From Cohaesibacter haloalkalitolerans (lineage in GTDB: Bacteria > Pseudomonadota > Alphaproteobacteria > Rhizobiales > Cohaesibacteraceae): 64,000 bases of DNA. Position 1 is the stretch's first letter; each line of letters opens with the position of its first letter. The notes beneath the pieces were generated by a model. The model had not been told where the DNA came from and ran no database searches. It worked only from the letters and a program-made list of their open reading frames with translations. Where the stretch lies: assembly GCF_003574655.1 (NCBI RefSeq), contig NZ_QNUM01000008.1, positions 62,001 through 126,000 on the forward strand, written 5' to 3'. The position numbers and the translations under genes are program-made. Of the stretch, positions 1 to 64,000 are shown one piece after another.

Positions 1-37
1 GGAAATAGTTGGGTATTTGACCACGCAAATTGGGCTG

Positions 38-53
38 TTAACCTTTCATTAAC
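38..53 (+). promoter_or_regulatory. CtrA box 1 upstream of fliF
   Basis: The sequence is TTAA, seven bases, then TTAAC, an exact match to the TTAA-N7-TTAAC consensus known for CtrA in alphaproteobacteria. It lies about 85 bp before the fliF start, and ctrA itself is in this window. CtrA control of the fliF operon is known in Caulobacter; here it is inferred from the motif. Confidence 0.7.
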
Positions 54-60
54 CAAACCC

Positions 61-76
61 TTAACATGTTGTTAAC
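61..76 (+). promoter_or_regulatory. CtrA box 2 upstream of fliF
   Basis: A second exact TTAA-N7-TTAAC match, eight bases after the first box. Tandem boxes fit cooperative CtrA binding at the fliF operon promoter. Its left half by chance resembles the catabolic operator described at 48 and 61 kb. Confidence 0.7.
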
Positions 77-82
77 CATCTC

Positions 83-101
83 CTAGGAAAATATTGCCTA
101 G
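83..101. promoter_or_regulatory. 19-bp inverted repeat CTAGG-N9-CCTAG before fliF
   Basis: CTAGG and CCTAG arms are separated by nine bases, 38 bp before the fliF GTG. The same arrangement occurs at 11024-11042, and with one arm mismatch at 11118-11136, between fliI and ctrA. The shared position near flagellar and cell-cycle genes suggests a regulator site. FlbD, encoded in the downstream operon, is one candidate, but no binding can be read from sequence alone. Confidence 0.5.
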
Positions 102-138
102 TGATTTGGTGCATCTCTGAAACGACAAGGCTAATGGT

Positions 139-1779
139 GTGAACGGACTATTCGACTTCTTCAAAACGCTTGGCCCCGCCCGTCTGGCTGCGATGGGGGT
201 GGTGACTGCCGTTTTGATCGGATTCTTCGCCTTCATCATGATGCGGGTGAGTGAACCGACCCTTTCCCCACTCTACACGGACCTGTCGTTCGAGGATTCC
301 ATCCAGATCACCAAGCTGCTCGATGCCCAGAACATCAAGCATGAAGTCCTCGACGAGGGGGCTGTCATTCTGGCACCGAAAGCGGACATCCTCAAACTGC
401 GCATGCAGCTGGCAGAAAGCGGCCTGCCGACCGGCGGCAATGTCGGCTACGAGATTTTTGACAAGACCGAAACCCTCGGCACCACGAGCTTCATTCAGAA
501 TGTGAACCATCTGCGCGCGCTGGAAGGCGAACTGTCCCGTTCCATCCGCACCATCCGCAACGTGCGTCAGGCCCGTGTTCACCTTGTCATGCCGAAGAGC
601 GAGCTCTTCAAGCGCGACCAGAAGCAACCGTCCGCCTCGATTGCCGTCAAGCTGCAGGGCAATCTGAACACGGCACAGATTCAGGCCATCCAGCATCTGG
701 TCGGTTCCGCCGTCGAAGGGCTCGACCCGGAAAACGTGACCATCGTTGACGAACGGGGCCGCCTGCTGGCCTCCGGCCGCGGCAATGACGAAAGCTACAT
801 GTCCGCTCACATGGAAGAACGGCAGGTTCAGCTTGAAAATCGCCTGCGCAACCAGGTTGACGAAATTGTCTCCTCGATTGTTGGTCAGGGTCGGACCCGC
901 ATCGAGGTTGCTGCCGAAATGAACTTCAACAAGGTCACGGAAACCAATGACCTTTACGATCCGGATGGTCAGGTTGTCCGGTCCACCCAGACCCGCTCGG
1001 AAAACGCCAACAGCAAAGACCAGGAAAGCAATGCCGGCGTAACGGTTGGCAATCAGCTGCCTGATGCCAACGCCAATGACCAGCCAGCCGGTTCGCAGGA
1101 AAATTCCGCAACCACGGAAGAGCTGGTCAACTACGAAATCTCGCGCAAGACCACGACAGAAGTCATTCAGGGCGGTCGCATCGAGCGGCTGTCTGTGGCT
1201 GTTCTTGTCGACGGCACCTACGAGAAGAACGCCAACGGCGAACTGGTCTACACCCCCAGAACCCCCGAAGAGCTGGAACAGATCGCAACGCTGGTTCGTT
1301 CCGCAGTCGGCTTTGATCAGACCCGCGGCGACAAGGTTGAAGTGATCAACCTGCAGTTTGCCGAAGGACCGCAGACAGTATTCGAAGAAACAGGCAATGA
1401 ACTGTTTGCGTTTACCAAAGATGACTATATGCGCTTTGCGGAACTGGGCATCATGTTCATCATGACCCTGCTCGTCCTGTTCATGGTCGTCCGTCCGCTG
1501 ATGAAGCGCATGTTCGAGAAGGGCGATGACCAGAAAGATGATCTGGACATCATCATCGGTCCGGATGGCGTTGCCATGATCAAGAGCGAGAGCGGGGAAC
1601 TGATCCCGGCCCCGCATGGTGATGACGATGCCAAGCATCCGACCATGCATGCCATTGAGCTGGCACAGCTGCAGGGCGCCCTGCAGGCAGACACCCTGAT
1701 CAAGGTCGGCGATCTGGTCAAAGAAAACCCTGAAGAAGCAGCCAAGATCATCCGTCTCTGGCTGCAGGATGCAGCATGA
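139..1779 (+). CDS. fliF: Flagellar MS-ring protein FliF
   Basis: FliF builds the MS ring, the membrane base of the flagellar motor and export gate housing. The 546-residue product has an N-terminal membrane segment (about residues 16-37), a YscJ/FliF ring domain, a polar middle region rich in Asn, Gln and Ser, a second membrane helix (about 434-453) and a C-terminal cytoplasmic tail that in this family binds FliG. The start is GTG; a nearby upstream ATG (from 134) is closed by a stop after two codons. It is the first gene of a six-gene flagellar run, and its last bases overlap the fliG start (ATGA). Two CtrA boxes lie upstream. Confidence 0.96.
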
Positions 1780-2849
1780 GGAAACCGATGGCATCAACCG
1801 CCCTGACCAACATGAAGAATGCCAATGCGTCTGTCTCGGAGGCCCATGAGGAACGCGAGCTGTCCGGTGCGGAGAAGGCTTCGATCATCCTGCTCGCTCT
1901 CGGAGACGAACATGGCGGCCCGATCTGGAGTCGGCTCGACGACATCGAAATCAAGCAGGTCTCGATCTCCATGTCCAAGCTTGGCGGCATCACGCCGAAC
2001 ATGCTTGACAATCTGATCATCGAGTTTGTTTCCCGCCTGTCCTCCAAGGGTGCAGTAACCGGCAACTTCGATTCCACCGAACGCCTGCTACTGTCCTTCC
2101 TGCCACAGGATCGCGTCAACGCGATCATGGAAGAAATCCGTGGCCCGGCAGGTCGCAACATGTGGGAGAAACTGTCCAACGTTCAGGAGAACGTGCTGGC
2201 CAACTATCTCAAGAACGAATATCCGCAGACGGTTGCCGTTGTGCTCTCGAAGATCAAATCCGACCACGCAGCCAAGGTGCTGTCGATCATGCCGGAAGAC
2301 TTCGGGCTCGAAGTCATCAATCGCATGCTGTCCATGGAAGCCGTGCAGAAGGAAGTGCTGGAAAAGGTCGAGCAGACCCTGCGTGTCGAATTCATGTCGA
2401 ACCTGTCGACCACCCAGCGTCGCGATGCCCACGAGGTCATGGCCGACATCTTCAACAATTTCGACCGTCAGACAGAAGCCCGCCTGCTTGCCGCACTGGA
2501 AGAGGAGAACCGGGAGTCGGCCGAGAAGATCAAGCAGTTGATGTTCACCTTCGAGGACCTCAGCAAGCTCGATTCGAGCGGTGTTCAGGCTCTGCTGCAG
2601 AATATCGAGAAAGACGTTCTGGCACTTGCCCTCAAGGGCGCGAACGAAACCATCCGGACCCTGTTCCTCGACAACATGTCCCAGCGTGCTGGTGCCATGC
2701 TCAAGGAAGACATGGAAAGCATGGGGCCGGTTCGCCTGCGCGACGTCGACGAGGCACAGGGCTCCATGGTCAACATGGCCAAGGATCTTGCCGCACGCGG
2801 CGAAATTCTCATCGCCAAGGGCAACAGCGACGACGAGCTGATCTACTAG
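1776..2849 (+). CDS. fliG: Flagellar motor switch protein FliG
   Basis: FliG is the C-ring rotor protein that contacts FliF on one side and the MotA stator on the other, generating torque. The 357 residues cover the N-terminal, middle and C-terminal FliG domains expected for the family (usual length about 330-360). The middle region has the conserved [12 protein letters not shown] stretch and the C-terminal part carries charged torque-helix residues. The gene overlaps fliF by four bases, so the two are probably translationally coupled. An in-frame ATG at 1788 is a possible alternative start. Confidence 0.95.
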
Positions 2850-2960
2850 ACCGGCCCGACACAAGAACAGCCCGTCGTGCCAGCCCTTCCGTTGGCCGCG
2901 ACAACAGAATGAAACGACAACCGCCCCTGGAAAAATTGGGCAAACCGGAATCAGAAAAGA

Positions 2961-3866
2961 ATGTCACAGGCAGCTCGCTATCTCTTCGATCTGGACTTTT
3001 CCGCTCCGCCGGAACCAGTCATTGAAGAACAGATCGAGGAAATTCCGCCCGAACCGATGATTACGGTTGCCGAGCACGAGCGCCTGCTGGCTGAAGCAAG
3101 GGCTGCTGCCTTTGCCGAAGGCGAGGCAAAGGCGCACGACGAGCGGGACTTGCTGGCCAGTGAACAACGGGTTGCTCTGGAAAAGGAAATCGTCGAGCAA
3201 ATCTCGATGGTCTACACCGAGGTCGGCACCCTGATGCAGCGTCTTGAAAGGGATGCCAGCAATCTGGCCTTCGCCTTCGCCTCGCGCTTTGCCGAAAAGC
3301 TGGTCGCACAAGAGCCCAAAGGCGAGATCATGGCCCTGCTCAACCAGATTCTGGCACCACTGCGCAAGACGCCCCATATCTCGATCCGCCTCAATGATGC
3401 GGTCGCCGACGATGTCAAGGCTGCCGTGGATCAGCAGATGAACGAGCTCGGCTTCACCGGGACCCTGACCATCCTGCCAGACCCGGCAATCATGCCTGGC
3501 GACTGCTCGGTGGAATGGGTCGATGGCGGCATCGGTCGCAACATGCGCAGCGCCATCCGTCAGGTTGAGCAGTTGCTCACCGACCATTTCGCGCATGTCC
3601 CCGAAGACCCGGAAGATCCCGAAGAGGAAGAAGCCGAGGAAGCTGAGGCAGCCTCGGATACCACGGACGACCAGCCGGAAGCAGGCATGACCGAGGCCAG
3701 CCCTGACGATGAAGCCACGGCCAACGAAGCCCTTTCCGATGACGGCCATGCCACAAGCGCCGATGAAGCCGCAGATGGACAGGCCTCGGACGCTGCCCCC
3801 TCCCCCACCGGAGAAGCCTCCGAGATGGCAGTAGACGACCTTGATGCAGAGAGAGAAGAGCAATGA
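2961..3866 (+). CDS. fliH: FliH-like flagellar export regulator with long acidic tail
   Basis: Position between fliG and fliN, and the N-terminal phrase ARYLFDLDFS, match the FliH/FlbE proteins of alphaproteobacterial fliFGHN operons. FliH binds the export ATPase FliI and links it to the C ring. Residues 1-60 are proline and acid rich, 60-110 are predicted helical, and about 110-210 form the conserved C-terminal domain. From about residue 213 to the end (301) the chain is dominated by Glu, Asp, Ala and Ser and looks disordered; such a tail is not part of the core family. The stop overlaps the fliN start (ATGA). Confidence 0.8.
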   Translation: MSQAARYLFDLDFSAPPEPVIEEQIEEIPPEPMITVAEHERLLAEARAAAFAEGEAKAHDERDLLASEQRVALEKEIVEQISMVYTEVGTLMQRLERDASNLAFAFASRFAEKLVAQEPKGEIMALLNQILAPLRKTPHISIRLNDAVADDVKAAVDQQMNELGFTGTLTILPDPAIMPGDCSVEWVDGGIGRNMRSAIRQVEQLLTDHFAHVPEDPEDPEEEEAEEAEAASDTTDDQPEAGMTEASPDDEATANEALSDDGHATSADEAADGQASDAAPSPTGEASEMAVDDLDAEREEQ

Positions 3867-4204
3867 GTGACAACGACAAGAATGAAGGCCTCACTTTGCA
3901 AGAACAGAATGCCCGAGCGATTGCCGAAGCAGACTTTTCCGAGGACTCCAATCAGAAGAATGCAGCCGATCTGGAAGCGGTCTTCGACGTTCCGGTCCAG
4001 GTGTCTGCCATTCTGGGCCGGGCCAAAATGCCGGTTAGCGAGTTGCTGGATCTGGATGTCGGCAACGTGCTCGAACTTGACCGCAAGGTCGGTGAAGCCG
4101 TCGACATTTATGTGAATTCCCGTCTGGTTGCCCGCGGCGAGGTTGTCCTCGTCGAAGAGAAGTTGGGCGTGACCATGACTGAAATCATCAAATCTGAAAA
4201 ATAG
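3863..4204 (+). CDS. fliN: Flagellar motor switch protein FliN
   Basis: FliN forms the base of the C ring with FliM and takes part in switching and export. The 113-residue product consists of a variable N-terminal 40 residues followed by a SpoA/FliN domain, seen in VPVQVSAILGRAKMPVSELL and the closing VGVTMTEII-type strand (here LGVTMTEIIKSEK). Length is typical. It overlaps fliH by four bases and is followed after 14 bases by flbD. Confidence 0.94.
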   Translation: MSDNDKNEGLTLQEQNARAIAEADFSEDSNQKNAADLEAVFDVPVQVSAILGRAKMPVSELLDLDVGNVLELDRKVGEAVDIYVNSRLVARGEVVLVEEKLGVTMTEIIKSEK

Positions 4205-4218
4205 GTTGGAAGAGAAAA

Positions 4219-5592
4219 ATGCGCCTCCTTATTACCGGTACCCTCAATGGCCAGCTTTCCCAGGCAACCAAGATTGCACTGGATCGCGGTGCTCAGGTTT
4301 CCCACGCCGAAACGGCGCAAATGGCCATCAGCCACCTGCGGGCCGGGCGCGGCGCCGACCTGATGATGATCGACGTCAAGCTCGACATTGCCGGACTGAT
4401 CCGCTCCCTCGAGGACGAGCGCATCACCATCCCGGTCATTGCTTGCGGTGTGGAGAATGACGCCCGTGCAGCGGTCAACGCCATCCGGGCTGGTGCGAAG
4501 GAATATATTCCTCTGCCGCCGGATCCGGAAATCATCGCCGCCGTTCTGGAAGCCGTCTCAAAGGATCAGGGTGATCTCATCCACCGTGACCCGGCAATGA
4601 GCAATGTGGTGCAGCTGGCCAACCAGATTGCCCCCAGCGACGCCTCTGTTCTGATCACCGGCGAAAGCGGCACCGGCAAGGAAGTGCTGGCCAAGCACCT
4701 GCACAAGCATTCCCGTCGCGCCTCCCATCCATTCGTTTCTGTCAACTGCGCCGCCATTCCGGAGAATCTTCTGGAATCGGAGCTGTTCGGCCACGAAAAG
4801 GGCGCCTTCACTGGCGCCATCGCCCGCCGTATCGGCAAGTTCGAGGAAGCCAATGGCGGCACCCTGCTGCTCGATGAAATCTCGGAGATGGACATCCGGT
4901 TGCAGGCCAAGCTGCTGCGCGCCATTCAGGAACGCGTGATCGACCGCGTGGGCGGCACCAAGCCCGTGCCGGTCGACATCCGCATCATCGCAACGTCCAA
5001 CCGCAACCTTGCCGATGAAGTGCGCTCTGGCAATTTCCGCGAGGATTTGCTCTTCCGCCTCAATGTCATCAACCTGCAGATTCCGCCACTGCGCGAACGC
5101 CCACAAGACATCGACCTGCTGGCCGCCCATTTCGCCGACAAATACGCCCAGGCCAACGGCCTGCCCCAGCGCAAGCTGAGCCAGGACTGCTACCGCCATC
5201 TGCATGCCTGCACATGGCAGGGCAACGTGCGTGAACTGGAAAACACCATCCACCGTGCCGTGCTTCTGGCAACCGGCGTCGAGATCAGCGCCGAGGCCCT
5301 GCGCATGCCGGACGGCAGCCGCATGGACGAAACGATCATCGGCATGGCAAGCGGCCCGGCGGCTCAGGCTGTCATCGCAGCCGAAGGCGTAACGCGCACA
5401 CTGGTCGGTCGCACCGTGGCTGAAGTGGAACAGGATCTTATCCTCGACACCCTCGACCACTGCCTTGGCAACCGCACCCATGCCGCCAACATTCTGGGCA
5501 TCTCCATTCGCACCCTGCGCAACAAGCTCAAGCAGTATTCGGACGAAGGTGTTGAGATCCCGATGCCCGGAGAAGCAAGACAGGCTGGTTGA
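4219..5592 (+). CDS. flbD: FlbD-type sigma-54 dependent flagellar regulator
   Basis: This is a bacterial enhancer-binding protein that drives sigma-54 transcription of late flagellar genes. Residues 1-115 resemble a receiver but lack the usual acidic pair at the start of the fold (sequence LLITGT), so phosphorylation is doubtful, as in Caulobacter FlbD. The AAA+ domain (about 125-360) shows Walker A GESGTGKE, the sigma-54 contact loop GAFTGA and Walker B GGTLLLDE. The C-terminus has a Fis-type helix-turn-helix (HAANILGISIRTLRNKL). It sits between fliN and flhA, the same place as in Caulobacter. A FliX partner is not in this window. Confidence 0.92.
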   Translation: MRLLITGTLNGQLSQATKIALDRGAQVSHAETAQMAISHLRAGRGADLMMIDVKLDIAGLIRSLEDERITIPVIACGVENDARAAVNAIRAGAKEYIPLPPDPEIIAAVLEAVSKDQGDLIHRDPAMSNVVQLANQIAPSDASVLITGESGTGKEVLAKHLHKHSRRASHPFVSVNCAAIPENLLESELFGHEKGAFTGAIARRIGKFEEANGGTLLLDEISEMDIRLQAKLLRAIQERVIDRVGGTKPVPVDIRIIATSNRNLADEVRSGNFREDLLFRLNVINLQIPPLRERPQDIDLLAAHFADKYAQANGLPQRKLSQDCYRHLHACTWQGNVRELENTIHRAVLLATGVEISAEALRMPDGSRMDETIIGMASGPAAQAVIAAEGVTRTLVGRTVAEVEQDLILDTLDHCLGNRTHAANILGISIRTLRNKLKQYSDEGVEIPMPGEARQAG

Positions 5593-5670
5593 TTGAGAAA
5601 ACTCCGGCTTTGGAATTGGCAAGAATCAGGAGATAAACGGTATTAGCTCTCCCTGTGATGGACCTGCTCA

Positions 5671-7830
5671 ATGAGTGACGCAAACGCGACAGCCCCGGCG
5701 GAAAACGCCTCTGACTCCCCGGCATCCTCCGGATCCCGGGGACCGTCGCCGCTCGACCAGTTAAGCCACCTCATCACCTTCCTGCGACAGGGCGACCTTG
5801 GTCTGGCCATCGGCGTGATGACCATTCTCGTGGTCATGATCCTGCCGCTGCCTTCGGCTTTCATGGATATGTTCCTTGCCATATCCATCATCTTTTCGGT
5901 GCTCATTCTGATGACATCGCTGTTCATCAGGGCACCACTGGAATTTTCGTCCTTCCCGACGATCCTGCTGGTCTCGACCATGTTGCGGCTGGCGCTGAAC
6001 CTGGCATCGACCCGTCTCATTCTGGCCTATGGCCATGAAGGCCCAGGCGCAGCAGGCAACGTCATTGAAGCCTTCGGCAATTTCGTCACCCGCGGCAACT
6101 TCGTCATCGGCGTCATCGTCTTCGCCATTCTGGTCACGGTGAACTTCGTCGTTATCACCAAGGGTTCGGGCCGTATCGCCGAAGTCGCCGCCCGTTTCAC
6201 CCTCGACGCCATGCCCGGCAAGCAGATGGCAATCGACGCCGACCTGTCGGCAGGCCTCATCAATGAGGAAGAGGCCAAGAAGCGCCGCAAGGATCTTGCC
6301 GATGAAAGCACCTTCTTCGGCGCCATGGACGGTGCCAGCAAATTCGTGCGCGGTGACGCCATAGCCGGTCTCATCATCACCTTCATCAACGTCCTTGGCG
6401 GCATCATCATCGGCGTCGCCCAGAAAGACATGGCGATTGGTGATGCAGCCCAGTCCTATACTCTTTTGACCATTGGTGACGGTCTGGTCTCCCAGATTCC
6501 GGCCCTGATCGTTTCGACCGCCGCCGGCATTCTGGTTTCCAAGGCAGGCGTCAGTGGCTCTGCCGACAAGGCCCTCGTTGACCAGCTCTCCGGCTATCCG
6601 AAAGCACTGGGCATGTCCTCTGCCGTCATGGTCGTCATGGCCTTTCTGCCCGGCATGCCACTCATCCCGTTCCTTACACTGGGCGTCGGCGCAGGCTATC
6701 TCTCCTACAAGGCCAGCCAGAAGCACAAGCGTCAGGCCCTTCAGAAGGTCATTGAAGAGAAACAGCAGGAGCTGCGCGAGGCCGCCCCGCCCAAGGAAGA
6801 GCCGATCAGCGCGGTGCTCAAGATGGACGAACTGCGCCTCGAACTTGGCTATGGTCTCATCAGCATGGCCAGCGGCAATGCCTCTCAGGCCCTGACCGAC
6901 CAGATCAAGGCGCTGCGCCGCCAGCTCGCCTCCGAGATGGGCTTCATCATGCCCGCCGTCCGCATCATGGACAACGTCCAGCTGCAGGCCAACGACTATA
7001 TTCTGAAGGTCAAGGAAGTCGAAGTCGGGCGCGGCGTGGTCTATCCGAACCAGTTCATGACCATGGACCCGACCGGCGCCGACATCACCCTGCCGGGCAT
7101 CAAGACCACCGAGCCGACCTTCGGCCTGCCTGCTGTCTGGATTGATGGCTCCCTGCGCGAGGAAGCAGCCATCCTCGGCCTGACGGTCGTCGACCCGGCC
7201 ACGGTGATCTCCACGCACCTCACCGAAATCATCAAGGCCAACATGGGCGAGCTGCTCTCCTATGCGGTTGTTCAGGGACTGCTCGACGAACTGCCGAAGG
7301 ATCAGAAAAAGCTGGTCGACGACATCGTACCGAACCAGATCACCATTTCCGGCATCCAGCGTGTGCTGCAAAGCCTGCTGGCCGAGCGGATTTCCATTCG
7401 CGATCTGTCCGCCATTTTGGAAGGCGTCGCCGACGCCTCCGGCTTCACCCGCTCCATCCAGACCATGACCGAACACGTGCGCCGCCGTCTTGCCCTGCAG
7501 ATCTGCGCCAGCCATCAGGCACCGGGCGGCTATCTGCCAATCCTGACCATGTCGCCAAAATGGGAACGGGAATTCTCCAATGCCCTCATTGGCGAGGGCG
7601 ACGAAAAGCAATTGGCAATGGCCCCCAGCAAGCTGCAGGAGTTCGTTGGCCTTGTGCGCGACGGCTATGAAGACGCCGCTCAGGTGGGAGAAATTCCGGT
7701 GCTGTTAACCTCTCCGCTGATCCGCCCCTATGTCCGCTCGATCATTGAGCGGTTCCGGGCCCACACGACGGTTCTCAGCCAGAATGAGATCCACACGCGG
7801 GTCCGCCTTAAGACAGTTGGCTCAATTTGA
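5671..7830 (+). CDS. flhA: Flagellar export gate protein FlhA
   Basis: FlhA is the large membrane component of the flagellar type III export gate and receives chaperone-substrate complexes. The 719-residue product has about eight membrane helices in the first 345 residues, including the FHIPEP signature region (about 87-118, RAPLEFSSFPTILL onward), and a soluble C-terminal domain (about 360-719). Length matches the family (about 690-720). It lies 78 bp after flbD in the same direction and closes the operon; a GC-rich hairpin follows. Confidence 0.95.
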   Translation: MSDANATAPAENASDSPASSGSRGPSPLDQLSHLITFLRQGDLGLAIGVMTILVVMILPLPSAFMDMFLAISIIFSVLILMTSLFIRAPLEFSSFPTILLVSTMLRLALNLASTRLILAYGHEGPGAAGNVIEAFGNFVTRGNFVIGVIVFAILVTVNFVVITKGSGRIAEVAARFTLDAMPGKQMAIDADLSAGLINEEEAKKRRKDLADESTFFGAMDGASKFVRGDAIAGLIITFINVLGGIIIGVAQKDMAIGDAAQSYTLLTIGDGLVSQIPALIVSTAAGILVSKAGVSGSADKALVDQLSGYPKALGMSSAVMVVMAFLPGMPLIPFLTLGVGAGYLSYKASQKHKRQALQKVIEEKQQELREAAPPKEEPISAVLKMDELRLELGYGLISMASGNASQALTDQIKALRRQLASEMGFIMPAVRIMDNVQLQANDYILKVKEVEVGRGVVYPNQFMTMDPTGADITLPGIKTTEPTFGLPAVWIDGSLREEAAILGLTVVDPATVISTHLTEIIKANMGELLSYAVVQGLLDELPKDQKKLVDDIVPNQITISGIQRVLQSLLAERISIRDLSAILEGVADASGFTRSIQTMTEHVRRRLALQICASHQAPGGYLPILTMSPKWEREFSNALIGEGDEKQLAMAPSKLQEFVGLVRDGYEDAAQVGEIPVLLTSPLIRPYVRSIIERFRAHTTVLSQNEIHTRVRLKTVGSI

Positions 7831-7846
7831 TACACCCGTGCAAAAT

Positions 7847-7865
7847 GCCCGCTTCCGAGGCGGGC
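7847..7865. terminator. GC-rich hairpin after flhA
   Basis: GCCCGC and GCGGGC form a 6-bp stem around a 7-base loop, flanked by shorter complementary TGCA arms. It stands between convergent flhA and the small membrane protein gene. There is no clear T-run on either side, so termination is likely but not certain. Confidence 0.5.
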
Positions 7866-7927
7866 GTTCTGCAGTTTGGCCAGTTAACAAACAGCGCTGA
7901 AAAGTAACGATTAGGGCCGTTTGAAGG

Positions 7928-8368
7928 CTATTTCCGCACCATGACCGAGGCCAGAACCGAGGCCAGTGTCGCAGTGGCATAGAACCAGATTCCCGGCATC
8001 GCCGAAGCGGTTGCCAGACCGCTGGTCTTGGCCGAGAAGATCACCAGCGCAACCAGCAGCACATCCATCATCGACCATTTGCTGGCAACCGACAGCAGCG
8101 CCAGCGAGCGCGACTTCTTGCCCCGATAGACAGCAATATGCAACAGCAGGATCTTGGCAGCGGGCAGCAGCACCGAAAAGGCGATGATGATCAGCGCCAG
8201 CACCGTCTCTCCCTGCTCCCAGAGCCCCATGATGATGGTCTTGAGCGACGGGGTCTCCGTGAAGAACAAAAGCTTGTCCAGCGACACCAGCGGCAGGGTG
8301 ATCCCCAGACCAAAAGAAAAGGCGGCAACAGCCAGAAGAATGGGCAGGAGAATGGCAGACAACAGCAC
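7928..8368 (-). CDS. Small PqiA-like integral membrane protein
   Basis: The 146 residues contain about four hydrophobic segments (near 1-28, 50-75, 85-110 and 120-143), with the phrase LALLSVASKWSMMDVLLVALVI. This resembles the conserved K-W-SMxDVf region of paraquat-inducible protein A domains, which in larger proteins work with MCE-type lipid transport. Here only one half-length domain is present. The start is GTG, with GAGGG just upstream. It lies 50 bp after hemG on the same strand and may share its transcript. Function is unknown. Confidence 0.65.
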   Translation of the reverse strand: MLLSAILLPILLAVAAFSFGLGITLPLVSLDKLLFFTETPSLKTIIMGLWEQGETVLALIIIAFSVLLPAAKILLLHIAVYRGKKSRSLALLSVASKWSMMDVLLVALVIFSAKTSGLATASAMPGIWFYATATLASVLASVMVRK

Positions 8369-8418
8369 GCCCTCGACAAATGCACTTGATGGATACGACG
8401 AAAACTCAGTCCCTACCC

Positions 8419-8964
8419 TTATACAAGCGCAGCGATCTCTTCGGCCAGCTCTTTCACCTGATCCCAGTCCGTAAATTCGATCGTCACGGTGGGATCGGTT
8501 GGCCCCTTGGTCATCCGCATGATCAGACGGATCATGAAGCGGTCAAAGGCGCGATATCTGGGATAATCCAGCTTTCCGGCAATGGCTCTGACCAGCACCG
8601 GCGACAGCGGATGCCGCTCAACCCATTTGCGCAGATAGACGCTGTTCTCGATGACCCGTTTGTGCGGCTTGCGCGCCGTCAGATTGACAGACAGCATGGC
8701 AAGCGGCTTTTCCAGTAGCCTGTCCTTGAAATGCTTCAAAAAGCGCTCTGCAGGCTTCAGATGATACCCATAGCGGATGGCAGCCAGCATGATGACAAAA
8801 TCTGCGACATCCACCTCAGGCGCCAGTTTGGACGGATCGGGATGGCAGGTCAGATCGATCAGCGCGACCTCCTGCCCCAAAGCGTGCAAATGTCCGGAAA
8901 GGGTAGTGGCGATTTTTTCGGTCTGCCCGTCGTGGCTGACGAAAAAAAGTGCGATCTTGGCCAT
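8419..8964 (-). CDS. hemG: HemG-type flavodoxin-like protoporphyrinogen dehydrogenase
   Basis: HemG oxidises protoporphyrinogen IX to protoporphyrin IX in haem synthesis, passing electrons to quinones. The 181-residue product has a flavodoxin fold with an FMN phosphate loop near residues 9-18 (SHDGQTEKIA). It also has the HemG-type stretches MLAAIRYGYH and SVNLTARKP and the C-terminal region around PRYRAFDRFMIRLIM. Length matches the family. Many alphaproteobacteria use HemJ instead, so its presence is informative. It is not functionally tied to the neighbouring flagellar genes. Confidence 0.82.
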   Translation of the reverse strand: MAKIALFFVSHDGQTEKIATTLSGHLHALGQEVALIDLTCHPDPSKLAPEVDVADFVIMLAAIRYGYHLKPAERFLKHFKDRLLEKPLAMLSVNLTARKPHKRVIENSVYLRKWVERHPLSPVLVRAIAGKLDYPRYRAFDRFMIRLIMRMTKGPTDPTVTIEFTDWDQVKELAEEIAALV

Positions 8965-9070
8965 AGGGAAACAGCTGCCTTTGAATTCAATGCTTTGTCA
9001 GCCTTACTCGAAAAAGCAGCAGGAGGCCACCGGTCGCGGCCCGATTTGTTCGATAATCACAAATAGGCAA

Positions 9071-9102
9071 CGGATTTGCCATCGCTTCGATGGGCAAATC
9101 CG
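9071..9102. repeat. Strong hairpin between fliJ and hemG
   Basis: A perfect 10-bp stem (CGGATTTGCC with GGCAAATCCG) is continued by a 4-bp inner stem with one bulged base and a three-base loop. It lies downstream of fliJ on the minus strand. No T-run follows on that strand, so it may be a processing or pausing structure, or a weak terminator. Confidence 0.5.
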
Positions 9103-9177
9103 CAAAAAGGAGTATACACGAACCACAAGGCTGGTCGGGCGACCAGCTCTCGGAAGTCCTCAAAATCAATGGAAGCC

Positions 9178-9591
9178 CTAGCGGCCGCGTCGATGGCCGA
9201 TCATGGCGAAATCATCCAGCTCGTCCTGTTCGGCCTGATCCCGGGCAGCCTGTTCGCGCAGATGATCGCGTTCTTCCAGCATTTCGACCTTCTTCATGTC
9301 AGCCACAGCTTCGCGCAACTGATCCTGCGCCCGTTCCAGCTGTTCATTCAGATCATCGATGGAAACCTGCAGGTTTTCCTTGCGCTGCATGGCCGCCTTC
9401 GCAAAGGTCGGATAGGCAAAATGACCGATATCGCTGATGCCCGCCTTCTCTTCCTCGATGGCAATCTGCGCATCAAGATCGCGGATCATGCCCTCGAACT
9501 CGGTAACCATCAACTCGATCTGACCAACCTGACGGCGCTTTTCATCAACCTGAAAGCGTTTCAGACGGATAAGACTCTCACGTGACTTCAT
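9178..9591 (-). CDS. fliJ: Flagellar export protein FliJ
   Basis: FliJ is a small coiled-coil protein that inserts into the FliI hexamer and couples it to the export gate. The 137 residues are almost wholly helical and charged, with heptad-like spacing from about 5 to 120, and begin with MKSRESLIRLKRFQVDEKRR, typical of the family. It follows fliI by 13 bp, which supports the assignment in spite of low sequence conservation in this family. Confidence 0.85.
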   Translation of the reverse strand: MKSRESLIRLKRFQVDEKRRQVGQIELMVTEFEGMIRDLDAQIAIEEEKAGISDIGHFAYPTFAKAAMQRKENLQVSIDDLNEQLERAQDQLREAVADMKKVEMLEERDHLREQAARDQAEQDELDDFAMIGHRRGR

Positions 9592-9604
9592 TACTCAATA
9601 CTCC

Positions 9605-10951
9605 TTAAAGCCCCGAATTGCCCTGAGCGGTCCGCGCCCCAAGAATGGATTGCAAGGCCTGATATCCCTCTTCAATGCTGGTGGCCTCCCCCTTGTTCTG
9701 CGTCAGGAAGGTTTCCAGTGGTTCATGAAGAGCGATGGCCAAATCCACATTTGGATCGCTTCCCCGTTTATAGGCCCCCAGACGGATCAACTCTTCCATA
9801 TCCGAATAGGTCGCCATATATTGCCGAGCCTTCAACACATCTGGCCAATAGGCCGGATCGGCAGCCTTGGGAAGTGTACGCGAAACAGATTTCAAAATGT
9901 TAATCGCCGGGTACCTTCCCCTCTCAGCAATGGCCCTTTCCATAACGATATGTCCATCCAGAATACCACGAACAGCATCCGCTACAGGCTCATTGTGATT
10001 ATCACCTTCCACCAAAACAGTAAAAAGTCCGGTAACGGCACCCTCATTTTTTTCGCCAGGTCCCGCTCTTTCCAGCAATTTGGGCAATTCTGCGAAAACT
10101 GTGGGTGTATAACCCTTGGAAGTCGGCGGCTCACCTGCGGCCAGCCCGATCTCGCGCTGGGCCTGAGCAAAGCGGGTGACAGAATCCATCATGCACAGAA
10201 CCTGCTTGCCCTGCTTGCGGAAGAACTCGGAGAGAGCCAGCGTCAGATAAGCCGCCTGACGGCGCATCAGGGCCATTTCGTCCGACGTGGCGACCACGAC
10301 GATGGAGCGTTTGAGGCCCTCCTCCCCCAGATCATCCTCGACGAATTCCTGAACTTCGCGTCCACGTTCGCCGATCAGGCCAATGATATTGACCTCGGAA
10401 CTGGCATTCCGCGCCAGCATCGACAGCAGCACGGACTTGCCGACGCCCGATCCGGCGAAAATACCCATTCTCTGGCCCTCACAGAGGGTTATGAAGGTGT
10501 TGAGCGCCCTCACCCCAAGGTCCATGGGGCCACCCACGCGCATGCGCTTGTGCGCCGCTGGAGGCTTACCTCTCAAATGCACGGAATCGTGACCACGCGC
10601 CAACGGCCCCTTGCCATCGATCGGCTCGCCAAAGGCGTTGATCATCCGGCCGAGCCACTCCTTCGTTGGCCGGATCGCTACCGGCCCGTGCAATTCAGCC
10701 CGACAGCCCAGCCGCACCCCTTCCAGATCGGAATAAGGAAGACACAAGGCCCGATCAGAGGAAAACCCGACCACCTCGCATTTGATGGGCTCGCGCCCTT
10801 CGGCGTGAATCGACAACATCGACCCGACACTCATTTCAAAGAGCGGCCCAGCCACCTCCACCAGATGGCCCTGAATCGAGGCCACCCGGCCAAATGCGTG
10901 CCGGGGCGTGATGTCGTCCAGTTTGCTGATCAGTTCCTGTACCATTGCCAA
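9605..10951 (-). CDS. fliI: Flagellum-specific ATPase FliI
   Basis: FliI is the ATPase of the flagellar type III export apparatus and is related to the F1 beta subunit. The 448-residue product shows Walker A near residues 166-173 (AGSGVGKS), the GERGREV motif, the Walker B stretch [13 protein letters not shown] and the conserved [15 protein letters not shown] segment. Length is usual. Its promoter region faces ctrA and contains two copies of the 19-bp repeat also seen before fliF. fliJ follows in the same operon. Confidence 0.96.
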
Positions 10952-11023
10952 GCCTTTAATAATTCTTTTCCATGGTAATGATTCGTTTACCCGATTGGTT
11001 AATTATTATCTCCAATGGGTTTG

Positions 11024-11042
11024 CTAGGGAAATTCTTCCTAG
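11024..11042. promoter_or_regulatory. 19-bp inverted repeat CTAGG-N9-CCTAG between fliI and ctrA
   Basis: The arms match the copy before fliF exactly, with the same nine-base spacing. It lies 73 bp before the fliI start on the opposite strand, so it is well placed to control fliI and possibly ctrA. Confidence 0.5.
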
Positions 11043-11117
11043 TAGGTCGAAACTGACTCTGCCGGATACGGAGTGACACTTAATATTTTTTATTAATGTG
11101 AAACTTTACGTCAGGTA

Positions 11118-11136
11118 CTGGGAACAATTTTCCTAG
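11118..11136. promoter_or_regulatory. Variant of the 19-bp repeat (CTGGG-N9-CCTAG)
   Basis: One arm differs by a single base from the perfect copies; spacing and the A/T-rich centre are kept. It lies about 175 bp before the chosen ctrA start. The rest of the 10952-11312 interval is A/T rich and holds TTAA words, but none with the exact CtrA spacing. Confidence 0.42.
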
Positions 11137-11312
11137 AATTCAATGGGATATCACTTTTCTTTGTGAAGTTCCAACCCAAGACTTGCATAGTGGAATCAGT
11201 ATTTGTTAACCATTATGTACTAGCCTTGGAATCTGGGTTAAAATTTGGTTCTTGTCGGCTGCGACTCTGCAGATTGCTCCGAGCCCAGAATAGGCAAACA
11301 AAGAGGATTGGC

Positions 11313-12014
11313 ATGCGCGTTTTGCTAATTGAGGACGACGGCGCCACAGCACAGAGCATCGAGTTGATGCTCAAGTCTGAAAGCTTCAATGTCTACACAA
11401 CCGATCTCGGTGAAGAAGGCATTGACCTTGGTAAGCTGTACGACTACGACATAATTCTACTGGACCTGAACCTGCCGGATATGAGCGGTTACGAGGTGCT
11501 TCGCACCCTGCGCGTATCCAAGGTCAAGACTCCTATCCTGATTCTCTCCGGTCTGGCCGGTATCGAGGACAAGGTGCGCGGTCTTGGTTTCGGTGCAGAT
11601 GACTACATGACCAAGCCATTCCACAAGGATGAGCTGGTCGCCCGCATCCATGCGATTGTTCGTCGCTCCAAGGGGCATGCACAGTCCGTGATCTCCACAG
11701 GTGAACTGACCGTCAACCTCGACACCAAGACTGTCGAAGTTCAGGGCCAGCGCGTCCACCTGACGGGCAAGGAATATCAGATGCTCGAGCTTCTGAGCCT
11801 GCGCAAGGGCACGACCCTGACCAAGGAGATGTTCCTGAACCATCTCTATGGCGGCATGGATGAACCGGAATTGAAGATCATCGACGTATTCATCTGCAAG
11901 CTGCGCAAAAAGCTAGCAACGGCCACTGGCGGCCGCAACTATATCGAAACCGTCTGGGGTCGCGGCTATGTTCTGCGCGAGCCTGATGAAGAGGGTATGA
12001 GAGAAAGCGCCTGA
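11313..12014 (+). CDS. ctrA: Cell-cycle response regulator CtrA
   Basis: CtrA is the OmpR-type master regulator of flagellar, chemotaxis and cell-cycle genes in alphaproteobacteria, phosphorylated through CckA and ChpT. I start it at the ATG giving [10 protein letters not shown]. This yields 233 residues with the phospho-acceptor at D51, exactly as in Caulobacter, and a winged-helix domain from about 125 ending in [15 protein letters not shown]. The open frame reaches back to 11163, but that extension has no family counterpart. chpT is about 6.5 kb away, and both genes bracket the chemotaxis operon. A strong bidirectional terminator follows. Confidence 0.96.
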
Positions 12015-12094
12015 AAAGATACAGACGACTGACCGGGCAAGGCCGCCAAATGCCGGGCTGAGTGTCAGTTTTGCAAGAATTCCGTCCTCTTTAG

Positions 12095-12124
12095 AAAAAG
12101 CCGCCTTACTCAAGGCGGCTTTTT
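12095..12124. terminator. Bidirectional intrinsic terminator after ctrA
   Basis: A perfect 13-bp stem (AAAAAGCCGCCTT with its complement) closes a 4-base ACTC loop, with A-run and T-run arms, so it can stop transcription in both directions. Confidence 0.9.
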
Positions 12125-12198
12125 CTTTTGCCCCTCGAATGCTCAATCAATACGGTCAGGGACATCACTCCGCAAGCGCCACCGGCGCCACTAGAAAT

Positions 12199-12230
12199 CA
12201 AAAGAAAAGCCACCCCGATGAGGAGTGGCT
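12199..12230 (-). terminator. Terminator of the chemotaxis operon
   Basis: Read on the minus strand, AGCCAC pairs with GTGGCT, with further G:C pairs inside, and the stem is followed by TTTTCTTTT. It lies about 40 bp after the cheR stop. Confidence 0.75.
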
Positions 12231-12266
12231 CTCGTGTTCTTGACTTTATCAGTTCGCTGTCTGGCG

Positions 12267-13235
12267 CTACTTGCGACCACCGGGAATGGTTGACAGACGC
12301 GAAGACGCAAAAACGGAAGGCTTGGCAGCCGACGGGGAGGCCCCTAGAGCGCGAGCGCCAAAAGCACTCTCCCCCACAGCGAGCCTTGGCGTTGCAATAG
12401 AAGGCGTAGCTTTGGTGTCAGCAGCCCCACGGGCGTTGCCATAAAGACCGCGCTTACCAGGAACTGCCTGAAACGCCGTGGTCAGTCCGACAACGGTTTC
12501 CGCAGCGCCAAGCAACAGATAGCCATCGTCCGGCATCTGCTTGGACAGCCGCTGCATGATATCGGTCTTGGTTGCCTGATCGAAATAGATCAGCACGTTG
12601 CGACAGAAAATCACATCAAACTGGCCAAGCGAGGCAAAGCTCTCCAGCAAGTTGAAATATTTGTAGGTCACCATGGCCCGGATTTCCGGCGCAATCTGCC
12701 ACATTTCACCATGCTGGGTGAAATATTTCAGCAGCAACTGAACCGGCAGGCCGCGCTGCACTTCAAACTGGCTGTAGAAACCGGCCTTGGCCTTGTCGAG
12801 CACTTCGTTGGAAATATCCGTTGCCAGAATTTCAAAACTCAGCCCGCCGAGTTTGGAAGCATTCTCCTTGAGGCTCATCGCCAGCGAATAGGGCTCCTGA
12901 CCGGTAGACGCAGCAGCACACCAGATGCGCACCCTGCCCCGTTTCCGGGTTTCCAACAAATGCGGAATGATCGTATCAGTGAAATGCTCGAACGGTGTCT
13001 TGTCACGGAAGAAGAAGGACTCATTGGTCGTCATCGCTTCCACGACGGCAGTCTGCAAGGTCCGGTCACCAAAGCCCCGAATCTTGCCGATCAGATCACC
13101 AATCGACTGCAGACCGGCCTTGCGGGCGATCGGCATCAGACGGCTTTCGATCAGATACTGCTTGTCATTCGAGAGCACCAGACCCGATTTTTCCTTCAGG
13201 AACCCCTGCAAGAAAGCATAATCCTGTGGCGTCAT
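12267..13235 (-). CDS. cheR: Chemoreceptor methyltransferase CheR
   Basis: CheR methylates glutamates of chemoreceptors using S-adenosylmethionine. The product has the N-terminal helical CheR domain (about 1-75) and the SAM-binding domain with RVRIWCAAASTGQEPYSLAM and FDVIFCRNVLIYFD. The last 50 residues are Ala, Ser and Pro rich and not part of the core enzyme. The gene overlaps cheB by four bases and is last in the che operon. Confidence 0.94.
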   Translation of the reverse strand: MTPQDYAFLQGFLKEKSGLVLSNDKQYLIESRLMPIARKAGLQSIGDLIGKIRGFGDRTLQTAVVEAMTTNESFFFRDKTPFEHFTDTIIPHLLETRKRGRVRIWCAAASTGQEPYSLAMSLKENASKLGGLSFEILATDISNEVLDKAKAGFYSQFEVQRGLPVQLLLKYFTQHGEMWQIAPEIRAMVTYKYFNLLESFASLGQFDVIFCRNVLIYFDQATKTDIMQRLSKQMPDDGYLLLGAAETVVGLTTAFQAVPGKRGLYGNARGAADTKATPSIATPRLAVGESAFGARALGASPSAAKPSVFASSRLSTIPGGRK

Positions 13236-14485
13236 GACCGCTCCCCTCTAAAAATACGCATAACTTTGGAGCCTATTTGATTGAGCGGAATGATGGCGGC
13301 GCACACACCAGCCTGAGCGGCAGCACCCGGCATACCCCAAACAACACTGCTTGCTTCATCCTGTGCAATAATGCTTCCCCCCGCATCAACAATATGCCGG
13401 GCACCATTGGCACCATCATGCCCCATGCCGGTCAGGATCACGCCCAGAGAGGCGGCTCCATAAACCTGGGCAGCACTCTCGAAAAACGGATCCACTGCAG
13501 GCTTGCAGAAATTCACCGGTGGACCATCGGTCAGCTTGATGACAGCCTGACCGGCCTGTTTCACCAGTTCCATGTGTTTGCCGCCAGGAGCAACATAGAT
13601 ATGCCCGTTCTGCACGACCTCACCATCCTGCCCTTCCGCAGCAGGCATGCCGGATGCTCTGGCCAGATGATCGGCGAGAATGGCCGTAAAGGTGGCAGGC
13701 ATATGCTGAGTGATCAGGATCGGCGCCGAACGCATTTGCGGGCCGATTTCCTGCAACAGTTTCTCAAGCGCCTGTGGACCGCCGGTCGAGCTGCCGATCA
13801 GCAGCACGCGCGGACGGGCAGATCCCAGTTTGCGCAAGGTGATTCCGTTCGGCCCTGCAACGGTACCGGCTGAAACCGCAGCAACAGGCGCCACAGCCAC
13901 GCGACCGGTCGAACCATCCGCAGCCAACGCCTGACGGCTCTGCTGGATACGGGACGTCGGCATGGCACCCGGACGAGTTCCGATGCCTGCAGCTGCGCGG
14001 GATGCACGAAACTGCGAAGGGCCCTCGTCGCCAACCCCGCCAAGTCCCTTGATCTTGGCAAGCAGTTCATTGCGGAACTCGCGGGATGTGGTGATCTGGC
14101 TGTTCGATTCCGGCTTGGGAACATAATCCATCGCCCCAAGGGTCAGCGCTCTAAGACTGATCTCGGCGTTGCGCCGGGTCAGGGTGGAGGCCATCAGGAT
14201 CTTGGCTTTGGGATAGTTCCGCAGCAGCAACGGCAGCGCCGTCAGCCCGTCCATGTCGGGCATTTCAATATCCAGAACCACGATGTCGGGCCGGGACTTG
14301 GCAATGTCTTCGACAGCCAGACGTCCGTTGCGATGAGACCCCACCAGCTCAAGGGCAGGGTCTTCGTTGACCCAACGCCCGATCAAGCCCCTGATAACAA
14401 CCGAGTCATCAACGACCATAACCTTCACCTGCCGTGAAGGAGCGCGAGCAATAGCAGCCTCTGCGGACATCAAACCCATATTCAC
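13232..14485 (-). CDS. cheB: Chemoreceptor methylesterase/deamidase CheB
   Basis: CheB removes methyl groups from receptors when phosphorylated, giving adaptation. It has an N-terminal receiver (VMVVDDSVVIRG, phospho-acceptor in VVLDIEMPDMDG), a long linker of about 80 residues rich in Ala, Arg and Ser, and a C-terminal esterase domain. The catalytic residues are visible: Ser in GSSTGGPQAL, His in ITQHMP and Asp in GMGHDGANG. With 417 residues it is longer than E. coli CheB because of the linker. Confidence 0.94.
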   Translation of the reverse strand: MNMGLMSAEAAIARAPSRQVKVMVVDDSVVIRGLIGRWVNEDPALELVGSHRNGRLAVEDIAKSRPDIVVLDIEMPDMDGLTALPLLLRNYPKAKILMASTLTRRNAEISLRALTLGAMDYVPKPESNSQITTSREFRNELLAKIKGLGGVGDEGPSQFRASRAAAGIGTRPGAMPTSRIQQSRQALAADGSTGRVAVAPVAAVSAGTVAGPNGITLRKLGSARPRVLLIGSSTGGPQALEKLLQEIGPQMRSAPILITQHMPATFTAILADHLARASGMPAAEGQDGEVVQNGHIYVAPGGKHMELVKQAGQAVIKLTDGPPVNFCKPAVDPFFESAAQVYGAASLGVILTGMGHDGANGARHIVDAGGSIIAQDEASSVVWGMPGAAAQAGVCAAIIPLNQIGSKVMRIFRGERS

Positions 14486-14513
14486 AACTCACACAAGAGA
14501 GAGAAAAACCGAC

Positions 14514-14894
14514 TTAAATCAACCCGACTTCTTGCAGCTTTGCTTCCACAATATCGCGGTCAAACGGCTTCATGATATATTCGTTGGCCCCTGCGCGAAT
14601 TGCCTTGGCGATGTGCGCCACGTCATTTTCCGTGGTGCAGAAAATAACCTTCGGGTTTGCGCCGCCTTCCAGCTTGCGAAGCTCCATGAGGAAATCCAGC
14701 CCGTCCATGACAGGCATGTTCCAATCAAGCAACACGGCATCAGGCATCTGGGCCTTGCAGCTTTCAAGAGCCTCTTTGCCGTCTTCAGCCTCAAAGATCT
14801 CGAAATCGAGATCTTCGAGAATGCGACGGGCAACCTTCCTGATAACACTGGAGTCATCAACAACCAGACAGGTTTTCATATTCTTCGTCTCCAA
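14514..14894 (-). CDS. cheY: Single-domain response regulator, CheY type
   Basis: A stand-alone receiver of 126 residues with the acidic pair (VVDDSSVIRK), phospho-acceptor Asp in LLDWNMPVMDG and Lys in IMKPFD. In the che operon it is the likely signal to the flagellar switch, though CheA also carries its own receiver that may act as a phosphate sink. A second in-frame ATG (MKTCLVVDD) five codons downstream fits the family start equally well. Confidence 0.9.
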   Translation of the reverse strand: METKNMKTCLVVDDSSVIRKVARRILEDLDFEIFEAEDGKEALESCKAQMPDAVLLDWNMPVMDGLDFLMELRKLEGGANPKVIFCTTENDVAHIAKAIRAGANEYIMKPFDRDIVEAKLQEVGLI

Positions 14895-14915
14895 AGATAC
14901 CGAAGGGATCGATCA

Positions 14916-15404
14916 CTACGCAGCGACGCTGGTCGTGACCATATCGCCCAGAACACGGTCTACATCGAGGATAACCATGAGTTCCTTTTCCAAACGATGC
15001 ACCCCTGCTGCTACATCAGCCCAGCGATGATCAAGGTTGCTTGGAACGGCCTCACGGCTCGATTCGTTCAAATCAAGAACTTCACCGACACTATCAATGA
15101 TGAGGCCATAGGACTCTTCCTTGAATTCGATGCCGATCGCCATCATGTTGCCTTGCTGCTTCAGAGGCTCCAGCCCGAGACGCTTGCGCATGTCGATGGC
15201 GGTTACGATGCGGCCACGCAGGTTCAGAACGCCGGCAATCTCGACCTGTGACAGTGGTACACGGGTCACGGATTCCGGCACGAACACGTCATGCACACGG
15301 TTGATCGGCAGACCAAACAGCTGACCGGAAATGAAGATGGTCACATACTGGATAGTCTCGTTGACGCTTTCGTCTTCCTGCTCGGGTGCCAGATGGTTTC
15401 TCAT
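14916..15404 (-). CDS. cheW: Chemotaxis coupling protein CheW
   Basis: CheW links receptors to CheA. The 162 residues form one CheW domain (about 18-155), with conserved FGLPINRVHDVF, NLRGRIVTAIDMRKRLGL and VDSVGEVLDL. The start overlaps the cheA stop by four bases, suggesting coupled translation. Confidence 0.94.
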   Translation of the reverse strand: MRNHLAPEQEDESVNETIQYVTIFISGQLFGLPINRVHDVFVPESVTRVPLSQVEIAGVLNLRGRIVTAIDMRKRLGLEPLKQQGNMMAIGIEFKEESYGLIIDSVGEVLDLNESSREAVPSNLDHRWADVAAGVHRLEKELMVILDVDRVLGDMVTTSVAA

Positions 15405-18223
15405 GCTGCTACTCCCAATTCAATGCGTTGTTCTTTGAGGGAAGCGATCAGGCCAGGACGGTCGAACTTGGCAACATAATCGTTAAACCCGGCCTGACGG
15501 CCACGTTCAATCGCAGCCGGCGTGCACAGTGAAGAAAGGGCGATAATCGGAATATCGCGGGTAGCCGGCTGACGACGAATCGCTTCGCAAAGCTCGAAGC
15601 CGTTCATCTCGGGCATTTCGATATCCGACACGACGATTTCGTAGCTCGGGTCACGTTCAAGCACGGCGAGCGCTTCGGCACCCGAAGAGCAAACGGTCAC
15701 TTCGTAACCGGCAGCCTTCAGAACCGGGCCGAGCATGTTGCGGAAGAAGCTGGAGTCGTCAACGAACAGCAGTTTCTTGACCAGCAGATCCTCTTCCGAC
15801 ATTTCCTTGCGATGGAACCAGTCCTCGAAGGCCTGCGGCAGATAGTGGCCCACGTCGATGATCTCGGTTGCCTTGCCCTTGATAACAGCAGTACCCAGGA
15901 CGCCCGGAACTTCCGAAGACACCTCGATATTGAGTTGCTCGTCGACGATGTCGACAATCTCGTCAACAACAAGACCCATGGACCGACCGGCATCGGAGAA
16001 GACCAGCATCGGCTGGCTGCCTTCGGTACGGCGCTGGACGAAGTCGTTGACCTGAACCAGCGGCATCAGGCTGCCACGATACTGGACCATGTCGCGACCG
16101 TTGGAGAACTCGATCTTTTCAATCTCGAACTCTTCAAGGCGTGTGACGAGCGAAAGCGGAACGGCTTTCGGCTCTGGCGAACCGGCGCGAAAAATAAGAA
16201 GGGAAACAGTGTTCTTTTCTTCCGGAAGCGCCTGCTTTTCGGCTTCTTCCTTGCCAGCTTCCACATCGGTGCCAACATGGCTGCCAAAGGCCTGAGCCAC
16301 ACCATTCGGATCGAGGATCATGATCACGGAGCCATCACCAAGGATGGTGTTACCGGAGAACATCGACAGGTGACGCAGCATGGTCGCCATCGGCTTGACC
16401 ACGATTTCCTCGGTGTGGAACACCGCGTCAACGACAACGCCGAAATTCTGGGCGCCAACCTGCATGACGACGATGAAGCCGTTGTCATCCAGACTGATGT
16501 CATGGTCTTCGTTCTTGTCAATGCCAAGCAGATTGCTCAGATGGATGAGCGGCAGCAGCTTGTTGCGCAAGCGCAGGACCGGAGTATCCTTGATCCGCTC
16601 GATCTTGTGCTCGGAATTGTTCTGTACGCGCACCAGTTCGACAACGCTGAGCTGCGGGATAGCAAACCGGTCACCGGATGCCTCGACCAGCAGGGTCGAC
16701 ACGATGGCGAGCGTCAGCGGGATCTTGATGGAGAAGGTTGAACCCTTGCCCGGAACGGACTTGAGGTCGACCGACCCACCGATCAGCTCGATGTTGTTGC
16801 GAACCACATCCATGCCGACGCCGCGACCGGACACGTTGGTAATCTTTTCTGCGGTCGAGAAGCCGGCAGCAAAAATGAACTTGTTGATCTGCTGCTCGGA
16901 CATCTTCTCGAGTTCAGCTTCCGTGGCAAGCTCATTCTTGAGGATCTTGGCCTTGACCTTTTCGGTGTCGATACCACGACCATCGTCCTTGATGTCGATG
17001 ATGATATGGCCACCTTCATGGTAAGCGGACAGGATGATGCTACCCTTGGCCGGCTTGCCCATGGCAACGCGTTCTTCACCATTCTCAAGCCCATGGTCGG
17101 CAGAGTTGCGAACCATGTGGGTGAGCGGATCCTTGATCAATTCCAGAACCTGACGGTCAAGTTCGGTATCCTGACCGATCATGATCAGGTCGATTTCCTT
17201 GTGCAGGTCATTGGCCAGATCGCGCACGATGCGCGGCAGTTTCTGCCAGGCATTGCCGATCGGCTGCATGCGGGTCTTCATGACCCCTTCCTGCAGTTCC
17301 ACGGTGACATTCGAAAGGCGCTGCAACGGCACCTTGAACTCGGAGTCTTCATGACGGCGCACGATTTCGAGCAGCTGGTTGCGGGTCAGCACGAGCTCGG
17401 AAACCATGGTCATGAGATGTTCGAGAGTCTCGACATTCACACGGATGGACTGGTGGGCACCACCGCCGGATTTTGGTTCTTTTTCGGCTTTGGGCTCTTC
17501 CTTCTTGGCCTTGGCTACAGGGGCCTTGGCCGGAGCTTTGGTAACAGGCGTCTTGCCCATGCGTTTCTGCGCAGCAGCATCGGCAATCGCAGCTTCGGCA
17601 GCTTCCTTGGCGCTCTGGGCGACATCGAACCCTTCAGGGCCTTCTGCCTCGCGGAAAGCGCGTTCCAGTTCGTCCAGGGATACTTCGCCAGCCTTCAGCT
17701 CCCGCTCTAGAACCTGATAAACTTCATGAGTTGCCTCTTCCACGGGCTTTTGAGCAACGGGCGCTTCCTCAGCAACCTCCGCCACGGGCTCTGAAGCATC
17801 GTCCTCACCGGCCAGATCCATCACCGAGGTGCCCTGACCTGCATATTTGCCAATACCCGACAACCGGTCCAGCTGATCGATGAGGTCCTCATCAGATCCG
17901 ATAGGCTCCGACTCGTTGGCTTCCAGCTCGCTGACAATTTCCTTGATCCGGTCAAGGGACATGAGGATGACCGACACGGACTCCCCGGTTACGGGCGCGC
18001 CATCCCTGAATTTTCCCATAAGGGTTTCAGCGGCATGCGCCAAGCTTTCGAGCCTTGGGAGTCCCAGGAACCCGCAAGTACCTTTGATAGTATGCACGAG
18101 CCGAAAAATATTATCGAGGATCTGAGCATTGTTTGGCTCTTGCTCAAACTTGACGAGCTCAACGTCTACGACGTCAAGGCTTTCATTTGTTTCCTCGATA
18201 AATTCACGTAAAAGATCATCCAT
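15401..18223 (-). CDS. cheA: Hybrid chemotaxis kinase CheA with two CheW domains and a receiver
   Basis: At 940 residues this CheA is far longer than the usual 650-700. In order: an HPt domain with phospho-His 44 (RLVHTIKGTCGFLG); an Ala/Glu/Lys-rich linker (about 120-260); the dimerisation helices (VETLEHLMTMVSELVL); the ATPase domain with N box (HMVRNSADHGLE) and G boxes (DDGRGID, GRGVGMD); one CheW-like domain; a second CheW-like domain (from about 675, VSLLIFRAG); and a C-terminal receiver (about 815-940, LLFVDDSS, SDIEMPEMNG). The extra CheW domain and receiver suggest an internal phosphate sink and altered array packing. It heads the che operon. Confidence 0.94.
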   Translation of the reverse strand: MDDLLREFIEETNESLDVVDVELVKFEQEPNNAQILDNIFRLVHTIKGTCGFLGLPRLESLAHAAETLMGKFRDGAPVTGESVSVILMSLDRIKEIVSELEANESEPIGSDEDLIDQLDRLSGIGKYAGQGTSVMDLAGEDDASEPVAEVAEEAPVAQKPVEEATHEVYQVLERELKAGEVSLDELERAFREAEGPEGFDVAQSAKEAAEAAIADAAAQKRMGKTPVTKAPAKAPVAKAKKEEPKAEKEPKSGGGAHQSIRVNVETLEHLMTMVSELVLTRNQLLEIVRRHEDSEFKVPLQRLSNVTVELQEGVMKTRMQPIGNAWQKLPRIVRDLANDLHKEIDLIMIGQDTELDRQVLELIKDPLTHMVRNSADHGLENGEERVAMGKPAKGSIILSAYHEGGHIIIDIKDDGRGIDTEKVKAKILKNELATEAELEKMSEQQINKFIFAAGFSTAEKITNVSGRGVGMDVVRNNIELIGGSVDLKSVPGKGSTFSIKIPLTLAIVSTLLVEASGDRFAIPQLSVVELVRVQNNSEHKIERIKDTPVLRLRNKLLPLIHLSNLLGIDKNEDHDISLDDNGFIVVMQVGAQNFGVVVDAVFHTEEIVVKPMATMLRHLSMFSGNTILGDGSVIMILDPNGVAQAFGSHVGTDVEAGKEEAEKQALPEEKNTVSLLIFRAGSPEPKAVPLSLVTRLEEFEIEKIEFSNGRDMVQYRGSLMPLVQVNDFVQRRTEGSQPMLVFSDAGRSMGLVVDEIVDIVDEQLNIEVSSEVPGVLGTAVIKGKATEIIDVGHYLPQAFEDWFHRKEMSEEDLLVKKLLFVDDSSFFRNMLGPVLKAAGYEVTVCSSGAEALAVLERDPSYEIVVSDIEMPEMNGFELCEAIRRQPATRDIPIIALSSLCTPAAIERGRQAGFNDYVAKFDRPGLIASLKEQRIELGVAA

Positions 18224-18397
18224 GGCCTAAAACCCTGATTCTGGCGGAAACCGGTCTGAACAGACAGTTCTTCCTCTCCAGTCTCGGGGCAAAGCGTTAA
18301 TTTAAGCTGAAACAAAGCGCACAAACACTCAAACTTGACGCAATTACCGGCACATCTGTTTATAAATATTTCGCGACTTTGGTATGAATGATAATAC

Positions 18398-18421
18398 TTG
18401 GTTTATTGACAATAAAACCAA
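18398..18421. repeat. A/T-rich inverted repeat in the chpT-cheA gap
   Basis: TTGGTTTATTG and CAATAAAACCAA form near-perfect arms with one bulge. It lies in the 260-bp gap between chpT and cheA, both on the minus strand, so it could be an operator for cheA or a weak end signal for chpT. Confidence 0.4.
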
Positions 18422-18483
18422 TGGGATGAATACAGATCCATCCAAAACAGAGCTTATTTACCCTAAGTGACTTTACCTACCCA

Positions 18484-19194
18484 TCAGGCACCCGCGGTTT
18501 CCTCGCTCGGAATGGCAACACCGATCATTTCTTCCGGGTTCGGAATGTGCACCGGCTTGGCTTCGATGGTGATGACATCGTCGACCCAGTCGAAGGACAG
18601 ATCCATCTTTGCCTCACGGGCAAGCAGGCCCGTGTAGTAAGGCTGGATGGAATTGGCCGTGAACCCCTGCTCATCGGCCGGGCGACCGCGCAGCAGCCGG
18701 TCAAGGCTTGCCGGGATGCGGGCATTCTTGCCTTCGGACACCAGCCGGAAGGTCGGATATCGGGCTTCGCCCTCAAGGGAGACCTTGATGGTGCCGCCGC
18801 GCGGGATGGTGGTAATGCTGATCATGATGAGGTTCAGCAGCAGCTTGACCAGATTCTTCGGCATCAGAACGCGGGTGCCTTCCCACTCGATCTCGGCCTT
18901 CTCCGACTTCATATAGCCGCGCGCAACGCTTTCGGCATCGCCTGTGTCGATCTCGGCACCGGCCGAACCGGCAGCCCCGAACGCAAGGCGGGCAAACTGC
19001 AGCTTCGCAGAGGCTGTGCTGGCGCTCTTGGTAATGAGCTCCATGGCGAAGGTTTCCATTTCCTCGCCATTGTCTTCCTCCAGAACTTCAAGGCCGTTGA
19101 TGATGGCCCCAACCGGACTGATGATGTCGTGACAAACACGGCTGCACAGCAGCGCTGCCAAATCCATGGAGGACAGAGTTTCAATACCAGACAT
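18484..19194 (-). CDS. chpT: Histidine phosphotransferase ChpT
   Basis: ChpT carries phosphate from the kinase CckA to CtrA and CpdR. The 236-residue product has the DHp-like helical hairpin with phospho-acceptor His 22 (LLCSRVCHDIISPVGAI) and a degenerate ATPase-like C-terminal half (from about 95) that lacks nucleotide-binding boxes, as in Caulobacter ChpT. It sits just upstream of the che operon and about 6.5 kb from ctrA. Confidence 0.9.
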   Translation of the reverse strand: MSGIETLSSMDLAALLCSRVCHDIISPVGAIINGLEVLEEDNGEEMETFAMELITKSASTASAKLQFARLAFGAAGSAGAEIDTGDAESVARGYMKSEKAEIEWEGTRVLMPKNLVKLLLNLIMISITTIPRGGTIKVSLEGEARYPTFRLVSEGKNARIPASLDRLLRGRPADEQGFTANSIQPYYTGLLAREAKMDLSFDWVDDVITIEAKPVHIPNPEEMIGVAIPSEETAGA

Positions 19195-19436
19195 TGCACC
19201 CTCAAAAAGCAGTGGCTTACCTTTGGGCTCGGTTCAACATCAGACTGGCCCTGATACTCAACGGATCCCAAAGGATAGCAGATTAGATAGAACACGAATC
19301 AAACCATTTCGCTCTTTTCGAAGCATTACCCGTTAGCCACCCGCCTGCCAAGGCCAGAAGCGCCATAATCCGTCTGTTTCACAGGAGCACTAAGCAGTTT
19401 CACTCACACACAGACATCATCAGGAAACACGACCGA

Positions 19437-19994
19437 TTATCTTGAGAGCGAACTCTCGATAGAAGGCCATTGCTGGTCAGCCCGCTCCACATGCAGATCC
19501 ACCGCTTCCGTCCATGCGGCCCGCGCCGTGTAGGAATAGAACAGGAAGAGACGGTTGCGATAGATGGCCCAGACATTGGGGTTGCCGTCGGAAGCATAGC
19601 CGCGCGCCACCGCCAGAGCCCCGTGCCCGCCAAATTGCGGCGCATAGACATCAGGGTTCTGCATGAACACCGCCTTGTTGGCCCGCGAGGAGAACAGCCA
19701 GGAGACGCCATTCCAGACATACTCATGGTCGCGGGAGCCGCGAACGGCGGCATGCTCGGTGAAATAGGCAACCGGATCATAGCCATAGATGGCAAAGCCG
19801 GTATTGGCGTCGGTTACCACGCGCCGGGATTGCGCAGTGGCATGCGCCTCAAGGCTCATACCCGCCCACAGTGCAGAAAGCATCAACACGATCATCGGGA
19901 ATCGCAAGATCGGAAAGCACAAGAAAGACGCCCCCTGCCAGCAAGCGTGACAGAGCCCGTTCATCCCGGTTCGCAAGGTATGGCTGCGCGGCAA
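19437..19994 (-). CDS. Secreted YHS-domain protein
   Basis: The C-terminal half contains a YHS-type domain (GFAIYGYDPVAYFTEHAAVRG, then HEYVWNGVSWLFSSRANKAV) found in putative metal- or haem-related periplasmic proteins. A signal peptide follows the internal Met at 19895 (MIVLMLSALWAGMSLEAHATA), so the true start may be 19895 rather than 19994. The YHS motif lacks the usual cysteine ligands, so metal binding is unclear. No partner gene is adjacent. Confidence 0.75.
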   Translation of the reverse strand: MPRSHTLRTGMNGLCHACWQGASFLCFPILRFPMIVLMLSALWAGMSLEAHATAQSRRVVTDANTGFAIYGYDPVAYFTEHAAVRGSRDHEYVWNGVSWLFSSRANKAVFMQNPDVYAPQFGGHGALAVARGYASDGNPNVWAIYRNRLFLFYSYTARAAWTEAVDLHVERADQQWPSIESSLSR

Positions 19995-20080
19995 ATTGTA
20001 CCCTTTTTGTCATAAAAGTGCTGCAACAGTGGACGAATTGTCATGTTCATCACTTTTTTGCTCAGATTTTGAACTAGAGA

Positions 20081-20108
20081 TTAACCTGTTAATCTTAAGG
20101 TTAATTAA
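20081..20108. promoter_or_regulatory. Cluster of TTAA words upstream of eipA
   Basis: Five TTAA words lie within 28 bp, about 120 bp before eipA. None has the exact seven-base CtrA spacing (closest are six and eight). In Brucella eipA is known to be CtrA controlled, so a relaxed CtrA site here is plausible but not shown. Confidence 0.35.
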
Positions 20109-20225
20109 AAGTGTCATCTACAGACCAATGCAAACAAAAGCTGGCTAATTCCGCTTGCAAGTCGTGCAACTACTGTAAAAAATAGCGATCAAACGAAATT
20201 CGGTCGGTGGAAAAGCGGCTACTCA

Positions 20226-20843
20226 ATGACAAGGATAAACATAATGGCAAATCTGGCCAGATCATTTGATCTTAGACATGCAGGCAAAGAGCTGTTTTGG
20301 ACAATCTGCATTATTGCTGCACTGATGATTGGCTCAAGCACGGCGCGAGCTCAGGAAAACCATTACACCGCTGCGGAAATCGTCCAGGCCGGACACAATT
20401 TCTTTGGCACCGTCACGGGAGGCCTCGCCTCGCTGGTGGAAAAGGCTGTCTCCAAATACGGTCTGCCAAACGGCTATATCCTCGGACAGGAAGGCAGTGG
20501 CGCCTTTGTAGCCGGTGCCCGCTATGGCGAGGGCGACCTGTTCACCAAGAACATGGGCTCTCACAAGGTCTTCTGGCAAGGCCCGTCCATCGGCTGGGAT
20601 TTCGGTGGTGACGGCAACCGCACGATGATGCTGGTCTACAATCTGCCGACGGTAGACTATCTCTATCGGCGCTGGGTCGGCATCAACGGCTCGGCCTATC
20701 TGATTGGCGGCTTCGGCATGACAGTCCTCAGCCTTGAACAGAAATACTACATTGTTCCGATCCGGTCCGGCGTTGGGGCAAGGCTTGGCGTCAACATCGG
20801 ATATTTGAAATTTTCTCGCAAAGCGACCTGGAACCCGTTCTGA
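20226..20843 (+). CDS. eipA: EipA-family periplasmic envelope protein (DUF1134)
   Basis: The 205-residue product has a signal peptide ending near ARAQ (about residue 40) and a DUF1134 domain: SLVEKAVSKYGLPNGYILGQE, VFWQGPSIGWDFGGDGNR and a closing GLVGVN-like strand (ARLGVNIGYLKFSRKATWNPF, shortened here to its core). In Brucella EipA is a beta-barrel periplasmic protein needed for envelope integrity. Two start codons in frame (20226 and 20244) precede the same signal peptide. It is alone in its transcript. Confidence 0.88.
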   Translation: MTRINIMANLARSFDLRHAGKELFWTICIIAALMIGSSTARAQENHYTAAEIVQAGHNFFGTVTGGLASLVEKAVSKYGLPNGYILGQEGSGAFVAGARYGEGDLFTKNMGSHKVFWQGPSIGWDFGGDGNRTMMLVYNLPTVDYLYRRWVGINGSAYLIGGFGMTVLSLEQKYYIVPIRSGVGARLGVNIGYLKFSRKATWNPF

Positions 20844-20933
20844 TCTTCCAGCAAATTGCGCGTAAATCAGATCGATCTGGTGTTTTTTATTCCGTAAACC
20901 ATGATTGACTGATAACAATCAGGAAATTGAACT

Positions 20934-20965
20934 CCCCGAGCTCGGAAACGGGTTCGAGCACGGGG
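20934..20965. repeat. Stable hairpin between eipA and the coiled-coil gene
   Basis: CCCCG and GCTCG pair with CGAGC and CGGGG, ten G:C-rich pairs with one A-A mismatch and a ten-base loop. No T-run follows. A shorter palindrome CAGATCGATCTG followed by GTGTTTTTT at 20868-20887 is a better candidate for the eipA terminator. Confidence 0.5.
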
Positions 20966-21045
20966 GGTTATGCTATCTGAAGCATCGGCATGATGCGTAA
21001 AGGCAGCTTTGGGCATAGACCACGCAGGCAGGGGCTAGAGGCACC

Positions 21046-22506
21046 GTGATCGCAATCATCATGTACATAATGCTCGGAGTGTTTGTCACTCTGCTGCTGA
21101 TGCTCTTGATTGTGCCCATGATCTGGCGTCGGGTTGTTCGCCTCACGCGCAAGCGCATGATGGCCGAGATGCCCATGAGCTATAGCGAGTTGCAGGCCGA
21201 AAAGGATCAGGTCCGCGCCGAGATGGCAATCGATCTGCGCAAGCAGGAAGTCATCGCCAACCGCCGACAGGACGAACTCGCCAACAAGACGATCCGGATC
21301 GACCGCCTCAACAAGACCATTGAAGCGCGCGACGCCCAGATCGCCAACCATCTCGAAACCATCGACGGCTTGACCCGGTCGCTGGCCAGCCAGAAAGACG
21401 AGACCGGCCGCGTGTCCGGGCTGTTGCAGACATCCGAACAACAACTTGCCGATGCCCGCCAAACCATCTCCGATCTGGAAGAGACGCGGGATCAGCTCGA
21501 AAAGGATATCTATTATCTGGAAACCAACATCGACGAACAGAAGGTCGAACTGGCAGCCCAGATGGCCCGCATCGAGAATCTCCGCGAAGAGATTTCAAGC
21601 CTCACCATGCAGCTGAGCGAACAGACCGGCGAGCGTGGCAAGACCGAAACGCTGCTCGGCCAGAAGAACACCGAGCTCGACCGCACCAGAGAGCGCCTGT
21701 CCGCCCTTGAGGAAAAGGCCGACACATTGCAGGGGCAACTGGCCGACAAGGACAGCGAAATCGCCAATCTGTCGCGCCAGCTCGAACGCGCCACCAAACA
21801 GAATCTCGCCACCGGCGACAACAGCAACACCTTGCTTGCGGAGGCGGAAACCCGTCGACTGGAAGCAGAAGCAAAGATTGCCAGCCTGGCCATGCAGCTT
21901 GAAACTCAGCAGAAACTGGAAAATGGAGAAAACCTCTCCAGCATGATCGAGGGGCTCGAAAAGGAAAAACGCGAGCTCCAGTCTACCCTCGACAAGGCCA
22001 ACGCCAACAATGACGATCTGGCCAGCCAGTTGTCTGCTCTGGAAGCACGGTTGCAGGAGCAGGAAGCCCAGAACGAAAAGGACGCTCAGGGCGACGAGGC
22101 TACAGAGGGCAACGACGACAGCGGCAAAACAACCGCTCTGACACCGCATGAGCAAATGCTGAGAGACGAGATGAAGCTGATCGCCACCCGCCTCACCGAA
22201 TTCAGCGACCTTGGCAATGGCAATAGCGACGAGGCGATCGACGGCCCGACAACCGGCTCACCTGTCAATGCGCCTGCCAATAGCCCCGAGAACGGCACCG
22301 GCCCGGCTCCGGCCATCCGCGCATCTCAAGTCAGCGAAGCGGTCAAGCAGTCTGTCGCGAGCGCACCAAAGGATACCACACAAGAGGCAACCAACGGCTC
22401 CGAAGGGCAACCGGAGAAGGCCGCAGCAGCTGCCAGCGAGGACCCGTGGTCTCAGGTCTTCTCACTGGCTGATCGGGTGCGGGAGCTTGAAAAAAGCTCA
22501 CGCTGA
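21046..22506 (+). CDS. Membrane-anchored long coiled-coil protein
   Basis: I do not recognise a named family. The 486 residues begin with a GTG start and one N-terminal membrane helix (about 2-26), then a basic segment. A continuous coiled coil follows from about 45 to 345 (rich in Glu, Gln, Leu, Lys and Asp, with repeats such as LEEKADTLQGQLADKDSEI). The tail, about 345-486, is low complexity. The topology predicts a rod projecting from the inner membrane into the cytoplasm. Similar proteins are known as hypothetical proteins in Hyphomicrobiales. It is flanked by eipA and an ABC-F gene, both in the same direction but with gaps of 150-200 bp. Confidence 0.8.
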   Translation: MIAIIMYIMLGVFVTLLLMLLIVPMIWRRVVRLTRKRMMAEMPMSYSELQAEKDQVRAEMAIDLRKQEVIANRRQDELANKTIRIDRLNKTIEARDAQIANHLETIDGLTRSLASQKDETGRVSGLLQTSEQQLADARQTISDLEETRDQLEKDIYYLETNIDEQKVELAAQMARIENLREEISSLTMQLSEQTGERGKTETLLGQKNTELDRTRERLSALEEKADTLQGQLADKDSEIANLSRQLERATKQNLATGDNSNTLLAEAETRRLEAEAKIASLAMQLETQQKLENGENLSSMIEGLEKEKRELQSTLDKANANNDDLASQLSALEARLQEQEAQNEKDAQGDEATEGNDDSGKTTALTPHEQMLRDEMKLIATRLTEFSDLGNGNSDEAIDGPTTGSPVNAPANSPENGTGPAPAIRASQVSEAVKQSVASAPKDTTQEATNGSEGQPEKAAAAASEDPWSQVFSLADRVRELEKSSR

Positions 22507-22664
22507 CCCTTTTCTGCCACCACAGCGTTTCCTACATGAATTCGGGGCAAGCGGGCTCTGCAAACCCGGCAACCCTTGCCAAGAGCCTCGGCATTGTTTA
22601 AAGCCAGAGGCGCATTGACGGGGCGTCCTCGCCCCCTCCCATATCTACTCTGGACAGCATTCTC

Positions 22665-24488
22665 ATGGCACCACCGCTCCTTCATCTTCAGGACATTCAT
22701 CTGGCTATCGGAGGTCAGGCCCTGCTGGCCGGAGCCGAACTGGCCGTCCATGAGGGAGATTCCATCGCACTTGTCGGCCGCAACGGATCGGGCAAATCCA
22801 CCCTTCTGAAGATCGCCGCCGCCCTAGTTGAACCGGATCATGGCGAACGCTTCTTCCAGCCGGGCACCACCCTGCGCTATCTACCGCAGGAACCGGACCT
22901 TTCGGCTTTTGCCACCGTGCTCGACTATGTCGAGGAAGGGCTGGCACCGGGCGATGCCCATTACCGGGCGCAGTATCTGCTTGATGAAATGGGACTGACC
23001 GGCAAGGAAAATCCGCGCGAGATTTCCGGTGGCGAAGCCCGCCGCGCCGCGATTGCCCGCGTTCTGGCCCCAGAACCCGATATCCTGCTGCTTGACGAGC
23101 CGACCAACCATCTTGACCTGCCCGCCATCGAATGGCTGGAAAGCGAACTGAAACAAATCCGCTCGGCCAAGGTGATCATCAGCCACGACCGCCGGTTCCT
23201 TGAAAATCTCACGCGCAACGTGGTCTGGATCGATCGCGGCACTGCCCGCCGCTCGTCACAGGGCTTTGCCGATTTCGAAGCTTGGCGCGACGATATTTTC
23301 GAACAGGAGCGCATCGAAGAGCAGAAACTCAAGCAGAAGATCCTCGCCGAAGAGGACTGGATCCGCTATGGCGTCACGGCACGGCGCAAGCGCAACGTCC
23401 GCCGCCTCGGCGAACTGGGCACCCTGCGCGAGAAGAAGCAGCAGATGGCGCAGAACCGCCCGCAGGGCGACGTGCGCATGAGCGCCACCGAGGGCGAAAG
23501 CTCCGGCAAGTCGGTCATCAAGGCAAAACACATCTCCAAGAGTTTCGATGGCCGGACCATCGTCAAGGATTTCTCGATGGAGATCCTGCGCGGTGACCGT
23601 ATCGGCATCGTCGGACCGAACGGGGCCGGCAAGTCGACGCTCATTAACCTGCTGACCGAAGGCCTCGAGCCCGACAGCGGAACGGTCGTGCTGGGCACCA
23701 ACCTACAGATGGTGACCCTCGACCAGAAGCGCGAAAGCCTCAATCCCGACTGGACCCTCAAGGAAGCCCTGACCACCCACAGCGGCGACATGGTGCAGGT
23801 CGGCGACAGCCACCGCCATGTGGTTGGCTACATGAAGGATTTCCTGTTCCGCCCGGAACAGGCCCGCAGTCCGATCTCGGTATTGTCAGGCGGCGAACGC
23901 GGCCGCCTCATGCTGGCCCGCGCCCTTGCCAAGCCCTCGAACTTTCTGGTGCTTGACGAGCCGACCAACGACCTCGATCTGGAAACCCTCGATCTGCTTC
24001 AGGAAGTCATCAATGACTATACCGGCACCGTGCTGCTGGTCAGCCACGACCGTGACTTCCTCGACCGGCTCTGCACCACCACCCTCTATGCTGAAGGCGA
24101 TGGTCGCTGGACCGAATATGCCGGTGGCTATAGTGACATGATCGCCCAGCGCGGCAGCGGCGTCACCGCCCGCAAAACCGGCCGCAAGGACAAGCCCGGC
24201 AAAGCCGTCGACGCCCCATCCGACCGCCCAAGCGCTCCGAAACAAACGAAGGGCCTGACCTTCAAGGACAAGCACCTGCTGGAAACCCTTCCTGCCAAGA
24301 TGGAAGAAATTCAGGGCAAGATCGACCGCCTGCACGCCCGCCTCGAAGACCCGGACCTCTTCACCAAGGACCCGGAAACCTTCAACAAGGCAGCAAAGGC
24401 CCTTGAGGCACAGGAAGAGCTGCTGGCCAAGGCCGAAGAGAAGTGGCTGGAGCTGGAAATCCTGCAGGAAGAGCTCGGCGAGAGCTAG
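22665..24488 (+). CDS. ABC-F family ATPase (Uup/ribosome-associated type)
   Basis: Two ABC ATPase domains in one soluble chain of 607 residues, with Walker A GRNGSGKST and GPNGAGKST, signature motifs SGGEARRAAIARVL and LSGGERGRLMLARAL, and Walker B LLLDEPTNHLD and LVLDEPTNDLD. There are no membrane segments, which marks the ABC-F group acting on the ribosome. The linker between domains and a charged coiled-coil C-terminal tail (about 535-607) match Uup, known in E. coli to affect transposon excision and ribosome assembly. Confidence 0.9.
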   Translation: MAPPLLHLQDIHLAIGGQALLAGAELAVHEGDSIALVGRNGSGKSTLLKIAAALVEPDHGERFFQPGTTLRYLPQEPDLSAFATVLDYVEEGLAPGDAHYRAQYLLDEMGLTGKENPREISGGEARRAAIARVLAPEPDILLLDEPTNHLDLPAIEWLESELKQIRSAKVIISHDRRFLENLTRNVVWIDRGTARRSSQGFADFEAWRDDIFEQERIEEQKLKQKILAEEDWIRYGVTARRKRNVRRLGELGTLREKKQQMAQNRPQGDVRMSATEGESSGKSVIKAKHISKSFDGRTIVKDFSMEILRGDRIGIVGPNGAGKSTLINLLTEGLEPDSGTVVLGTNLQMVTLDQKRESLNPDWTLKEALTTHSGDMVQVGDSHRHVVGYMKDFLFRPEQARSPISVLSGGERGRLMLARALAKPSNFLVLDEPTNDLDLETLDLLQEVINDYTGTVLLVSHDRDFLDRLCTTTLYAEGDGRWTEYAGGYSDMIAQRGSGVTARKTGRKDKPGKAVDAPSDRPSAPKQTKGLTFKDKHLLETLPAKMEEIQGKIDRLHARLEDPDLFTKDPETFNKAAKALEAQEELLAKAEEKWLELEILQEELGES

Positions 24489-24650
24489 CCTCGCTGCCAG
24501 CCGCTTTTTTGATGGAAATTTGACCCTCTTTCGCCTATGGTCCGGCCCAAATCGGATCCCTTTCGCGATTGATCGCGCCCGCCCTCAGGAGCTGGCGCTG
24601 AGCATCGCCTGAAAACCAGCCGCTCGTCCGGCAAGAAAGACAAGAAATCA

Positions 24651-26237
24651 ATGCCTGCATCTCATGAAATTCGTCGCACCTTTGCGATCATCTCACACCC
24701 CGACGCCGGTAAGACCACCCTCACCGAAAAGCTGCTCTATTTCGGCGGCGCCATCCGCATGGCCGGTCAGGTCAAGGCGCGCGGTGAAAAGCGCCGCGCC
24801 AAGTCGGACTGGATGAAGATCGAACAGGAACGCGGCATCTCTGTCACCTCCTCGGTGATGACCTTCGAACACAAGGATCTGATCTTCAACCTGCTCGATA
24901 CGCCGGGCCACGAAGACTTCTCTGAAGACACCTATCGCACGCTGACCGCCGTTGACAGCGCCATCATGGTGATCGACGCCTCCAAGGGTATCGAGGCCCA
25001 GACGCTGAAGCTGTTCGAGGTCTGCCGCCTCAGGGACATTCCCATTATCACGCTGGTCAACAAATGCGACCGCGAGGCGAAGGATCCATTCGAACTGCTC
25101 GACGAGATTCAAGAGACCCTTGCGCTCGACGTCGCCCCGCTGGTGCTGCCAATCGGCTCCGGCTCGACCTTCCATGGCTGCTTCAACGTGACCAACGGTG
25201 AATATTACACCGGCGCACACAAGGGCGAGGCGTTTGACCGGATTGTCGAAACCTCGGGCATCGACGATCCACAGCTTGACGAACTGGTCGACGGCCAGTT
25301 GCTGGAAGAATGCCGGGAGATGGTAGAACTGGCCAGCGTCGGCTATTCCGAATTCGATCTGGACAGCTATCGTGAAGGCCATCTCTCGCCGGTCATCTTC
25401 GGTTCGGCGCTCAAGGACTTCGGCCCGACCGCCCTGCTCGACCTCATCGCTGAGATAGCACCAGCCCCGCGCCCCTCACCGGCGACCACCCGCACGGTGA
25501 ACCCGGACGAGAAGAAGGTCTCTGGCTTTGTGTTCAAAGTGCAGGCCAACATGGATTCCCACCATCGCGACCGCGTGGCCTTCATGCGTATCTGCTCGGG
25601 AGACTTCAAGCGCGGCATGAAGCTGCGCCAGATCCGCACCGGCAAGGACGTCATGGTCCACAGCCCGATCATGTTCTTCGCTCAGGATCGCGAGATCGCA
25701 GACGAGGCCGGACCGGGCGATGTCATCGGTATCCCGAACCACGGAACCATTCGCGTTGGCGACACCTTCACCGAAGGCGAACAGCTGCAGTTCACCGGCC
25801 TTCCCGCCTTTGCGCCGGAAGTGTTGCGCCGCGTGCGCCTGCCGGACGGCACCAAGGTCAAACAGCTGCGCCGCGCGCTTGAGGATCTGGCCGAAGAGGG
25901 CCTCACTCAGGTGTTCAAGCCCAACATTGGCTCCAACTGGATCATCGGCCTCGTCGGCATCCTGCAGCTCGACGTGTTGAAATCCCGCGCCAAGGCCGAA
26001 TATGGCGTTGACATCGATTTCGAGCCAATCACCTACAACATGGCCGTCTGGGTCAAGTGCGACGATCCGGTCAAGATGAAGGCCTTCATGTCGGCCAACG
26101 TCAACAACATCGTCCATGACCGCGAAGGCAGTCCGGTTTTCCTTGCCAAGAGCCAGTGGGAAATCGACTTCACCAAGGAACGCCACCCGGCCATCACCTT
26201 CATGAAGACCCGCGAGCTGATTCAGGCCGAAGCCTGA
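24651..26237 (+). CDS. prfC: Peptide chain release factor 3
   Basis: RF3 is the GTPase that recycles RF1 and RF2 from the ribosome after termination. The 528 residues show the G1 loop SHPDAGKTT, switch II DTPGHEDFSED and G4 NKCDRE, followed by translation-factor domain 2 and the RF3 C-terminal domain (PITYNMAVWVKCDDP). Length is typical. A strong terminator follows 36 bp after the stop. Confidence 0.97.
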   Translation: MPASHEIRRTFAIISHPDAGKTTLTEKLLYFGGAIRMAGQVKARGEKRRAKSDWMKIEQERGISVTSSVMTFEHKDLIFNLLDTPGHEDFSEDTYRTLTAVDSAIMVIDASKGIEAQTLKLFEVCRLRDIPIITLVNKCDREAKDPFELLDEIQETLALDVAPLVLPIGSGSTFHGCFNVTNGEYYTGAHKGEAFDRIVETSGIDDPQLDELVDGQLLEECREMVELASVGYSEFDLDSYREGHLSPVIFGSALKDFGPTALLDLIAEIAPAPRPSPATTRTVNPDEKKVSGFVFKVQANMDSHHRDRVAFMRICSGDFKRGMKLRQIRTGKDVMVHSPIMFFAQDREIADEAGPGDVIGIPNHGTIRVGDTFTEGEQLQFTGLPAFAPEVLRRVRLPDGTKVKQLRRALEDLAEEGLTQVFKPNIGSNWIIGLVGILQLDVLKSRAKAEYGVDIDFEPITYNMAVWVKCDDPVKMKAFMSANVNNIVHDREGSPVFLAKSQWEIDFTKERHPAITFMKTRELIQAEA

Positions 26238-26272
26238 TCGCGGATCTGGCAGATCAGCCTTGATGGAATAGC

Positions 26273-26304
26273 AAAAACCCGGCCCCAAAGGGAGCCGGGT
26301 TTTT
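26273..26304. terminator. Intrinsic terminator after prfC
   Basis: An 11-bp stem (AAAAACCCGGC with GCCGGGTTTTT) closes a ten-base loop. The A- and T-rich arms allow it to serve both prfC and the convergent gene at 26349. Confidence 0.92.
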
Positions 26305-26348
26305 CATCTCAGCCTGCTGTTGGCAAGCGATCAAACGAGCAACAAGCC

Positions 26349-27542
26349 TCAGAACGTGAGGGCATTTTTGACCTTGTTCAGCTTCTTCTCTTCCAGATTG
26401 GCAAAGTCCTGCTGCACATAGGTGCCCTTGAACATCACCACCCGAACATCATAACCACCCGAAATTTCGGCAACATTCGCCTTGTAGAAGATGTCGCAGG
26501 TATCGATCATGCCACGCAGCCAGTCGGAAGGTTCCTGATCGGGATTGTCGCGGGCGATTTCCAGACGATCGAGGAAATTCTCCACATCCGGCATCTTGGC
26601 CATTTTCAGAGCACAATTGGCATTGTCGCTGATCACCCGGTTGGGCGCAGCCGTCAGTTCTGGATAGGATTCCGCCAGCTTGCCTTCGATAACGGACTTC
26701 TCGACATCGACCATCAGTTTGGTGTCGGAGTCCATCATGTAGATCGGCTGGCCGTCAAGATCCATGCTGCGCGCCAGCTTGAAGCGCTTGGACACGCCTT
26801 CCTGATCGCTGGTGCATGTCACGATCTCGCCGGTACCGGTGCAATTGGCATAGCCGTTTTCCGTGAGGATCGTGCGGGCGTGATCATAGCTCTGCCCCAA
26901 CGTGATGCCGAAGAAGGCCGGAGCCCCCTTGCTGAAGGAAAGCGTCGTGTTGGCCCCGGTCAGAGGCTTGATCGGCGTTGATGTACTGCTCGGCGCCGGG
27001 TCATTGCTGACAACCTCCGGCGCGTCCGCCATGGTGTCAGCAGGGGCACTGGCAGCATTGTCACTACCCTGATCGACCGGAGCCACAGTGTTGTTGGCGG
27101 CCGGCGGGTTCGACAACGGTGCATTTGGAGAAACCGGGTTGAAATGGGCCTGTTCGAACTCTGGCGAGAACAGCACGCTGACCTGTTCATTGGTCAGACG
27201 TCCGGTCACCGGGAAACCGGCCTCATACTGGAAGTCTGAAATCGCGGCGCGCGAGCGACGGCCCATAACACCATCAGCCCCACCGGCATTATAGCCCAGA
27301 TAGTTGAGGCGGGTCTGAATGTCCATATTGTAGCGGGTTTCCTCCGGCGTCTGGTAGTAGCGCGGAGGGGGTGGCGGGCGGCGGACCGGATGAGAATGGG
27401 CGGCAGCCCCTCCAAGCATCAGGCCCAGGGTTCCCCCGATAATGGCCCCGGCAACAGCGTCTCCCCCGCCAGCCATGGCTGGGGATGCAACACTCACATA
27501 TGAAAATCCGAGCATCAAAGCGGCAATGAGTTTTTTGTTCAT
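26349..27542 (-). CDS. Secreted protein with peptidoglycan-binding-like domain
   Basis: I start it at the Met giving MNKKLIAALMLGFSY, which begins a clear signal peptide; the open frame extends 15 codons further. After a Gly-rich stretch (GGGDAVAGAIIGGTLGLMLG) comes a domain like PG_binding_1 (DIQTRLNYLGYNAGGADGVM to the following SDFQ and VTG), then a Pro/Asn/Asp-rich linker. A C-terminal domain of about 190 residues holds four cysteines in two spaced groups, possibly disulfides. No catalytic signature is seen. Role is unknown; envelope location is inferred. Confidence 0.8.
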   Translation of the reverse strand: MNKKLIAALMLGFSYVSVASPAMAGGGDAVAGAIIGGTLGLMLGGAAAHSHPVRRPPPPPRYYQTPEETRYNMDIQTRLNYLGYNAGGADGVMGRRSRAAISDFQYEAGFPVTGRLTNEQVSVLFSPEFEQAHFNPVSPNAPLSNPPAANNTVAPVDQGSDNAASAPADTMADAPEVVSNDPAPSSTSTPIKPLTGANTTLSFSKGAPAFFGITLGQSYDHARTILTENGYANCTGTGEIVTCTSDQEGVSKRFKLARSMDLDGQPIYMMDSDTKLMVDVEKSVIEGKLAESYPELTAAPNRVISDNANCALKMAKMPDVENFLDRLEIARDNPDQEPSDWLRGMIDTCDIFYKANVAEISGGYDVRVVMFKGTYVQQDFANLEEKKLNKVKNALTF

Positions 27543-27684
27543 GGTCAATCTCCAGCTAGCGACATAGCCCCCAAAACGGAAGCGCAATCTGGTTTTGGAA
27601 GCTTAGCGCGAAAAGTCTGAAACAAGAATAGGGTTTATTGTACAGATGCATTTCCACGCATTTATGCATAACAAGCCGATAGCA

Positions 27685-27711
27685 AAAAAGCCCGCCATTT
27701 CCATGGCGGGC
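27685..27711 (-). terminator. Intrinsic terminator of ilvD
   Basis: On the minus strand GCCCGCCA pairs with TGGCGGGC around a six-base loop and is followed by TTTTTT. It lies about 60 bp after the ilvD stop. Confidence 0.88.
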
Positions 27712-27769
27712 CCTGATTTTCTTGCATTCGGCCAGGCCGGGGATACGTGCCCCGGATCATCTGAAGCGC

Positions 27770-29623
27770 TCAGTCGTCGCGCTTGAGGCCCGTAAGATCG
27801 CGAACAGCACCCTTGTCGGCCGACGTGGCCATCAGGGCGTAGGCCTGCAACGAACGGGAGACAATGCGCTCGCGCTTCTCGGCAGGCTTCCAGCCATCCG
27901 CCCCCTTGGCATTCATCGCAGCGCGACGATCTGCCAGCACGGCATCGGTAACAGCAGCATTCATCGACCGGTTCGGAATATCTATCTCGATGATATCCCC
28001 CTCCTCGATGAGGCCAATGGCGCCACCGGCAGCCGCTTCCGGAGAAACGTGGCCGATCGACAGACCCGAGGTACCGCCCGAGAAGCGGCCATCGGTGATC
28101 AGCGCGCATTCCTTGCCCAGCCCCATGGATTTGAGATAGGAGGTCGGATAGAGCATCTCCTGCATGCCCGGGCCACCGCGCGGCCCTTCGTAGCGGATGA
28201 TGACCACGTCCCCGGACTGGATCTTGCCACCGATGATGCCTTTCACGGCAGCTTCCTGACTCTCGAAAATGCGGGCCGGACCGGAAAATTTCAGAATGCT
28301 CTCGTCAACACCGGCAGTCTTCACGATGCAGCCGTCAAGGGCGATATTGCCGAACAGCACGGCCAAGCCGCCATCCTGACTGTAGGCATGTTCCTTGTCG
28401 CGGATACAGCCGGTGGCACGATCCTTGTCCAGTTCCTTGTAGCGGCTGGCCTGCGAGAAAGCCTCGATGGAGCGAACTCCGCCCGGTGCAGCTTTGTAGA
28501 GCTGTTCAACAGCAGCACTGGGCGAGCCCATGATATCATAGGTATCGATGGCTTCACCAAGCGTCTTGGCATGAACCGTCTTGCAGCCGCGATGGATGAG
28601 ACCGGCCCGGTCCAGCTCAGCCAGAATGCCAAAGATGCCACCTGCCCGGTTGCAATCCTCAACGTGGTATTTCTGTGTCATCGGCGCCAGCTTGCAGACG
28701 TTCGGCACGATCCGCGACAGGCGGTCGATGTCCGCCATCGTGAAGTCCACTTCGCCTTCCTGCGCGATGGCCAGCAGATGCAGCACCGTGTTGGTGGAAC
28801 CACCCATGGCGATATCGAGTGTCATGGCATTCTCGAAGGCCTCAAAAGTGGCAATGTTGCGCGGCAGGACGCTGGCGTCCTCTTCCTTGTAATAGCGTCT
28901 GCACATTTCCACCGCCTTGCGACCGGCTTCAAGGAACAGCTCCTTGCGGTCTGCGTGGGTGGCAACGATCGTGCCGTTGCCCGGCAGCGCAAAGCCGAGG
29001 GACTCGGCCAGACAGTTCATCGAGTTGGCCGTGAACATGCCCGAGCAGGAACCGCAGGTCGGGCAGGCGAATTCCTCGACCTTCTGAACGACGTCATCGG
29101 AAACTTGCGGATCGGCACCCATGATCATCGCATCGATGAGGTCGAGCTTGTGGTCGACGCCCTCAACCTTGCCCGCTTCCATCGGGCCACCGGAAACAAA
29201 GACGGCCGGGATGTTGAGCCGCATGGCCGCCATCATCATGCCCGGGGTGATCTTGTCGCAGTTGGAGATGCAGACCATGGCATCAACGCAGTGGGCATTG
29301 ACCATATATTCAACGGAATCGGCAATGATCTCGCGAGACGGCAGCGAATAGAGCATGCCGTCATGGCCCATGGCGATGCCATCATCAACGGCGATGGTGT
29401 TCATTTCCTTGGCAATGCCACCGGCGGCCTCGATTTCGCGCGCCACCATCTGCCCCAGATCCTTCAGATGCACATGCCCCGGCACAAACTGGGTGAAGGA
29501 GTTGACCACCGCGATAATCGGTTTGCCAAAATCCTCATTTGCGACGCCGGTCGCACGCCAAAGCGCACGGGCACCAGCCATATTGCGGCCATGGGTCGAA
29601 GTCTTGGAACGATAGTCTGGCAT
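27770..29623 (-). CDS. ilvD: Dihydroxy-acid dehydratase
   Basis: IlvD converts 2,3-dihydroxy-isovalerate and its homologue to keto acids in branched-chain amino-acid synthesis. The start is set at [20 protein letters not shown], the family N-terminus, although the frame is open 31 codons upstream. It gives 617 residues with iron-sulfur cysteine motifs [12 protein letters not shown] and [19 protein letters not shown] and the C-terminal [20 protein letters not shown]. It stands alone and divergent from speA. A second IlvD/Edd family member (edd) occurs at the window end. Confidence 0.96.
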
Positions 29624-29918
29624 TATAAAGTCCTTTAGAGGGAAAATGGCACATATCGGTCGATGAAAAGGATCAGCATGTGCAAATTCACTGCACCGCG
29701 CATCAGGCGGGTACAATCGGGTGCCTTCTGTTTAAACCAAACCTGAAAGGGCTGACAATAGCATTTCTTTCAAAATCTGCATCATTCACGCACAATTTGA
29801 AAAGACAAATGGACAAACGTCAACGATCTGTGGGGATCATCACACTGTCCAGCATCAGCGCCAACATCTCCCTGGGACTTTCATGAAACGGTCTCAAATA
29901 TCCCATAATCATACGCAG

Positions 29919-30152
29919 GCTGTTCTGTGGCCTTTGGTTTTTGGGGCCTTAATACAGCCATGAATACCGGACAGAACAGCGCGAAGCGTCGAGCCTTGCC
30001 GATAGACAGGGAACACTGTACAGCCGCGTGAAATATGATATGTGTTATATTCGAAATTTCACTTGCACTACCCTAGGCTTTCGGCCATATGCAGGCAACC
30101 AAGTGCAGTGTTGGCACGACACGGATAGAAGCCCGAAAGCGGGCTGTTTTTT
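29919..30152 (+). promoter_or_regulatory. Structured 5' leader of speA
   Basis: The 547-bp gap before speA holds several complementary segments. Stem A: 29919-29928 with 29971-29980, ten perfect pairs, enclosing a GGCC/GGCC inner hairpin. Stem B: 30060-30069 with 30102-30110, nine pairs with one bulge. An intrinsic terminator (30130-30152) comes last. Bases 30077-30084 (GCTTTCGG) are an exact 8-base complement of 30133-30140, the 5' arm of the terminator, and so could act as an antiterminator. This is the layout of an attenuator or riboswitch. Alphaproteobacteria have a known speF leader RNA before ornithine decarboxylase genes; relation to it is untested. The part from 29624 to 29918 shows nothing else I can support. 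Confidence 0.6.
30130..30152 (+). terminator. Intrinsic terminator just before the speA start (attenuator)
   Basis: AGCCCG pairs with CGGGCT around an AAAG loop, followed by G and six T. It ends five bases before the speA ribosome-binding site (AGAGGA, 30158-30163), with no other gene between, so it can only act as a leader terminator. Confidence 0.72.
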
Positions 30153-30170
30153 CATCAAGAGGACAGGCGA

Positions 30171-32075
30171 TTGAGCGACACGGAACAAGAAGCTCCTTGT
30201 GCAATCTATGGCATTGAACGCTGGGGTAATGATCGTTTCAAAGTGCTGGAAAACGGCAACATCGGTCTCATCACGCAACACGACACAGGGGCGACAACGA
30301 CCGACCTGACGTCCATCTTGCATTCGCTGGAAGAACGCGGCATTGCATCGCCCATTCTTCTGCGCGTTGCCAACAGTCTGAAAAGCCAGATCGACCGCAT
30401 CAACACCAGTTTCGCCAACGCGATCAAGGAACTGAAGTATCAGGCCTGCTATCGCGGCGTATTCCCGGTCAAGGTGAACCAGCAGGCGCACGTGATCGAG
30501 AAGATCGTCGAATATGGTGCCCCCCACAATTTCGGGCTCGAAGTCGGCTCCAAGCCGGAGCTGATCATCGCCCTTGGCCAGCGCCTTTCCAAGGACGCGC
30601 TGTTGATCTGCAATGGCATCAAGGACAGCGAGTTCATCAATCTCGCCCTTCTGTCGCGCAAACTCGGCTTCAACACGATCATTGTTCTGGAGAGCAAGTC
30701 CGAGCTTGATCTGGTTCTTGAGGAATCCAAGAAGCTGAAGATCCGCCCGCTGCTGGGCATCCGCATCAAGCTCAACAACCGCGTCACCGGCAACTGGGCC
30801 TCCTCCTCGGGCGACCGTTCGGCCTTTGGCCTGTCCTCGCCGGACGTGCTGCATGTGATCGACCGTCTGAAGGAAGAAGGCTATCTGGACTGCCTGCAGC
30901 TGCAGCATTTCCATCTGGGCAGCCAGGTTCCGGATATTCTCGACGTGCGCCGGTCTGCCGCCGAGGCATGCCGCTTCTTTGTCGAATTGCGCAAGGAAGG
31001 CGCTCCGCTCAACTATATCGATCTGGGTGGCGGCCTGGGTATCGACTATACTGGCGAGCACAAGTCGACCGAAAACTCCATCAACTACTCCACCGACGAA
31101 TATTGCTACAGCATCGTCGAGGCCGTGATGAACACGATGGATGATGCCGGTCAAAAGCACCCGACCATCGTGACGGAAAGCGGTCGCGCAACCGTTGCCT
31201 ACAGCTCGATGCTGCTGTTCAACATCATCGATGTCACCCACTACGAGGAAGACACCTCGGTCGAGGTGACAGAGGACGACAACCGCTCCATCCGCGACAT
31301 GCGCGACGTTCAGAGCTATCTGACCCCAAGCCGTCTGCAGGAATGTCTCAACGACGTGACCTTCTATCGCGACGAGGTACGCCGCAACTTTGGACGCGGC
31401 GAGGTTGGTCTGCGCGATCTGGCCAAGGCAGAGAAACTCTATCTCAACCTGCTCGCCAGAATGCGCAAGGCAACTGAATCCGACGAATGGGTATCGGATG
31501 ACGTTCTCTCGGCTCTGGAGTCGGCTGCCGATATCTATCACGCCAACTTCTCGCTGTTCCAGTCACTGCCGGACGTATGGGCCATTGATCAGCTGCATCC
31601 GATCATTCCGATCCAGCGCCTCAACGAGACCCCGACCCATCGGGCGATCCTCAGCGACATCACTTGTGACAGCGATGGCAAGGTCGACCAGTTCGTGTTG
31701 GCCGACGGCATTTCCCAGTCTCTCCCGGTGCACAAGCTGGCCGAAGACGAGCACTATTGCATGGCCGTGTTCTTTGTCGGTGCCTATCAGGAAACGCTGG
31801 GCGACCTGCACAACCTGTTTGGCGACACCAACGTCGCGACCATCGAAATCAAGCCGGACGGCGATTTCAACCTCATCCACGAAGTGGAAGGGGACACCAT
31901 TTCTGAAGTGCTGAGCTATGTGGAGTACAATCCGATTGCACTCTCCAACAGCTTCAAGCAGATGGTGGAGGAAGCGGTTTCCGACAAGAAGCTGACCGTG
32001 AAGGAACGCAAGGCCATCATGAGCGCCTTCAAGGAAAGCATGAACGGCTACACCTATTTCGAACATCAGAGCTGA
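30171..32075 (+). CDS. speA: Biosynthetic arginine decarboxylase
   Basis: SpeA is a PLP enzyme of the alanine-racemase fold that makes agmatine from arginine. The 634 residues include the PLP lysine near residue 101 (VFPVKVNQQAH), the conserved LQLQHFHLGSQ, DLGGGLGIDY and HPTIVTESGRA. Length matches E. coli SpeA (about 630-660). The start is TTG, seven bases after AGAGGA; no ATG nearby gives the expected N-terminus. It is the first gene of a four-gene run that completes spermidine synthesis (agmatinase is the fourth gene). Confidence 0.94.
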   Translation: MSDTEQEAPCAIYGIERWGNDRFKVLENGNIGLITQHDTGATTTDLTSILHSLEERGIASPILLRVANSLKSQIDRINTSFANAIKELKYQACYRGVFPVKVNQQAHVIEKIVEYGAPHNFGLEVGSKPELIIALGQRLSKDALLICNGIKDSEFINLALLSRKLGFNTIIVLESKSELDLVLEESKKLKIRPLLGIRIKLNNRVTGNWASSSGDRSAFGLSSPDVLHVIDRLKEEGYLDCLQLQHFHLGSQVPDILDVRRSAAEACRFFVELRKEGAPLNYIDLGGGLGIDYTGEHKSTENSINYSTDEYCYSIVEAVMNTMDDAGQKHPTIVTESGRATVAYSSMLLFNIIDVTHYEEDTSVEVTEDDNRSIRDMRDVQSYLTPSRLQECLNDVTFYRDEVRRNFGRGEVGLRDLAKAEKLYLNLLARMRKATESDEWVSDDVLSALESAADIYHANFSLFQSLPDVWAIDQLHPIIPIQRLNETPTHRAILSDITCDSDGKVDQFVLADGISQSLPVHKLAEDEHYCMAVFFVGAYQETLGDLHNLFGDTNVATIEIKPDGDFNLIHEVEGDTISEVLSYVEYNPIALSNSFKQMVEEAVSDKKLTVKERKAIMSAFKESMNGYTYFEHQS

Positions 32076-32082
32076 TGACACC

Positions 32083-32118
32083 AGCATGATGCCGGTTTCC
32101 AGACCGGCGTCATGCTTT
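32083..32118 (+). terminator. Long hairpin between speA and the dehydrogenase gene
   Basis: AGCATGATGCCGGT pairs over 14 positions (one G:T) with ACCGGCGTCATGCT around a six-base loop, followed by TTTC. It begins eight bases after the speA stop. It may be a partial terminator that lowers expression of the genes downstream, or an RNA stabiliser. The remaining 200 bp to the next gene show nothing else clear. Confidence 0.55.
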
Positions 32119-32322
32119 CGCCAGCAATGGGTGCCCTCACCCGATCATCTTTGGTATGGTCTGCAGGAAAGCGGATTCGTTTGAGACGAACACCGCCGCA
32201 TGAACCCAGCACAGATCTGGCATTGGCATTATTGAACAAGCCTTCCGCCCGGGAAGGCAACAGTCTTTATTCAGGAGCGGAGAGGCATTCCGCTCGGCCC
32301 TTTCAGAAGAAGGAAAGAACAC

Positions 32323-33528
32323 ATGAACAAGGTTCTGGTTATCGGCGCAGGTGGCGTCGGCTCCGTTGTGATCCATAAAATGGCACAGCTTTCCGAGATC
32401 TTCGGTGACATCACGCTGGCTTCGCGCCGCATTTTCAAATGCGACGAGATCGCTGCTTCCGTGAAGGAACGGACCGGAGTTACCATCAACACCGCCGAGG
32501 TCGATGCCGATGACGTGGATGCGCTCTCTGCCCTCATCGACAAGCTGGGTGTCAGCCTCGTGGTCAACGTGGCCCTGCCCTATCAGGACCTCAACATCAT
32601 GGACGCCTGCCTGAAATCCGGCGTCAACTATCTGGATACCGCCAACTACGAACCGCGCGACGTTGCCAAGTTCGAATACAGCTGGCAATGGGCCTATCAG
32701 CAGCGCTTCGAGGAAGCGGGCCTGATGGCTCTGCTCGGCTCAGGCTTCGACCCGGGCGTTACCAACGTCTACACCGCCTATGCCAAGAAGCATCTGCTCG
32801 ACACGATCGAGTATCTCGACATTCTCGATTGCAACGGCGGCGACCATGGCCAGCATTTCGCCACCAACTTCAACCCGGAAATCAACATCCGCGAAGTCAC
32901 TGCTCCGGTCCATCACTGGGAAAACGGCGACTGGGTCACCACCCCGGCCATGGGCAACAAGCAGGTCTTCGATTTCCCGGCCGTTGGCGAGAAGAACATG
33001 TACCAGATGTATCACGAGGAGCTGGAAAGCCTTGTGAAGCACCTGCCGGAAATCAAGCGCGCCCGCTTCTGGATGACCTTCGGCGATGCCTATATCAAGC
33101 ATCTGGAAGTGCTGCAGAATGTTGGCATGACCCGCATCGACCCGGTCATCTATGAAGGCAAGGAAATCATTCCGCTGCAGTTCCTCAAGGCTGTTCTGCC
33201 GAACCCGGGCGATCTGGGCAAGACCACCAAGGGCAAGACCTGCATCGGCAACATCATGACCGGCGAGAAGGACGGCAAGGCCAAGACGGTCTATGTCTAC
33301 AACATCTGCGACCATGAAGAATGCTATGCCGAAGTTGGCTCGCAGGCCATTTCCTACACCACCGGTGTGCCTGCCATGATCGGTGCCGCCCTGATGCTCA
33401 CCGGCAAATGGTCTGGCAAGGGCGTATTCAACATGGAACAGCTTGATCCGGATCCGTTCATGGATATGCTCAACAAACACGGCCTTCCATGGGAAGTGCA
33501 CGACCTGGACAAGCCGCTCGACTTCTAG
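32323..33528 (+). CDS. Carboxyspermidine dehydrogenase (saccharopine dehydrogenase family)
   Basis: The 401-residue product has an N-terminal NAD(P) Rossmann fold (VLVIGAGGVGSVVIHKMAQL) and the saccharopine-dehydrogenase C-terminal domain (GSGFDPGVTNVYTAYA). Members of this group next to nspC condense putrescine with aspartate semialdehyde to carboxyspermidine, using NADPH. Lysine metabolism is the alternative for the fold, but the neighbours speA, nspC and speB decide for polyamines. A GAAGGAAAG ribosome-binding site precedes the ATG. Confidence 0.9.
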   Translation: MNKVLVIGAGGVGSVVIHKMAQLSEIFGDITLASRRIFKCDEIAASVKERTGVTINTAEVDADDVDALSALIDKLGVSLVVNVALPYQDLNIMDACLKSGVNYLDTANYEPRDVAKFEYSWQWAYQQRFEEAGLMALLGSGFDPGVTNVYTAYAKKHLLDTIEYLDILDCNGGDHGQHFATNFNPEINIREVTAPVHHWENGDWVTTPAMGNKQVFDFPAVGEKNMYQMYHEELESLVKHLPEIKRARFWMTFGDAYIKHLEVLQNVGMTRIDPVIYEGKEIIPLQFLKAVLPNPGDLGKTTKGKTCIGNIMTGEKDGKAKTVYVYNICDHEECYAEVGSQAISYTTGVPAMIGAALMLTGKWSGKGVFNMEQLDPDPFMDMLNKHGLPWEVHDLDKPLDF

Positions 33529-33545
33529 GTCCCGATCGATCCTTC

Positions 33546-33566
33546 GAGCCCGGCCCTGCCGGGCTC
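33546..33566. repeat. Hairpin between carboxyspermidine dehydrogenase and nspC genes
   Basis: GAGCCCGGC and GCCGGGCTC form nine G:C-rich pairs around a three-base loop. No T-run follows, so it more likely shapes mRNA stability within the operon than ends it. Confidence 0.5.
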
Positions 33567-33614
33567 ACTTGTCTTAGCCCGCAAGGGCCTGTTCTCGAAT
33601 GGAGAAAAACCGAA

Positions 33615-34808
33615 ATGACCGATGCGCCAGTTATGGAAACGCAGGCAGGCGATGCCGGCGCTTTCGCGACCTTTGATCTTTCGCGCGTTCCTTCCCCCTG
33701 CTTTGTGATCGACAAGGCGGCCATCCGCCGCAATCTGAGCATTCTTGCCAAGGTGGGAGAAGAAGCCGACGTCAAGGTTCTGCTGGCACTCAAGGCTTTC
33801 TCCTGCTGGGCGTTGAGCGATCTGGTCGGCAATTACCTGAACGGCACCTGCGCCTCCGGCCTCTGGGAGGCAAAGCTGGCACGGGAACAGTTCTCCGGCG
33901 AGCTGGCCACCTATTCGGCAGGCTTCAAGGAAGACGAGATGCCCGAGATCCTCGAGCTGTCGGATCATCTCATCTTCAACAATCCGGCCCAGTTCGAGCG
34001 CTTTTCAAGCTATATCAAGGCCGCTCGCAAGTGGGGTCATGCGCCTGATTTCGGGCTTCGGATCAACCCTGAACATTCCGAGGGCCATATCGCCAAATAT
34101 GACCCCTGCGCCATCGGATCACGCCTAGGCACCCCGATCAGCCAGCTCAACGAAGAGGACCTTGCGCCCTTCTCCGGCATTCACATGCATACCCTGTGCG
34201 AACAGGATTTCACGCCTTTGAAGCGAACCTTCGAGGCCGTGGAAGATCGCCTTGGCCCCTGGCTCAAGAAGCTCAAATGGCTCAACTTCGGCGGCGGGCA
34301 CCACATCACCCGCGCAGATTATCAGCGCGACGAACTGGTGGCCTTCCTCAGGGATATCAAGGCCAAATATGATGTCGAGATCTATCTCGAACCGGGCGAA
34401 GCCGTGGCGCTGGACGCTGGCATTCTGGTTGGCGAGGTGCTTGATGTCGCCCATAACGGCAACACAAACCTTGCCATCATGGACATTTCGGCAACCTGCC
34501 ACATGCCCGACGTCATCGAGGCTCCCTATCGTCCGGCTCTGCTTGACGAACCGGAAACCGGCCTTGTCTATCGCCTTGGCGGCCCGTCCTGTCTGGCAGG
34601 CGATGTCATCGGCGATTACAAATTCGGCAAGACCCCGGAAATCGGGCAGCGCATCGCCTTCCTTGATCAGGCACACTATTCCATGGTCAAGACCAACACC
34701 TTCAATGGGGTGCGTCTTCCAGCCATCGCCATCTGGGACTCCGAGACCGACAAGCTCGACGTGATCCGCGAGTTTTCCTATTCTGACTTCCGCAACCGCC
34801 TCTCCTGA
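33615..34808 (+). CDS. nspC: Carboxyspermidine/carboxynorspermidine decarboxylase
   Basis: NspC is a PLP enzyme of the same fold as SpeA and makes spermidine from carboxyspermidine. I start it at the ATG after GGAG (MTDAPVMETQ), giving 397 residues; the frame is open 42 codons upstream without support. The PLP lysine is K60 (VLLALKAFSCW). Other family marks are GIHMHTLCEQD, NFGGGHHITR and EPGEAVALDAG. It follows the dehydrogenase gene by 86 bp and precedes speB by 29 bp. Confidence 0.93.
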   Translation: MTDAPVMETQAGDAGAFATFDLSRVPSPCFVIDKAAIRRNLSILAKVGEEADVKVLLALKAFSCWALSDLVGNYLNGTCASGLWEAKLAREQFSGELATYSAGFKEDEMPEILELSDHLIFNNPAQFERFSSYIKAARKWGHAPDFGLRINPEHSEGHIAKYDPCAIGSRLGTPISQLNEEDLAPFSGIHMHTLCEQDFTPLKRTFEAVEDRLGPWLKKLKWLNFGGGHHITRADYQRDELVAFLRDIKAKYDVEIYLEPGEAVALDAGILVGEVLDVAHNGNTNLAIMDISATCHMPDVIEAPYRPALLDEPETGLVYRLGGPSCLAGDVIGDYKFGKTPEIGQRIAFLDQAHYSMVKTNTFNGVRLPAIAIWDSETDKLDVIREFSYSDFRNRLS

Positions 34809-34837
34809 GAAGAGACGTGTAACCCTGGACAAAGACC

Positions 34838-35716
34838 ATGCTTGATCTGACCTATCCCGCCTTTCTGGAATCGGAATTGACAGAAGACGAAAGCAATCCG
34901 CAAAAGGCCCTGTTTGAAGTCATTCCCTGCCCGCTGGAAAAAACGGTCTCCTATGGTGCCGGAACGTCGGCAGGCCCGCTGGCGCTGCTGGAAGCCAGTC
35001 AGGAATTGGAGCGCTATGACGGCAAGGGCTTCCCGATCAAGAAGGGCATCTATACGTCGCCCGTGATCAATTGCGACCAGCCCATCGAGGCCGTCATCAA
35101 GGATCTGCGCGCCCGCACCACAGCCAGTGTCAAGGCCGGCCGCATTCCGGTGACCCTGGGCGGCGAGCACAGTCTTTCCTATGGAGCCATCATGGGGGTG
35201 GTGGACGCCCTTGATGCCCCGGTCGGCATCATCCAGATCGACGCCCACGCAGACCTGCGCGTCGCCTATCAGGGCCAGAAGCATTCCCATGCCTCGGTCA
35301 TGCATCTCTGCGCGGTGGAGCGTCGCCTGCCGCTGATGCAGTTCGGCATCCGCGCCCTCTGCATCGAGGAACACGAAAGCCGCATGAACGAAGCACATAT
35401 TTCTTTCGTTGATGCAGAAAAGCTGGTTACGGAACGGCTGATGGCGGTCGATCTGCCGGAAGATTTCCCCGAGCATGTCTATGTGACCTTCGACGTCGAC
35501 GGCCTCGACCCGTCGATCATGCCAGCAACCGGCACCCCGGTTCCCGGCGGTCTCAGCTACTACCAGAGCCTTCAGCTCATTGCCCATGCCCTCAAGGGCC
35601 GCAAATGTGTCGGGATGGATGTGGTGGAACTGGCCCCGATCGAAGGCCAGTGGGCCTGGGACTTCACCGCCGCCAACCTGACCTATCGCCTGATGGGCCT
35701 TGTCAGCGGCCACTGA
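34838..35716 (+). CDS. speB: Agmatinase
   Basis: SpeB hydrolyses agmatine to putrescine and urea with a dimanganese centre. The metal ligands of the ureohydrolase family are present: H111 in GGEHSLSYG, the DAHADLR motif (135-141) and DVDGLDPSIMPATGTP near residue 220. Length (292) is typical. Together with SpeA, the dehydrogenase and NspC it makes a full arginine to spermidine route in one cluster that needs no S-adenosylmethionine decarboxylase. Confidence 0.94.
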   Translation: MLDLTYPAFLESELTEDESNPQKALFEVIPCPLEKTVSYGAGTSAGPLALLEASQELERYDGKGFPIKKGIYTSPVINCDQPIEAVIKDLRARTTASVKAGRIPVTLGGEHSLSYGAIMGVVDALDAPVGIIQIDAHADLRVAYQGQKHSHASVMHLCAVERRLPLMQFGIRALCIEEHESRMNEAHISFVDAEKLVTERLMAVDLPEDFPEHVYVTFDVDGLDPSIMPATGTPVPGGLSYYQSLQLIAHALKGRKCVGMDVVELAPIEGQWAWDFTAANLTYRLMGLVSGH

Positions 35717-35790
35717 TCGGCTGAACCCGGGAACGGGATCAGATCAGAAACGAGCCGGAACCGGTGTCACAATGCCCTGCCAGAAATATG

Positions 35791-35820
35791 AAAACGCCCC
35801 ATCACATGATGAGGCGTTTT
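35791..35820. terminator. Bidirectional terminator between speB and the coiled-coil gene
   Basis: AAAACGCC pairs with GGCGTTTT with further pairs inside (CATCA/TGATG). A-rich and T-rich arms allow use from both convergent genes. Confidence 0.85.
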
Positions 35821-35823
35821 TGT

Positions 35824-36474
35824 TTACCAGATCGCCAGATTACTCAGCATCTTCTCGCTCTTGTTGACCAGACGCGAGAAGTAGCCACCGTCTTTCGGGC
35901 TGCGCCGCTCTGCGTCCGCCACGCTCTGCCCACCCGAGGGAAGCGGTGCCAGCGGCTCGCTTTTCACGACGCTTTTGTCCTTGGAAGCCGAAATTGCCGC
36001 TTCCGGCGAAATCTGTTCCTGAGGCAGCAAAGCCTGAGAGGAGGCCGGTACCGGCAGGCTTGTGGTGCCAGTCAGATCAACCGCGGCAGAGTGTGGCTCA
36101 CCGGCCTTTGCGTCCTGCGTGGCTGACGGCTCGAAGCCGGCCTTGAGCATGGTTGCCTGCATGCCATCAAGGCGCCGGGAAAGCATATCCACCTTGGCAA
36201 CCAGCTTGGCATTGTCCTTGCGCTGAGCTTCGAGGTCCGTTGCCAGCCGTGTCAGCTCGCTGAGCAACGCCCGGGTACTGACCGTATCATGCCAGTCTTC
36301 ATCCATCGGCTCGCCCGTTGCCTCATGCGGGGCATCGCCCACCGTCACGGCGCCGGTCTCGGTCGTTGTCTGTGCCGCAACGTCCTTCTTGGTCGATTGC
36401 GCCCATACCGGTTGTGCAACAGACAGCAGAAGCAAGGACGCAAATACCGCCCGGCATGCCCTCAAACGCTTCAT
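35824..36474 (-). CDS. Secreted protein with short coiled coil, unknown function
   Basis: The start is placed at MKRLRACRAVFASLLLLSVA, which gives a signal peptide cleaved after WAQ; eight more codons are open upstream. The mature part has an Asp/Thr-rich stretch, a helical segment with heptad character (LLSELTRLATDLEAQRKDNA and the following VAKVDMLSRRLDG), then a Ser/Ala/Pro-rich linker and a short hydrophobic C-terminus (NLAIW). No enzyme motif is visible. It is convergent with speB and has no operon partner. Confidence 0.72.
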   Translation of the reverse strand: MKRLRACRAVFASLLLLSVAQPVWAQSTKKDVAAQTTTETGAVTVGDAPHEATGEPMDEDWHDTVSTRALLSELTRLATDLEAQRKDNAKLVAKVDMLSRRLDGMQATMLKAGFEPSATQDAKAGEPHSAAVDLTGTTSLPVPASSQALLPQEQISPEAAISASKDKSVVKSEPLAPLPSGGQSVADAERRSPKDGGYFSRLVNKSEKMLSNLAIW

Positions 36475-36726
36475 TCCAAATCCGATATGGCAAACCATCG
36501 TTTCAAACCCCTCTCAACATCGTTCGGCTTCTGAAGAAAGCAAACCTCTCTAGGAGCCCATCACAACACTTGATCTGTGGCGATATTGTGGGCATCTCCA
36601 TCGCGGGCTTTGAATCGCCCCTTCACTTAAGCTATCGGTTTGTTACACCGCCCATAGTCCGCTCCGCCAGTTGCAGGATGGTTCACCCCGTTTCGTCACG
36701 GCCAACCCCATCAGGGAAATCGTCAA

Positions 36727-37143
36727 ATGGATACCAACCGCTATCGTCTGGAAACCCGGACCCCGCCCCTTGCAGACTTTCTGCGCCTGAGGGAAATCAC
36801 CGGTCTTACTGTCTATTCAGAGGAAGCGGCACAGGCAGGCCTGAAGGGAACCGTCGCTGCCGCGACCATCTACCACGACGACGATGTGGTTGGCATCGGG
36901 CGGCTGGTCGGTGACGGTGGCTGCGTGTTTGTCATTTGCGACATCGCCGTCGACCCTGCCCATCAGGGCAATGGCTTGGGCAAAGCCATCATGGCAAGCC
37001 TGATGGACTATGTGAACCGGAACCTGAAGTCGAAGGCCTATGTCTCCATCATCGCCGACATTCCGGCCAACAGGCTCTATGAGCAATTCGGCTTTGAGGA
37101 AACGGCACCCGAATCCGTCGGCATGGCCTACAGGGTTTCCTGA
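36727..37143 (+). CDS. GNAT family N-acetyltransferase
   Basis: The 138 residues show the GNAT fold with the acetyl-CoA loop region VDPAHQGNGLGKAIMASLM (motif A, Q-G-N-G-L-G) and a C-terminal LYEQFGFEETAPESVGM. Substrate cannot be told from sequence. It stands alone, with about 230 bp of sequence upstream in which I see nothing else. Confidence 0.88.
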   Translation: MDTNRYRLETRTPPLADFLRLREITGLTVYSEEAAQAGLKGTVAAATIYHDDDVVGIGRLVGDGGCVFVICDIAVDPAHQGNGLGKAIMASLMDYVNRNLKSKAYVSIIADIPANRLYEQFGFEETAPESVGMAYRVS

Positions 37144-37174
37144 GGGCCTATGGTGGCAAGAGGATCCTGCCCGT

Positions 37175-37648
37175 CTAGCGGATCAGATCGGCGACCACGC
37201 AGCCCATGAAATCGACGAGCGCCTTTGGCTCGATGCGGATCTGCAAGCCGCGCTGGCCGCCATTGATATGAATGAGCGGCTTGTCCATGGCGCTTTCATC
37301 CAGCACCGTGGGCACCCGCTTGCGTTGGCCAAGCGGGCTGATGCCGCCCACCTTGTAGCCTGTAATCCGCTCGGCATTGACGGGTGGCATCATGGCAGCG
37401 TGTTTGCCGCCAAAGGCCTTGGCCAGCTTCTTCATGTTGACCTCGCAATCGGACGGCACCACCGCGCAAACAGGCTTGCCATCAAGCTCGATCATCAAGG
37501 ATTTGAACACCTCGGCCGGATCCGCCCCAATCGCCTCGGCCGCCTGCAACCCGACCCGATCCGCATCGGGGTCATACTCATAATGCAAAAGCGAAAAGTC
37601 CACCTTGCCCTTCTTGAGGGCCAGTGTTGCGGGCGTACTGTCGGACAT
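37175..37648 (-). CDS. ybaK: Cys-tRNA(Pro)/Cys-tRNA(Cys) deacylase YbaK
   Basis: YbaK removes cysteine wrongly attached to tRNA(Pro). The start at MSDSTPATLALKKGKVDF matches the family; the frame is open 13 codons further. The 157 residues include the conserved lysine region VFKSLMIELDG, VPSDCEVNMKKLAKA and GGISPLGQRKRVP. Length is typical. Confidence 0.9.
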   Translation of the reverse strand: MSDSTPATLALKKGKVDFSLLHYEYDPDADRVGLQAAEAIGADPAEVFKSLMIELDGKPVCAVVPSDCEVNMKKLAKAFGGKHAAMMPPVNAERITGYKVGGISPLGQRKRVPTVLDESAMDKPLIHINGGQRGLQIRIEPKALVDFMGCVVADLIR

Positions 37649-37748
37649 GGGAATTCCTTGGATGCATGAAAGGCGCAAATGCGCCATCCGTTTTAAGCGG
37701 ACAGGCTGGGAGATGCAAGAGACCAGATCATGGCATCATGCTGGCGCT

Positions 37749-38180
37749 TTACCCCACCACCTCAAACTCAATACCGCAATCAGTGAGGATCTCCTCGCTG
37801 CGGGTTGTGTCAAAGCGCCCCTGAATGCCGTCATTGTGACGCCAGACGACTTTGGCGACCTGATGGGCGGCGAGGAACTTCGTGCATTCCTTGCAGGGTG
37901 GGTGAGTGACATAGACGATGCAGCCCTTGGCAGGCTCCTTCATGGCGGCTAGGGCGTTCATCTCGGCATGGATGACGCGATCATATTTTTCCTCGCGTGT
38001 GTCCCACCATTCGCCACGGTCCTCCATCGAGCGGGGGAAACCGTTATAGCCGACAGCGGCAAAGCTCTTGTCCGGGCGCACGATGACACACCCCACCTTG
38101 GTGGATGGATCACGGCTGCGTCTGGCAACGGCATCGGCGCACTCAAGCACCCATTCATCGAAACCGGGTCTGGAAGACAT
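37749..38180 (-). CDS. dCMP/cytidine deaminase family protein
   Basis: The product has the zinc deaminase motif pair HAEMNAL and PPCKECTKFL, and the phrase GYNGFPR seen in deoxycytidylate deaminases, which make dUMP for thymidylate synthesis. The start at MSSRPGFDEW follows AGGGGCAG directly and gives 143 residues; the 28 upstream open codons are not family-like. An alternative is a ComE-type deaminase of unknown substrate. Confidence 0.87.
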   Translation of the reverse strand: MSSRPGFDEWVLECADAVARRSRDPSTKVGCVIVRPDKSFAAVGYNGFPRSMEDRGEWWDTREEKYDRVIHAEMNALAAMKEPAKGCIVYVTHPPCKECTKFLAAHQVAKVVWRHNDGIQGRFDTTRSEEILTDCGIEFEVVG

Positions 38181-38357
38181 CTGCCCCTCTTGAAAATCAA
38201 CAATAAAAATCCGCAAGTGACGAGAAAAACTTGCGACGCATGACAAGGAAAAGCAAGGGGGCAAGCCGCAAAGTCTCGCCGAAACACCTCAAAATACCCC
38301 AAAAAGGCAGAGCAATCCTGCCCTGACTCATTGATAACAAACTGTCGGACTGAGGTT

Positions 38358-38433
38358 TGGTACGCCCTACGGGGTTCGAACCCGTGTTGCCGCCGTGAGA
38401 GGGCGGCGTCCTAGACCACTAGACGAAGGGCGC
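38358..38433 (-). tRNA. tRNA-Glu (anticodon CTC)
   Basis: The 76-nt gene folds into a full cloverleaf. The 7-bp acceptor stem begins with a G:T pair, the anticodon stem is CCGCC/GGCGG with loop CTCTCAC (anticodon CTC), the T arm is ACGGG-TTCGAAC-CCCGT, and the CCA end is encoded. It resembles other bacterial tRNA-Glu genes closely (TTCGTCTAG, GGCGGCAACA). Confidence 0.95.
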
Positions 38434-38757
38434 CTCTGATGCTTCCAAACGCGAAAGAGACAGCCAGAGGCTGGCAACTCCTCACATTATGAAGCTTTTG
38501 TGATGTCCGGCACGTTAAACCCGCGCGCTCTGTGTTTCAAACGAAAAAGCATGAGAAACCAGAGATTTAAACAACAATACGAACGACAGGCGGGTGTCGG
38601 CCCCTTTTCCCTGACCTTCGCCCCGCATGACACAGCAGACTTTACAGGAACAGGCCTCCTCCCGATTGCACCGATAGGAAAGCGTCATGAGCGAGCAGGC
38701 TCACATGAGACTTGAGGGACATGAATTAGGCAGCTTCGAAAAAGACAGGCGTTCACC
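38434..38757. other. Gap between tRNA-Glu and the MarR-type gene
   Basis: 324 bp with no supported gene. Short open frames lack a ribosome-binding site or family character. No attachment-site duplicate of the tRNA end was noticed. Confidence 0.6.
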
Positions 38758-39300
38758 TCACATCGCAGCGGCGGCTCGTGCGGCCTGATCATAGTTGCCA
38801 GAGACCATGCGCAGTGTTGTGGCCACCTGCGACAGTTCGCTTTCATCAAGCCCGAGCGCTTTCAACGGCTTGATCAGCAGAGCTTCGCGCAATCTCTTAT
38901 ATTCAATGCAAGCTGCTTCTCCGGCGGGGGTGATTTCGGCAATCTTCTCCTTGCCCCTTTTGCCAGAAGCAACCAGACCGGCATTTTCGAGCTTTTTCAA
39001 TGCATAAGCAACTGTGTGTGTGTCTTCCACATTCAGCACCAGACATATATCGGACAGGGTTTTTGCGCGCCCCCGATGGTTCACGCTATGCAGCACGATG
39101 ACATCAAGCGGCCCCAGACCCTCGGAGCCACTGGCCGCCATACAGCGCTCAATCCAGCGATGATAGGCATTGACAATCATCGTGAGCGCAAATTCCAGCT
39201 CCGAAAGAGCTGGCATGGGCCCTGACGCCAAATGCGAGGCCGCAACAACAGGGCCGATTTGCTTCTCCGTGTCATCCATGCTCGTGCCATCCATACTCAT
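38758..39300 (-). CDS. MarR-type winged-helix regulator beside the oxoprolinase gene
   Basis: The 180 residues include a winged-helix DNA-binding region (about 65-130): DVIVLHSVNHRGRAKTLSDI followed by CLVLNVEDTHTVAYALKKLE and a wing (SGKRGKEKIAEITPAGEA). It is divergent from the 5-oxoprolinase/hydantoinase gene, an arrangement typical of local regulators. The palindrome at 39421-39436 in the shared promoter is the natural operator candidate. Its ligand is unknown. Confidence 0.85.
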   Translation of the reverse strand: MSMDGTSMDDTEKQIGPVVAASHLASGPMPALSELEFALTMIVNAYHRWIERCMAASGSEGLGPLDVIVLHSVNHRGRAKTLSDICLVLNVEDTHTVAYALKKLENAGLVASGKRGKEKIAEITPAGEAACIEYKRLREALLIKPLKALGLDESELSQVATTLRMVSGNYDQAARAAAAM

Positions 39301-39420
39301 GGGTTCCCTTCCTGCCCCGTTGCGGTCATCGCATCAGTTTGCACCAAAGCTGTTCGCATTGCATCAAGCAACCAACAGGGTCTTGCAAATGACTTGACCT
39401 GACCACGCTTCCGTATATAG

Positions 39421-39436
39421 ATTTTATCGATAAAAT
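39421..39436. promoter_or_regulatory. Perfect 16-bp palindrome, candidate operator
   Basis: ATTTTATCGATAAAAT reads the same on both strands. It lies 87 bp before the oxoprolinase start and 121 bp before the divergent MarR-type gene, so one dimer could control both. Confidence 0.6.
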
Positions 39437-39522
39437 GTAGACAAATTATCAAAATAAAGCAATCACAGACCACTTATTCCTTCCTGAACAACAGTGGTCG
39501 GCCATAAACCAGAGGTATTGAA

Positions 39523-42500
39523 ATGTCAGAAAAGTGGGATTTTTGGATTGATCGGGGCGGCACCTTCACAGACGTTGTCGGTCGGGCGCCAGACGGCAGT
39601 TTGCATCCGCACAAGCTTTTATCGGAAAATCCGGAAGCCTACCGCGACGCCGCCATTCAGGGCATCCGCGATCTGTTGGGCGTGAAAACCGGAGCACCGA
39701 TTCCCTCCGAGAAAATCGATTCGGTGAAAATGGGCACGACCGTTGCCACCAATGCCCTGTTGGAACGCAAAGGCGAGCCGACAGCCCTGTTCATCACCCG
39801 GGGTTTTCGCGATGCCCTCGCAATCGGCTATCAGGCACGCCCGGAGATCTTTGCCAAGGAAATCATCAAGCCCGAACTCCTGTATCACGATGTCCATGAG
39901 ATCGTAGAACGCATAAAGGCGGATGGTTCGGTGGAGACGCCACTCGACATGGAGAGCGCCCGGTCCAGCATGCAATCGACCTTTGACGCGGGTATCCGCA
40001 GCGTGGCCATCGTCCTCATGCATGCCTATGCCTTTCCTCAGCATGAACTGCTGCTGGAAGAACTGGCTCGTGAGATCGGTTTTGCACAAATCTCGGTTTC
40101 CCATAAGGTTTCCCCGCTGATGAAGCTGGTGGGACGAGGCGACACCACTGTTGTGGACGCCTATCTCTCGCCCATTCTGCGCCGCTATGTCGAGCAGGTG
40201 CAGCAGGAACTGGGCGACGGGCCGCGCCTGATGTTCATGCAGTCGTCCGGTGGATTGACTGCTGCCAATCTGTTTCAGGGCAAGGATGCCATTCTTTCCG
40301 GCCCCGCAGGTGGGGTTGTCGGCGCGGTCGAGACCGCCCGCATGGCAGGCTTTGAGAAAATCATCGGCTTCGACATGGGCGGAACATCCACCGATGTCTG
40401 CCATTTTGATGGTGAGTATGAACGCGCCTTCGAAACAGAGGTTGCAGGTGTTCGCATGCGTGCGCCGATGATGATGATCCATACGGTGGCCGCCGGTGGT
40501 GGCTCCATCCTTCATTACAAGGACGAACGGTTTCAGGTCGGTCCCGATTCCGCGGGTGCTAATCCCGGTCCGGCCTGCTATCGGCGTGGCGGTCCGCTGA
40601 CTGTCACCGATGCCAATCTGATGACCGGCAAACTGGCAACCGATTTCTTCCCCCGGATCTTCGGCCCCAATCAGGACCAGCCTCTGGACGATGCCATCGT
40701 GCGGGAGAAATTTGCTGCTCTGGCAAAAGACATTGGCGGCGGACGCAGCCCGGAAGATGTCGCAGATGGCTTTCTCAAGATCGCCGTCGAAAATATGGCC
40801 AATGCCATCAAGAAGATTTCCGTTCAACGCGGCTATGACGTCACCTCCTATGCCCTCGTCTGCTTTGGTGGCGCGGGCGGACAGACCGGCTGTCGCGTGG
40901 CCGATAGCCTTGGCATGAAGACCGTGGTGCTGCATCCCTTCTCGGGCATTCTCTCAGCCTATGGCATGGGGCTCGCCGATATTCGAGCCGACCGCCAGCA
41001 ATCCGTGGTCAAACGGCTGGAAGAGAGCCTCATTCCAGACCTTGAAGTTCTGAGAGATGGCCTTGCGCAGCAGACCGAGCAGGAATTGGAACGACAGGCC
41101 GTGCCAGCTGACAAGCGCCAGACGCGCACGACCGTGCATCTGCGCTATGAGGGCTCCGACACCACCTTGCCAATTCATTTCGGCACCGTATCCGAGATGA
41201 AAGCTGCCTTTGAACGGGCGCACAAGGCCCAGTTCGGCTTTGCCTATTCCGACAAGGCGATCGTCGCCGAAACACTGGATGTGGAAACCACCGGCGGCGG
41301 GGCGGGCCTTGTCGAACCGGACCTGACCCTTGCCAGCGGCACCCCGGAGGCCGCGGCGGCAACGCGCATCTACGCTGAAGGCAACTGGCACAACACCGGC
41401 ATTTATAAACGCGATACGCTCAAACCCGGTATGGCCGTGAATGGCCCGGCGATCATTGTGGAATCCCACGCGACAATCGTCGTGGAAGACGGATGGCAGG
41501 CCCGGCTCAATGCCAAGAACCATGTGGTCCTCAGCCGCATTGTGCCACTGCAAAGAGACAAGGCCATCGGTACCCAAGCCGATCCTGTCATGCTGGAAGT
41601 CTTCAACAATCTGTTCATGTCAATCGCGGAACAGATGGGCGTGACCCTGCAAAAAACCGCCTATTCGGTCAATATCAAGGAACGGCTCGATTTCTCCTGC
41701 GCCATCTTTGACGCCAGGGGCGCTCTGGTTGCCAACGCGCCGCACATGCCGGTGCATCTGGGTTCCATGGGCCGATCTGTTGAGACCGTCATCAAGCTCA
41801 ATGAGGGCAACATCAAACCCGGCGATGCCTTCGCCCTCAATGCGCCCTACAATGGCGGCACCCATTTGCCTGACATTACCGTTGTAACACCGGTGTTCGA
41901 TGACAAGGGCGAAAACATCCTGTTCTGGGCCGCTTCGCGCGGACACCATGCCGATGTCGGCGGCACCGCCCCTGGTTCCATGACACCACTCGCCACCACC
42001 GTGGACGAAGAAGGCGTGTTGTTTGACAATTTCAAGATTGTCGATCAGGGCCATTTCCGCGAGGAAGCCTTGCGAGAACTTTTGACAGATCACGCCTACC
42101 CGGCCAGAAACCCGCACCAGAATATCGCCGACCTTTCCGCCCAGATCGCCGCCAACGAAAAGGGCATTCAGGAAGTGCGGAAAATGGTCGCCAACTTCGG
42201 GCTGGATGTGGTTGAGGCCTATATGGGCTATGTTCAGGACAATGCCGAGGAAAGCGTTCGTCGGGTCATTGAGGCGCTCAAGGATTCCGAATGCGAATAT
42301 CATACGGATCAGGGCTCCGTCATTCACGTGAAAATCACAGTCGACAAGGAGAAACGGGAAGCAACGGTCGACTTCACCGGCACGACGGGCGTCAAGGCCA
42401 ACAATTTCAATGCGCCGGAACCAGTGACACGGGCGGTGATCCTCTACTGCTTCCGCGTGATGGTCGAAGGCGACATTCCCATGAATGCCGGGTGCCTCAA

Positions 42501-43107
42501 GCCAATCAACATCATTGTGCCGGAAGGCTGCATGTTGCGGCCGAGCTATCCCGCTGCCGTGGTGGCTGGCAACGTCGAGACCTCGCAGCATGTCACCAAT
42601 GCGGTGTTCGCGGCATTGGGTGCCATGTCCAATTCTCAAGGCACCATGAACAACCTCACCTTCGGCAATGAGACCTACCAGTATTATGAGACCATCTGCT
42701 CGGGTTCTCCTGCTGGGCCGGGCTTTAATGGTACGGATGGTGTGCATACCCATATGACCAACTCCCGCCTCACCGATCCGGAAGTTCTGGAATTCCGCTT
42801 CCCGGTTCTGCTGGAAGATTTCCATATCCGCAAAGGCTCTGGTGGCAGGGGCAAATGGTCTGCCGGTGATGGCACCGAGCGAACCTTGCGCTTCCTGAAA
42901 AAGATGGATTGCGCCATCCTTTCCTCGCACAGAAGCGTCAAGCCACGCGGCCTTGAAGGCGGCGAGGATGGAGAGCTGGGCTACACCCGGGTCAAAAGGC
43001 TCGATGGTACGATTGAAGAGCTGAAGGGCTGCGACCAGACCATACTGGATGCCGGAGAGAGCATTACCGTGGTCACCCCAACGCCAGGCGGCTGGGGCGC
43101 TCTTTAG
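39523..43107 (+). CDS. Fused ATP-dependent 5-oxoprolinase / hydantoinase (HyuA-HyuB)
   Basis: A 1194-residue single chain: the N-terminal 690 residues are the HyuA half ([52 protein letters not shown], all parts of an actin-like ATP fold) and from about 695 the HyuB half ([37 protein letters not shown]). Such fusions open 5-oxoproline to glutamate or hydantoins to N-carbamoyl acids with ATP. The exact substrate is not decided by sequence. No transporter gene adjoins it. A strong terminator follows. Confidence 0.9.
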
Positions 43108-43148
43108 CTCCGTCCCGCCGAGCGATCAATTGACGCGCGAAAGCAAAG

Positions 43149-43190
43149 CCCGCCCCCGTCATCAGACATGACCGGGGCGGGCGTTTTTTG
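43149..43190 (+). terminator. Strong terminator after the oxoprolinase gene
   Basis: A 15-position stem with one mismatch (GCCCGCCCC... with its complement), a five-base loop, and six T after the stem. Confidence 0.93.
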
Positions 43191-43383
43191 ATCCATTGTC
43201 CGGAAGGTGTGTCCCTGATCGCAAGCCTCTCGCGCAGTCCCGGACCAACGACTGCTTGGCTCTCACAAAGGCATCAATCCAGAATACGTCATGGTGATGC
43301 TCCCTTATCTCAAAAGCCAGAAGACAACGCAGGCAACACGGCAGAAAAGCCCTGTTAAATCAACCCGATATCATGGGGGTCTG

Positions 43384-44025
43384 TTATCTGTATCGAAGCG
43401 CTTCGGACAGCTCTTCGCCCAAGATTTCAAGAGCCTTGATGACGCCAGTCATGCCCTCCGATGCCAAGGCGTAAATCGGTAGCCTGCCAAGCATCACGGC
43501 CTTTGCTCCCTTTTCCTGATAGCGCAAAACATCCAGTCCCCTTCGTATACCGCTATCGGCCATGACGGTGACCCGCACACCCGCATCCCATGCCCGTTTC
43601 AGCATCTTTTCGGAATGGGCCAGATCCTGCCACAGATAGATCTGCATCCAAATGTCCAACTCGGGCACAGCAGCAGCAATTTCATCTACACTGCTAAGCG
43701 ATTGGGTGGAAAGGCAAAAGGGTATTCCATATTTTTGAGCCGCTTTGGCGAGTGCGACTTCCCCGCCCTGATGAACAAGACCTGCCATCGCTGTGGGGGC
43801 AATAATGAAGGGAGCCGAAAGCTGCTTTCCAAACAGTTCCGTCCTCAGATCAGGGTCTACCAGGCCGGAAAGGATCCGCGGAGAGATCTCGGCCTCATCA
43901 AGGGCCACACGCAGCCGCTTGAGTGACGCCTCCTCACCAACGCCTCGATCAATATAGTCGAACAATCCCCTCGGCAATTTCCTCCGGGCGCTCTTTCGGG
44001 CGTCATCATAACTGAGAAAAGACAT
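43384..44025 (-). pseudogene. Remnant of FMN-dependent alpha-hydroxy acid dehydrogenase with internal deletion
   Basis: The first 150 codons match LldD-type enzymes (SYDDARKSARRKLPRGLFDY, APFIIAPTAMAGLVHQGGE, LSTQSLSSVDEIA, MQIYLWQD). The frame then jumps from KRAWDAGVRVTV directly to MADSGIRRGLDVLRYQEKG, a motif that normally lies about 130-150 residues later. The lost block holds the catalytic His of the SNHGGRQ motif and the conserved flavin-side Lys, so the product cannot be an active enzyme. The C-terminus is also short. The deletion kept the frame, so no stop betrays it; total length is 213 instead of about 360-380. The upstream gene ends three bases before its start. Confidence 0.85.
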
Positions 44026-44028
44026 TGG

Positions 44029-44460
44029 CTAGGCGCTCATAATCCACATGACTTCAGCATCTTTTTCTCCAACGGATGTCCAGCAATGCTCGCTGCTGGC
44101 ATCGTAATAGACTGAGTCACCCGGCTCCAGCACCAATGGCTCATAATCTCGGGAGAGAACGACACAGGTGCCAGACAGGACAAACAGACAGATCTCCGTG
44201 TCGCTTTTGGGCCAATCCCTGTATTCGACCGTACTGCGAGCGGTGACCCTGGTGCGGATCGGTATCATCCGCTTGTTCTTCAACTCACTGCAAAGCAATG
44301 TGTTATCGCAGGAATTGGACGAGTGGGAGCGACCAAAGCCGTTCCGGCTGACGGCACGTCTGCCCGGTGCATAGACAGATCGGCTCGGCGTGAGCAGATC
44401 TGTCAACTCCATCGAGAAGCATGTGGCAATCTTCTGGAGTATCGAGATGGTTGGCGGATT
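44029..44460 (-). pseudogene. 5'-truncated XRE-cupin regulator
   Basis: The C-terminal part is a cupin sensor domain (ICLFVLSGTCVVLSRDYEPL to the GDSVYYDASSEHCW strand). Reading upstream of the only good ATG, the frame still encodes NPPTISILQKIATCFSMELTDLL, the end of an XRE helix-turn-helix domain, then loses similarity near 44460. The recognition helix and everything before it are missing, and the break coincides with the start of an unrelated fragment on the other strand. It was probably the regulator of the neighbouring hydroxy-acid genes. Confidence 0.75.
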
Positions 44461-44866
44461 GAATGCCGGCCATATCTCGTCATATGCACCAATCGCTTCC
44501 GTGCTTGAGCTGCCCTATTCCTTCCCGTCAACGGCAATCGCACGCAAGGTTCTCGACGGCGACTTCGGCAAGAGCCTCTCTGACAAGATCGCAGAAGCGT
44601 CGGGCATTCGCATCCTGTCCTACCTGCCTTCGGCATTCCGCAACGTCTCCAGCTCGACCAAGATGATCAAGACCCCGGCCGACATGGTTGGCATGAAAAT
44701 GCGCACGCAGCAAATTCCAATCCACGTCGAAATGGTCAAGTCTCTGGGCGCCTCCCCAACCCCGATCGCCTGGGCAGAACTCTACAGCCCCCTGCAGACT
44801 GGCGTGGTCGACGGACAGGAAACCGCCCCGTATACGATGTTGATGGCCAACCTGCAGGAAGAGCAA
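44459..44866 (+). pseudogene. Fragment of a TRAP solute-binding protein (DctP)
   Basis: The plus-strand frame encodes the middle of a DctP protein: VLELPYSFPS, ARKVLDGDFGKSLSDKIAEA, MVGMKMRTQQIPIHVEMVKS, GASPTPIAWAELYSPLQTGV and VDGQE. There is no signal peptide, and the C-terminal third is gone: similarity stops at LQEEQ. Both ends run straight into other fragments. It is not closely similar to the two intact DctP proteins at 47 and 54 kb. Confidence 0.82.
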
Positions 44867-44870
44867 CATC

Positions 44871-45251
44871 ACTCAGCTTGATGCCGGTGCAGAAGGAACT
44901 CTAGGCATCGTCACCGGAGCGGTGCTCCGCCTCGCCCCTCGCATGACCAGCAAGGCCGTTGCATGGCTTGGCTTCGACGATATCAATTCCGCCCTGCAAG
45001 TGGCCAGTTTGGTTCGATCAACGTTTGGTGCCGATGTTGAAGCGTTGGAACAGGTTGATGATGGCGAGATCAACTGCGTGCTTCAGAACATGACCGAAGT
45101 TCGCATGCCCCTCTCCGCAGTACCGGCCTATTCGCTGATCATCGAGATCGCCACGCCGCGCCCGACGGACAATCTCAATGAGCAATTGGAAGAGGTTCTT
45201 GTTCCTCCGATGGAAGAAGGCCTGATCAGCGACGCAGTGATTGCCCTGTCG
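44871..45251 (+). pseudogene. Fragment of a GlcD-type FAD-linked oxidase
   Basis: A different plus-strand frame from the preceding fragment reads TQLDAGAEGTLGIVTGAVLR, the typical end of the FAD-binding domain of GlcD / D-2-hydroxyglutarate dehydrogenase type enzymes. It continues through the C-terminal cap (DVEALEQVDDGEINCVL, PAYSLIIEIATPRP, EEGLISDAVIALS). Similarity stops at about 45251, 28 bp before the stop of the convergent peptidase gene. About half the protein is missing at the N-terminus, plus a piece at the C-terminus. Confidence 0.78.
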
Positions 45252-45278
45252 ACAAGACGAGGTGGGTTCCCAATGCCC

Positions 45279-46490
45279 CTAACCTTCGAAAAGCCCAGCA
45301 GTTGCAACGACAGCAAGAAGCCCTGCGGTCAGCCCACGCACGCTCTCTGTCGGCTCCACGTCGATCCACTCATCAAGGCGATGAGCATTGCCACCAGACC
45401 CACCATGACCGAACTTGACAGCCGGAATGCCAAGTGACATCGGGATATTGGCATCCGTAGAGGAGGCGGACAGGTCCGGCTGATAGCCCAAAATGGTCAA
45501 GGCTTCGCAGCAGGCCCTGACAATATCAGAATTCTTGTCTGTGGCCCCGGCAGGGCGATTGCCGATCTGCTCGACATCTGCAGAAATTTCGCCGGACGCT
45601 GTGTTTCCGCGGCCATTTTCATAGGCAACGGCATCCCTGATCAATTGGCGAACATCATCATTTAGCTGCTTCAGAACATCCGCATCCTCAGATCGCAGGT
45701 CAATTTCGACCCAAACGGCTTCCGGAATGGCGTTGACTGACGTCCCTCCGCTGAAAACGCTGGCACAATAGGAGCTGCGAGGATCGCTCGGGGCTTCCAA
45801 TCTGGACATTCCAACGAGGAAATGGCCAAGGGCATAAGCCGGGTTGACTGTGCCGAACGCACCAAGGCTGTGGCCACCGGGGCCCCTGAACGTGATGCGA
45901 TAGCGGGATGACCCGACAGCACCTATCGTCAGGTCCTGCGGCTCGATGCCGTCAAAGGTGAAAAAGCAACCGATCTTGTCCTTATAGGCGCTTTTAGTGA
46001 AAAGATGCCGGGTTCCGCGCAAATCTCCCAGCCCCTCTTCCCCTACGTTGCCGACGAAAAGAATATCCTGTTCGGTTTCGATGCCCGCCGCATCAAGGGC
46101 ACGAATGAAAGCGAGCAAAGTGGCAAGGCCTCGGGTGTCATCGCCAATTCCGGGCGCCATCAGCTTTGTGCCCTCGCGCTTCACCGTCACATCGGTTCCT
46201 TCCGGAAAGACCGTATCAAGATGCGCAGCGACCACCACAAGGGCACCGTTTCCCATTCCACGGCGCAGACCGGTGACGTTATTGACTTCGTCCCGGGCGA
46301 CGTCTTCCAGACCGAGAGCTCTAAACATCGCCTCATAAGCTTCACTGCGCCTCTCTTCCTTGAAGGGAGGAGCCGGGATTTCCGTCAGAGTAATGATATC
46401 ATTTACGAAACGGTCGTGATCCGAAGCGAGAGTTTCGGCTGCCTTGTTGAATTTTTCACTTGCGCGAATGGTTGTAACATTCCTGGTCAT
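45279..46490 (-). CDS. M20 family metallopeptidase
   Basis: The 403 residues contain metal ligands of the M20 family: AAHLDTVFPEGTDV, PGIGDDTRGLATLL, NVGEEGLGDLRGTRHLF and, near the end, KFGHGGSGGNAHRLDEW. A dimerisation (lid) domain sits between (about 185-290). It looks complete at both ends, with natural length for a peptidase T-like aminoacylase or dipeptidase. The substrate is unknown. Its stop lies 28 bp from the broken FAD oxidase fragment, so it borders the decayed region. Confidence 0.88.
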   Translation of the reverse strand: MTRNVTTIRASEKFNKAAETLASDHDRFVNDIITLTEIPAPPFKEERRSEAYEAMFRALGLEDVARDEVNNVTGLRRGMGNGALVVVAAHLDTVFPEGTDVTVKREGTKLMAPGIGDDTRGLATLLAFIRALDAAGIETEQDILFVGNVGEEGLGDLRGTRHLFTKSAYKDKIGCFFTFDGIEPQDLTIGAVGSSRYRITFRGPGGHSLGAFGTVNPAYALGHFLVGMSRLEAPSDPRSSYCASVFSGGTSVNAIPEAVWVEIDLRSEDADVLKQLNDDVRQLIRDAVAYENGRGNTASGEISADVEQIGNRPAGATDKNSDIVRACCEALTILGYQPDLSASSTDANIPMSLGIPAVKFGHGGSGGNAHRLDEWIDVEPTESVRGLTAGLLAVVATAGLFEG

Positions 46491-46923
46491 GGCACTACTC
46501 TTTTCAAATCAAGCTCATCAGCGAGTGACGGGCATCCCCGGCTTTCACTACGGTATTAAAGCGTCCATTTCCAAGATTTTCGACCCCGCGCCTCTGTCAA
46601 GCGACGATTTTACACTTGATGTTCAACAAAACGCCCTTCCATGCATAAAATCCCGATCGCAAGCCAGCCAGACGCAAGAATTTTGAGCGCCATCCCTGAA
46701 GGAAGTGGCTCGGAAAATCTGAATTGGTTCTACGCGTGGATTGTTGACCCAAGCCCTTGATGGGCCTTTGATGGGCCCTCAAGAAGACATCGCCGAGAGA
46801 GATAGACCGCTGAAAGCGTTCGGCCAAAAACCTGAATCACAGTTTTGGTCGAACGCCGCGCGCCTTATGAACGTTGCTTGTGATTTGTCTTTATCTGGTG
46901 CCCCAGAGTCGCAGCCAGATGCA
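46491..46923. other. Gap between the M20 peptidase and dctP
   Basis: 433 bp with no gene I can support. It contains the peptidase promoter side and the 3' side of dctP. No clear terminator with T-run was seen. Confidence 0.5.
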
Positions 46924-47946
46924 TCACTTGGAAGGTTTCGCAGTCTGCATCTTGGCCAATGCCCCCGCAGCGTCAAATCCCTGTGCGCTCACTTCTTCGA
47001 CCCATGCCTTTTCCAGCGGAGCCGCAACGGACAGGAGTTGGTCGAGCACCGCGCCATCTGCCGGATAAACATTGATGCCTGCCTTACCGGTCGCTTCAAA
47101 GCCCTCCGCATCTTTCTCGTCCCATGCCTTGCCGACCAGTTCCGAGAAGGCCAGACCGGAAACGGACATGATTGCCTTCTGATCTTCCGGGGAGATGCCG
47201 TCCCATTTGGCCTGATTCATGACAAGGAACCAGGAGGTATTGTAAAGCCCGCCGCTGACGGTCATCACGTCAGTGAGATGCTTTTCGAGCTTGAAGGCCA
47301 GAAGCGAATCCAGCGGCATACAAACACCGTCGATCACGCCGCGCGTCAGCTTTTCATAAACCTCGCCCGAAGACATGAACAGCGTTGTGGCGCCCATACC
47401 CTTCAGCAGGTCGGCAGGGTAGCCCCCCGGTGTCCGCACTTTGAAGCCTGCGAAATCGCTCGCTGCCTTGAAATGCCTGTCCTTGGACAGAAGCGCACCC
47501 GGGCCGTGGGTGAAAAGACCAAGGATATGCGTACCTTCGTGTTCGGCGGCGGCGTCGAGGTCTTCGGTGTATACCGTCCAGAAATTCTTCGACACGCTCA
47601 CGGCATCATTGCCAAGAAAAGAGAACTGACCAACGCGCGACCGCAGGAACCGGCCATCGTTTACGAAGCTATGCAGACCATAGGTGATATCGGCGACGCC
47701 ATCTCGTGCCATGTCGTAATGCGCAGGTGGTGCACCGAGCGGTTTGGCCAGCACGCGGATGGTCACCCGGCCCTCGGTGACCTCTTCGACCTGCTTTGCC
47801 CAAGGCTTGATCGCCCCCTCGACAAGCTGATGGCGCGGCGGTAGCCAGCTTGACAGGACAAGTTCCGTTGCTGCGAAAGCTGGCATCGCTGTCAGCGTAG
47901 CGACAAAACCCACGCCTGCAAGAATAGTGCGTTTAAAGATGTTCAT
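46924..47946 (-). CDS. TRAP transporter solute-binding protein DctP, orphan copy
   Basis: A 340-residue periplasmic binding protein with signal peptide (MNIFKRTILAGVGFVATLTA, cleavage after FAA) and the DctP fold, including the ligand region AGFKVRTPGGYPADLL. The start follows GGGAGGAACAGAC. It is very similar over its whole length to the DctP at 53392-54417 (for example NTSWFLVMNQAKWDGIS in both) but has no membrane-subunit genes beside it. It may share DctQM of the other system and widen its ligand range. A copy of the HpaR-type operator lies 89 bp upstream. Confidence 0.92.
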   Translation of the reverse strand: MNIFKRTILAGVGFVATLTAMPAFAATELVLSSWLPPRHQLVEGAIKPWAKQVEEVTEGRVTIRVLAKPLGAPPAHYDMARDGVADITYGLHSFVNDGRFLRSRVGQFSFLGNDAVSVSKNFWTVYTEDLDAAAEHEGTHILGLFTHGPGALLSKDRHFKAASDFAGFKVRTPGGYPADLLKGMGATTLFMSSGEVYEKLTRGVIDGVCMPLDSLLAFKLEKHLTDVMTVSGGLYNTSWFLVMNQAKWDGISPEDQKAIMSVSGLAFSELVGKAWDEKDAEGFEATGKAGINVYPADGAVLDQLLSVAAPLEKAWVEEVSAQGFDAAGALAKMQTAKPSK

Positions 47947-48034
47947 GTCTGTTCCTCCCAAATTGTCAGTTGGGAAGCCCTGTGTTGACGAGTTTCCTCT
48001 CCTCGCCCACACGCAACATGCTCCCCACGTATTT

Positions 48035-48055
48035 ATACTTAACATGTTAAATTTA
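48035..48055. promoter_or_regulatory. Candidate HpaR operator before the orphan dctP
   Basis: The core TTAACATGTTAA is a perfect 12-bp palindrome. All 21 bases of this site are identical to 61579-61599 beside hpaR. It lies 89 bp before the dctP start. Confidence 0.65.
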
Positions 48056-48274
48056 ATGGAGGCAAGTTCGACCTTCGCGTGAGAGGGTTGGCATTTGGAA
48101 AAGCGATCAAAGCTGCAAAAACACCAAGGAATGAGAGAGAGAAACAGGCGACGCCATCCCTCAACGGCGCGGTCGCCAAGTGTGGGCTCTACTGACGTCT
48201 GTGACGATGAGTTGCGAAACCTCAACGTCCCCTTCAGAGGCCCCTACCCCGGCTGAACAGGTCGAGGCATATCA

Positions 48275-48304
48275 TGCCGATCCCCCTATCTGAAGGGATC
48301 GGCA
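48275..48304. terminator. Hairpin after the FAD hydroxylase gene
   Basis: TGCCGATCCC and GGGATCGGCA form ten perfect pairs around a ten-base loop, 17 bp after the hydroxylase stop on the minus strand. It lacks a T-run, so the end signal is moderate. Confidence 0.55.
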
Positions 48305-48320
48305 CACCCGATATGGCGAC

Positions 48321-50261
48321 TTACTGCCCGCGCTGATCGATCATGAACGCATCAAAGAGCGCGGTGAGTTGCTCATGCGCATCAAGAGGCAAGATGGTCG
48401 CGATATGTTGGTCCGGCCTGACCACCACGACACAGCCCTTGGATCGGTCAATGCCGCGCATCTCGTAGATGTCCTTGTCTGGGTCGGTCTGAAACACTTT
48501 CTCGTAATCCCGCAACCCGTATTTGCCTTTTGCCGGCCACAGGTAATCCTGCAGGTCGTGCATCGCCAAATCCTGTTGCTGGAAGACCGCATAGGTGTCG
48601 ATGGCCGCATCGATATCCGCCCCTTTCGGCGTATATTTCTTCACCGGCGAGTTTTCATCATTGGCAAGAAAGTCAATCAAACGGGCAGAGGCCGAAGTCA
48701 GCTCCAAAGGTGATTGCGTGTCACCAAACACAAACAGACGCCAGCGACCATCCGCCTTCACCAGATGCCCCAGATGCTGGCTTCGGCCATCAGCCACACG
48801 CGTGGCTTCGGCAGAGTGGAACCGCTGACCAATGTGAAAACCGGTTGCCAATTCCTGATTTTCCTGGCCGGTGCAAATATATGACGGGTAGTATTCGATC
48901 GACGTCCCCGCCACGAACCCGCTTTGCCGCTTCATGAAAGCTTCAATCTTGGCGGTATCAATCTTGGCTTGATCGGACGCATCACCGGCAACCGGACGGG
49001 TGGCGACCAGCTTCGACAGCTCACGATCTGCATCGATCAGCTGTTGTGCAACCTTGCGGCGCTCAGTAGCGTAGGTGCTCAAAAGCTTGGGATCACTGCG
49101 ACGTTGCAGAACAGCGGCCAGCTTCCATCCAAGATTGAAGGTGTCCGGCAGCGAGGTGTTCAGCCCCCAACCACCCTTCGGGCTATGGGTGTGGCAGGCA
49201 TCCCCGGCCACAAACGCACGAGGAATGATGTCATCCGAGCTGCCAAGCGGCCGGTTGTCAAAGCGCTCCGCGATGCGCTGCCCCACTTCATAGACAGACC
49301 ACCAAGCCACCTCTTTTACGTCAAGCGTGTACGGACAGAAAACTTTCTGCGCCTTTGCGATCAGGTCTTTCTCCGTCAGTTTGACATCTGACGCACGCTT
49401 GTCTTTATCGAGCAGATCCAGCTCCACATAAAACCTGCAGAGATATCCGCCTTCCCGCGGAATGGTCATTACGGCCCCGTGGTCGTGGGACTGGAGGAAA
49501 CTCTTCACGCGGATATAGGGGAAATCTGTATTGAGAAGAATGTCCATCACCCCCCAGGCCTTGTTGGCAGATTCCCCCTGAAGCGGAATATCCAGAGCCT
49601 TGCGCACGCGGCTCCGCGCCCCATCGCAGCCGACGACATAACGGGCTTTGACGACCTCCTCTGCTCCGTTGCCATCCGCATCCGTCCGCTTGAACCTGGC
49701 CGTGATCGGGTAAGCGTCCAGATCCTGTGTCAGGCTATCGTCAATCTCCAAGGAAACCAGCTCGCGGCTGTAGTGAGGGTGCAGAGCGGTGATCGAATTC
49801 TTCATCCCGTCCAGCAAGAGCTCATGAAGGCGCGCCTGATTGACGATCCCATGGGTAAACTCGGAAAGCCCGGCTCTCGCATCAGGAATTTTATGGGTCA
49901 GTTTGATGTTTTGCGGGTTTTCGGGATCCGGTTCCCAAAATGTGTTTTGCTTCAGCTGATAGGTCTCTTTCACGACCATTTCGCTGCTGTTGAACGCTTC
50001 CATGATTTCCATGGTGCGCGAAGAAATACCATCAGCACGCCCGAACAGAAGCGGACCCGGCTCCTTGTCGACAATACAAGTTGTGATGTCAGCAAACTCG
50101 CTCATCTGACGCGCCATGGTCAAACCGGCCGGACCGGTGCCCACGATCAGGACATCGACTTGTGCTGGCAGGTCTTCAACCGAAGGGTTCGGATATGGTT
50201 TCCTTGCAGCATCCGGAATTTGATAATTGCCAGGTTTGAAGCCATTTAGATGAAATTGCAT
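48321..50261 (-). CDS. FAD-dependent aromatic hydroxylase, MobA / phenol 2-monooxygenase type
   Basis: A 646-residue group A flavoprotein hydroxylase: FAD fingerprint VGTGPAGLTMARQM (near residues 41-46), the DG motif VVGCDGARSRVRKAL, the GD motif GDACHTHSPKGGWGLNTSLP, and a C-terminal thioredoxin-like domain as in phenol hydroxylase and 3-hydroxybenzoate 4-monooxygenase. The closest well-known type by layout is MobA (3-hydroxybenzoate to protocatechuate). In this island, with hpa genes and no hpaBC, it may instead hydroxylate 3-hydroxyphenylacetate at C4 to homoprotocatechuate. It is transcribed alone, behind its own copy of the operator, with GGGAGGAGA before the ATG. Confidence 0.85.
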   Translation of the reverse strand: MQFHLNGFKPGNYQIPDAARKPYPNPSVEDLPAQVDVLIVGTGPAGLTMARQMSEFADITTCIVDKEPGPLLFGRADGISSRTMEIMEAFNSSEMVVKETYQLKQNTFWEPDPENPQNIKLTHKIPDARAGLSEFTHGIVNQARLHELLLDGMKNSITALHPHYSRELVSLEIDDSLTQDLDAYPITARFKRTDADGNGAEEVVKARYVVGCDGARSRVRKALDIPLQGESANKAWGVMDILLNTDFPYIRVKSFLQSHDHGAVMTIPREGGYLCRFYVELDLLDKDKRASDVKLTEKDLIAKAQKVFCPYTLDVKEVAWWSVYEVGQRIAERFDNRPLGSSDDIIPRAFVAGDACHTHSPKGGWGLNTSLPDTFNLGWKLAAVLQRRSDPKLLSTYATERRKVAQQLIDADRELSKLVATRPVAGDASDQAKIDTAKIEAFMKRQSGFVAGTSIEYYPSYICTGQENQELATGFHIGQRFHSAEATRVADGRSQHLGHLVKADGRWRLFVFGDTQSPLELTSASARLIDFLANDENSPVKKYTPKGADIDAAIDTYAVFQQQDLAMHDLQDYLWPAKGKYGLRDYEKVFQTDPDKDIYEMRGIDRSKGCVVVVRPDQHIATILPLDAHEQLTALFDAFMIDQRGQ

Positions 50262-50306
50262 GAAGTCTCCTCCCAGATCAGTGCAGATCTCTCTTTTGCG
50301 ACATTA

Positions 50307-50325
50307 TTTCACATGTTAATTAAAT
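50307..50325. promoter_or_regulatory. Candidate HpaR operator before the FAD hydroxylase gene
   Basis: Contains ACATGTTAA, the same nine bases as in the sites at 48 and 61 kb, in an A/T-rich setting, 46 bp before the start codon. The left half differs (TTTC instead of CTTA). Confidence 0.5.
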
Positions 50326-50661
50326 AGAAATGCAACTTTGGATATGCGCCTCGGCTGCAGGGTTTCCGCCTGTCACTCAGTTAACACCAAGGACCTGATT
50401 TTAAAATTCAGCACCCGCGCGGACAGGAAGACCAGCAGCCCCCGGCATCCGCTGCAGCCCCAGGCGAGATCTTTCTGACTATGAAGATTCAGGGTGTGAA
50501 CCGGCATGCAGAAACGGCCCGACGTCGTTTTAACTGCAATACCGGCTTTGCGCGATAGTTGACCGGAACGAGAGGGTAGGAACGCCCTCTGCTCAGGTCA
50601 TCCCTTGCATGATGACCTGAGACCCCGTGCCAACACGTCTGTTTTTCTTTAGAGTGCCCAA
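50326..50661. other. Gap between the hydroxylase promoter and hpaD, with hairpin
   Basis: 336 bp with no supported gene. At 50592-50621 CTCAGGTCATC and GATGACCTGAG make an 11-bp perfect stem with an eight-base loop, about 40 bp after the hpaD stop, so it is probably the end signal of the dctPQM-hpaD unit although no T-run follows. Confidence 0.55.
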
Positions 50662-51516
50662 TCAGTCGAGCGAAAAGACGACATTGGTTTGGCCGGTGCC
50701 GGATGAAGGGAAATATTCGGTGATCACCTCACCCTTGCCCTTGTAATCCTTCCAGCCAAGCGCACCGAACAGCATGATGGTATCGTGCATATCGCCCTCT
50801 CCATCGCAATATTTGGCATAGTCGGGCAGCATGTCGAGAAAGAGCTCGGTCTCGCCTTTCTGCCACATCTCCAAGACCCGGCGATCCACAACCTCGTTGA
50901 ATTTTGAGGAAATGGTGAAGGTGCCATTGTTCTCGGCATAGATATCGTTGGGCCAGATCTGGTGGCTGAGCGAACCCGAGGCGATCAGGGCGACCTTGGC
51001 GTCGGATTTTTCGATTGCCTTGCGGATGGCAAGCCCCAACCTGCGCGAGCTGTCGAGACTGTGAACGGTGCACATCGCAGCAACGGAGACGACCTTCAGC
51101 GCGGCATCTGCGTTCATGTAGCGCATCGGCACCAGTGTGCCATATTCAAGATCAAGGCTGTCGACCTGATGGCTGAGGGTGTAGACGCCGTCTTCTCGTG
51201 CGGTCTCGGCGATCAGGTCGCCCAGCGCCGCGTTGCCCTCATATTCATAAGGCAGATCCTTGATGAATTGGGGAAACTCATGCGACGTGAACATGCCCTT
51301 GAAGCGATGGTTGGCATTGATGTGGTAGGCCGCATTAACCAGCCAATGCGTGTCGAGCACAACAAAGGTGTCGGCACCGGCTTCCCGGGCGCGGCGACCG
51401 ATTTCGGCGTGGCCATCGATGGCGGCCTGTCGGCAGCCTTTCAGGTTTCCATCCCGTTCGGACATAACCATGGTTGGCACATGTGTGACCTTGGCGGCCA
51501 GTACGATTTCACCCAT
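50662..51516 (-). CDS. hpaD: 3,4-dihydroxyphenylacetate 2,3-dioxygenase, LigB (type III) family
   Basis: The 284 residues match the E. coli HpaD/HpcB family over the full length. Matching stretches are AAKVTHVPTMVMSE, CRQAAIDGHAEIGRR, DTHWLVNAAYHIN, LEYGTLVPMRYMN, ASGSLSHQIW and TELFPSSGTGQ-like ITEYFPSSGTGQTN. The His residues that bind iron are in place (THVP and DTHW, with a catalytic His in SLSH). The enzyme opens homoprotocatechuate next to the hydroxyls. It lies 63 bp after dctM, in the transporter operon rather than with the other hpa genes, where a second, unrelated dioxygenase is found. Confidence 0.93.
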   Translation of the reverse strand: MGEIVLAAKVTHVPTMVMSERDGNLKGCRQAAIDGHAEIGRRAREAGADTFVVLDTHWLVNAAYHINANHRFKGMFTSHEFPQFIKDLPYEYEGNAALGDLIAETAREDGVYTLSHQVDSLDLEYGTLVPMRYMNADAALKVVSVAAMCTVHSLDSSRRLGLAIRKAIEKSDAKVALIASGSLSHQIWPNDIYAENNGTFTISSKFNEVVDRRVLEMWQKGETELFLDMLPDYAKYCDGEGDMHDTIMLFGALGWKDYKGKGEVITEYFPSSGTGQTNVVFSLD

Positions 51517-51579
51517 AGCTTTTCCTCCCTCTATGGTGAATGGACGCGTTTCCGTTGCCTCCCGGCTGGTGGCCTGCTG

Positions 51580-52893
51580 TCAGCCGACCACCAGCATGAG
51601 GGAAAGGAACGGGAAAAAGATAAGCAGCAACAGCCGCAGGATATCGGCAATCCAGAAAGGCAGGATGCCTTTGAAGATTGTCTTGAGCGCAACGTCGGGC
51701 AAGGTCGCCTTGAGCACGAAGACATTCATGCCGATCGGTGGTGTGATGAGAGAAATCTCGGTCACGACAACCACGATGATACCGAACCAGATGAGGGTGT
51801 TTTCCGTGTCCGAAAGCAGCTCCAGGCCGAAGTCGAGCTGATACATCAGCGGATAGAAGATGGGAACGGTCAAGAGGATCATCGACAGGCTCTCCAGCAC
51901 GGTGCCCAGCAGCAGATAGACGATGGTGATGACCGCCATGATGACCCAGGCGTTGACCTCAAGAGAACCCACATAGGAGGCCAGTTCATCGGGCAGGCCA
52001 GCAAGGTTGATGTAGTTCGAGAAGACTTCGGCACCGATGATCACGAGAAAGATCATCGCGGTGCTTTCGGCCGTGTCCATCAGGGCGCGCCAGACTTCCG
52101 GCACTTTGGCGTGACCGGTGACAACAACCATGACAAGCGCCATGCCTGCGCCCATGCCAGCGGCTTCGATCGGCGTGAAGAAGCCGCCATAGATGCCGAT
52201 CATGATGAAGGCGAACAGGGCAACCGACAGGATCACACCATAGAGGCCTTCGACCGGATGATCATCCACATCATAGGATTCGGGAGCCAGCGAAGGGTTC
52301 AGTTTGACAGCCGCCCATACCGCGATGACATAGCCCAGCAATCCGATGAGGCCGGGAACGATCCCCGCCAGAAACAGCAATCCGATGTCACTTTCTGTCA
52401 AAATGCCATAGATGATCAGGATGACCGACGGCGGAATAAGAATACCGAGTGTCCCACCTGCGGCAATGGCTCCGGAAGACAGGCTGTCGGAGTACCCAAA
52501 CTTGCGCAGGGACGGCATGGCGACCTTCGACATCGTTGCCGCTGTTGCCAGCGACGAGCCGGATACCGCAGAGAAGCCGCCGCATGAAAGAACTGCGGCC
52601 ATGGCCAAGCCACCCGGCAGACGACGCACAAGGCGTTGTGTCGCCGAGAACAGGCCGGAGGCAACCCCGGAATAGGCGAGCAGGTTGCCCATGAAAATGA
52701 ACAGTGGAATGACCGACAGCGAATAGGAGAAGACGGAGTCAAAGGCAGTCGTCGACAGCATCACGAGAGAAGCTTCAACCCCGCGCAACAACGCAAATCC
52801 GATTGTGCCGACGACAATCATCGCAATCGCGATGGGCACGCGAAACATCGCCAGCGCAAGCAACAGAGCCGTGGCAATCAAAGGTTCGGTCAT
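51580..52893 (-). CDS. dctM: TRAP transporter large membrane subunit DctM
   Basis: A 437-residue membrane protein with about 12 hydrophobic segments and the DctM phrases MGNLLAYSGVASGLFSAT, GSSLATAATMSKVAMPSL and GTLGILIPPSVILIIYG. It drives sodium-coupled uptake with DctQ and DctP. The start codon comes one base after the dctQ stop; a further upstream Met in the frame is not needed. Confidence 0.95.
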   Translation of the reverse strand: MTEPLIATALLLALAMFRVPIAIAMIVVGTIGFALLRGVEASLVMLSTTAFDSVFSYSLSVIPLFIFMGNLLAYSGVASGLFSATQRLVRRLPGGLAMAAVLSCGGFSAVSGSSLATAATMSKVAMPSLRKFGYSDSLSSGAIAAGGTLGILIPPSVILIIYGILTESDIGLLFLAGIVPGLIGLLGYVIAVWAAVKLNPSLAPESYDVDDHPVEGLYGVILSVALFAFIMIGIYGGFFTPIEAAGMGAGMALVMVVVTGHAKVPEVWRALMDTAESTAMIFLVIIGAEVFSNYINLAGLPDELASYVGSLEVNAWVIMAVITIVYLLLGTVLESLSMILLTVPIFYPLMYQLDFGLELLSDTENTLIWFGIIVVVVTEISLITPPIGMNVFVLKATLPDVALKTIFKGILPFWIADILRLLLLIFFPFLSLMLVVG

Positions 52894-52894
52894 G

Positions 52895-53395
52895 TCAGAA
52901 CTCCAGACGTTTGCGCAATGGGACCAGCACAATCAGGCCGCTGACGAGATAGGTGATTGCTCCAAGGGCCGCAGCGGGCCATACCGGCAGCGACAGGTCA
53001 TTGGTAACCGCGCCGTCTTCTATCAGCTTCAGCCCGTGTGCTCCGACATTCCAGCTGAGAACAAAGAACACCACTGCCGTTACCGCGGCACCGAATTTTC
53101 CGATCCGCAGATAGGTCTCGGAACTCCAGAAATGGCTCAGCAGGTCCACTTCCACGTGGCTATCCTTGAAGGTCGTCATCGGCAAGGCGGTGAGCACCAG
53201 ATCGGCGAGCAGAATCTGTGTCAACTCGAAGGCTCCAGGCAGGGGCGCCTCAAAGAAATAGCGCCCGATGACGTCAATCACCGTCACTGCAACCAGCATC
53301 AGCAGAAAGGCGGCCGCCATCGCGGGCAGAACGCGGATGATGATGAAGCGAAGCCCTTTGAGGGGCTTCGGGTGTTTTTTATGTGCGGCCATCAT
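52895..53395 (-). CDS. dctQ: TRAP transporter small membrane subunit DctQ
   Basis: 166 residues with four membrane helices and the DctQ marks VTVIDVIGRYFFEAPLPGAF and DSHVEVDLLSHF. It overlaps the dctP stop by four bases and is followed at once by dctM. The organic acid carried is inferred from the neighbouring hpa genes. Confidence 0.94.
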   Translation of the reverse strand: MMAAHKKHPKPLKGLRFIIIRVLPAMAAAFLLMLVAVTVIDVIGRYFFEAPLPGAFELTQILLADLVLTALPMTTFKDSHVEVDLLSHFWSSETYLRIGKFGAAVTAVVFFVLSWNVGAHGLKLIEDGAVTNDLSLPVWPAAALGAITYLVSGLIVLVPLRKRLEF

Positions 53396-54417
53396 TTGTT
53401 CGGCTTTGCTGTTTGCATGCTGGCAAGCGCTCCGGCGGCATCATAGCCCTGAGCAGCGACAGCATCGACCCAGACCTTCTCTATACCCGCCGACACATCC
53501 ATGATTTCAGCCAGAACGGCGTCGTCAGCCTCATAGACATCGATACCGGCTTTCCTGGTGGTTGCCAGCCCGTCGGTATCGGCGGCGTCCCAGGCCTTGC
53601 CAGCCAGTTCAGCAAAGGCTTCACCGGAGACAGACATAATCGCCTTCTGGTCGTCTTCCGAGATCCCGTCCCACTTGGCCTGATTCATCACCAGAAACCA
53701 AGATGTGTTGTAGAGCCCGCCGGGCACGGTCATCACATCGGTAATATGCTTGTCCAGTTTGAAGGCACGGACGGAATCCATGGCCATGCAGATGCCGTCG
53801 ATCACACCACGGGTCAGCTTTTCATAGACTTCGCCCGATGACATGAACAGGGTGGTTGCCCCCACGCCGGACATCAGATCCGCCGGATAGCCGCCCGGTG
53901 TTCTGAGCTTGAAGCCCTGAAACTTGTCCGGGCTGTCAAAGTGATAGCCCTTGGAGAGCAGCACGCCCGGGCCATGGGTGAAGAGCCCCAGAAGCTTGGT
54001 GCCTTCATGTTCCTTGGCTGCCTCCAGTTGACCACCGTAGACACTCCAGAAATTCTTCGAGATCTCGACCGCGCTTTTCCCGAGGAAGGAAAACTGGCCA
54101 ACACGGGAACGCAGGAAGCGGTCATCCTTGGTGAAGCTGTGCAGGCCATAGGTGATGTCGGCGACACCGTCCTTGGCCATGTCGAAATGTGCAGGGGGCG
54201 CACCGAGCGGCTTTGCCAGCACCCGAACCGTTACGCGCCCTTGGGTAACCTCACCCACCTGTTTGGCCCATGGCTTGATGGCGTCCATGACCAGAGGGTG
54301 CCGTGGCGGCAGCCAGCTGGACAGAACCAGTTCAGTGGCTGCGCTTGCGGCTCCACTCCCAAGCATGGAGACCGCGAGCATGGCACTCGCAAGAAATGCG
54401 CGTCTGGAAATGATCAT
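53392..54417 (-). CDS. dctP: TRAP transporter solute-binding protein DctP
   Basis: A 341-residue periplasmic binding protein with an Arg-Arg signal peptide (MIISRRAFLASAMLAVSMLG) and the DctP fold. The start follows GGGAGGAACATCC; 49 further open codons upstream are disregarded. It heads the dctPQM-hpaD unit and is a near-duplicate of the orphan DctP at 46924-47946. Likely ligand: a hydroxylated phenylacetate or related aromatic acid, by context only. Confidence 0.94.
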   Translation of the reverse strand: MIISRRAFLASAMLAVSMLGSGAASAATELVLSSWLPPRHPLVMDAIKPWAKQVGEVTQGRVTVRVLAKPLGAPPAHFDMAKDGVADITYGLHSFTKDDRFLRSRVGQFSFLGKSAVEISKNFWSVYGGQLEAAKEHEGTKLLGLFTHGPGVLLSKGYHFDSPDKFQGFKLRTPGGYPADLMSGVGATTLFMSSGEVYEKLTRGVIDGICMAMDSVRAFKLDKHITDVMTVPGGLYNTSWFLVMNQAKWDGISEDDQKAIMSVSGEAFAELAGKAWDAADTDGLATTRKAGIDVYEADDAVLAEIMDVSAGIEKVWVDAVAAQGYDAAGALASMQTAKPNK

Positions 54418-54521
54418 GGATGTTCCTCCCCCCATTGACCTGTCTGTGACCTGTTTGTGATCCAACCGGTCTGATCTACGGCCTCTCCTCCGGACACCGT
54501 CGCTCACCGATCGCGAATTAT

Positions 54522-54533
54522 TTAACTTGTTAA
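54522..54533. promoter_or_regulatory. Candidate HpaR operator before dctPQM-hpaD
   Basis: TTAACTTGTTAA differs at one central base from the perfect TTAACATGTTAA of the sites at 48 and 61 kb. It lies about 105 bp before the dctP start and after the hpaI stop. Confidence 0.5.
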
Positions 54534-54582
54534 CAATAATAGCAGAGTTCACTCTGCTTTCCATTGCCTACATTTGTCGAAT

Positions 54583-55344
54583 TCAGACAAAAGTCTTGCG
54601 CAAGGCCAACAGCCCGCCGCGCAAAACGCCCACGTCGGACCCGATGGCCAGAAACTCGACCCCGAGTTCCTTGTAGCCTTGGGCAAGCGTCTGGTCTGAC
54701 GTAAGAATTCCCGCTGCCTTGCCGGCGGAACGGATCTTCTTCAAGGTGTCGTTGACAATCGCCTGAACTTCCGGAGCACCCGGGCGCCCCAGATATCCAA
54801 GGTCAGCCGCCAGATCGGCGGGACCGACAAACACACCGTCGACGCCATCCACGGCGAGGATATCATCAAGCGCGTCGAGCCCGGCCTTGCTCTCCACCTG
54901 CAGCAAGACACAGATTTCATCGTTGGCTGTCTGCAAATAGTCGGAAATCCCGTTGTAGGACGAGGCCCGGGCGAGGGCCGCGCCGACGCCACGCACACCG
55001 TGCGGCGGGTATTTGGCCGACCGGACGACTTCTGCTGCCTGCTTTCCGCTTTCAATCATGGGAACGAGCAAGGTCTGGGCTCCGATGTCCAGCATCTGCT
55101 TGATCTCGGCCCGATTGTCATCGCGCGTCCGGACCACTGCCTGGGTCTGCGCTCCGATGGCGCGGAGTTGCGACAGGGTATCACGCAGGCCGTTCGGGCC
55201 ATGCTCGCCATCAATCAGCAACCAGTCAAACCCGGTTCCTGCGCATAGTTCCGCAACAGACGGGTCGCCCAAGCCGAGCCAGAGGCCGATTTGGGTCTCC
55301 CCCTTCTTGAGGCGCATCTTGAAGCTATTCATTTGGGCTGGCAT
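54583..55344 (-). CDS. hpaI: 4-hydroxy-2-oxoheptanedioate aldolase
   Basis: HpaI splits 4-hydroxy-2-oxoheptanedioate into pyruvate and succinate semialdehyde, the last ring-derived step. The class II HpcH/HpaI fold is clear: LLIDGEHGPNGLRD (catalytic His), VRTRDDN, LLVPMIESGKQA, LLQVESKAGLDALDDI and VDGVFVGPADLAADLGYLG. With the start at MPAQMNSFKM, nine bases after GGAGA, it has 253 residues, near the E. coli length (262). hpaH ends ten bases upstream. Confidence 0.93.
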   Translation of the reverse strand: MPAQMNSFKMRLKKGETQIGLWLGLGDPSVAELCAGTGFDWLLIDGEHGPNGLRDTLSQLRAIGAQTQAVVRTRDDNRAEIKQMLDIGAQTLLVPMIESGKQAAEVVRSAKYPPHGVRGVGAALARASSYNGISDYLQTANDEICVLLQVESKAGLDALDDILAVDGVDGVFVGPADLAADLGYLGRPGAPEVQAIVNDTLKKIRSAGKAAGILTSDQTLAQGYKELGVEFLAIGSDVGVLRGGLLALRKTFV

Positions 55345-55354
55345 GGGGTCTCCT

Positions 55355-56155
55355 TCACTCAAAGTTCACTGTGACCTGGCCGAAGCTGCCATAATCAGCG
55401 TGGATATATGTGCCGGATGGACACTCGATGGGCGCAATGAACGACCCGGCCAGAACGACCTGCCCCGCCTCGATGCGCTGCCCATATTGCCCCATCCGCT
55501 CCGACAGCCAGACGATGCCCATGACCGGATCATTCAGCACCGCAGCGCCAAGGCCCGTGGCGATGACTTCGTCATTCCTGGTCAGGATCGCTCCCACCCA
55601 CCTGAGGTCAAACACCTCTGGCGCATGGCGCTGTTTTCCCAAAACGATGCCACCATTGGCAGCATTGTCGGAGACCGTGTCGAAGATCTTTCTGGTCTGG
55701 CCGGTGCTGGCGTCCTGCCGTGCGATCCGGGTGTCGAGAATTTCAAGGGCAGGTGCAACATACTCTGTCGCCGCCAGAACATCCTCGCGGCTGACCTTGC
55801 CTTCCAGCGGTGCCTTCATGATGAAGGCGATTTCCGCCTCGATGCGCGGCTGGATGAAGCGTGTCGCCGGAATGGCGGCCCCGTCTGCAAAGTCCATGTC
55901 GTCGTAAAGGACACCGCTGTCCGGAGTGGAAATCCCGAGGGCATCCTGCATGACCTTGGATGTCAGACCGATTTTCCAGCCGATGATGGATCTGCCCTGA
56001 GCCATCTTGTGCGGCATCTGCGCGGCCTGAATCGCATAGGCATCATCCAGTGTGATGTCCGGGTGACGCACAGAAAGCAGACCGATCTGTTGCCGTGTTT
56101 GCTCCGCCTTCAGCAAGTCTGCTGCTGCAGTTTGGATCTCGTTTGTACTCAGCAT
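55355..56155 (-). CDS. hpaH: 2-oxo-hept-4-ene-1,7-dioate hydratase
   Basis: HpaH adds water to 2-oxohept-4-ene-1,7-dioate. The 266 residues are of the hydratase/decarboxylase family, with GWKIGLTSKVMQDALGI, RIEAEIAFIMKAPL and NDPVMGIVWLSERMG close to E. coli HpaH and MhpD. It overlaps the upstream hpaG gene by seven bases, showing tight coupling. Confidence 0.93.
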   Translation of the reverse strand: MLSTNEIQTAAADLLKAEQTRQQIGLLSVRHPDITLDDAYAIQAAQMPHKMAQGRSIIGWKIGLTSKVMQDALGISTPDSGVLYDDMDFADGAAIPATRFIQPRIEAEIAFIMKAPLEGKVSREDVLAATEYVAPALEILDTRIARQDASTGQTRKIFDTVSDNAANGGIVLGKQRHAPEVFDLRWVGAILTRNDEVIATGLGAAVLNDPVMGIVWLSERMGQYGQRIEAGQVVLAGSFIAPIECPSGTYIHADYGSFGQVTVNFE

Positions 56156-57027
56156 TGTTCATCCTCCACGCCATTGCGCAGCAGGCCAATGCCTTCCGCT
56201 TCCACCTCGACCACGTCCCCCGGCCGCAACCAGATTGGCGGGTCAAAGCGTGCTCCGGCTCCCGTCGGCGTGCCGCAGACGATGACATCGCCGGGAACCA
56301 GCGTACAGAAGGTCGATACATAGGCGATGATGTAGCGGAAGCTGAACATCATGCGGGACGTGCGGTCCTGCTGACGCACCTCGCCATTGACCCGCGTCAC
56401 CAGTTCGATGTCATCGAGCTGGTCTGCCGTACGGAACGGAACGAGCCACGGGCCAATGGCGCCGGACTGGTCCCAGTTCTTGCCCTGGGTGACATTGAAT
56501 TTGGCATGGCGCACCCAGTCGCGGATTGTCCCCTCGTTGCACAGGGTCAGCGCGGCGATGTGATCATAGGCATCCGCCTCGGCGATACGGCGTCCACCCT
56601 TGCCAATGACAATGGTGACTTCGCCTTCATAGTCGAGCTGCGGGCTTTCCGGCGGGCGCACAAGATTGCCGCCATGGCCGGTGAAGCTGCGCGGAAAGCG
56701 GATGAACATGGACGGTTTCGACGGTGCGGCTTGGCCATCCTTGTATTCGGCATTGCGGTCAGGAAAATTGACACCGATGCAGATGAGCTTTTCCGGCTTG
56801 TCGATGGGGATGAGAAAGTCGACATCCTCTTCGCGATAGGTCGCAGAACGCCCCTCGGCGGCCTTGATGATCTCTTCTAGAGCGCCTGCCTCGATCACCT
56901 GTTTGAGGCCTGAAAAGCGGGCGCCGAACTCGGGTGTCAAATCGACGATGCCGTTGTCGGTCACAAGGCCGTAGCGATCGGCTCCATTGGCGCGGAAGGC
57001 CGCAACGCGAGCGGGAATGGATTTCAT
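56149..57027 (-). CDS. hpaG: Fumarylacetoacetate hydrolase family protein, HpaG-type decarboxylase
   Basis: A 292-residue FAH-fold protein with metal ligands in the DYEGEVTIVIGKGGR segment and GDVIVCGTPTGAGARFDPP. By position between hpaH and the dehydrogenase genes it should decarboxylate 5-oxopent-3-ene-1,2,5-tricarboxylate. In E. coli HpaG has two FAH domains in tandem, for isomerisation and decarboxylation; only one is present here, and no second FAH gene was seen in the window. Isomerisation is covered by HpaF or happens in this one domain. Confidence 0.85.
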   Translation of the reverse strand: MKSIPARVAAFRANGADRYGLVTDNGIVDLTPEFGARFSGLKQVIEAGALEEIIKAAEGRSATYREEDVDFLIPIDKPEKLICIGVNFPDRNAEYKDGQAAPSKPSMFIRFPRSFTGHGGNLVRPPESPQLDYEGEVTIVIGKGGRRIAEADAYDHIAALTLCNEGTIRDWVRHAKFNVTQGKNWDQSGAIGPWLVPFRTADQLDDIELVTRVNGEVRQQDRTSRMMFSFRYIIAYVSTFCTLVPGDVIVCGTPTGAGARFDPPIWLRPGDVVEVEAEGIGLLRNGVEDEQC

Positions 57028-57038
57028 GGTCAGCCTCC

Positions 57039-58487
57039 TCAGGCTATTCCGCCGAAGCAGAGATATTTGATTTCAGTGAATTCCTCGATGCCATAGCGGG
57101 AGCCTTCCCGGCCGAGGCCGGAGGATTTGATGCCGCCAAACGGGGCTTCTGCCGTCGAGATCAGGCCGGTGTTGATGCCGACCATGCCGTATTCAAGCTG
57201 TTCCCCGACCTTCCAGGCGCGCGCCAGATCGCGGGTATAGAAATAGGACGCCAGACCGAATTCGGTATCGTTGGACATAGCAACGACGTCTGCGTCTTCT
57301 TCGAAACGGAACAATGGAGCGACCGGGCCGAAGGTTTCCTCGGATGCGATGGCCATATCCTGTGTGACACCGGTCAAGACTGTCGGCTCAAAGAACGTCC
57401 CACCCAGCGCATGGACAGAGCCGCCGCACATGACGCTTGCCCCTTTGCTTGTGGCATCGGCGATGTGTTCCTCGACCTTGGCAATGGCGTTGTCGTCAAT
57501 CAGCGGCCCGAAGACTATGTCTTGCTCAAGGCCGTTGCCGACCTTCAGGGTCGAGAGCTTTGCTCCAAGCTTTTGCGCGAAGGCATCATAGACGCCGGAC
57601 TGGACATAGATCCGGTTGGCGCAGACGCAGGTTTGACCGTTGTTGCGGAATTTGGAGATGATCGCTCCTTCGACAGCAGCATCCAGATCCGCATCATCAA
57701 ACACGATGAACGGCGCATTGCCCCCAAGCTCCAACGCCAGTTTCTTGACCGTTGGTGCGCACTGTCGCATCAGCTCCACCCCGACCTGCGTCGAGCCGGT
57801 GAAGGTCAGCTTGCGAACCGTTTCACTGCCGGTCATCACCGCCCCAATGGCCCGCGCAGGCCCGGTAATGACCGACAGCAAACCGTCAGGAAGCCCCGCA
57901 CGCTGCGCCAGAACGGCCAGCGCAATGGCGGAAAAGGGCGTCTGCTCGGCAGGCTTGAGCACCATGGCACATCCGACAGCCAGTGCAGGGCCCGCCTTGC
58001 GGGTGATCATGGCATTGGGGAAGTTCCACGGCGTAATCGCCGCAACGACCCCAATCGGCTGCTTGATGACGACAATCCGCTTGTCAGCTGCATGACCGGG
58101 GATCACATCGCCATAGACCCTGCGGGCTTCCTCGGCAAACCATTCGATGAAAGATGCACCATAGAGGATCTCGCCCTTCGCTTCCGCCAGTGGTTTGCCC
58201 TGTTCCAGCGTCAGGATCAGAGCCAGATCGTCCACATTCTCGATGATCAGATCGTACCAGCGCCGCAGGATGACAGACCGTTCCTTGGCCGTTCTGGCTG
58301 CCCATTGCTTCTGCGCATCATCTGCCGCCTTGATGGCAGCTTCCGTCTCAGTGGCACCAAGGCTTGGCACATGACCAATGGTCTCGCCCGTCGCCGGGTT
58401 GGTGACTTTGATCCCCGTCTCATCGGCTGGGATCCACTGGCTCCCCACGAGCGCTGCCTGTTTGAGCAATTCCGGATCTTTGAGCAT
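57039..58487 (-). CDS. gabD: NAD(P)-dependent succinate-semialdehyde dehydrogenase
   Basis: A 482-residue aldehyde dehydrogenase with catalytic Cys in NGQTCVCANRIYVQ and Glu in LALELGGNAPF, and the GabD phrases GVVAAITPWNFPNAMITRK and PFGGIKSSGLGREGSRYGIE. The start at MLKDPELLKQ fits the family; 16 further codons are open. Its job is to oxidise the succinate semialdehyde released by HpaI to succinate, which completes the route to central metabolism. Confidence 0.9.
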   Translation of the reverse strand: MLKDPELLKQAALVGSQWIPADETGIKVTNPATGETIGHVPSLGATETEAAIKAADDAQKQWAARTAKERSVILRRWYDLIIENVDDLALILTLEQGKPLAEAKGEILYGASFIEWFAEEARRVYGDVIPGHAADKRIVVIKQPIGVVAAITPWNFPNAMITRKAGPALAVGCAMVLKPAEQTPFSAIALAVLAQRAGLPDGLLSVITGPARAIGAVMTGSETVRKLTFTGSTQVGVELMRQCAPTVKKLALELGGNAPFIVFDDADLDAAVEGAIISKFRNNGQTCVCANRIYVQSGVYDAFAQKLGAKLSTLKVGNGLEQDIVFGPLIDDNAIAKVEEHIADATSKGASVMCGGSVHALGGTFFEPTVLTGVTQDMAIASEETFGPVAPLFRFEEDADVVAMSNDTEFGLASYFYTRDLARAWKVGEQLEYGMVGINTGLISTAEAPFGGIKSSGLGREGSRYGIEEFTEIKYLCFGGIA

Positions 58488-58549
58488 CAGACTTTCCTTG
58501 TTTCGAACTGCCCGGGAAGGGCCAATGTGGCCCATCCCGAACCATCAAC

Positions 58550-59530
58550 TCACGGGGCGATGATCGGGCTTGCGGCCAGATCGCTCTGTTTCGGCTCAAG
58601 GCCATCGAACAGCGAGCCATGCTCGAACCAGGAGCGTGGGGCCGGTGCGCCCCAGAGGGTCTGGCGCTGCGGATCCTTCAGATCCCACTTGATGGCCTCA
58701 AGGTCTGGATCAACCGTCTGATAGTCGGAGCAATAGATCTCGATGCGGTGCCCGTCCGGATCAAGGATGTAGAGGAAGAAGGCATTGGAAATGCCGTGTC
58801 GGCCCGGTCCGCGCTCGATGTTGCCGACATATCCGGTGGTCGCCATCAGATCGCACAGATCGATGATGTTGAGCGGCGTCGGAACCCAGAATGCCGTATG
58901 GTGCAGGCGCGGCCCCAGACCGTTGGTGAAGGCGATGTCATGGACGCCGCCCTTGCGGTGCGTCCAGGCAGCCCACAGCTTGCCGCTTTCTTCGTCCTCG
59001 GTATATTCGGTCACCCTGAAGCCGAGTTCATTGTAGAATGCCACGCTGTCATCGACCGAAGAGGAGAAGCAGTTGAAGTGGTCGATGCGCAGCGGCTTCA
59101 CACCCTTGTAGAGCTCGTATTTCTGGTGGATGGGGGCCAGACGGTCCATCTTGAAATAGAACTCGATCGGCATGCCGAAATTGTCGACGGTTGCCAGTGT
59201 GCGTCCCTGATAGGCCCGCTCGACCCAGGCGACCGGATGGCCCTTCTGTTTGAACCAGGCGAATGCCTTGTCGAGTTCTTCCTCGGCAAACACCTTGAAC
59301 GACAGGCTCTGAACCTCACTCTTGTCCGCTTTGCTCAGGACCAGGCAGTGATGTCCTCGCTCTTCAAGCGCGCGCAGATAGACGGCCTCATCCGTTTCAT
59401 CGGTGACCTGCAGGCCAAGAATGTCGACATAGAAACGGCGACTGGCGGCCAGATCCTTGACGCCGAACACAACATGGCTAAGGCGCAGAATATTGAAGGG
59501 CGGGTATAGATTGGGTGCTGGAATTGGCAT
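58550..59530 (-). CDS. Homoprotocatechuate 2,3-dioxygenase, VOC (type I) family
   Basis: A 326-residue two-module extradiol dioxygenase of the vicinal-oxygen-chelate fold, like the Brevibacterium and Arthrobacter homoprotocatechuate enzymes. The iron triad is visible: His 151 (RIDHFNCF), His 210 or 211 (RLHHTAFWV) and Glu 264 (DPDGHRIEIY). The start at MPIPAPNLYP follows GGGAGAGAG; upstream open codons are not family-like. It lies between gabD and hpaE in the main hpa operon and does the same reaction as the unrelated HpaD 7 kb away. Confidence 0.92.
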   Translation of the reverse strand: MPIPAPNLYPPFNILRLSHVVFGVKDLAASRRFYVDILGLQVTDETDEAVYLRALEERGHHCLVLSKADKSEVQSLSFKVFAEEELDKAFAWFKQKGHPVAWVERAYQGRTLATVDNFGMPIEFYFKMDRLAPIHQKYELYKGVKPLRIDHFNCFSSSVDDSVAFYNELGFRVTEYTEDEESGKLWAAWTHRKGGVHDIAFTNGLGPRLHHTAFWVPTPLNIIDLCDLMATTGYVGNIERGPGRHGISNAFFLYILDPDGHRIEIYCSDYQTVDPDLEAIKWDLKDPQRQTLWGAPAPRSWFEHGSLFDGLEPKQSDLAASPIIAP

Positions 59531-59653
59531 GTTTCTCTCTCCCATGGACACCATCAGGTGTCGAAAATCTTGTTTGCGGCTCTCGCTGGAGCTCTTGATT
59601 GAAGGTTGATGGGGCGGGCTTGCCCACCCCAAAGGGCACTCGGTCCGGGCAGG

Positions 59654-61162
59654 TCAGCCCAGCCGAGGCACTTTGTGATGCTGCCTTGGGAAGCAAACAT
59701 TGACAGTTTCCATGTAGAAATCGAACGACCAGTCGCCGCCATCACGGCCGATGCCCGAGGCCTTGACGCCCCCGAACGGGGATGGCAGATGGCGTACGTT
59801 TTCGGAGTTCACCCACATCATGCCGGCTTCGAGATTGTCCGTCATGCGCATGGCGCGGTCGAGATCGCTTGTCCAGAGATAGGCGGCGAGGCCATACTGG
59901 ACGTCGTTGGCAAGCGCCAAGGCCTCGTCTTCGTCCTTGAAGGGAATGGCCGTCAGAACGGGACCGAAGATCTCTTCCTGAGCAATGGCCATGCCGTTGT
60001 TGGCACCGGTGAACAGGGTTGGACTGACATAGCAACCAGCGTCTCCGACCTTCTGGCCACCTGCTGCGATGGTTGCTCCCTCCTCGCGTGCCTTGGCGAA
60101 ATAGGACAGCACCTTTTCCTCATGCACCGGATGGATGAGCGGGCCAACGACCGTTTCAGGGTCGAGCGGATGACCGACCTTGATGCTCTTGGCAACTTCG
60201 GCCACCTTGGCGGTGAACTCTTCATAGATGCTTTCCTGCACCAACAGACGCGAGGACGAGGTGCAGCGCTCACCGTTCAGCGAATAGATCATGAAGGTTG
60301 CAGCGTTCACGGCACGATCAAGATCCGCATCGTCAAACACGATCACCGGGTTTTTGCCGCCAAGTTCGAAATGGAACCGCTTCAAGGTATCGGCCCCCTG
60401 ACGCATGATGTGCGACCCGGTGCGGCTTTCACCAACGAAGGCAATGGCCTTGATGTCGGGATGCTCGGTAAGCGCCTTGCCGGCACTGTCGCCAAACCCG
60501 TTGACGAGGTTGAGCACGCCTTTTGGCAGACCTGCCTCTTCCGCGATCTCGACAAGCAGCTTGGCGGTCATGGGCGAGAATTCGGCGGGCTTATGCACCA
60601 CGGTGCAGCCTGCAGCCAGAGCCGGGGCGATCTTCCAGGTTGACAGCATGAACGGCGTGTTCCATGGCGTGATGACACCGATCGGCCCGATCGGGCGGCG
60701 GGACGTTACGTTCATCTGGTTTGGATTGCGCAGCGCCAGGCCATCTTCTGCAGAAGGAGCCTGATCGGCAAAGAAGCGGAAATTCGCAGCGCCACGCACA
60801 GCAGCCTTCGACATGAACCGAAGCGCCTGCCCGGTATCCATGCACTCGGTAAAAGCAACTTCCTCGGCTCTGGCCTCAATGGCTTCCGCTACCTTGATCA
60901 GAATGGCCTTGCGGTCCTTGCCCGGCATCTTCGACCAGCTGGCAAAGGCGGCCTTGGCGGCTGCAACGGCAGCGTCAATGTCGGATGCATCCCCCTTGGC
61001 AACCTGCGCCAACACGGATCCGTCAACGGGCGAGATGGTTTCGAAGGTCGCACCGGAGTTCGCTGGCACACTGGCCCCGGCGATGTGGTTCATCACGCCG
61101 GTTTCGCGGAATTTGGCAAGATAGCCTTGGGCTTTGGCTAGGTTTTCATCAAGAGCGCTCAT
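59654..61162 (-). CDS. hpaE: 5-carboxymethyl-2-hydroxymuconate semialdehyde dehydrogenase
   Basis: HpaE oxidises the ring-fission aldehyde to 5-carboxymethyl-2-hydroxymuconate. The 502-residue aldehyde dehydrogenase has the HpaE phrases GPIGVITPWNTPFMLSTWK, VHKPAEFSPMTAKLL, catalytic Glu in FELGGKNPVIVF and Cys in LNGERCTSSSRLLV, and ends GRDGGDWSFDFYMETVNVC. The start is at MSALDENLAK; the frame is open 12 codons further. hpaF ends ten bases upstream. Confidence 0.94.
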   Translation of the reverse strand: MSALDENLAKAQGYLAKFRETGVMNHIAGASVPANSGATFETISPVDGSVLAQVAKGDASDIDAAVAAAKAAFASWSKMPGKDRKAILIKVAEAIEARAEEVAFTECMDTGQALRFMSKAAVRGAANFRFFADQAPSAEDGLALRNPNQMNVTSRRPIGPIGVITPWNTPFMLSTWKIAPALAAGCTVVHKPAEFSPMTAKLLVEIAEEAGLPKGVLNLVNGFGDSAGKALTEHPDIKAIAFVGESRTGSHIMRQGADTLKRFHFELGGKNPVIVFDDADLDRAVNAATFMIYSLNGERCTSSSRLLVQESIYEEFTAKVAEVAKSIKVGHPLDPETVVGPLIHPVHEEKVLSYFAKAREEGATIAAGGQKVGDAGCYVSPTLFTGANNGMAIAQEEIFGPVLTAIPFKDEDEALALANDVQYGLAAYLWTSDLDRAMRMTDNLEAGMMWVNSENVRHLPSPFGGVKASGIGRDGGDWSFDFYMETVNVCFPRQHHKVPRLG

Positions 61163-61172
61163 GGATCGTCCT

Positions 61173-61562
61173 TTAATTCTGGCCTGATAGGCGGGCATGA
61201 ATAGGTGTGTCTTTCCAGCTCAGGTCTGGGTTGATGACACGGATTTCGAGGGAAAGCGCAAAGTGCGTCGTGGCCAAGGGCTGTGCGAGAGCTTCTCTGA
61301 CCGCCGCAAAAATCTCATCCCCTGCGGACTTGAGCTGTGCGGTCGAGCGTCCAGCGCCAACCGACAAGGTCAACGCTGCAAAATCATTCTGTGGCAGTCC
61401 GTCAGCGACAATGGCATAGTCGGCCTTATAGGCGCGAACGCGTATCCCTGCCTTGGGAAAGATCCCGGTTTTTAGCATCGCCTGATAGGCAGCCTGACAT
61501 AGCTCCGCCATGTCAGCACGGCTCTCCAGCCCCGCTGAATATTCGATTTTTAGGTGTGGCAC
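61173..61562 (-). CDS. hpaF: 5-carboxymethyl-2-hydroxymuconate delta-isomerase
   Basis: A 129-residue tautomerase-fold isomerase whose N-terminal proline (exposed after Met removal) is the catalytic base. A GTG start followed directly by PHLKIEYSAGLE gives exactly that proline, and it is preceded by GGGAGGAAATC, so I reject the ATGs upstream that the frame also allows. It is the first gene of the hpaFE operon, starting 17 bases after the operator site. Confidence 0.92.
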   Translation of the reverse strand: MPHLKIEYSAGLESRADMAELCQAAYQAMLKTGIFPKAGIRVRAYKADYAIVADGLPQNDFAALTLSVGAGRSTAQLKSAGDEIFAAVREALAQPLATTHFALSLEIRVINPDLSWKDTPIHARLSGQN

Positions 61563-61578
61563 GATTTCCTCCCAGATA

Positions 61579-61599
61579 ATACTTAACATGTTAAATTTA
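61579..61599. promoter_or_regulatory. Candidate HpaR operator between hpaF and hpaR
   Basis: A 12-bp palindrome TTAACATGTTAA inside 21 bases that are identical to 48035-48055. It lies 17 bp before the hpaF start and 131 bp before hpaR, so it can serve the catabolic operon and autoregulation. Confidence 0.68.
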
Positions 61600-61729
61600 T
61601 CTGTTATTGTCAATCTGACCACTATTCAATTTTAGTCTAGTGTTACAAACTCGCGGAATTTGCGATTGTGCATCGATTTCTGAATGTTTCTCGACGACTG
61701 AAATGATTACGCCCAAGGAGTTTAGGGAG

Positions 61730-62194
61730 ATGACAAAACAACCGTCCCGAGCAGGTCTGGAACTTAGCCAGACTCAAAGAACGTTGCCAATCGCCCTATT
61801 GCGCGCGCGGGAAGCCGTGATGGACTACTTCAGGCCATTGCTGGCGGAACATGATGTCACCGAACAACAATGGCGGGTCATGCGCGTGCTGGATGAAGTC
61901 GGCACGGTCGACGCGAGCTTTCTGGCGCGACAGGCCTGTATTCTGGCTCCATCGCTTACCCGCATCATGAGAACCCTGGAAGCGCGCGGCTTTGTGGAAG
62001 TGAGCAGGGACACGGCAGATGGCAGACGCACATTGGTGTGTTTGAGTGAGGAAGGACGCCAATTCATCCGGAAGCTGGCGCCGGCAAGCGCCAGGATTTA
62101 TCAAGACATCGAAAGCAAGATTGGATGCGAACGAATTAGTACGCTGCTCGATGAGATCGAAATCCTGCTCGAATCCCTCAGTTCGGAATCATGA
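61730..62194 (+). CDS. hpaR: MarR family repressor HpaR
   Basis: HpaR represses homoprotocatechuate operons and is released by the aromatic acid. The 154-residue product, started at MTKQPSRAGLELSQTQRTLP, has the HpaR-specific TLPIALLRAREAVMDYFRPL opening and a MarR winged helix (TEQQWRVMRVLDEVGTVDAS, SLTRIMRTLEARGFVEVSRD). AAGGAG and GGGAG lie before this ATG; the frame is open 30 codons further, with an alternative Met at 61703. It is divergent from the hpa operon and faces the operator. Confidence 0.9.
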   Translation: MTKQPSRAGLELSQTQRTLPIALLRAREAVMDYFRPLLAEHDVTEQQWRVMRVLDEVGTVDASFLARQACILAPSLTRIMRTLEARGFVEVSRDTADGRRTLVCLSEEGRQFIRKLAPASARIYQDIESKIGCERISTLLDEIEILLESLSSES

Positions 62195-62412
62195 TTATTT
62201 CAAGACATTGGCGCGATCAAATAACCCCGTTTTCAAAGGGATAGCAGCTTCGCTCAACTGATGCCTGAAACATCGCCACTGCATTCCATAGGCAGTCGAC
62301 ACGGCGACAGATTTCTATCTGTTGATGGCATGTGGGAAAAGCCGCGTCTGGGCACATTCAATGCCCTTGTGAGAGGTTTTGACGAAGTGTCCGGCCACAC
62401 CGGCACTCCGCC

Positions 62413-62643
62413 TTACTCATCATTCGAATTCTTGCAGGCTTTTTCAGAGGGACGATAAGCCCCCCCAAGGCTATCGAGCAAGCCGAGGCTCGCACCAGAC
62501 ACACCACGAGCATTTTCCAATACCTCTGGAAAGGCATCGTAAGCAGCAACGCTATACCCATGCTCGACAAGATTGGCCGCCAGGTTGCGTCCCACGTCTC
62601 GAAGCCATGTTATAGCAATGTCCGCAGGTTTGCTGGCTTGCAC
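62413..62643 (-). pseudogene. Possible remnant of 6-phosphogluconate dehydrogenase (gnd)
   Basis: The 76 codons open with ADIAITWLRDVGRNLAANLV then EHGYSVAAYD, close to the N-terminal nucleotide-binding region of Gnd (usual ADIGLxGLAVMGxNL...). The first glycines of the fingerprint are missing, and after about 50 residues the frame leaves the family and ends. It lies just downstream of edd, a natural neighbour for gnd in sugar-acid catabolism. The evidence is a short match, so it could be chance. The other parts of 62195-62682 show nothing. Confidence 0.42.
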
Positions 62644-62682
62644 CGATCGTCACCTCAAATCTTCCCGCTTTGACGAGCGCTC

Positions 62683-64000
62683 TCATAAGGAAGAAATTGC
62701 TCCTTTGTTGGCAGGGCCGATTGATTTTCTGAAGCTGGAGAACAGGTCCCGTCCCATGCCGTCATAATTGGCCGCAAGGTCTGGTGTGATTACCGGCCGC
62801 TCCAGGACTTTTGGATCCAGTATTTCCAGCTTGCCTTCATTGGCGTCAATACGCACGATATCGCCGTCTTGAAGCTGGGCAATTGCCCCGCCATCGCAGG
62901 CCTCCGGACAGATATGGATGGCCGCGGGCACCTTCCCCGAAGCTCCAGACATGCGCCCATCAGTCAGCAACGCCACCTTGAACCCTTTATCCTGCAGCAC
63001 GGACAACATGGGGGTGAGATTGTGCAACTCGGGCATGCCGTTTGCTTTGGGGCCTTGATAGCGAACAACAACGATGACGTCCTTGTTCAGATCCCCGCTC
63101 TGAAATGCCGTCTTCACATCATCCTGATTGTGGAACACCGCAACAGGCGCTTCAATGGAATGCCTTTCAGCAGCAACCGCCGAAACTTTCATGACACCCT
63201 CGCCAATGTTGCCCTTGAGCGTTTTGATTCCACCTGATTTCTGGAAAGGCTGATCAATCGTGGCGATGATTTTGGGGTCCAGTGGCACGTTGCTGTCCCA
63301 GCCCCAGCGAACACGTCCCTGCTCGTCGAGCTTAGGCTCCTTTGTATAGTGTTCGATGCCTTCGCCCATGACGGTTTGCACATCTTCATGGAGAAGGCCG
63401 CCCTTGATCAACTGGCCAACAACACACGGCAGCCCGCCAGCTGCGTGAAAATGGTTTACATCGGCCAGACCATTGGGATAGACCCGTGCAAGCAGCGGGG
63501 TGATTGCCGAGATGTCGGAAAAATCCTGCCAGGTGAGTTCGATACCTGCAACGCGTGCCATGGCAACAAGATGAAGCAGGTGATTGGTCGAACCACCCGT
63601 GGCATTGAGCCCGACGATGCCATTGACGAGGGCCTTCTCATCGAAAATGCGAGCAAAGGGTATGAATTCGTCGCCCTTGTTTGTTATCTGCAACGCCCGC
63701 TCGACAGAGGCTTTCGTGATGGCGGCACGCATTTCCGTGTTCGGGTTGACGAAGCTGGAACCGGACATTTGCAGCCCCAAGAACTCCATGAGCATCTGGT
63801 TGGTATTTGCCGTTCCATAAAATGTGCAAGTCCCCGGGGCATGATAGGACGCCATCTCCGACTTGAGCAGCTCCTCACGGCCAACGATCCCCTTGGCAAA
63901 ATCCTGCCGCACCCGAGCCTTCTCGGCATTTGCCAAGCCTGATGTCATGGGCCCCGCAGGGAGAAAGACCGCAGGGAGATGGCCAAACGCTGCCGCTGCC
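62683..64000 (-). CDS. edd: Phosphogluconate dehydratase (3' part, runs off the window)
   Basis: Edd dehydrates 6-phosphogluconate in the Entner-Doudoroff pathway. The visible 438 codons include [58 protein letters not shown] and the closing [12 protein letters not shown]. The Met at 63948 is internal: upstream codons still read [15 protein letters not shown], the conserved Edd region, so the true start lies beyond 64000. It is related in fold to ilvD at 27.8 kb. Confidence 0.95.

Follow-up and report, generated by a model that had tools for sequence, protein, structure and literature searches.

The homoprotocatechuate meta-cleavage pathway, encoded by hpa operons, leads through its lower-pathway steps to pyruvate and succinate. 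HpaB, the 4-hydroxyphenylacetate 3-monooxygenase, is the upstream enzyme and is not encoded in every such operon. Brevibacterium fuscum and Arthrobacter are, to our knowledge, known for the VOC-type (type I) 3,4-dihydroxyphenylacetate (DHPA) 2,3-dioxygenase alone, represented by HPCD and MndD, respectively. The LigB-type (type II) enzyme is found in E. coli and as the dioxygenase DHPAO in P. aeruginosa and A. baumannii (structure 8iq8). The E. coli genes are described as hpaGEDFHI, with one ring-cleaving enzyme (PMC3053370). The hpa cluster of Pseudomonas sp. TDA1 includes a LigB-type HpaD; the same genome encodes a VOC-type extradiol dioxygenase elsewhere, proposed for 4-aminocatechol and not as a second operon HpaD (PMC7118221). 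Close counterparts of the locus described here are the hpa operons of Phaeobacter porticola plasmid pP97_b and Ruegeria sp. SCSIO 43209, in which both types occur. Among the matches listed in a search of titles and abstract beginnings of open-licence PMC articles, none described two HpaD types in one operon, although such a publication may exist.

Kinetic properties and metal use of both types are on record. The P. aeruginosa LigB-type enzyme has a kcat of 62 per s and a Km of 58-67 uM, works with Fe(II) only and accepts neither Mn nor Co (PMC5291488). It strongly prefers DHPA, with 2.6% activity on 3,4-dihydroxyphenylpropionate and 0.002% on protocatechuate (PMC5291488). The VOC-type enzyme of B. 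fuscum shows a Km of 15 uM and a kcat of 10 per s with Fe and also accepts Mn, and that of Arthrobacter shows a Km of 7 uM and a kcat of 23 per s with Mn, its kcat/Km exceeding that of the P. aeruginosa enzyme (PMC5291488). The contrast between the types is not uniform; the LigB-type enzyme of E. coli C has a Km of 16 uM, and that of K. pneumoniae is reported as a Mg enzyme (PMC5291488).

The window, a 64,000-nucleotide stretch of the genome of the marine bacterium Cohaesibacter haloalkalitolerans, contains both types in one hpa region. As in E. coli, homologues of HpaE, F, G, H, I and HpaR accompany a LigB-type HpaD, each assigned by best family; HpaE, HpaH and HpaR exceed their curated cut-offs, and HpaF, HpaG and HpaI fall below theirs. 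The divergent MarR-type regulator HpaR (61640-62194, plus strand; TIGR02337, 154 bits, cut-off 121) was counted from a GTG, and its real start may lie downstream. On the minus strand follow HpaF, a 5-carboxymethyl-2-hydroxymuconate isomerase-like protein (61173-61622; NF011605, 74 bits against a cut-off of 215, supported by position), HpaE (59654-61198; TIGR02299, 771 bits, cut-off 638), the VOC-type enzyme (58550-59530) and a succinate-semialdehyde dehydrogenase (SSADH; 57039-58535; TIGR01780, 724 bits, cut-off 646). The series continues with an HpaG-like decarboxylase/isomerase of the fumarylacetoacetate hydrolase family (56149-57027; TIGR02303, 171 bits, below the cut-off of 276, supported by position), the 2-oxo-hept-4-ene-1,7-dioate hydratase HpaH (55355-56155; TIGR02312, 367 bits, cut-off 351.5) and an HpaI-like 4-hydroxy-2-oxoheptanedioate aldolase (54583-55362; TIGR02311, 347 bits, below the cut-off of 369). 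Unlike in E. coli, the window adds the VOC-type enzyme, and TRAP transporter genes lie inside the series: the solute-binding protein DctP1 (53392-54564; PF03480; 230 bits to 4p56), the small permease DctQ (52895-53395; PF04290) and the large permease DctM (51580-52932; PF06808; TIGR00786, 273 bits, cut-off 268). The LigB-type gene (50662-51516) then closes the conserved hpa series as its last member, 7 kb from the VOC gene, whereas in the P. porticola and Ruegeria tandem operons LigB comes first and adjoins VOC. Beyond it lie a MobA-like flavoprotein monooxygenase (48321-50261, minus strand; NF006144, 849 bits, cut-off 560; 2dkh, 661 bits) and a second TRAP solute-binding protein, DctP2 (46924-48225, minus strand; PF03480; 72% identical to DctP1). 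A further difference from E. coli concerns HpaB: PF11794 has no match in the window genome or in any of nine Cohaesibacter genomes searched, and exceeds its cut-off in 17 of 41 genome handles, two of which (G330 and G397) denote one genome.

The LigB-type ORF spans exactly 50662-51516 on the minus strand (284 aa) and reaches 472.2 bits with TIGR02298 (cut-off 315.95), the single match above cut-off in the genome. It also matches PF02900, whose only other match there is a gene that, judged by eye, looks YgiD/DODA-like. The protein shares equivalog and fold with DHPAO (342 bits to 8iq8; Foldseek TM 0.90) and is about 55% identical to it (8iq8, 55%; P. aeruginosa plasmid copy, 55.6%) and 57% identical to annotated E. 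coli copies. Its 2-His-1-Glu metal ligands His12, His57 and Glu240, for which P. aeruginosa DHPAO has His12, His57 and Glu239, are invariant together with second-sphere Y125 and H185 in 104 aligned rows, the window's copy counted twice, the residue roles being those given in PMC5291488. At nine positions, window-type LigB proteins have one fixed residue and the 50 other LigB rows used for comparison have another, and residues 186-197, after the catalytic His, are unlike those of enterobacterial LigB enzymes.

The VOC-type protein, encoded on the minus strand (326 aa), is likewise the single match above cut-off in the genome for its family (TIGR02295, 420.9 bits, cut-off 321.4), and it aligns with HPCD (1f1x) at 281 bits. 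Numbered by that alignment, the equivalents of the ligands His155, His214 and Glu267, the same as in HPCD and MndD, are kept in 56/56 rows, as are those of H200, Y257, N157, W192, R243 and H248, to which we assume the roles known from HPCD apply. The equivalent of R293 differs from HPCD throughout the aligned set, being Q in all 56 rows; R293 is presumably a carboxylate contact in HPCD and doubtful as a family-defining residue. In both alignments, hits to the window proteins below 250 bits (VOC) or 180 bits (LigB) were dropped and identical segments were used once. From family and residues, each protein is predicted to cleave DHPA at the 2,3 bond. The sequence-only reading had described exactly these two enzymes, each with its metal ligands, and this description holds; its observation as a whole is partly confirmed.

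That reading had also placed the two genes in separate units, a division that the layout does not establish. Every gene from hpaF through DctP2 lies on one strand, intergenic gaps between hpaF and LigB range from -20 to 162 bp (several start codons having been chosen by the analyst), and the hpa series probably forms one operon. Promoter-like matches (11, against 6.0 +/- 2.6 in shuffles) and terminator-like matches (17, against 14.0 +/- 3.9) are not far from the shuffled counts. One match of each kind, both on the minus strand, shares the hpaI-dctP1 gap (54536-54563); an internal promoter before dctP1, and thus a separate TRAP-LigB transcript, is therefore possible. In named relatives lacking the TRAP genes, LigB directly follows hpaI or hpaH (e.g., loci L067, L068 and L076). 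The region is uniform in base composition. Gene remnants form a string close by, at 43.4-45.4 kb, and a scan of two window ORFs against defence families found no match.

The pair recurs in Hyphomicrobiales and Rhodobacterales, where several families have it. VOC occurs in 7 of 18 Cohaesibacter genomes, all seven of which also carry LigB. Across six Cohaesibacter comparisons, dN/dS is 0.014-0.027 for LigB and 0.029-0.042 for VOC; both genes are under strong purifying selection. In the family around Celeribacter, 394 genomes yielded 45 LigB loci, with VOC in the same stretch at 28; in 25 of these 28 the genes are 11-135 bp apart, as computed on BLAST-extended segments. An order-wide survey of 397 genomes counted LigB in 22, VOC in 52 and both in 15, against 2.9 expected (Fisher p 7e-10), a count that includes the f36 LigB genes, a different and solitary LigB type; by genus, VOC is present in 6/9 LigB genera and 18/141 genera (p 1e-4). 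G412, G424 and G515 each belong to two of the genome sets, G424 was picked as a set centre because it bears the pair, and codon-scored gene calling overlooks some genes visible by tblastn. Among gamma- and betaproteobacterial genomes searched (L091-L134), VOC exceeded the cut-off in 0/15. The earlier expectation that one dioxygenase is normal per pathway fits those genomes and fails for this alphaproteobacterial group.

Window-like LigB is accompanied by VOC in 22 of 23 named genomes and other LigB in 0/21, with the dividing line of 72% identity drawn after the result; at locus L084 a LigB of 69% identity lacks VOC, though the tree places it in the window-like clade. In the window clade of that tree, which omits the window's second copy, the fragment L024 and the identical L007, VOC accompanies 32 of 35 rows; a further label class, 35 tree rows without a VOC label, comprises genomes outside the VOC search. 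VOC absence is rare in the window clade, unlike in the tandem clade, a rarity that could reflect specialisation. On a LigB tree, VOC presence in the stretch switches at least 13 times, five of them forced by starred branches.

Our preferred explanation, to which we assign a probability of about 0.5, is one hpa series with two non-homologous DHPA isoenzymes that are kept for differing working ranges. LigB and VOC would both open DHPA, presumably their common substrate, at the 2,3 bond to 5-carboxymethyl-2-hydroxymuconate semialdehyde, from which HpaE, F, G, H, I and SSADH would yield pyruvate and succinate. In the slot bounded by hpaE and the hpaG-like gene, Aminobacter and Agrobacterium plasmids have VOC alone, Ruegeria pomeroyi and R. 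conchae plasmids have LigB alone, and P. porticola and Ruegeria sp. have LigB followed by VOC; here "LigB-only" (also for Celeribacter-family loci) and "VOC-only" describe the locus or plasmid, not the genome. The two are therefore read as isofunctional, and these arrangements suggest that either could feed the one lower pathway. LigB follows HpaB-HpaC at Martelella locus L075 (at L085 with one large ORF between) and an HpaB gene at L080, HpaB being confirmed by PF11794 and HpaC by eye, which ties LigB to DHPA. Since the pair is kept in many relatives, the doubling looks settled and not a recent accident. The working ranges might differ in turnover or metal use; a fast LigB enzyme could serve high flux and a metal-flexible VOC enzyme low iron or low substrate, the reason we favour. 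A metal or kinetic split of this kind would be compatible with the published properties (PMC5291488). Counting against isoenzymes are the LigB genes located apart from hpa genes (L064, L069, L079 and L157), the loop difference, the uneven kinetics and the lower congruence of LigB, whose distance correlations with other operon genes are 0.45-0.78 compared with 0.60-0.85 among those genes themselves. What the window shows is a variation, shared by relatives, on a pathway already known; no new type of enzyme is involved. Where a step can be served by two unrelated enzymes, different species usually have one or the other; here both occur together in one cluster in many genomes, and the general question of why a cell has two analogous enzymes for one reaction becomes testable in cultivable bacteria.

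The main rival, possible but less probable, is a substrate split, in which VOC would open DHPA and LigB a related side-chain catechol, or the reverse, with the products joining the same lower pathway. Candidates are 3,4-dihydroxymandelate, 3,4-dihydroxyphenylpropionate, L-DOPA and dopamine. DOPA-decarboxylase-like genes occur in 14/45 Celeribacter-family loci, and variants of the side chain may therefore be at hand; the position of LigB behind the TRAP genes and before the flavoprotein, and its distinctive loop, point the same way. The Cohaesibacter genome G239 has no VOC above cut-off, carries a divergent LigB (48% identical) in the slot and retains a window-type LigB (79% identical). Complementarity of fold or metal therefore cannot explain that genome, whose gene set fits two distinct roles better. 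However, operons with either enzyme alone have the same neighbours, the VOC active-site residues checked are identical in 56/56 rows, and the P. aeruginosa relative strongly prefers DHPA (PMC5291488). The sequence-only reading had named as its refutation joint conservation in most relatives, one member having a known different role; half of this holds, as many relatives do keep the pair together, but no known different role was found.

A narrower form of the preferred isoenzyme explanation, a cofactor switch in marine and coastal alphaproteobacteria, is speculative. Here an iron-only, fast LigB would operate under iron-replete, high-flux conditions and a Mn-capable VOC when iron is scarce. If true, aromatic carbon use would continue under iron scarcity, and catabolism would have its own equivalent of the iron-sparing enzyme swaps already known. 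Plain dosage, in which the second enzyme merely adds ring-cleaving capacity and avoids build-up of reactive catechol, is improbable: the close spacing in 25/28 paired Celeribacter-family loci and the Martelella LigB beside HpaBC, the catechol-forming step, would suit it, but duplication of either gene would suffice, yet two unrelated folds are paired in 28/45 loci.

Two further readings are very improbable. The recent merger of two clusters proposed earlier, taken here as horizontal transfer that has made one enzyme redundant and bound for loss, is rejected despite the nearby remnants and the somewhat lower LigB congruence, as the pair is conserved across families in distant relatives, composition is even and dN/dS is far below 1 for both genes. 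It is equally improbable that LigB would act as a protocatechuate 2,3-dioxygenase on the product of the MobA-like enzyme (3-hydroxybenzoate to protocatechuate): 3-hydroxybenzoate hydroxylase is the nearest match of the flavoprotein, a search of the window genome for intradiol dioxygenases found none, and the only other PF02900 match there looks YgiD/DODA-like, but among 80 named LigB loci only L062 has a close flavoprotein homologue, and the P. aeruginosa relative has 0.002% activity on protocatechuate (PMC5291488). The interpretation offered by the sequence-only reading, either a split in substrates, oxygen or metal requirement or else a recent merger, is partly supported.

The neighbours of the pair suggest how the catechol might be supplied. 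The flavoprotein retains D75, H135, K247 and Y271 in alignment with 2dkh, residues whose roles we take to be those of the hydroxylase, and occurs in just the 7 pair-bearing genomes of 20 searched; weaker matches (24-45%) are found at L071, L084, L172, L191 and L196. With HpaB not found in Cohaesibacter, this enzyme is a candidate catechol supplier that may act on a hydroxyphenylacetate, which in turn may enter via the TRAP system. Several relatives of DctP1 with solved structures bind aromatic acids according to sequence search, and Foldseek agrees, from a poor model (mean pLDDT 47); the ligand of 4p56 is presumably mandelate. The P. porticola and Ruegeria sp. tandem operons also carry an annotation warning: both genes are named hpaD, and the presence or loss of one is therefore easily missed.

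The LigB-type HpaD (50662-51516, minus strand; LigB) and the VOC-type HpaD (58550-59530, minus strand; VOC) were found where the sequence-only reading had placed them, and the metal ligands it assigned to each are confirmed. Two curated equivalogs bear the name 3,4-dihydroxyphenylacetate (DHPA) 2,3-dioxygenase: TIGR02298 matched LigB at 472 bits (cut-off 316), and TIGR02295 matched VOC at 421 bits (cut-off 321). The two proteins have no Pfam family in common, and the genome contains one match over the cut-off for each profile. By sequence, their nearest solved relatives are Acinetobacter baumannii DHPAO (8iq8, 342 bits) for LigB and homoprotocatechuate 2,3-dioxygenase (1f1x, 281 bits) for VOC. 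In VOC, the checked HPCD residues are kept in 56/56 aligned rows except V250 and R293, replaced in all 56 by I and Q, respectively; the R293 equivalent is residue 290 of the window protein, and the solved HPCD sequences shown carry R there. In LigB, the ligands H12, H57 and E240 are invariant in 104 aligned rows, as are Y125 and H185, and all five are counterparts of residues named for Pseudomonas aeruginosa DHPAO in PMC5291488.

The two genes had also been assigned to two units, one with the TRAP transporter and one with the lower pathway. Next to a divergent HpaR gene, however, the order is hpaF, hpaE, VOC, SSADH, hpaG, hpaH, hpaI, dctP1, dctQ, dctM and LigB, with gaps from hpaF to LigB of -20 to 162 bp; thus, the two units form one co-directional series. 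An internal transcription start is possible in the hpaI-dctP1 gap, where a sequence scan gave promoter-like and terminator-like matches. Base composition is even across the region. A MobA-like flavoprotein gene lies 400 bp past LigB, and a second dctP a further 353 bp on. Of the named relatives, Cohaesibacter marisflavi is closest (LigB identity 97%). A string of gene remnants at 43384-45437 looks like a decayed cluster; among the pieces are an FMN alpha-hydroxy-acid dehydrogenase-like ORF that gives two separate partial matches, a DctP fragment covering profile positions 63-196, a short ORF that looks cupin-like by eye and one ORF without a family match.

The LigB-VOC pair is conserved. In a sample of 397 genomes from the order, LigB passes its cut-off in 22 and VOC in 52, and 15 have both, against 2.9 expected; in a sample of 18 from the genus, the counts are nine, seven and seven, so that all VOC genomes have LigB. 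VOC lies in the same stretch at 18 of 80 named LigB loci. A genome search for VOC, made for 44 of these loci, found it over the cut-off in 22/23 with LigB at least 72% identical to the window protein and in 0/21 with other LigB. On the LigB tree, 32 of the 35 rows in the window clade have VOC; the remaining three are L064 and L084, both from metagenome-assembled genomes, and the same-genus genome G239. In the family of the Celeribacter genome G424, 45 of 394 genomes have LigB, and VOC is in the stretch at 28/45 loci (28/39 at LigB identity of at least 64%, 0/6 at 50% or less); no other sought gene separates the pair in 26/28, and the distance is at most 135 bp in 25/28. Stand-alone LigB genes, 54-55% identical and with no hpa genes found nearby, occur in G253, G387 and G143 (L153, L155 and L156); each of these genomes has a VOC over the cut-off at another site, which in G253 is part of an hpa cluster (L154). 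The second PF02900 gene of the window's own genome (L163, 1324-2205) is YgiD/DODA-like by eye.

Annotated plasmids share the layout hpaE, X, fumarylacetoacetate-hydrolase-family gene, hpaH, in some followed behind X by gabD-like or decarboxylase genes. X is VOC in Aminobacter and Agrobacterium, LigB in Ruegeria pomeroyi and R. conchae, and LigB then VOC in Phaeobacter porticola and Ruegeria sp. As judged from gene layout on these plasmids, either enzyme alone appears to serve this slot. On the corresponding LigB tree, VOC switches between present and absent at least 13 times, with five switches forced by starred branches. This interchange is the main ground for calling the two isofunctional. 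The enzymes and pathway are known, and the conserved two-enzyme hpa cluster is a variant, of which no description was found in the open-licence PMC literature (titles and abstract beginnings among the matches listed).

Both enzymes are under constraint: against six genus relatives, LigB has a dN/dS of 0.014-0.027, which, like that of HpaE, ranks among the lowest of the series, and VOC has one of 0.029-0.042. At 24 loci with both genes, LigB and VOC distances correlate at 0.70. LigB correlates with other genes at 0.45-0.78, compared with 0.60-0.85 among those genes themselves; therefore, LigB is somewhat less congruent with the operon.

The reason for the pairing is a testable question. According to PMC5291488, the P. 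aeruginosa LigB-type enzyme has a kcat of 62 per s and a Km of 58-67 uM, uses Fe(II) only and loses activity by H2O2, and the VOC-type Brevibacterium fuscum and Arthrobacter enzymes have a Km of 7-15 uM and a kcat of 10-23 per s with Fe or Mn. This contrast is not uniform, as the same source gives a Km of 16 uM for the LigB-type Escherichia coli C enzyme and reports the Klebsiella pneumoniae one with Mg (PMC5291488); complementary working ranges, by analogy with these relatives, are therefore only plausible. A split in substrates is a serious rival because G239 holds two LigB types, contrary to complementary ranges: it has no VOC over the cut-off, its slot between hpaE and hpaG (L144, 7898-13514) carries a divergent LigB 48% identical to that of the window, and a window-type LigB (79%) is kept at the series end.

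As for catechol supply, HpaB had no match in this genome or among nine genus genomes searched, and no intradiol dioxygenase was found in this genome. All seven genus genomes with the pair carry the MobA-like flavoprotein, and none of the 13 others in the same search does; in G302 it lies elsewhere on the chromosome, and in G256 the match includes one TGA. The flavoprotein keeps four 3-hydroxybenzoate hydroxylase residues in alignment and would hydroxylate a hydroxyphenylacetate to DHPA. Several solved TRAP solute-binding relatives bind aromatic acids, 4-hydroxyphenylacetate among them. In the Celeribacter family, a DOPA-decarboxylase-like gene (for example, L165, 12319-13716; 7xin, 359 bits) is added inside hpa operons at 14/45 LigB loci, which suggests that the catechol may also come from tyrosine or DOPA. 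In Martelella (L075 and L085), an AraC-type gene (by eye) is divergent from HpaB-HpaC, followed by LigB, with one large ORF intervening in L085; this group stands apart from the lower-pathway operon.
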